Assembly: GCA_023250095.1 (NCBI GenBank)
Contig: JAHFBI010000005.1
Span: 1 to 44,292, forward strand
Reading direction: 5' to 3'
DNA: 44,292 nt
Source: Candidatus Melainabacteria bacterium
Lineage (GTDB): Bacteria; Cyanobacteriota; Vampirovibrionia; Obscuribacterales; Obscuribacteraceae
The translations under genes were made by a program, and so were the position numbers. The notes under the pieces were generated by a model, which made no database searches, was not told where the DNA came from, and saw nothing but the letters and a program-made list of their open reading frames with translations. Within the stretch, counting starts at the first letter, position 1, and each line of letters opens with the position of its first letter. Positions 1 to 44,292 of this stretch are shown here, one piece after another.

Positions 1-2
1 CA

Positions 3-182
3 GCTTCCTCCAAGTCCGAAGACCAGTTCATGAAGTTCAGCGGAAAGTTTACCGTTCGCCTTCCGAGGTCCCTGCACCAGGCGCTGGTGGACAGAGCCGA
101 AAAGGAAGGCGTCAGCCTGAACCTCTTCGTGACCAATGCCCTTTCCAGAACCGTGGCCATGCCCGGCAAAGGAAAGAGATAA
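3..182 (+). CDS. HicB-like / ribbon-helix-helix antitoxin-type protein, C-terminal fragment (5' truncated by window edge)
   Basis: Frame 3 reads ...FMKFSGKFTVRLPRSLHQALVDRAEKEGVSLNLFVTNALSRTVAMPGKGKR*, matching the beta-helix-helix HicB C-terminal pattern (F-VRLP-LH--L---A--EGVSLN-FV---L). Open from the window start, so not in the ORF track. Confidence 0.75.
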   Translation, partial: ASSKSEDQFMKFSGKFTVRLPRSLHQALVDRAEKEGVSLNLFVTNALSRTVAMPGKGKR

Positions 183-205
183 GCCGACAGCTGACAGTCA
201 GAATC

Positions 206-239
206 AAGAGGCGGGGATCTAAGAAGCTCCCCGCCTCTT
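206..239 (+). terminator. Stem-loop terminator-like hairpin after the HicB-like gene
   Basis: AAGAGGCGGGG-atctaagaagct-CCCCGCCTCTT, 11-bp perfect stem about 25 nt after the stop, followed by A/T. Confidence 0.65.
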
Positions 240-637
240 ATTGCCCAGCAAGCGACAGGCTGTTCGCAAGTCCCTGCTAGCTTGCCTGCGCCACCACCTG
301 CGCTATCGATACCACCGACAATGCCGGGGGCTCTGATGCGGTGGCATGCTCACCGTTTCAGACCCCGGCGCGCCTGAAGCCGACATAATCTCCGCAGGGA
401 TCGACAGCCGTCAGAGCCGGCGTAACAAAGTCTTGCACTATGATGAAGTGATTTTTATCAAGCTTTTCGGAAGCCGTGCGGAAAACATACGCCAGTGCGC
501 CTTGTCTGAAAGATTAAACGCGAACCTTATACGTCCTGTCTTGGACAGCTGCGTTCTGCCCGCTAGACTCTCTTGATTACGGCCGGGTGGCTTGCCTATC
601 CGGATTGCCGGTAAAACCCTTCAAGGAGACCAGAGAG

Positions 638-1840
638 TTGTCCTTTCCCAAAGATAAACCACAGCAAATTTCGGTCCTCGACCTTAAAGAGCAGTACAAG
701 CAGGTCGGCGCGCAGATTGAAGAATCCGTCCTCGCCGTTTTGCGCAGCGGCAATTATATTCTGGGTCAAAACGTCGCCAGACTGGAAGAAGCTGTGGCGC
801 AGCTGTGTGGAGCGAAGTATGCCGTGGCCGTGGCCAACGGTACGGATGCCTTGATTCTAGCGCTCTGGGCGGCCAATATCGGACCGGGTGACGAAGTGAT
901 CACTCCTCCATTCACTTTTGCCGCCACAGCGGAGGCTATCGCCTTGAGGGGCGCCAGAGCGGTCTTTGTCGACGTCGACCCGGCGACTTTCAATCTCGAT
1001 CCGTCCCTGGTCGAAGCAGCCATTACGCCCAGAACCAAAGCCATCATCCCTGTCCATCTATACGGGCAGCCGGCAGATATGGACCCGATCCTGGCCATCG
1101 CGGACCGCTGGGGGCTGAAGGTTATCGAGGACAACGCGCAAGCCATCGGCGCCACTTACAAAGGTCGTCCTACCGGCAGCCTCGGAGACATGTCCTGTAT
1201 AAGTTTCTATCCGACCAAGAATCTTGGCGCGGCAGGCGATGCCGGCATGGTCGTCACCAGCGATGATGCTCTCTCACAGCGTCTGAAAGTGCTGCGCGCC
1301 CATGGCTGCCGCAAACGTTATTATCACGACGAACTCGGCGTTAACAGCCGGCTCGACGAAATCCAGGCAGCTGTGCTGCTGGTCAAACTCCCCCACCTGA
1401 GCGCCTGGAATGAGCGTCGCAACCAGGTGGCTAGATGGTACGCCCGGGCGTTCAAAAACTCCCCGCAGATTGTGCTCCCGCAGCCCATGTTGCACACCGG
1501 GCACGTCTTCCATCAATACACCATACGCATCGATGGGGGGCCCGGCTGCTCACCCGTCAGCCGTGACGAAGTCATGTCGCAGCTGTCCTTGCGCGGCATC
1601 GGCTCCATGTGCTATTATCCCGTGCCCCTGCACCTGCAGACAGCCTTCAGCGCTCTCGGTTACAGGCGTGGTGACTTCCCCGTTTCCGAAATGCTCGCCC
1701 GGGATGTTCTCTCATTGCCCATGTATCCGGAGCTGACCGAAGAGCAGGTCAATCGTGTAGCTTCAAACCTCAACGACATCGTCAGCAGCCGCTTAGCTGC
1801 CGGTGCCATGGCTGAGATACCATTGTCAACCGGCATGTAA
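638..1840 (+). CDS. DegT/DnrJ/EryC1/StrS-family PLP aminotransferase (sugar aminotransferase)
   Basis: ISVLDLKEQY..., NGTDALILAL, GDEVITPPFTFAATAEAI, FVDVDP, VIEDNAQAIGATYKGR, GDMSCISFYPTKNLGAAGDAGMVVT. The ORF track starts at GTG 587; TTG at 638 preceded by AAGGAG looks a better start. Confidence 0.92.
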   Translation: MSFPKDKPQQISVLDLKEQYKQVGAQIEESVLAVLRSGNYILGQNVARLEEAVAQLCGAKYAVAVANGTDALILALWAANIGPGDEVITPPFTFAATAEAIALRGARAVFVDVDPATFNLDPSLVEAAITPRTKAIIPVHLYGQPADMDPILAIADRWGLKVIEDNAQAIGATYKGRPTGSLGDMSCISFYPTKNLGAAGDAGMVVTSDDALSQRLKVLRAHGCRKRYYHDELGVNSRLDEIQAAVLLVKLPHLSAWNERRNQVARWYARAFKNSPQIVLPQPMLHTGHVFHQYTIRIDGGPGCSPVSRDEVMSQLSLRGIGSMCYYPVPLHLQTAFSALGYRRGDFPVSEMLARDVLSLPMYPELTEEQVNRVASNLNDIVSSRLAAGAMAEIPLSTGM

Positions 1841-1955
1841 GCCAAAGACAACAAGCAGCAATGTTGGGGGCCGACAAAAACGAAGAACAGAAGCAAAAAC
1901 AACAGGTGTCGGACAGGAAGACGCCCGCCTGCCAAGCAATGGGAGAGCAGAAAGA

Positions 1956-2753
1956 ATGCAAGCTGAAGCGGCGCAGAAATATCCAGGGATTGCGCCCGGG
2001 GCAAAAATTGGCAAGAACGTCAGGCTCAGCCCTGATGTTGTCATTGCCGACGGCGCCGTGATTGCCGATGATACGATTATCGAGCCGGGAGTGGTCATTT
2101 ACGAGAACGTCAGGATCGGTCCCTCAAGCTTAATCGGCGCGCAATGCATCCTTGGTGAACGCCTGGCGGCGTGGCGCAAAGATCCCTGCTATATCAACCC
2201 GGAGCTGGTCATAGGGGAGGGAAGCACCATCCGCTCTGGAACAATAATATACGCCGGTTGCACCATGGGCAAAGGCTTCCAGACCGGGCACCGGGCGGTC
2301 ATCCGGGAGATGAGCCTATTTGGAGACAACTGTAGCTTCGGAACTCTGTCGCAATCGGACGGGCACATAAAGGTCGGCAATGATTGCCGCTTTCACAACA
2401 ATGTCTTCATCGCCACCTATACGACCGTTGAAGACAATGTGCACTTTTATCCAATGTCCTTGACTGTGGATAGCTTGCACCCGCCCTGCCAGAGAGGGCG
2501 TGAGGGCCCTTATCTAGAGACAGGGTGCATCGTGGGAGCAAGAGTGCTCATTCTTCCGAGAGTAAGAATTGGACGCGGTGCCGTAGTGGCCGGAGCCTCA
2601 GTCGTCACCCATGACGTGCCGTCCAATATGGTTGTGGCCGGGGCCCCTGCCAGGGTCGTCAAAGCCCGGGGAGACGTTGCCTGCCACCTGGAAGATCGTC
2701 CGGCTTACGATGTCGCCCTGGAGTCGAAAGAGTGCGCGGAGTTTCCCAACTGA
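1956..2753 (+). CDS. Left-handed beta-helix (hexapeptide repeat) acyltransferase / N-acetyltransferase
   Basis: Many hexapeptide repeats (IGKNVRLSPDVVIADGAVIADDTIIEPGVVIYENVRIG ... VGARVLILPRVRIGRGAVVAGASVVTHDVPSNMVVAGAPARVVKA). The ORF extends to 1803; ATG 1956 is where homology-like sequence begins. Confidence 0.88.
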   Translation: MQAEAAQKYPGIAPGAKIGKNVRLSPDVVIADGAVIADDTIIEPGVVIYENVRIGPSSLIGAQCILGERLAAWRKDPCYINPELVIGEGSTIRSGTIIYAGCTMGKGFQTGHRAVIREMSLFGDNCSFGTLSQSDGHIKVGNDCRFHNNVFIATYTTVEDNVHFYPMSLTVDSLHPPCQRGREGPYLETGCIVGARVLILPRVRIGRGAVVAGASVVTHDVPSNMVVAGAPARVVKARGDVACHLEDRPAYDVALESKECAEFPN

Positions 2754-5284
2754 TAGCATCGTCAACCGGAGGCAGCACTCGGGCAACTCCGAGAGAGCAG
2801 TCGCGCCTGAGCGTCTTTCTTCTGTTGGCAGCCATATTCTGCTTGACACTGGTCTCATACAGCCCGGTTTTTTTCAATTTCTTCCTGGGCGACGACTTCG
2901 TGCACCTCACCTGGCTGCCGCAAGCCATTCAAAATCCCGAGCTCATCTGGCGCAATTTCCACAGCTCATGGCTTGACGGCACCACGACGCGTTTTTACCG
3001 CCCGCTCATCTCAGTGTTCATGGTGAGCGACTACCTTATCTGGGGCGTAAACGGGCTTGGCTTCCGGCTGACAAACCTGGCTTTCCATCTGGCTGGCACG
3101 GTTTTTCTCTTCCTCACTGTCAAGGAGTTAACCGCAAAACAGCCCTCTCACAAGAACTCTGTGGCAGGCTCATCAGACAAGTCTGAGGACAAATTCAAAG
3201 CCTCAGATAGTTCAGAGGCGGAAGGCAGACAAATGCCCTCCCCTCGTGAGGCGAACACCTGGAGCAAAGAGTTTGCCTGCGGTCTTTCCGGCTGCTTGAG
3301 ACAGAATAGCTGGGCTGCAGGAAGCGCGGCAATCTTTGCTCTTCATCCCCTGCATCCCGAGGCCGTATCCTGGGTAACAGGGCGCGTAGACTCAGTTGTG
3401 ACTGCCTTCTGTCTGGCAGCTGTCTTTAGCTATATCCGCTGGCGTAACAGCCGGTCAAGAGTTGCCTTTCTCTTTGCCCTGATCGCTATGGCGCTCGGGC
3501 TTCTATCCAAAGAGATGGCTATCACTTTGCCAGCCGTCTTCCTGGCTTACGAAGTTCTGGTTGCGCTGCCGGCAACGGAAAGAAGAAGTGCTATTGCCTC
3601 AAGTATTCTTGCCACAAGCCCCTTCTGGCTCCTTCTTCTTTCTTACTTTGTCCTGCGCTATTTCGCTCTCGGCACTGTTGTCGGTGGTTACGATGACTCG
3701 CTCTTGTTCATTGCCAACATCAAGTCTTTTGCCTTGAACTGGCTGCACGGCTTGCGTATGACTATCGTCCCGATCAACAAGTCTCTCACCGGCTGCCACA
3801 GCCTGCTCACAAGATCCTGGGAAGCGCTGACGGTAACAGCCGTTCTTGCCCTCACATACACTGCCGTCAGACACAAAGCCTCGCGCCCACCCCTCATCTT
3901 TGCGCTTGCCTGGCTTGTCCTGTCGCTTCTGCCTGTCTACAAGATATTTGCTATTGCCGATGACTTGCAGGGCAGCCGCCTGGCTTACCTGGCCACAGCG
4001 CCACTGAGTGTGTTACTAGCTGGAGGATTCTTTGCTGGCTGTACCAGCTTGAGTCCAAAGCTGTCCAAACTCCGGGCGGCTGCCGGTGTCTTGTTTATTC
4101 TCGTCTCATCCTTTGCCTTATGGACGAACAACCAGAGCTGGAGGGCTGCTGGGGAGGAATCCAATGCCATACGCGCGGCACTTAGCAAGTTATACGCCAT
4201 GCTTCCCGGCGACCCGCAGGTGCTTTTGATTGCTCTTCCCGACCATCGCAGGGGTGCCTACCTGTGCCGCAACGCCCTCTGGGGAATGACAAAACGCCCG
4301 CAAATGGAGCGTGACATCAACAACTGCTTGATGCTCAATCCATTCGAGCCAATCCTGCCTTTCGGCTTTTTGAAAGATTCTATAGAGCGCAATTCCAGCC
4401 AAATCCGCATGTACTTGTGGGATCAAGAGAAAGCTGACTTCGCCCCGATTCAGTTGCCCGCACGAAAATCACCGGGCAAGCTGCCTGTGTGGAAAGGAGA
4501 GAGCCTGTCCCAAGCTTTGACGCCTTTGCCTTCATCCCAAACAAAATATAGTTTTGGAAGCAGCGGCTGTCTGCGCGTAATCAGTGAGGACAAGGCTCCT
4601 GCTCCGGAGCTTCTCATGGGCGACGGCGGTTTGAGTTGCTGGGACATTGACTTCATCGAGCTGACTGCTACGCTCAATAGGATATCGGGGCGGGGGCTCT
4701 GTGCTGGTGCCGATCTCCTGTATGCCAACGACATCCACCCGGATTTTGCTCTGGCAAACAGAGCTCATGCCAGTTTCAAGCCCGGTGTCAAAGAACAGAA
4801 GCTGATTTTCGCTTTGCACGGCTTGCCGGAATGGAGCCTCGGCGGGCGCGTGCATGGGCTGAAGCTCTTGCTGCCACCAGGGGCTGACATGGAAATAAAA
4901 TCAGTGGCATTTCTGCCGCCCTCTCAAGTAATGCCACTGCTCAACTTCAAGAATTCCGGTTACCTGGGCACAAAAGGCTACTTGCATATAAGCCCCGGAA
5001 GCGCGCTCAGAGAGCTTTCCATAAGCGCCTCAGCCATACCTGGTTGCACCTCGACCCAGTGCGAGATCACGCGAGCTAATTTGCTCTTTGAAGAGCAAAA
5101 CTCGCAAAGCCCAAGCAGTGTCGCCATGCCGCCTCTGCCGGCGCCAAAAGAAGGCACCATAGCGCTTCCCTCAAGTAAGCTCAAAGCTGCCGGGATATAC
5201 GAATTGCGCGTCTTCGCCAGGAGTTGCAGTGGAGAGAGGCTTGGTGTTGCCTCGGATCATATTGTCATTGCTGTGGAAAAATAG
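2732..5284 (+). CDS. Large polytopic membrane protein, GT-C-type glycosyltransferase-like
   Basis: 850 aa ORF, many hydrophobic helices; early acidic loop FFLGDDFVHLTW and YRPLISVFMVSDYLIWGVNGLGFRLTNLAFHL typical of GT-C/PMT-like membrane proteins; overlaps the preceding CDS. Confidence 0.7.
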   Translation: MRGVSQLIASSTGGSTRATPREQSRLSVFLLLAAIFCLTLVSYSPVFFNFFLGDDFVHLTWLPQAIQNPELIWRNFHSSWLDGTTTRFYRPLISVFMVSDYLIWGVNGLGFRLTNLAFHLAGTVFLFLTVKELTAKQPSHKNSVAGSSDKSEDKFKASDSSEAEGRQMPSPREANTWSKEFACGLSGCLRQNSWAAGSAAIFALHPLHPEAVSWVTGRVDSVVTAFCLAAVFSYIRWRNSRSRVAFLFALIAMALGLLSKEMAITLPAVFLAYEVLVALPATERRSAIASSILATSPFWLLLLSYFVLRYFALGTVVGGYDDSLLFIANIKSFALNWLHGLRMTIVPINKSLTGCHSLLTRSWEALTVTAVLALTYTAVRHKASRPPLIFALAWLVLSLLPVYKIFAIADDLQGSRLAYLATAPLSVLLAGGFFAGCTSLSPKLSKLRAAAGVLFILVSSFALWTNNQSWRAAGEESNAIRAALSKLYAMLPGDPQVLLIALPDHRRGAYLCRNALWGMTKRPQMERDINNCLMLNPFEPILPFGFLKDSIERNSSQIRMYLWDQEKADFAPIQLPARKSPGKLPVWKGESLSQALTPLPSSQTKYSFGSSGCLRVISEDKAPAPELLMGDGGLSCWDIDFIELTATLNRISGRGLCAGADLLYANDIHPDFALANRAHASFKPGVKEQKLIFALHGLPEWSLGGRVHGLKLLLPPGADMEIKSVAFLPPSQVMPLLNFKNSGYLGTKGYLHISPGSALRELSISASAIPGCTSTQCEITRANLLFEEQNSQSPSSVAMPPLPAPKEGTIALPSSKLKAAGIYELRVFARSCSGERLGVASDHIVIAVEK

Positions 5285-5412
5285 GGAAGAAAAATTGGAA
5301 CAAGAAGAGTTCGACGAAGAAGAAGCGGCATTGAAAAGAGCAAACGGCCGGAGATGTCACGGCAAAGTCTGAGACAATTTTGATTGGAAAGGCAGTCTGA
5401 AAGAACTCACAA

Positions 5413-5799
5413 ATGAGCACCCCGGCACAGCGTTTCACCTCCAGTCTCATCGGTCAGCGCCTGATAGAAGCCCGGTATTTGACTCGCGATCAAATCAGAG
5501 AAGCACTCTCTCTCCAGAGAGAAACAGCTCTACTCTTCGGTGAAATCTGTCTCCTGAAAGGCTGGCTCACTTATGAGCAACTCAAAGAGTGCCTGCCGCC
5601 TGTCCGTTCCAAGCTAGGACAGAGACTCCTTGGTGCCGGCTGTATAACAATGCAACAGCTGTGGCTGGCTATTCTTGAACAGCGTCATTCCGGAGCACGC
5701 CTCGGCGATATCTTGATCAAGCGCGGCTGGATTGACGAGAAGACGTTGGGTGATGTCCAGAGCGCACCGAACAAGCACATGGACAACGCTTCGACTTGA
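5413..5799 (+). CDS. Small tandem MshEN / GspE N-terminal-like domain protein
   Basis: Repeated signature: IGQRLIEARYLTRDQIREALSLQ, FGEICLLKGWLTYEQLKECL, LGQRLLGAGCITMQQLWLAILEQ, LGDILIKRGWIDEKTL. Confidence 0.6.
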   Translation: MSTPAQRFTSSLIGQRLIEARYLTRDQIREALSLQRETALLFGEICLLKGWLTYEQLKECLPPVRSKLGQRLLGAGCITMQQLWLAILEQRHSGARLGDILIKRGWIDEKTLGDVQSAPNKHMDNAST

Positions 5800-5992
5800 C
5801 GGGATTCTCTGGCGCAAGAAAGGACAAGGTCAGGATGCAGATAGTCAATGAGAATACTCATGGACAAAGACAGTCCGGACGCTTAGCTTTAAGGGCTAAA
5901 TCTTTGCCTGCGCCTGAAGCTCTGCCCGGTTCTCCGGTTGCAGTTATTACCTTCAATATGGCTGTCGTTTTAAACAGAGGAAATAGAAGCAA

Positions 5993-7942
5993 ATGACCAC
6001 AGCTGCGTTTGGCTCCTGGGTATCGCCCATAACTTCGGATCTGATTACCGCATCGACCATCCGCATTTCACAGATACAGTTGGACGCCGATGACGTTTAC
6101 TGGCTGGAGTCGCGCCCTTTTCAGAAAGGCAGATCAGCCATAGTGCGGCGAGGCGCCGACGCTCAGATCGTCGATATGACCCCTGAGCCTTACAACGTGC
6201 GCACTCTCGTACATGAATATGGCGGTGGAGCTTACACCGTCCATGAAGGCACTATCTATTTCTGCAATTATTCCGACCAGCGTATATATCGCCAGGCGCC
6301 CGGCTGTGAGCCGGTGCCGCTCACTCAACCAGCCAGTGTTCGATATGCCGACCTGACGGTCGATCCTCGGCACAACCGGCTCGTCTGTGTGCAGGAGGAT
6401 CATGAGTTACCCGAGCACGAGGCGCTCACGACAATCGTTTCCATATCCTTGAAAGACGGCCGCGTCGATATGCTCGTTGCCGGCAACGATTTTTATGCAA
6501 ATCCTCGCTTGAATCCTGATTCGACAATGCTGTCCTGGATGAGCTGGAATCATCCCAATATGCCCTGGGATAGCTCTTTTGTCTGGGTGGCAAATGTTGG
6601 CTCGGATGGTTTTCCTGCCAATATCCGCCGGGTAGCAGGCAGCCCCACCGAATCGGTTTTCCAGCCGCAGTGGTCGCCTGCCGGCGTGCTCCACTATGTT
6701 TCGGACCGCAGCGGCTGGTGGAACATATACCGGCATTGCGATTATGAAGGCTCGACGCCTCTTGTTGAGATGGATGCCGAGTTCGGCGCGCCACTGTGGA
6801 ACTTTGGTTTTTCCACTTACGCATTTGACGGCAAGGACTCGATCGTCTGCGCTTTCTGCCGACAGGGCATCTGGCAGCTTGGTGTCATCAATCTGGCAGA
6901 TGGCGCCTTCCGTCCACTTCAAACGCCTTATACCGATATATCTTTCGTGAAAGCGTGTCCAGGCAAAGCTTTCTTTTGTGCCGGCTCGCCGACCGATTCA
7001 ACAGCCCTTATCGAGCTTAAACTGCCAGACAGTCAGTGCCAGGTCTTGCGCCCGAGCAATGACCTGAAGCTTGATTCCGGCTATCTGTCTTCGCCGAGGA
7101 CTCTGGAATTCGAAAGCGGTCAAGACAAGAGAGCTTATGCCTTTTTCTTCCCGCCGGCCAACAAAGATTTCAGCGGACCTGCAAACTGCTTGCCTCCTCT
7201 TATCGTCAAAAGTCACGGCGGACCTACTGGAGCCAAACCTAACTCCCTTGACCTGGGAGTTCAATATTGGACAAGCCGGGGTTTTGCTGTGGTTGACGTC
7301 AATTATGGCGGCAGCACGGGCTTCGGGCGCGACTACCGGCTGCGCCTCAATGGTGCATGGGGAATAGTCGATGTGGACGACTGTGTCAATGCTGCCTTGT
7401 ATCTTGCCGAGCATAAGCTTGTCGACCGGGAGAAGATGGCAATCACAGGTGGAAGCGCTGGTGGCTATACGACCTTATGCGCCCTGACTTTTCGAGATGT
7501 CTTCCGCGCGGGTGCCAGCTATTATGGCGTTTCCGATCTGGAGTCGCTGGCGACCGACACACACAAATTCGAGTCGCGCTACGGCGATCAGCTGGTCGGA
7601 CCTTATCCCGAGCGCCGAGATCTCTATCTTGAGAGATCTCCGATACACCATACGGACCGGCTGAAATGTCCGGTGATTTTCTTCCAGGGGCTGGAAGACA
7701 AAGTGGTGCCGCCGGATCAATCGGAAAAAATGGTCCAGGCTCTGAAGAACGCCCGCGTGCCTGTTGCTTACCTGGCTTTTGCCGGGGAGCAGCATGGTTT
7801 CAGGAAAGCAGAAAATATCAAACGAGCGCTGGATGCTGAGCTTTATTTTTATTCGGCAATTTTCAAATTCACTTTGCCTGGCGCCGTTGAGCCGGTCGAA
7901 ATTGACAACCTGGACCCATCTCCTTTGACTGGTCAATTATAA
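5993..7942 (+). CDS. S9 family prolyl oligopeptidase / dipeptidyl aminopeptidase-like serine peptidase
   Basis: N-terminal propeller-like repeats; catalytic features GGSAGGYTT (Ser), GLEDKVVPPDQS (Asp), GEQHGFRKAEN (His). RBS-like GAGGA upstream. Confidence 0.93.
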   Translation: MTTAAFGSWVSPITSDLITASTIRISQIQLDADDVYWLESRPFQKGRSAIVRRGADAQIVDMTPEPYNVRTLVHEYGGGAYTVHEGTIYFCNYSDQRIYRQAPGCEPVPLTQPASVRYADLTVDPRHNRLVCVQEDHELPEHEALTTIVSISLKDGRVDMLVAGNDFYANPRLNPDSTMLSWMSWNHPNMPWDSSFVWVANVGSDGFPANIRRVAGSPTESVFQPQWSPAGVLHYVSDRSGWWNIYRHCDYEGSTPLVEMDAEFGAPLWNFGFSTYAFDGKDSIVCAFCRQGIWQLGVINLADGAFRPLQTPYTDISFVKACPGKAFFCAGSPTDSTALIELKLPDSQCQVLRPSNDLKLDSGYLSSPRTLEFESGQDKRAYAFFFPPANKDFSGPANCLPPLIVKSHGGPTGAKPNSLDLGVQYWTSRGFAVVDVNYGGSTGFGRDYRLRLNGAWGIVDVDDCVNAALYLAEHKLVDREKMAITGGSAGGYTTLCALTFRDVFRAGASYYGVSDLESLATDTHKFESRYGDQLVGPYPERRDLYLERSPIHHTDRLKCPVIFFQGLEDKVVPPDQSEKMVQALKNARVPVAYLAFAGEQHGFRKAENIKRALDAELYFYSAIFKFTLPGAVEPVEIDNLDPSPLTGQL

Positions 7943-7989
7943 TTGCCTCTGATTGCCCCATAAGAACGATTCGCGTCAGAGGAAATCAA

Positions 7990-8823
7990 ATGAAGTGGCT
8001 CTCAGATATATTCGGCTCGAAAAAGACTGTCCAGAGCTGTCTGGAAGCTGCAGATCAGGCGGCCGATGTTGCCGACTACGCTCTGGCGGAGAAGCTTTAT
8101 TTGCAAGCACTGGAGATGGCGGAAGAGAAGAAGGAACATGCGCAAGTGGCAGTTTGCTCGTTCAAACTGGGGCAGATTTGCCAGGCGCAAGGAAAGAATG
8201 CTGTGGCAGAAACGCACTTGCGGCGGGCATACCAGGTGCACGAAGACTTTGAAGAAGCTGAGGACGCAGCCATATGCCTCATTGCCCTCGGTAAGCTTTA
8301 TAGAGAACAACACCGTCTTGCTGAAGCCGAGCAACTCTTCCACTATGTCTTGCGAATTTACCAGCAAGAGCATGGTGATGACTGCCAGCAAATGGTTGAG
8401 CCATCCATGCTTCTGGCAGATTGCTGCCTTAAGCAAGGTGGCTTTGTCGAATCGGAAAATCTCCTCAGGCGAGTATTGTCCATACAAGAGAAGCAGTATG
8501 GTGCACAGAGCCTGGAAGTTGCCGGACCGCTCTTGCACCTGGCTCAGTGCCTGTCCCGGCAGGACAGGTTGACTGAAGCTGAAGAACACTTCCTCCGAGC
8601 TTTTGACATATACACGGCAGCCAGCGCTGAAAAGGGCAGAGAAACAGCCCTTTCCTTGTGCGCCTGTTGCCATGAGTACGGCAGGGTCTGCCTCAAATTG
8701 AGCAAGCCAGAGCAAGCGCAAAAGCTCTTTCGTCAAGCTGCAGTCCTAGCCGAAGAATTTCCAGGTTATCTGCAAGAGGCAGATTTAGTCGAGGAGCTGG
8801 AGGCTTTCAGCCAGAAAGGCTAG
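7990..8823 (+). CDS. Tetratricopeptide repeat protein
   Basis: 277 aa with successive TPR-like helices (ALAEKLYLQALEMAEEKKEHAQVAVCSFKLGQICQAQGKNAVAETHLRRAYQVHED...); GAGGAAA RBS. Confidence 0.88.
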   Translation: MKWLSDIFGSKKTVQSCLEAADQAADVADYALAEKLYLQALEMAEEKKEHAQVAVCSFKLGQICQAQGKNAVAETHLRRAYQVHEDFEEAEDAAICLIALGKLYREQHRLAEAEQLFHYVLRIYQQEHGDDCQQMVEPSMLLADCCLKQGGFVESENLLRRVLSIQEKQYGAQSLEVAGPLLHLAQCLSRQDRLTEAEEHFLRAFDIYTAASAEKGRETALSLCACCHEYGRVCLKLSKPEQAQKLFRQAAVLAEEFPGYLQEADLVEELEAFSQKG

Positions 8824-8949
8824 AAAGAGAGCCAGCACTTAATGTCCTGCCATTGTGACCCAAATGCTCTCTGGCACAGGGCATCAGATGAGGCTATACA
8901 TTTTGTCCAACCGGCGCCTCCTGATAGATGACAGGTTACAGATGTACCA

Positions 8950-11900
8950 TTAATAGACCGGTTCGGCAGGACGTCCAGCCAGTCCGGTATTAGGAGCAAC
9001 AACCGGCTCGACGTAAGGCCCTTTGTATCTGTCGAACATCCAGTTGATGACCGCTGCCGTTTTCATTATCTCGGAAACGGTGGCTATGTCGCCTTTGGCT
9101 GGCGAGTGGCGCAGATCCTGGAGGAGCGGGTGCTTGATCAAGGCGTCGAGGATGGAGAAGTCGTTGGTGACAACGCGCATCCTGTCGACAGCGACTACAC
9201 GATATCCCCTTCTGGAGAGACCATCGGCAAAGACCACCGGCAGAGGATCGCGTGTTGTGTCGACAACAGCAGCTTCCTTGCCCGGGAACAGTGTCAGAAC
9301 ATGCTTGCCAATGAGAATCGATATGGCATCCTTGTTGCGGTCGGAAAGATCGCGCACGCGCGTTATCTTGGATCCAACCGAAACCAGCACGATTGAGCCG
9401 ACATTAGCAATTATTCCTGCATGAGGCGTATTTATTGCCAGCTTATTTCTCACGTTGACGATCACACTTCCGAGATCAAGCGTGTAAACATTCTCGCCAG
9501 CCTGGGACAGGCGGGCGCGCCGTCCAACCGTGAAACCAGGTGGGCTGAGGCTGGGCGCGACAGTCGCCACATTGAGGAAGTGATCATCAGCATCAGCCTG
9601 CATCGTTGAACCTCTTGCCTCAAGGCTCTGGAGATTGCTGGAAACTGGGGTCCTCAAAGAAACTGGCGAGAGCGACGCGGAAAGATCAGCACCGGGAGGA
9701 GGTGCAGAGGAGACTCCATCTGGCTGTTGCCTCAGGAGGTTTCCGGCCGGTCCGAGTTTGTCGGCAGGCGAGCCCACCTGGGCTAGATCCGGTCCTCGCT
9801 GGCTGTATTTGGCTTCTAGCTGATTGCGTAGAGCGCACTGCCGGCACTGGATGAAGACCATCTTCGGAATCTCTTCCGGAAGGTTCGAAGCAGCGCGTAA
9901 GATGAACACGTTGTTATGCTTTTCCAGTCTCCCCTCAAGGCGCAGAGGAGCTGTTTTTTCGACCCTTCCTTCCAGAGGCGGCCTTTGCGCCACGGTCAGC
10001 GGATTTGTTTCGCTGATCAAGAGCTCTTCTCCAGGCGCAATAGTATATTTTTCACCTTCGACGTTGACTGTTACACCATCAGGCTCGGTAGCATCAAGAG
10101 CCACGATGCGCACGGGAGCATTTTCCGGCGACTCGATAAGAGCCACAGCATTTGCCTTGAGCGTTACCTCACCTTTCGCTGGATTGATCGTCAAGCTTTC
10201 ATCGCCGGCTTTGACAATGGCGCTGCCATTGCTCATCACCAGTTGTTTTCCTTGTGCGACCGCCAGTTCTGTTCCAGAGGTAGCCTGCAAATAGCTCTCT
10301 TTCATATCCTGAACGAACCAGGCAGTGCAAGGATTCTGAGCGACTACGGCAGGCAAGCCTGGTGCCAGAGCCTGTAGCGCTGCTGGCCCTTGTACGGCTG
10401 CGAGCACAGCTTGAGTCGGCGGTCCCGGCGGGGTCGGCGGTGGTGGCGGTGGGAAACATTCCGTGGGTGGTGGCGGCGACGGTGGTCCCGGGCATTCCGG
10501 GGCAAGCGGCGCTAAGGGCGGTGTCGGGCACAAAGGTGGTGTCGGCGGTGCTGGTGGCTCGGGCAACAAACAAATTATCGGCGGGGGCTGGCAGTCAGGC
10601 GGCAGCGGCGGGACCGGCGACTCCGGCAGCACACAACCGGGGTTCTCGGGCGGGCGGCAATCCGGACGGACCGGTGGAGGACACAAAGGCGGCGGTGGGG
10701 CCAGGAAACATCCTGCCGTGAGGCTGCTGTCTTTGATCATGATATGAAAATTGTTGGAGTCACCGCCTGAGTGCATGTAGATGATTCCATCGCTGACCTT
10801 GAAATCGCTGCTCAGGACATGGACAAGAGAGTCGCCGCCATTGAGGTCGATCATGCCGCCATCGGACACGTCGATCATCGAGGGATCTCCGCCTCCTCCA
10901 TGCTGAGAAATAGGGTCGTTGGCGGCATTGGTCTGCGAGCTGAATTGATTCGGCGTGGGATCTATATGGGTGTTATTGCTGCTGCTGCCCTCGAGAATGA
11001 AAACATTCAAGGACGGGTCCGGAGCCGGCAGCGGCGAGGGAGTATTCATGTGCGTGACAATATAGATGCCTCCGCCCGGTCCCGCGCAAGTGCCGTTCGG
11101 GAGCTGATATTTAGTGGCGATGAGCACATTGTCGAACTTCATATCCACCGAGATGAAAGCGTTCATGACGATGTTGCCGCCGAAGGCTGAAAGCACATTT
11201 GTCGGTTGCTCGTCTGGAAGCGACTCATTGCCAATGCCGCCGCTTGTGCCGTCCAGTTCTATGTGACGCGCGCTTGTGATGAATATGTTCCCGCCGTACA
11301 CTCCGGCAAAGTTACCGTCGAATCCGGGCAGGAAAGCCGAGCTATAGGCTGTAAGCACATTTCCTGTATCGATGAAAACATCCTGATTATCCTTTGTGCC
11401 AGTGGACGTCAGGGACAGATCGCCGCCCACGACGGTAATGATGTCATCGACAAAATGGATGCTCCTGGCGGTAAATGCCAGATTGCTTCCCTGGACTGTG
11501 AGAGTCTTGCCTGTAAGGTCCAGATCGCCTTGTAGGGTGATGGAAATAGTTGAAGGTCCTCCTCTGGGCTGAAAGGTGCAAAGCTTGTTGTCTTGTCCGA
11601 TGTCGATCGTGTCGCTGTTGATGATTATATGTCCGCCGACAGCATTGAGGTCATTGGAAGTACCCAGATTGATATTTCCATCTGCCGCGGTAAGCAGGAT
11701 GCTGCCGCCAATCAAAGGATTACTCAAGGAAAAGAACGCATTGAGCGTATTGTCAGAGCCGAGATCTATATCGCCGCCATGGCTGGTCAGGGTCAGATCA
11801 CCGCCTCCAGCTGCCAAGGTATCGAACCTTCCCAGATAGATGCTTCCCGCTGGTCCGCCGGACCGTCCGGCTATAAGACTTACCGCTCCTTGATTGCTTT

Positions 11901-14900
11901 CGAGGACGTCATCGAGCCCGAGTGAAATATTCCGGCAGGCAACAAGCGAGATATTGCCCGTGTCGGCGCAAAGGTGATTGTTTCCCAGATCCTCGTTCTC
12001 ACCTATATAGCCGAACTTTATGTCATGTGCACTTGCAAGAGATATGGAGCCGTTTGCGAAAACCACATTGTTTTCTACAAGATAGATGTCTGCGGTATCA
12101 CCGGATGTGATACCGACGTTACCACCTGAGGCTGTGATGCTGTTGCTCGTCAAAATTACGCCGTGGGCACTTAGAAGCGACACATCGCCGGCAGCGACCA
12201 TATTCTGCCCGGTCAGGCTCAAGTCAGTATTTACGATAATCGAGATATCACCTAGACCTTCATCGCCAGGCTTAAATGTACAGAGATGATTGCCCGGCGC
12301 TGAAATTACGGTACCGAAAAGGCTTTGCAGAAGGATTGAGCCGCCGACGGCGTTGAGATCGTTGCCAGCGCCAAGGGTGATATTCTGCCGGGCGACAAAT
12401 GTGATATTGCCGCCCACGGAAGAGCCGTCGGCAAAAGTGTTGAAAGCGTTGAACGTATCATCTGCGCCGCTTGTGATGAAGCCGTGGGCGGCAAGAGACA
12501 AATCCCCGCCGACGGCATTGAAGAGATTATCTTGTCCTAGGCTGATATCGCTGTGATCTGACACCAGGCTGATATTGCCGCCAACGGCGCTCCTGCCTAT
12601 TACAACACTATAAGCATTGACAGCGTCAGTACGCCCCGATGTTATGGGTCCGCCTGCTAACACGTCGACACTACCGCTCACTGCAGAAAGAATGTCATAT
12701 GAGCCCAGAGAAATGCTGCCATCCGCGGCTCTCAGCTCGATATCACCGGCACCGCTTGTACCTTGCCTGAAGGCGTTTAATATATTGTGTGATCCCAGAT
12801 TGATATTTCCGCCAAAACTTATGAGGCGCAGATCGCCTTCACCAGCGGACAGTGTATCCTCGCTGCCAAGGATGATGTTTCCGCTGGATTTACACTTCTG
12901 CCCGGCTATAAGAATCACAGACCCATGGTTGGATTCCAGGCGATCGCCAAGTCCAAGCTCGATATTCTCACAAGCTATCAGACGGACATTGCCTCTGTCT
13001 GCGCAAAGGTGATTATTGCCGGATGCCAACTCGTAGGTCTCTCCTAGCTTGATGTTTCCACCGGCGGTCAAAGTTATCGAATCACCCGCAAAGAGTGTGT
13101 TGTCCGCTAGAAGGCGGATGCTGTAGTGAGATCCGCTTCCAATTTCAATATTGTCGCCTGCGGCAATGGTATCGGAGCTGAGCCTCACGCCCCTGTCGCT
13201 TGTGAGCAACACATTGCCGGCCGCTGCGAGATTCTGTCCGGTCAAAATAATGTCCTCAGTGGAATTGATTACGATATCACCGCTGGCGACATCATCGCCT
13301 TCAGCAGGTTTGCCTGCGAAAGTGCAGAAGGAGTTGCCCTCCTGCGATTCGACCGTGCCGTTCAAGGCAGTCAGCGTGATGTTCCCGCCCACTGCATTGA
13401 AATCATTCCCCGAAGAAAGAAGTATGTCCTGAAAAGCAGTGAAGGCAATATTGCCGCCGACTGAGCTGCCGCCCACAACGGCATTGAAGGCATTGAAAGT
13501 GTCGTCGACACCTGTTGTGATGCTCCCGAGCGCGGCGTCAACTTCCACATTGCCGCCGACGGCGTTGAAAGTATTCGAAGCGCCCACGTTTACGTTGCCG
13601 CTTCCTGTTGCTTTCAAAGTGATATTGCCACCGACTGCGCTTCCAAGCGAGACAGCGCCGAAAGCATTCAAGTCAGCACCCTCTCCGGTTGACAGGTCGC
13701 TAGAAGACGAAATGGCAAGATCACCGCCCACTGCATCAAGAGTGTTGCCTGCACCCAGAGAAACGCCGCTGGAGTCCGAATCGATAGTGATATTGCCCCC
13801 GGAGGACGTGCCGTTTGTTACGACATTGAAAGCTGCAAGCGAGCTTCCTTCTCCGGTTTGGATATTTCCCGGTCCACTGATAAGAGCAATGTCGCCTCCG
13901 TGCGCATCGAGAGAATTATTGTCGCCCAGAGCTATCCCGCCGGCAGGGGCGCTGATTGTCACATTCCCCCCGGCTGCCTCAGTCGTTTTCTCCGACTCGA
14001 TAATGATTCCACAAGACTTGAGGCTGTCGCCAGCGCCTGTGGTTACATTGCTTGCTGACGATGAAATCGTCAGGTCCCCCCCGACTGCAGCTAGTTTGTT
14101 GTCATCGCCCAGAGCCACTTCGCCGCCGGCGCACAAGTTGACGGCACCGCCGGTTGAGATGTTGCCGGAAATAGAGTTGAAAGCGTTGAGCTCTACTGCG
14201 CTCCCTGTGGAAATACCTCCGCTTTTGGCTGTCAACTTAAGATCTCCGCCTGCGGCATTGAATGAATTATCCGCCGAAAGAGAAATGTCTCCGGCGGTGG
14301 ATGCAAGACTTATGTCGCCGCCGACGGAACCACCATTGACCTGGTTGGCGAAGGCGTTGACTGTCGATGAAGAGCCGGTCGTCAGATTCCCGCCGGCGGA
14401 GATCTGAACATTTCCTCCGACGGCATTGATAGCATTGTCATTTCCCAGAGAGACCCCGCCGTGCGGGCTAACCAAAGTCACGGAACCTCCGTCCGACTCG
14501 TGATTGGCAGTGAGCCTGAAAGCATTGAGGGAAACATTGTCGCCGGTGACGATATTGCCGCCGCCAGCTACTGCGCTGGAAACAAAGATGTTACCGCCAA
14601 CGGCATCTAACGCCGTGGCACTTGCCAGAGTGACATCACCGTTAAGGGCGAAGAGTGATATATTGCCGCCGATGATGGGATCTTCCCCCTGGTCTGCCTG
14701 CTCAAAGACCCCGCAAGCATGAAGTTTGTCCTCCTCGCCGGTGAAGACATTTCCACACAGACTCGAAATATTGATATCGCCGCCGTTGGCGGTCAAAGAA
14801 TTACCGCCTGCAGAAACAATGTCTTTGCCGGCGATGAGACTGATACTTCCGCCTGATGGAAATCCGTCAACATCCGCGCGCCAGGCTCCGTAGGATCCAT

Positions 14901-16746
14901 CTAAGCCAAGAGATATTCTGTTCCCGGCAAAGAGGAAAAGGTTGCCGCCCACCGAATTGAGCGTGTCCTGGGAAAGAAGGATACTACCGGACAGGGCGCC
15001 CAGCGATATCGAGCCGTTGAACGTTGCGATGGATTTGCCAGGCGCCATGATGATGTCGCCACTTGTGCTGAAAGCGTTTAGACCGCCCACCAGATTGGAC
15101 ACATTATTGAAGTTTATGTCGCCGCCGGAGAATAAATTGATTGAGGGTGCCCGCTCTTGCATCAGACCGCTGTCGCAGATGTGCAGGTCGCCGATGGTTA
15201 TGGAACTCCTCGATTCTTCGCCTGATAGGGCAATTAGATTGATTGAATTGTTATTGGTCGTCAAAGCAACAGTTGGCAAAACAATACTTCCGCCAAGCCC
15301 GCTTGCACCAGTTATGGTGAAATTAGGGTCGCAAAGCGAGCAGGCAACAGGGCTGGCACCACCGCTTGTGGTAAAGGAGACGCCGGCGGCAAGAGTGATC
15401 TTGCCCCCTGCCCCCAGCGGATTTGTAGCATCGATTAAGGCATCGGCAGGCGCCCCGGGAGCGATGATACTGCCGCCGGAGAGGGCGACGAAATCCTGTC
15501 CTGCCGTGAAGAATGTCGAGCCGCTGCTAAACAGTCCGCTAAGATCAAGATTACCGAGAACATTATAGAAAAGGGGATCTTCGCTCAATTGCATACTGGC
15601 AAGGCGCAGATCTCCTTGATTTACACCAACGGCAGCCGTGCCCGCAGTAAGCGTCACACCCCCGGTTATTCTATCTGAGTAAAGTGAGACGGTGCCTTGC
15701 GGGCTTTTAAGAACAAGTTGCGGGGCGTCAAATACGCCACCTGACACCGTGAGCAAAGCCCTGGACACCAGATTGCCGCCTGCGTCGAGAGTCGATCCTA
15801 GTGTTTCCAGAAGAATCGTGTCGTGTGCCGAGATCAAGCCCAGAGAATTATTGATAACAAGAGTATTGCCGGATACGTTGCTTATATTCACGTTTGCCCC
15901 AAGAGACTGCATGACTGATGAATTCACAAGACTTGCCGTGTAAGCGTTTAGGCTGCCAAGTTGAGCCTGCATCAGTCCGGAATTTACTATTCCGGCAGCT
16001 TGAAGATTGAGGGAATTCATGGCCATAATGACCGGGGTGGGACCTGTTATCCCGGCAGGCAAAGTGTTTCCAATTGTGCCTCCGGCTGTCAACGACAGTG
16101 CTCCGGAGCTGGAGATTACACCGGCATTCATAATGTCTTGAAGCGCGTTCAGATTGAAATTGAGACTGGAAGTAGCGCTAACTATTCCACCGATGCCGCT
16201 CGTTGGGAAGATGGATGACAGGACGGCGCCGGGCTGATTATAGATATTGACGGCGTTGATACTGGCGGAAAGCGTGGCGGCACTTGATGTGTAAGCATAG
16301 AAAGTGCCGTAATTGGTCAGATTTCCCAGCAGATTCAAAGACGCAAGAGTCGTCGCATTATAAAGAGCCGTCACCCCATTCGGTATCACTGCATTTGTGA
16401 TCGTCATATTCAGGGCATCGCGAGAGATATCGAATGTCCCGCCTACAGCCGCGCCACCTGTACCAAGGATCAAAGACTGTACGCCGCCGGACAGCACCTG
16501 GTGGACCGCAATATGCTCAGCCGGGGTCAGGGGGTCTGAGGCTGTGACCGTTCTGGTCGTTCCGCCTTCCTGAATAACAACTGAAGTAAATCCATCGTGG
16601 TGGGCGGCGGTTGTGCAGGCTTGTGTGGCAGTCAAGTCGGCGTCCGAATCACAATGCGCCAGAGCGCCAGGGGCTGTAAACAGCACCAGTTGAACAGCAA
16701 GAAACCCTCGAGCAATTGCCCTTACGGCGCTTTTAAAATATCTCAT
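8950..16746 (-). CDS. Giant secreted repetitive (filamentous-haemagglutinin-like, beta-helix) surface protein with Cys/Pro-rich linker and FecR-like C-terminal domains
   Basis: ORF of 2625 codons on the minus strand; signal-peptide-like MRYFKSAVRAIARGFLAVQLVLFTAPGALA from ATG at 16746 (track start 16827); dozens of LGxxNxLNAVGGxIxLxS...TGxxxxLNAF repeats; Pro-rich linker; C-terminal FecR-like segments. Confidence 0.85.
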   Translation of the reverse strand: MRYFKSAVRAIARGFLAVQLVLFTAPGALAHCDSDADLTATQACTTAAHHDGFTSVVIQEGGTTRTVTASDPLTPAEHIAVHQVLSGGVQSLILGTGGAAVGGTFDISRDALNMTITNAVIPNGVTALYNATTLASLNLLGNLTNYGTFYAYTSSAATLSASINAVNIYNQPGAVLSSIFPTSGIGGIVSATSSLNFNLNALQDIMNAGVISSSGALSLTAGGTIGNTLPAGITGPTPVIMAMNSLNLQAAGIVNSGLMQAQLGSLNAYTASLVNSSVMQSLGANVNISNVSGNTLVINNSLGLISAHDTILLETLGSTLDAGGNLVSRALLTVSGGVFDAPQLVLKSPQGTVSLYSDRITGGVTLTAGTAAVGVNQGDLRLASMQLSEDPLFYNVLGNLDLSGLFSSGSTFFTAGQDFVALSGGSIIAPGAPADALIDATNPLGAGGKITLAAGVSFTTSGGASPVACSLCDPNFTITGASGLGGSIVLPTVALTTNNNSINLIALSGEESRSSITIGDLHICDSGLMQERAPSINLFSGGDINFNNVSNLVGGLNAFSTSGDIIMAPGKSIATFNGSISLGALSGSILLSQDTLNSVGGNLFLFAGNRISLGLDGSYGAWRADVDGFPSGGSISLIAGKDIVSAGGNSLTANGGDINISSLCGNVFTGEEDKLHACGVFEQADQGEDPIIGGNISLFALNGDVTLASATALDAVGGNIFVSSAVAGGGNIVTGDNVSLNAFRLTANHESDGGSVTLVSPHGGVSLGNDNAINAVGGNVQISAGGNLTTGSSSTVNAFANQVNGGSVGGDISLASTAGDISLSADNSFNAAGGDLKLTAKSGGISTGSAVELNAFNSISGNISTGGAVNLCAGGEVALGDDNKLAAVGGDLTISSSASNVTTGAGDSLKSCGIIIESEKTTEAAGGNVTISAPAGGIALGDNNSLDAHGGDIALISGPGNIQTGEGSSLAAFNVVTNGTSSGGNITIDSDSSGVSLGAGNTLDAVGGDLAISSSSDLSTGEGADLNAFGAVSLGSAVGGNITLKATGSGNVNVGASNTFNAVGGNVEVDAALGSITTGVDDTFNAFNAVVGGSSVGGNIAFTAFQDILLSSGNDFNAVGGNITLTALNGTVESQEGNSFCTFAGKPAEGDDVASGDIVINSTEDIILTGQNLAAAGNVLLTSDRGVRLSSDTIAAGDNIEIGSGSHYSIRLLADNTLFAGDSITLTAGGNIKLGETYELASGNNHLCADRGNVRLIACENIELGLGDRLESNHGSVILIAGQKCKSSGNIILGSEDTLSAGEGDLRLISFGGNINLGSHNILNAFRQGTSGAGDIELRAADGSISLGSYDILSAVSGSVDVLAGGPITSGRTDAVNAYSVVIGRSAVGGNISLVSDHSDISLGQDNLFNAVGGDLSLAAHGFITSGADDTFNAFNTFADGSSVGGNITFVARQNITLGAGNDLNAVGGSILLQSLFGTVISAPGNHLCTFKPGDEGLGDISIIVNTDLSLTGQNMVAAGDVSLLSAHGVILTSNSITASGGNVGITSGDTADIYLVENNVVFANGSISLASAHDIKFGYIGENEDLGNNHLCADTGNISLVACRNISLGLDDVLESNQGAVSLIAGRSGGPAGSIYLGRFDTLAAGGGDLTLTSHGGDIDLGSDNTLNAFFSLSNPLIGGSILLTAADGNINLGTSNDLNAVGGHIIINSDTIDIGQDNKLCTFQPRGGPSTISITLQGDLDLTGKTLTVQGSNLAFTARSIHFVDDIITVVGGDLSLTSTGTKDNQDVFIDTGNVLTAYSSAFLPGFDGNFAGVYGGNIFITSARHIELDGTSGGIGNESLPDEQPTNVLSAFGGNIVMNAFISVDMKFDNVLIATKYQLPNGTCAGPGGGIYIVTHMNTPSPLPAPDPSLNVFILEGSSSNNTHIDPTPNQFSSQTNAANDPISQHGGGGDPSMIDVSDGGMIDLNGGDSLVHVLSSDFKVSDGIIYMHSGGDSNNFHIMIKDSSLTAGCFLAPPPPLCPPPVRPDCRPPENPGCVLPESPVPPLPPDCQPPPIICLLPEPPAPPTPPLCPTPPLAPLAPECPGPPSPPPPTECFPPPPPPTPPGPPTQAVLAAVQGPAALQALAPGLPAVVAQNPCTAWFVQDMKESYLQATSGTELAVAQGKQLVMSNGSAIVKAGDESLTINPAKGEVTLKANAVALIESPENAPVRIVALDATEPDGVTVNVEGEKYTIAPGEELLISETNPLTVAQRPPLEGRVEKTAPLRLEGRLEKHNNVFILRAASNLPEEIPKMVFIQCRQCALRNQLEAKYSQRGPDLAQVGSPADKLGPAGNLLRQQPDGVSSAPPPGADLSASLSPVSLRTPVSSNLQSLEARGSTMQADADDHFLNVATVAPSLSPPGFTVGRRARLSQAGENVYTLDLGSVIVNVRNKLAINTPHAGIIANVGSIVLVSVGSKITRVRDLSDRNKDAISILIGKHVLTLFPGKEAAVVDTTRDPLPVVFADGLSRRGYRVVAVDRMRVVTNDFSILDALIKHPLLQDLRHSPAKGDIATVSEIMKTAAVINWMFDRYKGPYVEPVVAPNTGLAGRPAEPVY

Positions 16747-17633
16747 TGCACTAACCCCTGCATGTCCTGTGCCTGAATATTTGCACCGGGGACAGTGCCT
16801 GCAAGCGGCACGCTCACCCAGCTTCAATTAATATGGATACGCCAGTTCAACCTGTCGAATCTGGTCTTACAAACGTCGCGGCAATCTGTAACATTTCTGT
16901 TGCCCAGGTCGCGGCCTTCAAAGAAATATTTAGTCTGGTCTTGAATCCTGAGGCGGCGCGCCCCCCGCGCATCCCTTGCCTCAACGTTGCCTTTCTTATT
17001 GGACGGAAATAAATTGCGATTTCTGTCTCAACATTGCCTTATAGCGGCATGTGACTCTACTATATTAGGAGCATGTGAAAACAGCGTGAACAGTGGCATC
17101 TTGCGAGCCAATGGAAAGTTCCCCGCACTTGCGCCAGAGTTGACTTTGTCGTAAGAGCCCAGATAACACAGCCTGCACCAATAAAATAGCTCGACTTACG
17201 TTTCGTAACGATGAATGCGGCTGAGTTGGTTTGCAGCAAGGGAAGGCTGCAGTTTGAGACATCGAGGCAAGCACCGCTGACGATATCAGCTAGCCAGTCA
17301 ATGAGCTGGCTCAAGAAAACAATTTACTCTGGCGGCTTCAGCGAGATTCAATAGAAGTGCCAGCAGAAGCTGGCCGAACTGCAAAGGTAGTGCGATGCAG
17401 ATGCTGTGCAGACATTTTTAGTTGCAGGGCCGCCCTCTCATCGCCAGTTATCGCGTTAAGCTCCCTTAGCTAGGTTGAGAAAATCTGGGTCGAGTCGAAC
17501 AATAACTTTACACAGACAGGCGCCAGAATCAGTTTTCACCAGACTTTCACGGTCCTCATGGCATGCTCGCAGGTATGATGCACCAATTTGGGAGTTGTGT
17601 GTTTTGTTGAGGGAGCAAGAGGAAACGAAATAT

Positions 17634-18089
17634 ATGCCTTCTTCATCACGCAAGCAGAAGGGACTGTCGAAAGCCGGCAATGGTCCAGCCGGTATTGCCC
17701 TCATCGTTGAGGACAACGTTTTTAGCCAGAGAGTAGCTGCAAGCTTGCTCAAGCAACTGAACTATACGACGCACATAGCTAGAAATGGACGTGAGGCAGT
17801 TGAGTTCGTTCGGCACAATCATTATTGTTTCATTCTCATGGACTGTCATATGCCGGAAATGGATGGGCTCGAAGCCACTGCAGCGATAAGGCAGATGGAG
17901 AAGACTACCGGCAGCCATGTCCCCATTTTTGGCTTTTCGGCCGACTTCGAGGATGCATCTTGCCTGGCGGTCGGGATGGATGCATTCGTGGGCAAGCCTA
18001 TCGAAATGGAAGTCCTGAAAAGGGTCCTTTCTCAATTCGTCGAGCAAGCAAATGACGCGCGCACTTGCCCTGTTTTGCAAAACTGCTGA
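17634..18089 (+). CDS. Response regulator receiver (REC) domain protein
   Basis: ALIVEDNVFSQRVAASLLKQLNYTTHIARNGREAVEFVRHNHYCFILMDCHMPEMDGLEATAAIRQMEK...VPIFGFSADF...GMDAFVGKPIEMEVLKRVL. ATG 17634 chosen over track start 17475. Confidence 0.9.
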   Translation: MPSSSRKQKGLSKAGNGPAGIALIVEDNVFSQRVAASLLKQLNYTTHIARNGREAVEFVRHNHYCFILMDCHMPEMDGLEATAAIRQMEKTTGSHVPIFGFSADFEDASCLAVGMDAFVGKPIEMEVLKRVLSQFVEQANDARTCPVLQNC

Positions 18090-18145
18090 CACCGACAAAT
18101 TCAGGAGATATTCCTGAGAGCTCAAGCAGCTGCGACAGTCTAGAC

Positions 18146-20116
18146 CTATTTGCCCGGAGCCCTAAGCAGAACTCGCCCGGATGTAAGACGGCGCGTGATT
18201 TTTTGATCGTCAAAATATTGCAGCAGGGCCATGGCATATTTGCGAGTAGTAGAGAGTGTCTCGCGGAAGTCCGACGGAGCTATATTTCGCTTTGTATTCC
18301 AGATATCGGATAGAACCTGATGCGCCCGGAGAAGGTTGGCCGGGCTGATAACAAACTCGTAATTGACAATGTGTGCCCGTCCCGTTTTCTCGAGAGCTTG
18401 CGCGCCGGCCTTGACTGTTGCGCTTCCGGCACCGCAAAGTTCAGCCAGGTCGTCAAAATCCAGACAAAGATTCTTTTCCAGCGCTTCAGCCATCCTGTCC
18501 TGCAAAGCCACAAAGGCCGGATCAGCCTGCCGCTCAAGGGGGGCATGGGCGGAAAACAGCCTGTCGCCCTTTCTTACAATCCGTGCGTGCTGTGTCTCTT
18601 CTTCCAGTAAAATCTGAAAAGTCTGGCGATCGAGTTTGGGCATGAGATGAAGTCTCAGGCTCTCCAGAGGAAGCCCTTCTTCCTCCAGCCCCTCGTGTTG
18701 CTGGTTGGACTTTGTGGCGTGCTCGATCTGCTTGGCGACTCGCTCGGTCAGCTCTTTGCGCATTTCTTGAGACATGATTTGCTCACCGAGCCGCACAAGT
18801 CGCCCTTCCTCGATGAGCCTTTGCATTGCCTCAGACGCTGCTGTTTCGGGCACGAATGAGCGTACGAGGGTTTCTTTGACAAGACCTTGTGGGCAGGACT
18901 TCAAGAAAGAAAGAATGGCATCCTCATATTTATGGTCGAGAAGATGTCCGGCGAGCTCAACAAGCCCGGAGCGCTTGATCCAGCGCGGGCGCTCGCAAGA
19001 GAGGATCTCTCCGCCATAGATGGTCTCATCGCTGAGGCGCACGACGAACCGATCAGCCGCGGAGGGCACCACTTGATCTGACAGAGCGATAAAAGCGATT
19101 GTTTCAAGCGTGCTGTCGGCAGCTTTCTGCCTGGCAGGAAGTTCTTCAACCCAGCGAATAGAGCCGTGGCACTCCGCTGTTCCATGATAGAGACGGACAG
19201 GCTGCCCGCTCAAGCGTTCAGCGAACTTGGAGCCGCTGGATACCCCTTTCTCCACAAGGCTGACAAGTAAATTCTTGCAAGGCGTGATCGGCTCGCCAAG
19301 AACGACATGTCCTCTGGCGAGGGTGACGTTATCCTTGAGCACGAGATTTACTGCTACGCGCTGTCCAGCAACAGCGGTGTTTACCGTCGCCCCGAAAGTC
19401 TCCAGCCTGCGTATTCTCCCGGAAGTCACGGAAGGACCGATGCTCACCTGATCCCCGATATTCAGGAGCCCCTTCACAAGGGTGCCTGTGATGACTGTTC
19501 CGAAGCCGGACTTGCTGAACACCCGGTCGATTGGCAGAAACGCGCCGCCCCGTATGGCGCGCGCCGGCTCCTTCTCCAGATGTTTGACAAAGGAAAGCTT
19601 CAGCTGGTCTATCCCGGTCTTCCTGGTGGAAGAAAGAAAACAAATTTCAAGCGGCTCGACATCCCACTTCAGTAAAAGCTCTTCGATTTCCTGGCGGACG
19701 ATATCGAGCTGCTCTGCGTCGTCGACAAGATCCACCTTTGTGACGGCGACAATAGCCTTCCGCACGCCAAGATAGCTCAGAATTCTCACGTGTTGCTTTG
19801 TTTGCGGCATGGGACCTTCGTCGGCTGCCACCACAAGGAGCGCCATATCGATGCCGCCCACGCCGGCCAGCATGTTCTTCAGAAATTTGCCGTGTCCGGG
19901 AACATCTACGAAACCAACAACCATTTGCTCCGACAGGCGCAAATGAGCAAAGCCCAGGTCCGTCGTCATCTGTCGTTCCTTCTCTTCTTTCAAACGATCA
20001 GGATCGATGCCCGTGAGCGCCCGGATCAAACTGGTCTTGCCATGATCCACGTGACCGGCGGTGGAGATTGTAAAGTGGCGGGTGGTTTGCTGAAATTGTG
20101 AATCAGTTGCACTCAT
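18146..20116 (-). CDS. selB: Selenocysteine-specific translation elongation factor SelB
   Basis: GTPase motifs [35 protein letters not shown]; SelB-like domain order with C-terminal winged-helix segments ([28 protein letters not shown]). Confidence 0.93.
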
Positions 20117-20286
20117 GAGACAGTAACCTTAGTCGATCCTAATCCTTCAAATTCAGGCTTGCCGCGCCACTGACGTTGGTGTCCGCTTCTTTGAATCCCG
20201 CTGTCTGAAAGCAGTTTCCAGTAAGGAGGGAGTACAGAATGTAGAATCTTGTTTTTGCCCTGGCAGTCAGATCTTGAGGTTATCTC

Positions 20287-20898
20287 ATGTTACATCAATT
20301 GATCGATCCCATCTTGCAGATGATCCGGGATACAGTAGCCAGTTGGGGCTATACCGGAATTGTCGTCATGATGGCAATCGAGTCGGCTAATATCCCGCTG
20401 CCAAGCGAAGCAATCATGCCAACGGCAGGGATTCTCGTCCAGCGTGGCAGCATGAACATTCATCTGGCTGCTTTTGCAGGCGCCCTTGGCTGCCTGCTGG
20501 GTTCCATTCCCTCCTATTTCCTCGGACGCTACGGCGGGCGGCCCTTCGTGGAGAAGTACGGCAAGTGGTTTCTCGTAAGCCAGGGCGATCTTGCTACCGC
20601 CGACCGCTGGGTAGACCGCTGGGGAGACTGGGCTTTTTTCGTTTGCCGGATGCTGCCGGTGGTTCGCACATTCATTTCTTTCCCAGCCGGTGTGCTGAAA
20701 GCGCATTTTGGCATCTTCTGCCTGTTTACTTTTCTCGGCTCCTGGATCTGGTGCTATTTCCTCACCTGGGTTGGTATCAAATTCGGTGAGAACATGGAGA
20801 TGTTCGTGAACATCTGGCACAAGTTCGATCTGGCGATCGTGCTGGTTGTGGCAGGCGGTCTCGGGTATTATCTCTTTCGGCATTTGAAACACTCCTGA
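20287..20898 (+). CDS. DedA family (SNARE-associated/VTT) membrane protein
   Basis: MAIESANIPLPSEAIMPTAGILV, GSIPSYFLGRYGGRPFVEKYGKWF, CRMLPVVRTFISFPAGVLK. Confidence 0.93.
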   Translation: MLHQLIDPILQMIRDTVASWGYTGIVVMMAIESANIPLPSEAIMPTAGILVQRGSMNIHLAAFAGALGCLLGSIPSYFLGRYGGRPFVEKYGKWFLVSQGDLATADRWVDRWGDWAFFVCRMLPVVRTFISFPAGVLKAHFGIFCLFTFLGSWIWCYFLTWVGIKFGENMEMFVNIWHKFDLAIVLVVAGGLGYYLFRHLKHS

Positions 20899-20945
20899 TC
20901 GATGAACCGCTATAGGACCTGGGGCAGCCGGGAGATGAGAAGATC

Positions 20946-21560
20946 ATGTTTGACCAAAAGAAATTTCAACTGCTCGGAGCAGAGTTCGAGAAAAAGCTCG
21001 CCATAGAGGAGCAGATCTCGCAGTACCTCGACACAACAATGAAATTGCTCGAGCAAGCCGCTTTGTCTCTGGCGTCCCTGCTCCCTGGCAGTGCTGGTAG
21101 GAAAGAGCCTCTTCTTTCAGTGCGGGCAGCAGACAACGCCCTTTATCTGACTGCTGGCAATCGCAACTTGATTTTTTTGTCCGGGCACGGCGCCGGTGTC
21201 GATTACCGCCTGGATAATCCACGCGGCGAGATGTGCGGGCAGGTGCTCATCTTCGGTCACCTGACCGGGCAACAGGAAACAGAGCTTCTCTCCAACTTTC
21301 GTGTCTATGCAAACGGCGATTGCCTCTCGGGAGCATGCACCTGGAACGTGAGCGGCGGGGCGGAAGCCTTCAAGCCGTTCCTTGCCGAACTCATCGCCCG
21401 CGGAATCCTGGAGATGGTTGTCTACCTGCCGGAGGTGAGAGATCTGCCTTCATTCGTCAAAAGCCTGCCTCTCATCGATGAAGATCTCGGTCCTTCCCCT
21501 ATCCAGCACCCCTGTGTCGGCTTCGAGTGCTCGCTTGGCTCACCTCGAAAGCCCTCCTGA
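20946..21560 (+). CDS. Hypothetical protein
   Basis: 204 aa ORF with good context between dedA and the J-domain gene; no family recognised. Confidence 0.6.
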   Translation: MFDQKKFQLLGAEFEKKLAIEEQISQYLDTTMKLLEQAALSLASLLPGSAGRKEPLLSVRAADNALYLTAGNRNLIFLSGHGAGVDYRLDNPRGEMCGQVLIFGHLTGQQETELLSNFRVYANGDCLSGACTWNVSGGAEAFKPFLAELIARGILEMVVYLPEVRDLPSFVKSLPLIDEDLGPSPIQHPCVGFECSLGSPRKPS

Positions 21561-21586
21561 GTTTTTCGAAGGCGGAAGACAAGTTC

Positions 21587-22606
21587 ATGCCGCAGATACC
21601 GGACTACGATTTATGCTACCGCCTTCTGGAGCTTCTACCTGGTGCATCACCAGATGAGATTGAAGACAATTTCAAGCTTCTGGCATTTACCTGGCATCCG
21701 GACAGATTTGTCGGCACAAAGTTCGAGAAGAAAGCTACAAGACGTCTGCAAGACATCAATAATGCCCGCGATGTCCTGACGAATTACTGGAGAACTTACC
21801 AGGTGGCGCCGCCGACTGCCTCCTGCCCTGCGGGTAGCGGGGATCTGCAAAACAATTCAGCAGGGGCAGCCTTCCGGCAGAGGGAAGCGGCAAGCAAGCA
21901 GGCGGCGGCAGCCGGCTTTGAAAGAGCGGCTCCTGGCTCATGGCAATTTGGTCCTCCGGCTTTCAAAAAAAATTTCGTGCACAGGATCTTCGATTTCCTT
22001 GATGAGCTTGAGAGATCTGGCAATTCCGGAGCGGCAGCTGGCGCGATGTTGCTCATGCCGATTGGGGCAATTGTTGTCATCAGCGCTTTGCTCAAGCTAA
22101 CCTGCCGGGCAGCAGGGCTGCCCGAGTCGATACTTTTCAGCAGCCAGGGAGGAGCTATCGTCACTTTTGTTCTCTTTGCCATTGCTGGCTATTTGATCTT
22201 TGCCGGCTCTGATGCCTGGTACAAGGCATACCGCATTGAAGAGAGCCCATATCTTGAATTCAGCCCCCAGGGACTCTCTGCTGACTATCTGTCCAGGCGA
22301 ATTACCGATGCCCTGAAAGACTTCTCACGCGGACAAGACCACTGGGAAATCGCGGCACCAAAAAAATCTTCCGGCGGGTTCACCGAAATCACGGCGACCA
22401 TACATAGCGAGGAACGGCTCTGGCGCTTGTTTCCGGCAGGCTATCAAATATCGTTTACCGCCAGGATTCAAGAGCGGCAGACGACAACTCCCTGCCTGGT
22501 TGCCTTCTGGTTTCACTCTGGCGGATCTCTCTGGAAAGCACCTCTGGTTGCGGTTTTGAGCCAGACGGATGCCTCCGTGAGAAAGAAGCTGGGCAAACTT
22601 TCTTAA
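21587..22606 (+). CDS. DnaJ (J-domain) membrane protein
   Basis: LLPGASPDEIEDNFKLLAFTWHPDRFVGTKFEKKATRRLQDINNARDVL (HPD motif), then two hydrophobic helices. Start set at ATG 21587 (track start 21527). Confidence 0.85.
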   Translation: MPQIPDYDLCYRLLELLPGASPDEIEDNFKLLAFTWHPDRFVGTKFEKKATRRLQDINNARDVLTNYWRTYQVAPPTASCPAGSGDLQNNSAGAAFRQREAASKQAAAAGFERAAPGSWQFGPPAFKKNFVHRIFDFLDELERSGNSGAAAGAMLLMPIGAIVVISALLKLTCRAAGLPESILFSSQGGAIVTFVLFAIAGYLIFAGSDAWYKAYRIEESPYLEFSPQGLSADYLSRRITDALKDFSRGQDHWEIAAPKKSSGGFTEITATIHSEERLWRLFPAGYQISFTARIQERQTTTPCLVAFWFHSGGSLWKAPLVAVLSQTDASVRKKLGKLS

Positions 22607-22803
22607 GGGATTCTGAACGGAGTTGGCGTTGTCAAGATGACCATGTTATTCTCCAGGGCAACTTAACCACATGACAGTTGCAATTGCAGGCAATGACTGC
22701 TCTGACGCGGACTCTACCTTTGTGTCCGGCTGCTGGTTGTTGCATGTGCAGTGGCGTCCGTCACCACTTACCATAGCCACTTTGAAAGTGGCAGGGAGGA
22801 CCA

Positions 22804-23004
22804 ATGAAAGACTTGCTAGCCGATTTCATCAATGACGAACTTGGGCAAGGCATCACAGAATACGGTGCCATCCTGGCCTTTGTTGCTCTGCTGGTGGCGG
22901 TCGTATTCAGTTTTGCCCAGGGCAGCCTGGCTTCGGCAATCTCTTCGGCTTTCAGCAATTGCGTCAGGCAGCTGAATAAATTGAACTCGTATACCAGCAC
23001 GTAA
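22804..23004 (+). CDS. Flp/Fap-type pilin component
   Basis: MKDLLADFINDELGQGITEYGAILAFVALLVAVVF: GQGITEYG prepilin-type motif plus hydrophobic helix; GGGAGG RBS. Confidence 0.88.
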   Translation: MKDLLADFINDELGQGITEYGAILAFVALLVAVVFSFAQGSLASAISSAFSNCVRQLNKLNSYTST

Positions 23005-23251
23005 GTCAAAAAAACTGCAAGCTGGTCTGAGAAAATCTATCCAGCGACAGCTTGACGGCCCTCATGTACCACTTTACTCTTGCTAGCCCCGGACTGCTTG
23101 GCGGCACGACAATATTGACGTGCCGTCGGCAAGCCGGTCTCTGAGCACAAAATTCAGGGATGGCGGCGTATCTGTGAGGGGCTCTGATTTTCGTTACACG
23201 GGTCAATCTTGTTCTCAGCTCTGGTGACAAACTAGCTGTCACCGGGCATGG

Positions 23252-24655
23252 TCAGCGCAGGATGCTGCCTGCAGACTGGACAACCATTGGCTCAAGAGTC
23301 AAAGGAGAGACATTCTCGGCGGCGGCGGATACTTTTGCGGCTTTTATTTCTTTCAGACGCCAGGGAATGTATATCGCCAGGGCAAGAGCCCAGGCTTGCA
23401 GAGGCGGTAGCCCGACATGCCATTTGGACAGCGCCGGTACGATTCCTGATGTAATCAGCCCAAGCGTCATGCCGGCGGCAAACGCGACGATGGCCGGCCA
23501 GGAAATTAAAGGCACCACTTGCTCCAGACAGCGGCGTCTGCGGCTCAGGAAGAGCCATTCAGCCATGACAATTACCGTTGCGGTAGGGATGATGATGCAA
23601 TTGAGGGCGCAAATCTGCTCGAGGGCTCCAGCAGCTCCCAGCCGCGCTAAAAGGAAAGATGCCAGAGAGCACACGGCTGTGACAAGGAACACCGCACTCC
23701 GGTGCGACATCTTGCCGGCTCCTTCACAAGCATGCACGAGCGCGTAAAGATTGGCGTCATTGGCTGCAAAATAATTGGCGCCCAGAACAAGGACTGCCAG
23801 CACGCTCAGTCCGGCAAAAGAAAATTGATTCAAGAACCCGGTAGCCACAGTTGAATCTGTAATACCGAACTTGGCGGCAATCAACCAGCCCGTAAGGGGG
23901 AAGACAAACTCGCCGACAAACAAAGCGCAGGCGAGAGCCAGAGCAATAGGAACGGCTTTAGGACGGCAGTGGCGCCAATAGTCAGCTTCGTTACCCCAGA
24001 TAAAAAAGCCGATCGTAAAGGAGGTAATGGTTGTAAACGCTGCCACAAACCCTGCTTTGCCTGGAGCGAGCAAAAGAGTACTTGAAACCGACGGCGCGAT
24101 TTTGCAGAAGGTGGTCAAAACCCAGGCAATGAGAACAGGAGCTGCGACATACTTGGAAAAGTTAGCCACTCCGGTAAAGCCAAAGAAGTTGTTGATTGCC
24201 ATGGCAAAAGTAAAAGCTACCGCCAGACCTACAAAAATACTCTTCAGTCCGAAAAGCCCGCAAACGACATCAGCCATGAGCAGGGCACAGACCGTGTACC
24301 AACCGAAAAACAAAAAAATGAGACAGCCGACAAGCATTTTGTTGCCTGCCAGCCCGAAGACCGGACGGCTCAGCATCTTGAAAGACAAGCCAGTGGATGC
24401 TGAAAGCAAGCAGATAGGCACGGAATAAGCCAGAATTATGCAAGCGGAGATAGCCAGGCTGATCAGTAGATCGCTTAAGGCGATACCCTGTCGATACCAT
24501 TCGAAGCCAATCAACAGAGCCGGGAAGCTGGTCAACAAAGTCAGCCAGAGAAGACCCATCGTCAGCGAACCACGCTTGCCACTTACGTGAATCTCTGCCA
24601 GCTCTGGATTATCTTTGCGGGCTGGCGGTTTTCTGGCGGACTTGAGCTGCTGCAT
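23252..24655 (-). CDS. Nucleobase:cation symporter-1 (cytosine/purine permease-like) transporter
   Basis: 467 aa, about 12 hydrophobic segments; NNFFGFTGVANFSKYVAAPVL, WGNEADYWRHC and LNQFSFAGLSVLAVLVLGANYFAANDANLYA resemble CodB-type permeases. Confidence 0.75.
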   Translation of the reverse strand: MQQLKSARKPPARKDNPELAEIHVSGKRGSLTMGLLWLTLLTSFPALLIGFEWYRQGIALSDLLISLAISACIILAYSVPICLLSASTGLSFKMLSRPVFGLAGNKMLVGCLIFLFFGWYTVCALLMADVVCGLFGLKSIFVGLAVAFTFAMAINNFFGFTGVANFSKYVAAPVLIAWVLTTFCKIAPSVSSTLLLAPGKAGFVAAFTTITSFTIGFFIWGNEADYWRHCRPKAVPIALALACALFVGEFVFPLTGWLIAAKFGITDSTVATGFLNQFSFAGLSVLAVLVLGANYFAANDANLYALVHACEGAGKMSHRSAVFLVTAVCSLASFLLARLGAAGALEQICALNCIIIPTATVIVMAEWLFLSRRRRCLEQVVPLISWPAIVAFAAGMTLGLITSGIVPALSKWHVGLPPLQAWALALAIYIPWRLKEIKAAKVSAAAENVSPLTLEPMVVQSAGSILR

Positions 24656-24959
24656 AAATAAGTAGCCTCATCAATTTGCGACCAGGAAAATACGAGGCTA
24701 TAGTAGAGCCCGTCCGACTCACCGTCTATGGGAGAAACCGGTCTGCGCCAGATATGTATCAAAGCAGAAACACAAGCTCGGACAGCAAGCGTCTCTTCCC
24801 TATCGGCACGACACATAATCGTTGCCATCGAGGTCGATCAAGTCGCGGTATTAAGGACAACACGTAATCTTCCCACGTGCTTTTACTTTGCCGTTACTTG
24901 CCCGGGATTCAATGATGTCATCAACCAGCGCAATTGTCGCAAAGACAGGAGGCAGACAG

Positions 24960-25982
24960 ATGGTAGACGTAAGCAAAGAAGTCGAGTCCACAGTCAAAGA
25001 CGGCAGCGGTTTCTCCGACATGAATGGAGCCGAGCAAGCCTATAGAAAAATGCAAACCGACGTAGCGACCTTTCAGACACAGCACGCTCAGGGAACGCAA
25101 GAATACAAAGATTATGTAAGCGGCGTGGCAGCCGGGCTAGAAAAAGCAGGCACTCTGCCAGCACTTTCGGTTTTCTGGGCCCAAGACACGCTCCATCGGC
25201 TGCCGGCAGGGCAGCATGGTCTTAAGTCGGCTGACATACAATTTGCAGCTGATGCCGCCAAAGTCGATCCTAACCTTGCTCTGTCCAGCGCGCTTGCCAC
25301 CGGGCTTCAGTCGAAATACGATCAGCTGAAAGGAGCCAATATCGATTTGGATCCGGCAACCGATGCCGAAATGGATATGATCACGCCTGCCGACCTTGTG
25401 CAAGCTCGCAAGTTTGGAACCGCTGAAGCTAGTCTTCTCTCCTGTCAGGGACAGGTCACCGGGCTTACAGGCGAAAGGGACACCCTGACCAAGGCAAACG
25501 GCGATCTTGCCAATCAGGTCACCGGGCTTACAGGCGAAAGGGACACTCTGACCAAGGCAAACGGCGATCTTGCCAATCAGGTCACCGGGCTTACAGGCGA
25601 AAGGGACACCCTGAATAAGGACAATAATGCTTTGCAAGCTGAGAAAACACAACTTCTGGCACAGCGAGACAAAGAAGATTCTGAAAGGAGACAGGAGCAT
25701 CAGCAGGCAACGATAGCCGAGATCACGAAGAAAGCCCAGCTGCAAGCAGGAAATGGCGAAGGATACTGGCATCTGGCATCCCGCCTGCTGAATACAGATG
25801 GGCACAAGCACAAAAATAACGAGATTGTCTCTGTGATGAAACATCTGCAAGACATCAATCACAACAGAGCCCTGCTTAAAGGAGAAGCCGTACAGGTCAT
25901 GAGCGTTGAAGAAATGAACAAAGCGCTTGCCGAAAGCATGAAAGTATACGATGAGAGAGAGTCCAAGAGACGCTCGCCTTAA
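24960..25982 (+). CDS. Coiled-coil protein with perfect internal repeats and LysM-like C-terminal segment
   Basis: AGGAGG RBS 8 nt before ATG 24960; QVTGLTGERDTLTKANGDLAN repeats; C-terminal GNGEGYWHLASRLL...IVSVMKHLQDINHNRALLKGEAVQV resembles LysM. Confidence 0.75.
   Translation: MVDVSKEVESTVKDGSGFSDMNGAEQAYRKMQTDVATFQTQHAQGTQEYKDYVSGVAAGLEKAGTLPALSVFWAQDTLHRLPAGQHGLKSADIQFAADAAKVDPNLALSSALATGLQSKYDQLKGANIDLDPATDAEMDMITPADLVQARKFGTAEASLLSCQGQVTGLTGERDTLTKANGDLANQVTGLTGERDTLTKANGDLANQVTGLTGERDTLNKDNNALQAEKTQLLAQRDKEDSERRQEHQQATIAEITKKAQLQAGNGEGYWHLASRLLNTDGHKHKNNEIVSVMKHLQDINHNRALLKGEAVQVMSVEEMNKALAESMKVYDERESKRRSP
25452..25615 (+). repeat. 63-bp in-frame tandem repeat (about 2.6 copies)
   Basis: caggtcaccgggcttacaggcgaaagggacacyctgaccaaggcaaacggcgatcttgccaat at 25452, 25515 and partial at 25578. 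Confidence 0.95.
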
Positions 25983-26026
25983 GGGCAGTCTTAAGGGGCA
26001 GAAATACTTGCACACAGACTTAGACC

Positions 26027-26059
26027 CCGAGGCGTCCGGCTTGAAGCCGGACACCTCGG
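26027..26059 (+). terminator. Strong terminator-like hairpin
   Basis: CCGAGG-c-GTCCGGCTT/GAAGCCGGAC-a-CCTCGG followed by ccgccTTTTgcc, about 45 nt after the stop of the LysM-like gene. Confidence 0.7.
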
Positions 26060-26370
26060 CCGCCTTTTGCCATGGAGGCAAAAATGTTCATTGCATGCAC
26101 CGCGCTGGAAACCATCGCTTATGTGCACGATTTTTGCCTCTGGCGGCTCGCTCAATCGATATTCGATCGTGAAGATATGCACGGGACAGCCGCCCGGGCA
26201 TACACAGGTCTTTGCCGTAGCGTAAAATTACCTGGGGCTAGAATCAGATTGAGCCTGGTTGCTAGCCGCTGGCGCCCAACTGCCGCCGCCGGGGTCAAAA
26301 GGCTGCCTGGTAATGGCTGTAGTCCCGCGCCAAAACGTTGTCAGTTCTGGACAGGCGAGGTCAATAGCTT

Positions 26371-28005
26371 ATGTCGCAAAGTCTCGGTAGCATCTTTCAG
26401 CTCGGGGAGGACACAACCAATTACCGGCTTTTGACCTCCGACTTAGTGTCGGAAGAAGCTTGCGCCGGTCGCAAGCTTTTGGTTGTAAAGCCCGAAGCCT
26501 TGACAATGCTTGCCAGAGCCGCTTTTCAGGACATTGCTCACCTTCTGCGCGCAAGCCATCTTGAGCAATTGCGCAATATCCTTGATGACCCCGAGGCATC
26601 TTCAAACGACCGTTTCGTGGCCCTGGAACTCCTGAAGAACGCTTGCATCTCAGCCGGAGGTGTCCTGCCCATGTGCCAGGATACGGGCACGGCCATTGTC
26701 TGCGCCCATAAGGGCGAGCATGTCTGGACGGGAGCCGATGATGCGGCAGTTCTTGCCGAAGGAATAAAGAAGACATACAGCCAGTCCAATTTGCGTTACA
26801 GCCAGATGGCCCCCCTGAGTCTGTATCAGGAGACAAATACAGGCTCCAATTTGCCGGCACAAATTGAAATTTATGCCGAACAAGGCTCCACCTATGACTT
26901 TCTTTTCATTGCCAAAGGCGGCGGCTCGGCCAATAAGACTTTCCTTTTGCAAGAGACTAAATCTGTCCTCAATCCAGAATCCCTGCTCAAGCTACTTACC
27001 GACAAAATATCTTCGCTCGGCACATCGGCCTGCCCGCCTTATCACCTGGCAATCGTCATCGGCGGGCTTACAGCTGAGATGACACTGAAGACAGTCAAGC
27101 TGGCCAGCTGCCATTATCTCGACAGCCTGGTGACGGAAGGCGATAAGACCGGCCGCGCATTCCGTGACATTGCCCTCGAGCGCCAGGTGCTGGAAATGAC
27201 ACGCAAACTGGGCATCGGAGCACAGTTCGGCGGCAAATATTTCTGCCTGGACGTGCGCGTAATTCGATTGCCGCGCCACGGCGCCAGTCTGCCTGTCGGC
27301 ATTGGCGTATCTTGCAGCGCCGACCGGCAGATTCTTGGCAAGATCGACAACAAGGGAGTATGGCTCGAGCAGCTGGAGGCAGACCCGGCAAAATACTTGC
27401 CCGAGATCCAGGAAGAGAAGTTGAGCGATGAGACGCTGAAAGTAGACCTCGATCGTCCCATGGAAGAAATACGCGCCAGCCTGGCCGGCATACCAGTCGG
27501 CACGCGCTTGATGCTCTCAGGCACACTGCTGGTTGCTCGCGATATTGCCCATGCAAAATGGAAGGAAGTCATCGAAGCCGGCGAAGAGTTGCCGGAATAT
27601 ACAAAGAAGCATCCCATCTATTATGCCGGACCAGCCAAAACGCCTCCGGGTTATGCTTCTGGCTCATTCGGGCCCACCACTGCCGGAAGAATGGATTCCT
27701 ATGCAGAACTGCTCATGTCGCGCGGAGCCAGTTTGATCAGTCTGGCCAAAGGCAACCGCGCCAACAATGTGCGGGAAGCGTGCTTGCGCTGGGGCGGTTT
27801 TTATCTCGGCACCATAGGTGGTGCAGCCGCGCGCCTGGCGCAAGATTCCATCTCGAAGGTGGAAGTCATCGATTATCCGGAGCTGGGCATGGAAGCTGTA
27901 CACCGCGTAGAAATCAAAGACTTTCCAGCCTTTGTCCTGATCAACGACAAGGGCGAGGATTTCTACGCCGGGCTCTTTGAAAAGCGCCTGGCCGTGGCGA
28001 AGTAA
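26371..28005 (+). CDS. fumA: Class I fumarate hydratase (Fe-S dependent)
   Basis: [116 protein letters not shown]. Confidence 0.93.
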
Positions 28006-28050
28006 GCCCTGCTGCACCATCGGGTAGAAGGTGGCGTGCCCGGGCTGGTC

Positions 28051-28085
28051 GTTACTCGTTACTCGTTACTCGTTGCTTGTTACTC
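28051..28085 (+). repeat. Heptanucleotide tandem repeat (GTTACTC)x5, one unit variant
   Basis: gttactc gttactc gttactc gttgctt gttactc. Confidence 0.95.
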
Positions 28086-28754
28086 AACGCCGGTCAACAG
28101 CCGGCGGGAGTCGATCAAATAGCCGCAAATCGGCTGACCTTTGAGTATGTACTGCTGGCGGGCGATCTTTACCCCAAGAAGGCACTCGATCAGTCTTGGC
28201 TCGAGGATGCAAAGCTGGCGATAGCGGCCTGCCATCCTGTAGATAGCGCAGTTCTGATGGAAGAGGAAGAAGTTGCCATCTGGAAGCGCTATCCAGTCAG
28301 TCATGTAACCCCTGTCGGCAAAGTGTTTTGCCAACACGCCAACTTTCTGCTGCAGGTCTTTATCGACAAAGCCCGGCATTAGCAAAGCTATCATCCGGTC
28401 GTTGTTCGCTCGAAGAAAATCCATTACTCCCTTGTGCCCGCCGGCGTCGAAGACAGTATCAAGCAACTCTTCGGCGAGATCCTCGTATCCGGAGGGATTG
28501 GATGTGGCAGCGCTTTCCGTAAGACGATATTTGTACACAGGACGCCCCTTGCCTACCTGCTGTATCCGCGAGCATACAATTTCCGCTTGCTGCAACGTGG
28601 ACAGGTGGCGCCGCACTGCTGTGTGCGTCAGCTTCAGGACCTTGCAAAGCTCAACCACAGTCATTTCACCGCGCAGCTTGAGAATTCGGACAAGTGCTTC
28701 ACGCGGAGGCTCACCGGGCTTGGGTCTGGCAATGCGCAGGGGTAATTTTTTCAC
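28080..28754 (-). CDS. SufR/COG2345-like HTH transcriptional regulator with Cys motif (likely Fe-S sensing)
   Basis: HTH REALVRILKLRGEMTVVELCKVLKLTHTAVRRHLSTLQQAEIV; C-terminal HQNCAIYRMAGRYRQLCILEPRLIECLLGVKIARQQYILKGQPICGYLI. GTG at 28754 preferred over ATG 28850, because the longer ORF would cover the intergenic inverted repeat. Confidence 0.8.
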   Translation of the reverse strand: MKKLPLRIARPKPGEPPREALVRILKLRGEMTVVELCKVLKLTHTAVRRHLSTLQQAEIVCSRIQQVGKGRPVYKYRLTESAATSNPSGYEDLAEELLDTVFDAGGHKGVMDFLRANNDRMIALLMPGFVDKDLQQKVGVLAKHFADRGYMTDWIALPDGNFFLFHQNCAIYRMAGRYRQLCILEPRLIECLLGVKIARQQYILKGQPICGYLIDSRRLLTGVE

Positions 28755-28777
28755 AGTGATTGACGGGCTAAAATGGT

Positions 28778-28801
28778 ACCTGTTCGTATTATTACACAGG
28801 T
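28778..28801. promoter_or_regulatory. Candidate operator: inverted repeat ACCTGT-N12-ACAGGT
   Basis: ACCTGTtcgtattattacACAGGT in the divergent region between the SufR-like regulator and ferredoxin genes. Confidence 0.45.
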
Positions 28802-28972
28802 TTGTGTCCAAACTCTTTACACCGGCAAGCACAGCGCCATATGATGACACCGGAGAAAATAAAAAGCAGCGATGCAGTCGAGTTTCTCAGTCGAGAAATT
28901 AGCTGGGTATTGGCTTGTTGTTTTCTTGGCGCTACCATTATTCCTTTTAGAACAGCCTGCAAGGAGAAGACC

Positions 28973-29197
28973 ATGTCCTACACGATTGTTGCCGACGTAT
29001 GCGAAGGCGCGGCCGATTGCATCCCGGTATGTCCAGTCGAGTGCATCCACTGGGCAGAAGGCAAGACTAATGCCAAGGGCACCAAATATACCTATATAGA
29101 TGATTCTACTTGCATCGATTGCGGCGCCTGCCTCTCGGTTTGCCCAATCGAAGGGGCCATCCTCGACGAGTGGAAGCCAGAGCTTCAAAAGCCCTGA
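28973..29197 (+). CDS. Cyanobacterial-type 2x[4Fe-4S] ferredoxin
   Basis: MSYTIVADVCEGAADCIPVCPVECIHWAEGKTNAKGTKYTYIDDSTCIDCGACLSVCPIEGAILDEWKPELQKP; AAGGAG RBS before ATG 28973. Confidence 0.93.
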   Translation: MSYTIVADVCEGAADCIPVCPVECIHWAEGKTNAKGTKYTYIDDSTCIDCGACLSVCPIEGAILDEWKPELQKP

Positions 29198-29279
29198 AGG
29201 CAGAACGCTCCATGGCGCTTGTTCCCGGCGGCGGGCACAGTCCCAGGTAATGCCAGCGAAAGTACCTGACGCGGGTATT

Positions 29280-29307
29280 GAGAACGCAAGCCCGGGTTTG
29301 CGTTCTC
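29280..29307 (+). terminator. Hairpin downstream of ferredoxin (terminator-like, weak T-tract)
   Basis: GAGAACGCAA-gcccgggt-TTGCGTTCTC, 10-bp perfect stem, about 80 nt after the stop. Confidence 0.5.
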
Positions 29308-29517
29308 ATTTGCATGTGTCTTTAGCGTCTTTGCCGCCTGGAAGTTTTTTGCTCCAGTCAAGACTTACTATTAGGCTGATATAAGTAGCAGATACGTTTG
29401 AATGAACAACTCGCCGCTGGACCAATGGCTGATGGATTGAAACACCGCCGGAACGGAATAATCAAATGCCGCTCGACACTGTTTTTCTTGCTTTACTCAG
29501 ATAGCCATGAGCAACGT

Positions 29518-29898
29518 CTATTTGCGATACTGACGGCGCCTGGTGTTTTCCCTGATGTCCAGAAGGTCGTGCAGCAATTCTTTGCGCTCGGGACCATCCC
29601 ATTTTTTCAGCCACTCGCCGATGGCCTGTTGAATCATGCCGCTCTTGTCCGGCGAATGCGTTCCGTATAGTCTCTTGAGTTCCAGCCAGATTGACTGCAG
29701 CGCTGCCAGTTGCTCGGACGGGAGCTTGATAGTGTAAGCGACATACTTGCGGCTTTGAGCGAGAGCCTCTTCCGAGGTCAGCGGCTCGGCAAAACCAGCC
29801 AATATATCCAGGTCTGCTTCTTCGGCGACTTCGCTCTGCCAGTCCTCGCTGGGCTTGGAGCCAGGCTTGCCTTTGAGATCGTTGGCGTCGGCCGACAT
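29518..29898 (-). CDS. Hypothetical protein with ribbon-helix-helix-like C-terminus
   Basis: From MSADANDLKGK; segment YVAYTIKLPSEQLAALQSIWLELKRLYGTHSPDKSGMIQQAIGEWLKKW resembles a beta-alpha-alpha RHH fold. Confidence 0.5.
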   Translation of the reverse strand: MSADANDLKGKPGSKPSEDWQSEVAEEADLDILAGFAEPLTSEEALAQSRKYVAYTIKLPSEQLAALQSIWLELKRLYGTHSPDKSGMIQQAIGEWLKKWDGPERKELLHDLLDIRENTRRRQYRK

Positions 29899-30204
29899 TG
29901 AAAAAACACTCCCTCTCACAAGACCCCGGCGGACTTTGCCAGTTTCGGCTGAGTCCGACACCCCAAAATTGCCCGGCGGCCGAGTCAATTGTACTAGCTG
30001 TGGCAATATCTAGGTACAAGACGGTAGGTTTCGGACAGCAAGGGCGCGCCCGCCGGGTGGTTGAAAGCCAACATTTTGCCCGATCGAAGAATCATCTCAT
30101 GGGAACTCCACCATGGAAGATATTGCATTTTGGCCGATTTCACACAGAATCATAAGATACGGCAAACCCCGGTTTGCGTTGGCACCAATCTCCGTTTCCA
30201 CCCC

Positions 30205-30828
30205 ATGCTCTACGAACTGATAAGAAGCATCGTGCAAAAGGTCCTTCAGGACAAAATTCTGATGGGACTTGTCATTGTCGGCGTACTGGCCCTTTTTGTC
30301 GGCGGCTTGTCTCTAGGTGACGACAAAGGGAAGAAAGCAGTAAAAGCCGTTGACAGCCCCGAACAGCAACAATCGGCGCAGTCGCCCCAGTTGCCCCAGT
30401 CGGCGTCCGGAGGCGGAGGCAATGTAGCTCCGAATCTGGCTTCTGATTTTGTCAAATGGTGGCTGAACGGCGCCATGGATTACAGCCAGTCTACTGCCCA
30501 GCAGAGCCACAATGAAGCTATGGCCTGGATGACGCCAGATGCTGCCCGCTCCTTCCAGAATAGCTTCTGGTCCCCTGAAATCGCCAATGCCGTGACAAGC
30601 GGGCAGCTTGTGGCAGCCTTTCAACCCACCGGCGTGCAGGCCGAAGCCATCAATCCGGATGGCAGCGTTGTCGTAGGCGTGGCCGGCACTGTGATCGTTC
30701 AGTCAAACGGGCAGCCGTCCGTGCAGCAGTTCGGAGCCGATTTCCTTGTCCGGCAGGATAAAGATGGATTGCGTGTAGCAGGTCTTTACAGCAAGGCAGC
30801 CCCCCTGACAGGGCAGCCGGTCTATTAA
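30205..30828 (+). CDS. Single-TM protein with predicted extracytoplasmic NTF2/VirB8-like domain
   Basis: MLYELIRSIVQKVLQDKILMGLVIVGVLALFVGGLSLG TM segment, Gln/Ser/Gly linker, then compact alpha+beta domain (VKWWLNGAMDYSQSTAQQSHNEAMAWMTPDAARSFQNSFW...). Fold assignment is a guess. Confidence 0.6.
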   Translation: MLYELIRSIVQKVLQDKILMGLVIVGVLALFVGGLSLGDDKGKKAVKAVDSPEQQQSAQSPQLPQSASGGGGNVAPNLASDFVKWWLNGAMDYSQSTAQQSHNEAMAWMTPDAARSFQNSFWSPEIANAVTSGQLVAAFQPTGVQAEAINPDGSVVVGVAGTVIVQSNGQPSVQQFGADFLVRQDKDGLRVAGLYSKAAPLTGQPVY

Positions 30829-31008
30829 CTCTGAGAGCAATTTTGTAAAGAGCAGCTTCTGCAGGCTAAAGCTGAAGCCTGGACTGACTTTGATTGGCGC
30901 CTTCACGCAGGACTCGACCTACCTTGTGGATGAGGCTATGGTATATTGTCACTCTGTCTCATTTCACCAGTCGCTAAGATCAGCTGGCTGATATGGGGAG
31001 CTGCTTTC

Positions 31009-31081
<73 letters not shown>

Positions 31082-31090
31082 AACTTTTGA

Positions 31091-31441
31091 TCACGCCTCA
31101 TACTTGGGCGACAAGTCAGGATTCTCATCGGCGAACAGCTCTCCAGGGGCAGCCGGGCTGGCTGGCGATTGCTTTTGTGCATCGCTGCCGCAGCCAGGGC
31201 AGTACATAGCGTCTATGGACAGAGGGTTCTCACAGACACTGCATATTTTAGACTGCAAGGAAACATGGGAATGCAACGCCCCTCCACAATCCAGACAAAA
31301 GCGGTCGCTTGCCCGGACGGCTCTCAGGCAACCCGGGCAGGTCAAAGGCAGGGCTTGCGCCGAAGAGCGCTCGAGCCCGCAAGTGCGGCAGAACCTGGCG
31401 TCAGGTCTGTTTTCGCTTCGGCATACAGGGCAGACAAACAT
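31091..31441 (-). CDS. Multiple zinc-ribbon protein
   Basis: MFVCPVCRSENRPDARFCRTCG, LTCPGCLRAVRASDRFCLDCGG, KICSVCENPLSIDAMYCPGCG: three paired CxxC knuckles. Confidence 0.85.
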   Translation of the reverse strand: MFVCPVCRSENRPDARFCRTCGLERSSAQALPLTCPGCLRAVRASDRFCLDCGGALHSHVSLQSKICSVCENPLSIDAMYCPGCGSDAQKQSPASPAAPGELFADENPDLSPKYEA

Positions 31442-31638
31442 GGCTGTGCCACCAGGTAGATGAGCTCCTATCCTAACCCAAAATTTCCCTCTCAACTGCC
31501 GACTGAGAAAATGCCAAGGAGAGCCGGGCGCATCTTTGCCAAGCAGGGCAAGTCAATGAAAATAAGCGACTATAATTCATGTTTACCAAGGCACACCAAG
31601 CTAAACAAGTGATCATTACTTCTGGGAGGAGTCAAGTC

Positions 31639-32259
31639 ATGAGACACAAGCTCCATACTCTGGCAATTGTCGGACTGATGGTTTTCAGCCCGTCAGGGGC
31701 CCTCGGGCAGAACGATAAACTGGCCAGGGCTTTTGCCCAGAGTTACAGCCTGGAGGCTAGAAAGGACTACAGCAACGCGATCGCGTTGCTGACAGCTGCA
31801 AATGCCCATCCGACCTATGAGTCAAACCTGAGGCTGGGCTGGTTGTGTTACCTGGGGCAGCGTTACCCGGAGTCGCTAACTTATTATCAAAAGGCCATAG
31901 AACTGATGCCCAGGTCCATCGAACCCAGACTTGGCTATGTCTTGCCGGCTTCTGCTCTCAACAGATGGACCGATGTCACGGTGCAGTACAACAAAATTCT
32001 GGAGATTGACCCGCGCAACTCGCTGGTGAATTATCGCATGGGACTCATATCCTACAACAAGAAGGACTACAGCAATGCCCACCAGTACCTGGAGAAGGTG
32101 ATCAATCTCTACCCTTTCGATTACGACAGCCTCCTGCTGTTTGCCTGGTGCAATTACCACATGGGCAAATCGCGTGAAGCACAGATACTTTTCAACAAAG
32201 TGCTGTTGCGCTCACCTAACGACAGATCGGCGCTGCAGGGGCTCAGCCTGCTCAAGTGA
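31639..32259 (+). CDS. Exported TPR protein (copy 1)
   Basis: Signal peptide MRHKLHTLAIVGLMVFSPSGALGQ; TPR-like repeats; strong RBS ctgggaggagtcaagtcATG. Confidence 0.85.
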   Translation: MRHKLHTLAIVGLMVFSPSGALGQNDKLARAFAQSYSLEARKDYSNAIALLTAANAHPTYESNLRLGWLCYLGQRYPESLTYYQKAIELMPRSIEPRLGYVLPASALNRWTDVTVQYNKILEIDPRNSLVNYRMGLISYNKKDYSNAHQYLEKVINLYPFDYDSLLLFAWCNYHMGKSREAQILFNKVLLRSPNDRSALQGLSLLK

Positions 32260-32292
32260 AGCAGCCGTCAGCGACACGGGCTGCTTCACTTG
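32253..32292. terminator. Perfect 14-bp stem-loop overlapping the stop codon of TPR copy 1
   Basis: CAAGTGAAGCAGCC-gtcagcgacacg-GGCTGCTTCACTTG; TGA stop (32257-32259) lies in the left arm; no T-tract. Confidence 0.6.
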
Positions 32293-32366
32293 TGCCAGAT
32301 CGAGATTAGCCCAGGCAATTGAACGGACAACAATCCCTCAACGGTCCCCGCGGAGCTCTTCCAGAA

Positions 32367-32990
32367 ATGCATAAGACTAGCAGCATTATCGTAATCGGTC
32401 TCCTCCTGTGCACCTTGAGTGTGTCCGGTGTACTGGCGCAGGGCGATGAGCTCAAGGAAGCGTTTGCCCAAAGCTATGCCCTGGAGGCGCAAAAGGATTA
32501 CGTCAAGGCGACCAGAGTGCTCAAACAAGTCTTTGACCAGCAGTCCTACGAGCTCAACTTGAGACTTGGCTGGTTGAATTATCTGTCCGGGCAATACTCA
32601 GAATCATTGAAATACTACCAAACAGCTGCCGCGCTCATGCCCTGTTCGGTTGAGGCAAAGCTGGGCTGCGTTCTGCCTGCCTCAGCCCTGGGTAACTGGT
32701 CAGATGTAATTGACTATTACTACAAAGTCTTGGAGATTGACCCGCACAACTGCCAGGCCAATTACTACATGGGGTTAATCGGATACAACAATCGCGACTA
32801 TGAAAGAGCTTACAAGTATCTGAAGCGGGTTGTGGATCTCTACCCGTTCGACCATGACGGAGTCATACTGTTTGCCTGGTGTAACTATCAGCTGGCAAAG
32901 AAGGACCAGGCAAGAGTCCTTTTCACAAGAGCACTCCTGGCTGTGCCCGATGACAGATCCGCTCTAGAAGGATTGAAACTCCTGAATTAA
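32367..32990 (+). CDS. Exported TPR protein (copy 2, paralogue of copy 1)
   Basis: Signal peptide MHKTSSIIVIGLLLCTLSVSGVLAQ; co-linear similarity with copy 1 (AFAQSYxLEAxKDY..., LRLGWLxYLxxxYxESLxYYQ, LYPFDxDxxxLFAWCNY, DDRSALxGLxLL). Confidence 0.85.
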   Translation: MHKTSSIIVIGLLLCTLSVSGVLAQGDELKEAFAQSYALEAQKDYVKATRVLKQVFDQQSYELNLRLGWLNYLSGQYSESLKYYQTAAALMPCSVEAKLGCVLPASALGNWSDVIDYYYKVLEIDPHNCQANYYMGLIGYNNRDYERAYKYLKRVVDLYPFDHDGVILFAWCNYQLAKKDQARVLFTRALLAVPDDRSALEGLKLLN

Positions 32991-33079
32991 GTACACTGCG
33001 TCATCCCTGCAAGAATCCAGAAAAGGTCCGACTGTTGTTTCGTATCACCACAATCATCGTATATGCACTCGGCTAGCAC

Positions 33080-33340
33080 ATGAAGATTAAACGCAATATC
33101 GCTGTCAGCGACTCCGGATTTGTATTCAACCCAACAACCGGCGAGTCTTTCTCAACCAACCCCATTGGACTTGAGATCATCATGGCTCTTAAGAGTCACC
33201 AGGGTCCAGCCCAGATACAGGCGTCCATACTGGACAGGTACACGACCGACCAGGTGACTGTAGAGAAAGATCTTTCCGATTTCTTTGACATGCTGGCGCG
33301 TCTGGACCTCCTGGAGCAGGATGAAAAGAACCAGGATTAA
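33080..33340 (+). CDS. PqqD-like / RiPP-recognition-element-like small protein
   Basis: SDSGFVFNPTTGESFSTNPIGLEIIMALKSHQGPAQIQASILDRYTTDQVTVEKDLSDFFDMLARLDLLE matches the PqqD family pattern. Confidence 0.75.
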   Translation: MKIKRNIAVSDSGFVFNPTTGESFSTNPIGLEIIMALKSHQGPAQIQASILDRYTTDQVTVEKDLSDFFDMLARLDLLEQDEKNQD

Positions 33341-34370
33341 TGTGGCTGTAACCGGGCTCAACGCCATTGACAGTCCCGGTCCTGGCGTTCCGGTAATTCG
33401 TGCTCTCAAAGAGAGCGCGAGCTTTGACACACGGATTATCGGTCTTTCTTATGACACGCTGGAGCCGGGCATTTACATGCACGAGCTGGTCGACAAGGTT
33501 TATCAGCTGCCTCTACCATCGGCAGGCAGAGCAGTGCTCGAGTCTCGCTTGCGTTACATACATGCCAAGGAAAACATCGATGTCCTTATTCCAACACTTG
33601 ACGCCGAGCTCTTTAACTTCATTCATCTGTCAGGGAGCCTCAAGGAAGAGCTTGGCATAAACGCCTGCCTACCCAGCCCTCAACAGCTCGAGGACAGAGA
33701 CAAGGTAAATCTGGCAGCATTCGGCAGGAAGCATAATGTAAAAGTGCCTGAGAGCAAAGCTATTTTCAAGGTTTCGGATATCTCCGGGCTATCGAGCGAG
33801 TTTCCTTATCCATTCATGGTGAAAGGCAAGCTCTATGAAGCGTACGTCGCTTACAATCCCGAACATGCTGCAGTGTATTTCAACAAGGTAAGCGCAAAAT
33901 GGGGCTTGCCAGTCATCATTCAAAAAATCGTCCACGGCTCGGAGGTGAACGTGTGCGCCATCGGCGATGGCAAAGGTAATACTATTGGCGCCGTGCCCAT
34001 GAGCAAGCAGTACGTCACCGACAAAGGCAAAGCCTGGGCCGGTATCTCCCTGGATGATCCACACCTGCTCGACATGGCAGACAGGATTATCAAAGGCACC
34101 AGGTGGCCCGGCGGACTGGAGCTTGAAATAATCAAGACTGCTGACAATGATTACTATTTGATCGAGATAAATCCACGCTTTCCGGCCTGGGTGTATCTGA
34201 CCGTCGCCTGCGGGCAGAACCAGCCGGAAGCGCTGGTCAAACTTGCGCTGGGAAAGTCGGTGAAGCCGTTTCGAAAATACGACGTTGGCAAGCTGTTTAT
34301 CCGTTATTCATACGATCTGATCGTCGACCTGAAAGAGTTTGAAATAATATCAACCATGGGCGAACTATAG
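33321..34370 (+). CDS. ATP-grasp superfamily ligase
   Basis: RINVAVTGLNAIDSPGPGVPVIRALKES (N-domain), YPFMVKGKLYEAYVAY, VIIQKIVHGSEVNVCAIGD, GGLELEIIKTADNDYYLIEINPRFPAW (E...EINPR Mg-binding motif). Starts inside the 3' end of the PqqD-like gene. Confidence 0.85.
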   Translation: MKRTRINVAVTGLNAIDSPGPGVPVIRALKESASFDTRIIGLSYDTLEPGIYMHELVDKVYQLPLPSAGRAVLESRLRYIHAKENIDVLIPTLDAELFNFIHLSGSLKEELGINACLPSPQQLEDRDKVNLAAFGRKHNVKVPESKAIFKVSDISGLSSEFPYPFMVKGKLYEAYVAYNPEHAAVYFNKVSAKWGLPVIIQKIVHGSEVNVCAIGDGKGNTIGAVPMSKQYVTDKGKAWAGISLDDPHLLDMADRIIKGTRWPGGLELEIIKTADNDYYLIEINPRFPAWVYLTVACGQNQPEALVKLALGKSVKPFRKYDVGKLFIRYSYDLIVDLKEFEIISTMGEL

Positions 34371-34404
34371 ACCACGTCACTCCAGGGGAATACAGCAGTA
34401 CATC

Positions 34405-35763
34405 ATGAAAAAATGCCAGTACGAACGTCCGCTAATTCAGAGGCTGAACGTCGGTCTCATGAACAAGTTTGGAACTCGCACGGAGTACGTGCCGTTTACA
34501 CATATTGACGGGAACTCGATCAAGGCTCTTCTTGCTGCTTATGGATCGCCCCTTTTTGTCATCTCGGAGGCGACGATCCGGCAAACACTCCGGGATGCTC
34601 AGCGTGCTTTTCGTACTCGTTATCCCAAGGTTCAGTTCGCCTGGTCATACAAGACCAACTATCTCAATGCCGTCTGCTGCGTGTTTCACCAGGAAGGCTC
34701 CTGGGCAGAGGTCGTCTCTGGCTTCGAGTACCAGAAAGCCCTGAAAAACGGGGTTCCTGGCAACAAGATCATCTTCAATGGTCCGGATAAGACCGTCGGC
34801 GAGCTGGAGCTGGCAATAAAGAACTCCTCCCTTATCCACATAGACCACCTGGATGAACTGTACATGCTCAAAGAACTGTGCATGAAACTGGAATTGAAAG
34901 CCAGGGTCGCCGTTCGCGTCAACATGGACACGGGAGTCTATCCCATCTGGGACCGGTTTGGGTTCAACTATGAGAACGGACAGGCATGGGATGCCATCAA
35001 TAAGATCATGCTCAGCGACATGATGGACCTCTGCGGGCTCCACTGCCACATCGGGACATTTATGCTCACCCCCAGCGCTTATGCTGTTGCAGCATACAAA
35101 ATGGCCGATCTCGCGCTCGGCGTTCGGCAGAAATTCAACAGGAGCATCCAGTACATAGATATGGGCGGCGGCTTTGCCTCGAAGAATACGCTCAAAGGCT
35201 CTTACTTGCCCGGTGTCGATGTCTCTCCCTCCTTTGACCAGTATGCCGAGGCCATCACAACTGCGATCCTGAACGCCGGCTTCGGAGAAAGCGAGCTTCC
35301 GATGATCGTTCTGGAGACTGGCCGAGCTCTTGTTGATGAAGCCGGGTTCCTCCTGGGCACGGTGATTGCCAACAAGCGCCTCGGGGACGGCCGGCGCGCC
35401 ACCGTGCTTGATTTCGGGGTGAACGTGCTCTTCACCTCCTTCTGGTACGACCACAAGATAAGCCCGGCACAAGATTTCAGCCGCTACACCGAAGACACTG
35501 TCATCTTCGGACCTCTGTGCATGAACATCGACGTTGTTCGCGAAAACGTGCCCCTGCCACCACTCAATCGGGGCGATCATGTCGTGGTACATACAGTGGG
35601 TGCTTACAACCTGACTCAATGGATGCAGTTCATCTCCTTGCGCCCGGCAGTGGTCATGATTGACATGAACGATCAGCTGCACATTATCCGGGAACGAGAA
35701 ACCATGTCCAGCGTCGAGAAGGATGAACGCCTGCCGGATTATCTGACGGGCTTCAAGCTTTGA
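34405..35763 (+). CDS. Fold-type III PLP-dependent decarboxylase (diaminopimelate/ornithine decarboxylase-like)
   Basis: FAWSYKTN (PLP Lys), GLHCHIGTF, IDMGGGFASK, VLETGRALVDEAGFLLGTV, FGPLCMNIDVV, HTVGAYN. Confidence 0.88.
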   Translation: MKKCQYERPLIQRLNVGLMNKFGTRTEYVPFTHIDGNSIKALLAAYGSPLFVISEATIRQTLRDAQRAFRTRYPKVQFAWSYKTNYLNAVCCVFHQEGSWAEVVSGFEYQKALKNGVPGNKIIFNGPDKTVGELELAIKNSSLIHIDHLDELYMLKELCMKLELKARVAVRVNMDTGVYPIWDRFGFNYENGQAWDAINKIMLSDMMDLCGLHCHIGTFMLTPSAYAVAAYKMADLALGVRQKFNRSIQYIDMGGGFASKNTLKGSYLPGVDVSPSFDQYAEAITTAILNAGFGESELPMIVLETGRALVDEAGFLLGTVIANKRLGDGRRATVLDFGVNVLFTSFWYDHKISPAQDFSRYTEDTVIFGPLCMNIDVVRENVPLPPLNRGDHVVVHTVGAYNLTQWMQFISLRPAVVMIDMNDQLHIIRERETMSSVEKDERLPDYLTGFKL

Positions 35764-37982
35764 CGGAAGGACAAGAGGTGATTGCCGAGAAGCTGAAATT
35801 CTACCGCGATGGCCTGGCTGGCAGCTATGCTCAGGTCTTCTTTTCCAATGATCGCAGGTTTGCCTTCTTGCTCATACTCTCCTCGTTTGTCGATCCCTGT
35901 ACGGGATTCAGCGGCTTGCTGTCGGCACTCCTTGCTCTTATGGTGGCACGCTGGTTCGGGTTCAGTCCGGCACTGATACGCGACGGCACATACAGTTACA
36001 ACAGCCTGCTCGTCGGGCTGGCAATCGGGCTTTATTTCAAGATGAACGGGCCCTTCTTCTTGATTCTGGTTCTTGGCTCTACGCTGACGCTGTTCCTTTC
36101 CGTGTTCATGGTCGCGCAACTGGAGAAATGCCGCTTGCCCATCTTGAGCCTGCCATTTCTTATGGGGACATGGGCTGTCTTGCTCAGCACGCGCAGTTAT
36201 GGCTCGATGGGTTTGAGCGAGCGCGGCGTATACGCCATAAACGAACTCTGGCGTTTTGGGGGTGAAGGGCTGGTAGCTTTTTACGACAAGCTCTCCCACT
36301 GGACTATTCTGCCGGCAGTGGCAATCTACTTGAAGTCACTGGGAGCAATACTGTTTCAGTATAACGAGGTTTCCGGTCTGCTTATAGCGGCCGGACTGCT
36401 CCTATACTCGCGCATCGCGTTCTCGCTGGCGCTCGTGGGCTTTCTCACTGGGCTCCTTTTCTATTATCTTGTGGCTGGCAACTTCACAGAGCTCCAGTAC
36501 AGCTATATCGGCTTCAATTTCATACTGTCGGCCATTGCGCTGGGCGGTTTTTTTGTCATCCCGTCGCGCAGATCGTACTTGCTGGTTATCCTGACCACTC
36601 CGTTGATTGGTCTCATCATGAGCGCCTCCGGACGCCTGTTGTGGACCTACCAGTTGCCCCTGTATTCACTGCCGTTCAACCTCATTGTCCTGCTCACTCT
36701 CTATGTGCTTTCTCAGCGCAGCAAAACCAGCAAGACGCTCCAGCCCGAGCTCGTGGAGGTGCAACAGTTTTCTCCGGAGAAGAATTTCTACCGGCACCAC
36801 AACCAGAAACAGAGGCTGAGCAATGACAGCTACTTTCACATTCATCTTCCCTTCTTTGGTGCGTGGTATGTGAGCCAGGGGCACGATGGAAATGTAACCC
36901 ACTGCGATGACTGGCGCTTTGCCTGGGATTTTGTCGTAACAGACGAGATGCGAAAGACAGCTCGTCCGCCCGGTACGAGCCCGTCCCATTTCTTTTCGTA
37001 CAACTTGCCGATTCTTGCGCCAGCGGCTGGTCAGGTAATCGAGATCATTGACGACGTCCCGGATAACGACATTGGCATGGTGTCACTGGCAGAGAACTGG
37101 GGCAACACAATTGTCATCAAGCACCTCGATCATCTATACAGCAAGTTAAGCCATATCCGCAAGGGCAGTTTCCAGGTGAAGCCCGGCGATTATGTCCGGA
37201 AAGGAGACTTTATTGCCAGCTGCGGCAACTCAGGACGCTCCACCGAACCGCACATTCATTTTCAGCTGCAGGCGACCCCTTTTGTTGGATCAAGAACTCT
37301 GCAGTACCCAATTTCATACTACCTGGCAGCCGAAAAGCAGTCTTGCCGCTTGCGCGCCTTTTCTTATCCGCGCCAGGGGGAGACAATTTCAAGATTAGCT
37401 GTGACACCATTGCTCCGGCAAGCATTGTGTTTCATTCCAGGGTCCACCCTCCACTTCGAGGTGACCACCACAAATGGTGGCAGCCAGAGAGTCTTGTGGG
37501 AAGTGCTTGTCGACGCCTTTAATCAATCATATCTCTTTTGTCACAACACGGGCTCCGTGGCTTATTTCCGCAACAACGAGACGCTGCATTACTTCACAGA
37601 TTTCTTTGGCGATTACAACTCCTTGCTCTATTACTTCTATCTGGGTGCCCATTCGGTGCTGCTCGGCTATTATCAGGATCTCGAGTTGACTGACCATCTT
37701 CCCCTGGACAATTTCTATCCTGGTTCTCTCAAGCTTTTGCAGGATTTTCTCTGCCCCTTCCATGTCTTCCTGGAAACATCGTTTCGGGCAGTGTTTACCC
37801 AGATCGATGATCCGGACAATCCCCGATCGATTACTGTGGCCAGTGAGTCCAGGGCGTTGGTCGCCAATTCGATCAAAGGCAGTATGGACTTCTTGCTTGT
37901 TTTCACAGACAACAGGATTCATGAGTTCACGGTTACGGAAAAAGGCAGGACAATCATGGCCAGGCGTGTCGAGCCCAGTTGA
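35760..37982 (+). CDS. Urea-transporter-like membrane domain fused to M23 (LytM-type) metallopeptidase domain
   Basis: N-term ~330 aa UT-like (SSFVDPCTGFSGLLSALLALMVARWFGFSPALIRDGTYSYNSLLVGLAIGLYF); central M23-like DDWRFAWDFVV ... LAPAAGQVIEIIDDVPDN ... NTIVIKHLDHLYSKLSHI ... VKPGDYVRKGDFIASCGNSGRSTEPHIHFQL. TTG start overlaps the previous stop (TTGA). Confidence 0.8.
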   Translation: MTEGQEVIAEKLKFYRDGLAGSYAQVFFSNDRRFAFLLILSSFVDPCTGFSGLLSALLALMVARWFGFSPALIRDGTYSYNSLLVGLAIGLYFKMNGPFFLILVLGSTLTLFLSVFMVAQLEKCRLPILSLPFLMGTWAVLLSTRSYGSMGLSERGVYAINELWRFGGEGLVAFYDKLSHWTILPAVAIYLKSLGAILFQYNEVSGLLIAAGLLLYSRIAFSLALVGFLTGLLFYYLVAGNFTELQYSYIGFNFILSAIALGGFFVIPSRRSYLLVILTTPLIGLIMSASGRLLWTYQLPLYSLPFNLIVLLTLYVLSQRSKTSKTLQPELVEVQQFSPEKNFYRHHNQKQRLSNDSYFHIHLPFFGAWYVSQGHDGNVTHCDDWRFAWDFVVTDEMRKTARPPGTSPSHFFSYNLPILAPAAGQVIEIIDDVPDNDIGMVSLAENWGNTIVIKHLDHLYSKLSHIRKGSFQVKPGDYVRKGDFIASCGNSGRSTEPHIHFQLQATPFVGSRTLQYPISYYLAAEKQSCRLRAFSYPRQGETISRLAVTPLLRQALCFIPGSTLHFEVTTTNGGSQRVLWEVLVDAFNQSYLFCHNTGSVAYFRNNETLHYFTDFFGDYNSLLYYFYLGAHSVLLGYYQDLELTDHLPLDNFYPGSLKLLQDFLCPFHVFLETSFRAVFTQIDDPDNPRSITVASESRALVANSIKGSMDFLLVFTDNRIHEFTVTEKGRTIMARRVEPS

Positions 37983-38015
37983 GAACAGGGCCTCACGGGC
38001 GAGCTGACCATCGGC

Positions 38016-38669
38016 TTATTCGACCGGGATGTAAATATCGACCTCGCTTTCAGGAGATTCAGACTTGAAGCGCTGGTCGTACAACTCGAAGCTGGGAGCA
38101 TTTCTGTATTTTTCTCTGGTCCGCTTGAGCCAGCTTCCCCAGATGTAATCCATGCTTGAGGAGAGATTCGCAAGCGGCCCCTTGTGCGTAAATACGGCGT
38201 AGCGGCCAGCAGGAAGTTCGACTTTTACCATAGCGTCGGGTAAAGCCTCTGCGCGCGTGACCGGCACCGCAGCAACATATACATAGGCATCGCCCGGGCG
38301 GCGGGAAATTTCCGATAGTCCAGCACAGGATATTCCAAGCGTGTGAGTCCCCTTGGCACTGGGGACTTCCTGAATACGTGGCTTAAACCGTTCCCAGAGA
38401 TGGACAATTTCTTTAGAGCCTTCAAGCGAATAGCTAGCCCCCATGCCAACGGCCAGCTCGGCCTCGCGCTGGACAATCTTCGGCTCCAGGCTGGTCAATG
38501 AAAGCGGTGTCTTTACACCGGCTGTTGTCCCCGTTGCCTTTGGAATGACAGCAAAACTGTCACTCCAGTCTGCTCGACTCGGAGCTAGAGAAAAAATGAC
38601 CAGCGCAATGGCTGCGCTGGTTCCATAGCCAAGTAGCTTATCCAGCATGGCTCCCCCTGCAAATGGCAT
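38016..38669 (-). CDS. Exported GyrI/Cass2-like effector-binding domain protein
   Basis: N-terminal signal/TM (MLDKLLGYGTSAAIALVIFSLAPSRA); C-term PAGRYAVFTHKGPLANLSSSMDYIWGSWL...FELYDQRF...SEVDIYIPVE. Confidence 0.8.
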   Translation of the reverse strand: MPFAGGAMLDKLLGYGTSAAIALVIFSLAPSRADWSDSFAVIPKATGTTAGVKTPLSLTSLEPKIVQREAELAVGMGASYSLEGSKEIVHLWERFKPRIQEVPSAKGTHTLGISCAGLSEISRRPGDAYVYVAAVPVTRAEALPDAMVKVELPAGRYAVFTHKGPLANLSSSMDYIWGSWLKRTREKYRNAPSFELYDQRFKSESPESEVDIYIPVE

Positions 38670-39239
38670 GCCAACTTACTTTCCCGAGGCAAGTACAGCG
38701 CATGTTCCTGCCCATCTGGCAGCTATTGCATACTGCCGCTGCCAGCTTTGGGCAACTGGACGCCCTGATTTATAAATTCTAGGTGAGATTCCAAATTGAC
38801 GCAACTCAGGCTGCAAGCACTACTACCCCTTTGAATAAACATGTCGTTGTGTCTAAAAAGACACCCTGACGGCAGGATCGCTGTCTTGCCAACAGAGGCA
38901 TCTGTCTGACTCAACGAGATCGCAAGGAATCTGTATGTGCGACCGCCTGCACTGGCACTCGAGCCCATCCTTATTCCAGAGGTTGTTTGAAGACGGGATT
39001 CAGTTGGCGGGTTTTGCTCTGCCCGAAAAACAGTCAGCAGCTAAAATTTCTTTCAATTGCTTGCCTGCCTGCACTACTGGAATAGGTACTCAAAAGATGG
39101 GGCTGGAGCCCCTCTTGCCTGCCAGAGCTTTGGCTCTTGAACCTGTCTGTAATTGCCGCGGCGATCCTGTACGATTCGAATCAGCTACACTTATGCCCTC
39201 TAATTGCAGCATTGCTGAACATAGCGCAGGTAAGCACCA

Positions 39240-40130
39240 GTGATAAATCTAAAAGGGTATCTCCTGGCAGCGTCTTTCATAGGAGTCTTCGCCAGCGCAA
39301 TCGCTGCTTTGCCAGCACGGACGGGCTTTGACAAGGCCGTCCAGGATTACAACACGCACAATTATTCCCGGGCACTTTCGGCCTTTCAGAAGATCCTTGG
39401 TGTGAACCCGCAGGACGCCGAGACGCACTACTATATTGCCCTTTGTTACCAGGCTCTTTCCCAGATTGCTGCCGCTGAGAGCGAGTATAAGTGGGTCTCC
39501 AGTAACTCGCAGAACCAGAGCCTTCGAAACAATGCCAACCAGGCGCTGCAAAATATTCAGGCCTGGACTGCTCATCGCACCAGCTCCGGGCGCGGCAATA
39601 ACTTCCAGAGCTCTTCCACACGCCCCTCCGGCAACCCACCCCTGCTCAGCCTTCAGCCCAAGATCGTTACACGGGCTTCCGAACAGGCGCTTGGGATCGG
39701 GAGCAGTTATGCGCCCAACAGCTCCAAGGAAATTGCTGGTCTATGGGAGCGCTTCACGCCCCGCATTCCGGAGCTGCCCAGTGTGGAGGGAACTTATTCT
39801 CTCGGCATTTCAAGTACAACAGCATGTGCTGGTATTAAATTGCCCCCTGGCAAAGCCTTTGTATATGTTGCCGCGATGCCGGTCAAAGACACAGAGCAGA
39901 TCCCGGAAGGAATGGTGAAGATACGGCTCAACGCCGGGCGTTATGCGGTCTTCACGCACAGGGGCCCGACGTCCGACTTGCAGCGCAGTCTCGACTATAT
40001 CTGGAAAACCTGGCTTCCGAAAGCCAACGTGAAATACCGCGATGCTCCATCTTTTGAGTTGTACGATCGGCAGCGCTTCAATGCGGATTCGGCCGAATCC
40101 GAGATAGACCTCTACATTCCAATCCAGTAG
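39240..40130 (+). CDS. Exported TPR + GyrI/Cass2-like effector-binding domain protein (paralogue of the 38016-38669 gene)
   Basis: GTG start, signal-like LLAASFIGVFASAIAALPA, TPR-like region (AVQDYNTHNYSRALSAFQKILGVNPQDAETHYYIALCYQ), then NAGRYAVFTHRGPTSDLQRSLDYIWKTWLPKANVKYRDAPSFELYDRQRF...SEIDLYIPIQ. Confidence 0.82.
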   Translation: MINLKGYLLAASFIGVFASAIAALPARTGFDKAVQDYNTHNYSRALSAFQKILGVNPQDAETHYYIALCYQALSQIAAAESEYKWVSSNSQNQSLRNNANQALQNIQAWTAHRTSSGRGNNFQSSSTRPSGNPPLLSLQPKIVTRASEQALGIGSSYAPNSSKEIAGLWERFTPRIPELPSVEGTYSLGISSTTACAGIKLPPGKAFVYVAAMPVKDTEQIPEGMVKIRLNAGRYAVFTHRGPTSDLQRSLDYIWKTWLPKANVKYRDAPSFELYDRQRFNADSAESEIDLYIPIQ

Positions 40131-40161
40131 CCAGTCATCCAGCCGGGGCTATTTAGAGCTT

Positions 40162-41358
40162 CTATCCTCTGGCTGCGGATTTCTCCTTCAGTTGCAAGAG
40201 TCTTTCTCTGGCAGCTTGCATTGTTTCCGATTTCTTGGCGAAGCAGAAACGCACATATTTTGATCCCAGATCGCCCGGACGGAAGAAGCTGGAGCCTGGC
40301 ACTACCGCCACACCCACTTCTTTGACCAGGAATTCCGTAAACGCCACATCATTCTTGAAACCAAATTTGCTTATATCGCAGAACGCATAATAAGCACCGG
40401 CTGGCTTGAAGTAGTTGATACCGGACTCATCGAGAATAGAAAGCATCGTCGTGCGCCTGAGGTCATAATCCTGCGCAAGCTTGTCGTAATAGCTCTGAGG
40501 CAACTTCATGGCGGCGGCACCGGCTGCTTGCAAAGGGGCGGCTGCTCCAACTGTGAGAAAGTCGTGTACTTTGCGGATTGCGCCGGTGAGCTCCTTGCTG
40601 GCCGTCACGGTGCCCAGGCGCCAGCCGGTAATACTGTAAGTTTTGGAGAGACTGTTGATAGTGACAGTCAGATCTCTCATGCCCGGCAGGACAGCCATGG
40701 CAATGTGTTTTGCCCCATCGAAAAGAATGTGCTCGTAAGGCTCATCTGTGAATACGAGCACGCCCCATTTCTGGCAGAGTCTGGCAATTGTTTCCAGCTC
40801 CTGCCGGCTAAAAACTTTGCCTGTCGGATTATGCGGTGTGTTCAGAATCAGCGCTTTCGTCTTGTCATTGAAGGCTGCTTCCAGCTCTTTCTCGTCAAAA
40901 GTCCAGTCCGGGGCCTTCAAGGCGACATAGCGTGGAGTAGCCCCGGCTAGAATGGCATCTGGCCCGTAGTTTTCATAGAAGGGCTCAAACACGATCACCT
41001 CGTTGCCTGGATCTACAAGAGCCAGCATTGTGGCAATCATGCCTTCGGTGGCTCCGCATGTAACTGTGATCTCTGTCTCAGGATCGGCAGTAAGACCAAT
41101 ATAATGCGCGTTTTTTTCGGCGATGGCATCGCGAAAGTTCTTGGCGCCCCAGGTTATGGCGTACTGATTAATGTCTCCATTGATTGCCTGGCAGGCTGCT
41201 GCCTTCAACTCTGGCGGGCAGGGAAAATCTGGCATCCCCTGGGCAAGATTTACTGCCTTGTGCTGGGCGGACAGGCGAGACATCTCCCGTATGACCGACT
41301 CCTTGAAACAACTGGCTTTGATGGAGATACGTTTGGCGAGCTCAGGTGAAATACTCAT
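40162..41358 (-). CDS. Class I/II PLP aminotransferase
   Basis: AVNLAQGMPDFPCPPELK, VTCGATEGMIATMLALVDPGNEVIVFEPFYENY, ILNTPHNPTGKVF, TDEPYEHILFDG, SLSKTYSITGWRLG (PLP Lys). Confidence 0.93.
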   Translation of the reverse strand: MSISPELAKRISIKASCFKESVIREMSRLSAQHKAVNLAQGMPDFPCPPELKAAACQAINGDINQYAITWGAKNFRDAIAEKNAHYIGLTADPETEITVTCGATEGMIATMLALVDPGNEVIVFEPFYENYGPDAILAGATPRYVALKAPDWTFDEKELEAAFNDKTKALILNTPHNPTGKVFSRQELETIARLCQKWGVLVFTDEPYEHILFDGAKHIAMAVLPGMRDLTVTINSLSKTYSITGWRLGTVTASKELTGAIRKVHDFLTVGAAAPLQAAGAAAMKLPQSYYDKLAQDYDLRRTTMLSILDESGINYFKPAGAYYAFCDISKFGFKNDVAFTEFLVKEVGVAVVPGSSFFRPGDLGSKYVRFCFAKKSETMQAARERLLQLKEKSAARG

Positions 41359-41418
41359 GACAATTGCCCCTGGCGAAAGATATTGGAAGCAACGGATGCC
41401 GAATTGACAAATGATACT

Positions 41419-41538
41419 TCAGTCGCGTCTCAAGTCTTCCAGAATTGAGGGAACAAAAGCAAGAATGAACCAGAGAAGCAAACCCGTCGTCAGAAGAACG
41501 ACTGCGCACCAGTAAACGAGCTCTAAAGTAATTTCCAT
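41419..41538 (-). CDS. Small single-TM protein (39 aa)
   Basis: Reverse strand reads MEITLELVYWCAVVLLTTGLLLWFILAFVPSILEDLRRD*; below the ORF-track length cut-off; hydrophobic helix then charged tail. Confidence 0.5.
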   Translation of the reverse strand: MEITLELVYWCAVVLLTTGLLLWFILAFVPSILEDLRRD

Positions 41539-41573
41539 CCTGACAGTTCAGCCTTGCCCTGAGGAATTGCCGC

Positions 41574-42908
41574 TCACTTTTGATCCTCCAGCACCGCCCC
41601 TGGTAGATAGTACTCTAGAATCTGTCTGTATGTTTTACCCTGGCGCGCCAGCTCGGCTGCGCCCCACTGGCACATGCCTACTCCGTGCCCGGCCCCGGTT
41701 GAGGCTATCTTCAGGCTGCCTTGGGGAGTGGCAGACAATGAATAGCGTGTGCCTGGGACTTTATCCCAGCCCAGGCTCTGCCCTAGCCTGAGCCAGAACT
41801 CAAAGCCGCCGAGCGTTTTTCCATTGCCCAGCACCACTTTGAGCGGGCGCATCTGAGCGTCGCTCTGGACAATCTTCGGATACCCGGGGCCAAAAGACTT
41901 CTCAAACACTTGCTTAGGGATGATACTGACTGTTTGCCTCCAGAAGGGCGAGCCCTGACAAAGGCGGCACTGACGAGAGACCAGGTAAGGCAAAGTTCCA
42001 GACTTACCTCCAAAGAAGACAGCACCGGCGCTTGTGCCGCCGGCGCAAGCGGCATGATAGAAGGGCGTGATAGCTAGGCCATTATAAGTAAGTATTTTCT
42101 TGTCGACGCAAGCAACAGCCTCCCGTAGTCCGGGACGCTCATAATCCGAGCCTAGATAAGCCTCGCGCTCGGTGGTATCACCGAGCTCATCGCCGGGCCT
42201 GTAATGAGCCAGACGGCTCTGAGTGAGCACAGCCTGAGCCTTAAGCACTTCTTTGCCAAAAGAGGGTAAGGTCTCGCTGCCCACGACCGAAACGACATAA
42301 TCATGCACAGGCACATTGTTTGTCACTTGCAGTTTGCCCAGCCGATCGCATTTGAATTTGAGCACGCCTCGGTAATGCCTGCTCACTGACGAGCAATAGT
42401 GAATCAACAGTCCGTGCTCTCCGCTTCCGCGCAAACAGAAAGAAGGGGCAACCAGAACAGTCGCCTTGCCAGCACCGGCGCCTCCTCCGCTTCTCAAATT
42501 GCCCGGCAGAAAACGCAGGCTCAGAGATCCACAGCGGCTGCAGATCTCATAAGATCCTGCCGGCAGGCTCCGGCGCAGAGGGCTCACGACCTCAGCCGGT
42601 CCGTCAATTCGTAACCTGTCTGAAAGCGGATGAGCCTGAAACAAATCGACTGCAATCATCTGCGGTAGCTTCGCCGCTGCCGGTTCTGCCTGGCTAACAA
42701 AGAGCAGCATTACCCAGGGCAGGGCAGCCGTCATTTTCTGGCAAGAGGACAGAGCCGATAAAACTCTCCAGAAGACGAAGATCTCAAGGGCCGGTACAGC
42801 CAGAGCTCTGGCACAGAATTTATTCAGGAGTCTTTCTGTCCAGTGCGAGCTGTCCGGAGAAAATGGAGAGCCAGCCTTTGAGCAGGGTCCAGAAATCTTA
42901 TCTACCAC
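41574..42908 (-). CDS. SpoIID/LytB domain protein
   Basis: VHDYVVSVVGSETLPSFGKEVLKAQAVLTQSRL, ITPFYHAACAGGTSAGAVFFGG, LKIASTGAGHGVGMCQWGAAELARQGKTYRQILEYYLPGA. An internal start at MTAALPWVMLLFVSQAEPAAA (about 42734) would give a signal peptide. Confidence 0.88.
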   Translation of the reverse strand: MVDKISGPCSKAGSPFSPDSSHWTERLLNKFCARALAVPALEIFVFWRVLSALSSCQKMTAALPWVMLLFVSQAEPAAAKLPQMIAVDLFQAHPLSDRLRIDGPAEVVSPLRRSLPAGSYEICSRCGSLSLRFLPGNLRSGGGAGAGKATVLVAPSFCLRGSGEHGLLIHYCSSVSRHYRGVLKFKCDRLGKLQVTNNVPVHDYVVSVVGSETLPSFGKEVLKAQAVLTQSRLAHYRPGDELGDTTEREAYLGSDYERPGLREAVACVDKKILTYNGLAITPFYHAACAGGTSAGAVFFGGKSGTLPYLVSRQCRLCQGSPFWRQTVSIIPKQVFEKSFGPGYPKIVQSDAQMRPLKVVLGNGKTLGGFEFWLRLGQSLGWDKVPGTRYSLSATPQGSLKIASTGAGHGVGMCQWGAAELARQGKTYRQILEYYLPGAVLEDQK

Positions 42909-43073
42909 AGCCGTCGCACCGCTTTGCCAGGGGCAGAAAGAGCACAGGGCTCATCGTAGCAGATACCTTTGCCGCAGCGACCGGGCAGTCTGGCATCCTG
43001 CCTGCCAGGTCGCCAAGGCGGGCAGAGCATGTTAATCTGAACCGGCGAGATTTAGAGGAATTGTCCCAACGGC

Positions 43074-44292
43074 ATGGAAAACAATTGCGACTCCAACTCT
43101 GAAAACGCAGCCTCTCCACAAAGCAATATCACCCCAGTCGCAAGCATCGATCAAATGTCCTTGGCTCTGGTCGGCTTGCTCTTTCTTGTCTCCGGATTCA
43201 GCAGCCTGATATATCAGGTGGTCTGGACCAGACAGCTGGTCTTTGTCTTCGGCTCGACAACTTTTGCTTCCGCTACTGTTCTTGCTGTATTCATGGGCGG
43301 GTTGGCTCTCGGCTCATTCCTTGCCGGCAGAATTGCCGACCGCCTGCCACGCCCGTTCCTGTGGTATGGCGTTCTCGAGGGGATTATCGGCATCTGGGCC
43401 CTCATGACACCGGTTCTCTTTGAATTTGCCATTCCACTCTACCGCCTCATCTGGCAGTCCTGGCATCTGTCCGTTTTGCCTTTCAGCCTGTTGCGTTTTC
43501 TCATAGCTGCCGCCATCCTCCTGCCTCCGACTGCTTGCATGGGTGCTACCTTGCCTCTTCTGGCTCGCTTCGTCACAAGCAGTCTCAGCTATGTAGGCAA
43601 TCGTGTTGGCACACTTTACGCCGTCAACACGCTTGGAGCCGTAGGTGGGGCAGGACTGTCCGGGTTCGGGCTCTTGCCTGCTCTGGGGTTGAGCGTGACC
43701 ACACAAATTGCGGCAGCCTTGAACGGTGGACTCTGTGTCATTGTCATTGCTTCCGCTAGAAGGCTGGAGCCTCCCCTTGTATTAGGCGCCGGACAGAAAG
43801 AGCGAGCAGCCGGCGCGCCGCTTTCAGGCAAAATTATCTTGCCCATGATCTGTTTTGCTCTTTCCGGTGCCATCGCCATGATCTACGAAGTGGGCTGGAC
43901 ACGGGCACTGCTTATGGTAATTGGCTCGACCACTTACGCCTTTACGGTTATGCTTACCACTTTCTTGCTGGGGATTTTTATCGGCAGTCTCGTCATGTCG
44001 AGATTCGTCGACAGATTTAAGGAGCCGCTGACGTGGTTTGCTGCCATTCAAGTCTTGCTGTGCCTGGTAGGGCTTTTGTCGGTGAACATCTTCAATTGCG
44101 TTCCTTACTGGAACGTCATCGTCAACGCCAGCTTCCCCAACAACCCGGCAGCTGCACTCTGGATAAGATTCTTGCTGTCGGCGCTCGTCCTTTTGCCGAC
44201 TACTCTTTGTCTGGGGGCAATTTTCCCTGTCGTAGTTAAAGCTTGCACGAGCGACCTGGCTGCCGTCGGGCGCTCCGTGGGCAGTCTCTATT
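43074..44292 (+). CDS. Spermidine-synthase-like polytopic membrane protein (3' truncated by window end)
   Basis: MENNCDSNSENAASPQ...LFLVSGFSSLIYQVVWTRQLVFVFGSTTFASATVLAVFMGGLALGSFLAGRIADR ... ISGAIAMIYEVGWTRALLMVIGSTTYAF-type duplicated TM halves; open to the window end, so absent from the ORF track. Confidence 0.85.
   Translation, partial: MENNCDSNSENAASPQSNITPVASIDQMSLALVGLLFLVSGFSSLIYQVVWTRQLVFVFGSTTFASATVLAVFMGGLALGSFLAGRIADRLPRPFLWYGVLEGIIGIWALMTPVLFEFAIPLYRLIWQSWHLSVLPFSLLRFLIAAAILLPPTACMGATLPLLARFVTSSLSYVGNRVGTLYAVNTLGAVGGAGLSGFGLLPALGLSVTTQIAAALNGGLCVIVIASARRLEPPLVLGAGQKERAAGAPLSGKIILPMICFALSGAIAMIYEVGWTRALLMVIGSTTYAFTVMLTTFLLGIFIGSLVMSRFVDRFKEPLTWFAAIQVLLCLVGLLSVNIFNCVPYWNVIVNASFPNNPAAALWIRFLLSALVLLPTTLCLGAIFPVVVKACTSDLAAVGRSVGSLY

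Follow-up and report, generated by a model that had tools for sequence, protein, structure and literature searches.

A conserved operon pairing a PqqD-like protein with a leader-like motif on the N-terminus of its decarboxylase

What does a PqqD-like protein recognize when it is encoded in a compact operon with an ATP-grasp ligase, a fold-III PLP decarboxylase and a urea-transporter-M23 (UT-M23) fusion, and no precursor peptide is evident? This arrangement is found in the window, by which we mean the whole stretch of 44,292 nucleotides of Candidatus Melainabacteria DNA analysed here (contig JAHFBI010000005.1), and its features are collected in Table 1. A first-pass annotation had described four packed genes on the same strand, and all of its coordinates were confirmed: the ligase ATG at 33321 lies within the pqqD gene, the decarboxylase gene follows the ligase gene after 34 nt, and a TTGA is common to the decarboxylase stop and the UT-M23 TTG start at 35760. 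The families that it had named were borne out by profile matches to PqqD (4e-8; PF05402 at 33.8 bits, above the curated cut-off of 23.4), ATPgrasp_Ter (6e-9), Orn_Arg_deC_N (3e-29, with the C domain at 7e-13), UT (2e-53) and Peptidase_M23 (1e-15). A search of the window and three loci at Rfam gathering thresholds gave no riboswitch, promoter and terminator scans were not clearly above shuffles, and PADLOC returned no match to an anti-phage system.

Table 1. Positions of the operon and neighbouring features in the window.
Feature	Position	Strand	Remarks
tRNA-Phe(GAA)	31009..31081	+	just 5' of the transferred block
Small TPR protein, copy 1	31579..32259	+	Pfam TPR; aligns with the TPR protein of Bacteroidota operons; profile 1.5e-88
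Small TPR protein, copy 2	32319..32990	+	36-54% to the operon-ending TPR protein of Bacteroidota; profile 5.2e-87
PqqD-like discrete RRE	33080..33340	+	86 aa; PF05402
PqqD-like residue N27	33158-33160		
PqqD-like residue D64	33269-33271		
ATP-grasp ligase	33321..34370	+	349 aa; PF15632, invariant residues, model and fold matches
Fold-III PLP decarboxylase	34405..35763	+	452 aa; PF02784, PF00278
Leader-like N-terminal tail of decarboxylase	34405..34473	+	residues 1-23
Tail residue Y6	34420-34422	+	
Tail residue P9	34429-34431	+	
Tail residue K21	34465-34467	+	
UT-M23 fusion	35760..37982	+	740 aa, TTG start; UT match residues 22-316, M23 415-504, C-terminal beta domain

Gene order and strand of the four genes are kept in all 53 Bacteroidota/Ignavibacteria loci that are uncut by a contig end and in 16/16 uncut loci of the window's own family, and the block is also present in two further genomes beyond these sets. 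This conservation is far beyond chance. In one divergent genome about 1.9 kb, including another gene, separates pqqD from the ligase gene. The ligase itself was found in about 9% of the Bacteroidota species sampled and in 19% of those of the Bacteroidia; culturable carriers include Mucilaginibacter polytrichastri and an Algoriphagus strain. Co-occurrence beyond close relatives had been named as the check on the original proposal, which is not refuted by this co-conservation in Bacteroidota/Ignavibacteria, and its statement that the pathway is not a characterised one agrees with our search of the open-access literature, in which no matching description was found. As far as that literature shows, we are looking at an undescribed conserved operon that appears to make and export a small molecule. 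We favour the view that the block has spread horizontally between distant bacteria and that the copy in the window was acquired from Bacteroidota. Contamination as the source of the Bacteroidota-like genes was considered and rejected, because the aminotransferase in the flank shares 61-78% identity with own-family genomes and the contig shows an even GC content throughout; tRNA-Phe(GAA) is a possible integration point of the transferred block.

The first-pass annotation had seen no obvious precursor peptide, and a systematic small-ORF search followed by clustering likewise gave no candidate for a separate one that was conserved around the operons; the clusters obtained consisted only of antisense shadows of coding genes, anti-sigma-like genes and missed pqqD copies. 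A likely RRE recognition sequence is nevertheless present, but on the decarboxylase. In 182/182 readable loci this enzyme begins with an 18-residue tail of the form [YFW]ExPx[ILV]x5GxxNK[FY][GA], of which P9 and K21 are the only residues invariant in all loci. RRE motif and NKFG stand at a constant distance from each other, and the linker that follows NKFG varies. The bare hexamer occurs within the first 60 residues of 29/965 other ORFs, and the tail profile, searched against 33 whole genomes, matches the operon decarboxylase only (two copies in one genome), with no second protein or peptide carrying the motif.

Among solved structures, the PqqD-like protein is closest to the lasso RREs TbiB1 and TfuB1. 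The motif bound by discrete lasso RREs is [Y/W]xxPx[L/V/I/F/A]; in LppB, D70 bonds the motif Tyr and N33 fixes the Pro, and the N33A substitution nearly abolishes the complex (PMC13381572). At the sequence level, the decarboxylase tail corresponds to this published motif. The PqqD-like protein in turn keeps the mapped residues that hold YxxP peptides: the counterparts of LppB N33, D70 and F74 are N27 (183/183), D64 (144/183) and F68 (169/183). Asn and Asp at these first two positions are widespread among RREs, so that N27 and D64 by themselves prove only an intact groove. The likeness to the discrete RREs of the lasso/LPP systems (TbiB1, TfuB1/FusB1, LppB, PbaB1) extends from the PqqD fold and these three positions to the ligand motif [Y/W]xxPx[L/I] with the same Tyr/Trp alternation, whereas the putative ligand is here the N-terminus of a metabolic enzyme and there a precursor peptide. 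Neither a lasso cyclase nor a leader peptidase was found in the block.

Additionally, the two partners co-vary. Tail residue 6 is Tyr together with D64 in 138 loci and with another residue (H/N) in 3, and is Phe or Trp with D64 in 1 and with another residue in 36; D64 thus accompanies 0/20 F tails and 1/17 W tails. The normalized signal between tail residue 6 and PqqD column 64 (NMI 0.60) stands above that of the next column (0.12). A tree-aware test, under-powered with only about 4-6 changes, gave 2-3 concordant, 0 discordant and 2-3 uninformative independent pairs and was below significance. Each of five genomes searched (5/5) holds one PqqD of the operon family. Based on the motif match, the kept binding residues and the co-variation, we conclude that the PqqD-like protein probably docks the decarboxylase tail, the binding itself being predicted from sequence. 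Counting against it are the three Tyr tails with H/N, the one Trp tail with D64 and the displaced pqqD gene of the divergent genome. The alternatives offered by the first-pass annotation, carrier or recognition scaffold, can be separated accordingly: recognition fits, with the decarboxylase tail as likely ligand, while a LysW-type C-terminal carrier was rejected, since the C-terminus of the PqqD-like protein is not conserved, which argues against C-terminal cargo.

What appears to be new is an RRE-type leader motif on the N-terminus of an enzyme, paired with a PqqD-like protein. RREs are usually taken to mark ribosomal peptide pathways, and many RREs with no known precursor stand as unassigned nodes (PMC12710340); here a large family has its likely recognition sequence on an enzyme. 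If this is true, some orphan RREs would serve small-molecule synthesis as docking adaptors, and genome mining by rules that seek only a small precursor ORF would misread them. The operon is widespread and transferable and has no described product, and the proposal makes single-residue predictions for Y6, P9 and K21 of the decarboxylase and N27 and D64 of the PqqD-like protein.

The ligase model has fold matches to 2pn1, RizA and PylC, with an ATP-grasp fold, a Mg-binding ExN-type motif and invariant E267, E269, E282, N284, P285 and R286. The decarboxylase, whose nearest solved relative is FslC and to which BtrK is also related, conserves K83, H215, GGG, E304, C372 and Y401, which we take to be the PLP lysine and catalytic-type residues. 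It shares the fold-III PLP architecture with LysA and with FslC, the N-citrylornithine decarboxylase of rhizoferrin synthesis, and a GP-C-M--D motif with the latter, but scores below both family cut-offs (231.6 versus 500 bits for FslC, 212.2 versus 297.9 for LysA), bears the leader-like tail and has no NIS synthetase nearby. In butirosin synthesis, the BtrI/BtrJ/BtrK set has an ATP-grasp ligase that works together with a fold-III decarboxylase and a small partner. The set in the window resembles this trio, except that the PqqD-like protein is no acyl carrier; neither a carrier site nor a conserved C-terminus could be found.

The first-pass annotation's urea-transporter-M23 reading holds as a fusion, and less so as a transporter of urea. 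The model shows a LytM fold and a UT fold, the latter with TMt 0.84 against 3k3f, and the UT part scores above the Pfam UT cut-off and below that of TIGR03441 (111.6 versus 274.6 bits). Of the presumed urea filter residues of dvUT (Q24, E187, T130 and T294), the Q is kept, the E is replaced by A and both T by S; the filter is thus partly lost and 'urea transporter' is not to be taken literally. In the M23 part, H381, D390, H465 and H498 are invariant and H500 is found in 65/66, all metal-site-type residues; H381 is a presumptive metal ligand, its spacing to D390 being longer than in the LytM HxxxD. The positive-inside charge pattern favours C-in, and the nearest plasmid relatives of the M23 part are in haloarchaea, which are without murein, and Thermus. 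We assign the roles of both parts from this charge pattern and homology; the M23 part probably faces the cytosol and is probably no murein hydrolase. Compared with the urea transporters dvUT and UT-B and with M23 metallopeptidases, folds and metal-site-type residues are alike, but the two are fused in one chain, the filter is altered and the M23 part is probably cytosolic.

Taken together, we propose that the discrete RRE binds the 18-residue tail in the groove that lasso-peptide RREs use for leaders and would thereby hold the decarboxylase beside the ligase, whose gene overlaps pqqD, so that the two enzymes may work as one unit. On an amino acid, the ligase would make an amide and the decarboxylase would take off the alpha-carboxylate; the UT-like channel, with its probably cytosol-facing M23 domain, could trim the product or pass it to the periplasm, and TPR/beta-barrel proteins might handle it at the outer membrane. 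As a whole, we hold this explanation, from docking through the two-enzyme unit to export, to be probable, with moderate confidence.

K21 lies beyond the region contacted by RREs, and plain docking leaves its invariance without an explanation. It would be accounted for if the tail were substrate or carrier, presented by PqqD so that the ligase loads an amino acid on Lys21 or otherwise alters NKFG, the tethered group becomes the substrate of the decarboxylase and M23 cuts near the Gly. The constancy of P9, K21 and the motif-NKFG spacing ahead of a variable linker fits this, as do the RiPP-type set of RRE, ligase and peptidase and the failure of the small-ORF and 33-genome searches to find another precursor. 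Against it, the NKFG 'core' is nearly unvarying, so that only a cofactor-type product would fit, and the tail is missing from a Streptomyces plasmid protein in which ATP-grasp and decarboxylase are fused, which also speaks for docking, although this is a single case from one plasmid at 30%/23% identity (a search for a phage link gave no match to this fusion). We consider a substrate role for the tail rather doubtful. Its fullest form, a tethered assembly line in which a RiPP-like precursor forms the tail of the decarboxylase itself, the ligase builds on Lys21, decarboxylation occurs in cis and the channel-fused M23 frees the product for export, seems to us unlikely. Borosin enzymes carry their own peptide substrate and are similar in having a peptide-like segment covalently on the enzyme; here the segment is N-terminal and, by sequence, paired with a separate RRE. 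That this is an ordinary RiPP cluster whose precursor is unlinked, the tail being an incidental resemblance, is very improbable: the PqqD-like protein is an RRE by sequence and RiPP clusters commonly hold ATP-grasp and peptidase genes, but the precursor searches near the operons and in 33 genomes came back empty, and the tail, whose length never changes, shows co-variation with the RRE pocket.

The nature of the product can be weighed separately. A metallophore-like or metal-stress small molecule, namely an acylated diamine or amino-acid amide leaving via the UT-like channel and the barrel, is compatible with docking and offered here as a tentative possibility. The kinship to FslC, Metal_resist/LTXXQ-type proteins with an ECF sigma factor upstream in 15 loci, AraC regulators with an HMA-like N-terminus upstream in 10 loci (both raw counts without a background rate) and an upstream Metal_resist match in one further genome point this way; conversely, the FslC score is below the family cut-off, regulators differ among lineages, and the block contains no recognisable NIS synthetase or TonB receptor. 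That the operon makes and exports a polyamide or other envelope polymer, with the ligase growing the chain, M23 trimming it and TPR and beta-barrel proteins exporting it like PgaA or AlgK/AlgE, strikes us as improbable. Some barrel-protein members match VexE, PgaA or PrsT models and the ligase profile matches cyanophycin synthase, but all these matches are weak and TPR-driven, the urea-channel fold is narrow and a polymerase-type synthase is absent.

In Bacteroidota, a small TPR protein and the TPR/beta-barrel protein belong to the operon. The first-pass annotation was silent on the two TPR genes upstream in the window, on the TPR/beta-barrel gene of the operon elsewhere and on the decarboxylase tail. 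The barrel gene is absent from the window operon, and the remainder of the genome yields short TPR matches only. The small TPR protein, which ends the operon in Bacteroidota, is found here 5' of pqqD in two copies that align at 54% to each other.

The first-pass annotation had described four tightly packed genes on one strand, and all four were found with the overlaps and spacings that it gave.

Features of the window around and beyond the four-gene block
Feature	Position	Strand	Remark
DegT/DnrJ aminotransferase and hexapeptide acyltransferase	587-2753	+	adjoining; pairing typical of amino-sugar synthesis
giant ORF	8950-16827	-	2625 residues; sole match a short DUF2345
SelB-like elongation factor	18146-20116	-	
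tRNA-Phe gene	31009-31081		upstream of TPR genes
TPR gene, copy 1	31579-32259	+	directly upstream of block
TPR gene, copy 2	32319-32990	+	directly upstream of block
pqqD-like	33080-33340	+	block
ATP-grasp ligase	33321-34370	+	block
decarboxylase	34405-35763	+	block
urea transporter-M23 fusion (UT-M23)	35760-37982	+	block
GyrI-like/Cass2 effector-binding protein	38016-38669	-	adjacent to next
GyrI-like/Cass2 effector-binding protein	39240-40130	+	N-terminus TPR-like

Co-occurrence of the four families across phyla, proposed earlier as a check, was borne out. A search of 99 genomes returned UT-M23 matches spanning both domains in 17 of the 49 genomes of the window's own family, with identities near 30%; in each of the 17 the decarboxylase adjoins UT-M23. 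In wider stretches, 16 of these loci keep the window's gene order (pqqD, ATP-grasp, decarboxylase, UT-M23), and the 17th ends at a contig end. A single scan of public genomes with one ATP-grasp protein gave 60 loci (59 Bacteroidota and 1 Ignavibacterium), of which 53 keep the complete block in order, the other 7 being interrupted by contig ends; because the scan began from a single protein, more distant phyla may also carry the block. Two further genomes in the window's wider phylum, both of cyanobacterial size, also have it. Sampled occurrence of the ligase was 27/297 species in Bacteroidota, 75/396 in Bacteroidia and 17/149 in the family of an Algoriphagus genome. The pathway had been put forward as a candidate undescribed one, and searches of the open-access literature gave no account of this cluster. 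Each part is a known fold and recognition of a tail-type motif by a peptide-recognition domain (RRE) is already known; the new element is the likely use of such a motif on an enzyme's N-terminus.

Residues 1-23 of the decarboxylase come before the catalytic fold and terminate in an 18-residue module of constant length, [YFW]ExPx[ILV]x5GxxNK[FY][GA], with single-position deviations in a few members. Its Pro and Lys are present in 182/182 readable loci, as read with a pattern that itself demanded Pro, a hydrophobic residue and Lys; the 5 of 187 loci lacking a pattern match mostly have little sequence beyond the ligase gene. An unfiltered alignment of 76 decarboxylases has both residues in 75 of the 75 with the tail region. 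The motif of discrete lasso-peptide RREs is [Y/W]xxPx[L/V/I/F/A] (PMC13381572), and the hexamer occurs within the first 60 residues of just 29 of 965 other ORFs of the loci. Against 33 whole genomes, a tail profile found the operon decarboxylase in all 33 and no second carrier above chance.

Among solved structures, the PqqD-like protein is closest to two lasso RREs, TbiB1 and TfuB1. A single PqqD of this family was present per genome in 5/5 genomes searched; one divergent genome (G360) carries pqqD about 1.9 kb away from the ligase gene. Alignment to the discrete RREs LppB and PbaB1 maps N27, D64 and F68 to LppB N33, D70 and F74. LppB N33 fixes the ligand Pro, its alanine mutant nearly abolishing the complex, and D70 bonds the ligand Tyr (PMC13381572). 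Position 27 is Asn in 183/183 proteins. Position 64 co-varies with the first residue of the 18-residue tail module: Tyr is paired with Asp in 138 loci, His in 2 and Asn in 1, whereas Asp accompanies Phe in 0/20 and Trp in 1/17 (NMI 0.60; best other PqqD column, 0.12). Because there are few changes on the tree (2-3 concordant and 0 discordant independent pairs), this co-variation supports the predicted contact without proving it.

The ATP-grasp ligase conserves catalytic-type residues, and the nearest folds to its model (pLDDT 89) include 2pn1, RizA and PylC. For the decarboxylase, the closest solved relative is FslC, of the rhizoferrin pathway, followed by DapDC, with scores under both family cut-offs. 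In a 758-aa Streptomyces zaomyceticus plasmid protein, ATP-grasp and decarboxylase are fused in a single chain that has no decarboxylase tail (30% and 23% identity to the block, respectively; one case only, at low identity). Docking of PqqD on the tail would achieve non-covalently what this fusion does covalently. Downstream of the fusion (L120:14271-14858) lies a protein of 195 residues that has no Pfam match but shows a GDCG...H...WDPT pattern resembling that of transglutaminases.

It is also possible that the tail is itself loaded or cut, since the invariant Lys21 lies past the RRE-contacted stretch, at the spot where a precursor would offer its processing site. As to the operon product, there is a hint of a metal-binding or metal-stress molecule: regulators upstream of the block show a metal theme, and the relationship to FslC points toward a metal-related product.

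AraC regulators upstream of pqqD at ten loci (L048, L051, L052, L057, L059, L066, L083, L087, L088, L101) have a heavy-metal-associated-domain (HMA)-like N-terminus, with MxCxxC in some and degenerate in others; the one regulator scanned gave no Pfam HMA match. Multicopper-oxidase-like and redoxin-like genes lie within or beside one block (L049:6243-8576), and cytochrome b561, YedY-like and redoxin-like genes lie downstream of UT-M23 in another (L113).

The UT-M23 model (pLDDT 86) shows a dvUT fold (TMt 0.84) joined to a LytM-type domain, with a beta domain at the C-terminus; the dvUT filter positions are partly altered, with Gln retained, Glu replaced by Ala and Ser at both Thr positions. A cytosolic, non-murein role of the M23 domain appears more likely, because charge distribution favours a position of both channel ends inside and the best plasmid M23 relatives include membrane-anchored proteins of haloarchaea, which have no murein. 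Plasmids of haloarchaea, Thermus and Thermomicrobium (L121, L122, L123, L125) carry an M23 subfamily that is membrane-anchored and shares the pattern SHSW...QRYAYDF; murein cannot be its target in haloarchaea.

In Bacteroidota, two further genes usually follow the block. One, at 48 loci, encodes a protein that combines TPR at its N-terminus with a likely beta-barrel, so judged from sequence appearance, a strong family match being absent; the other, at 46 loci, encodes a TPR protein some 205 residues long. Four divergent loci carry a shorter barrel-like protein without TPR instead. In the window the small TPR gene is present twice, both copies lying upstream of the block; its genome yielded no recognisable barrel gene.

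In a decarboxylase plus ATP-grasp tree, the window is nested within Bacteroidota (72% to the nearest row), and forcing it to group with own-family copies was rejected (AU p = 8e-11). The flanking aminotransferase is of the own-family type (61-78% identity); the window copy is therefore a horizontal transfer. The window's lineage additionally holds an older, diverged version of the block. Elsewhere in the window, the SelB-like gene suggests selenocysteine use in this genome.
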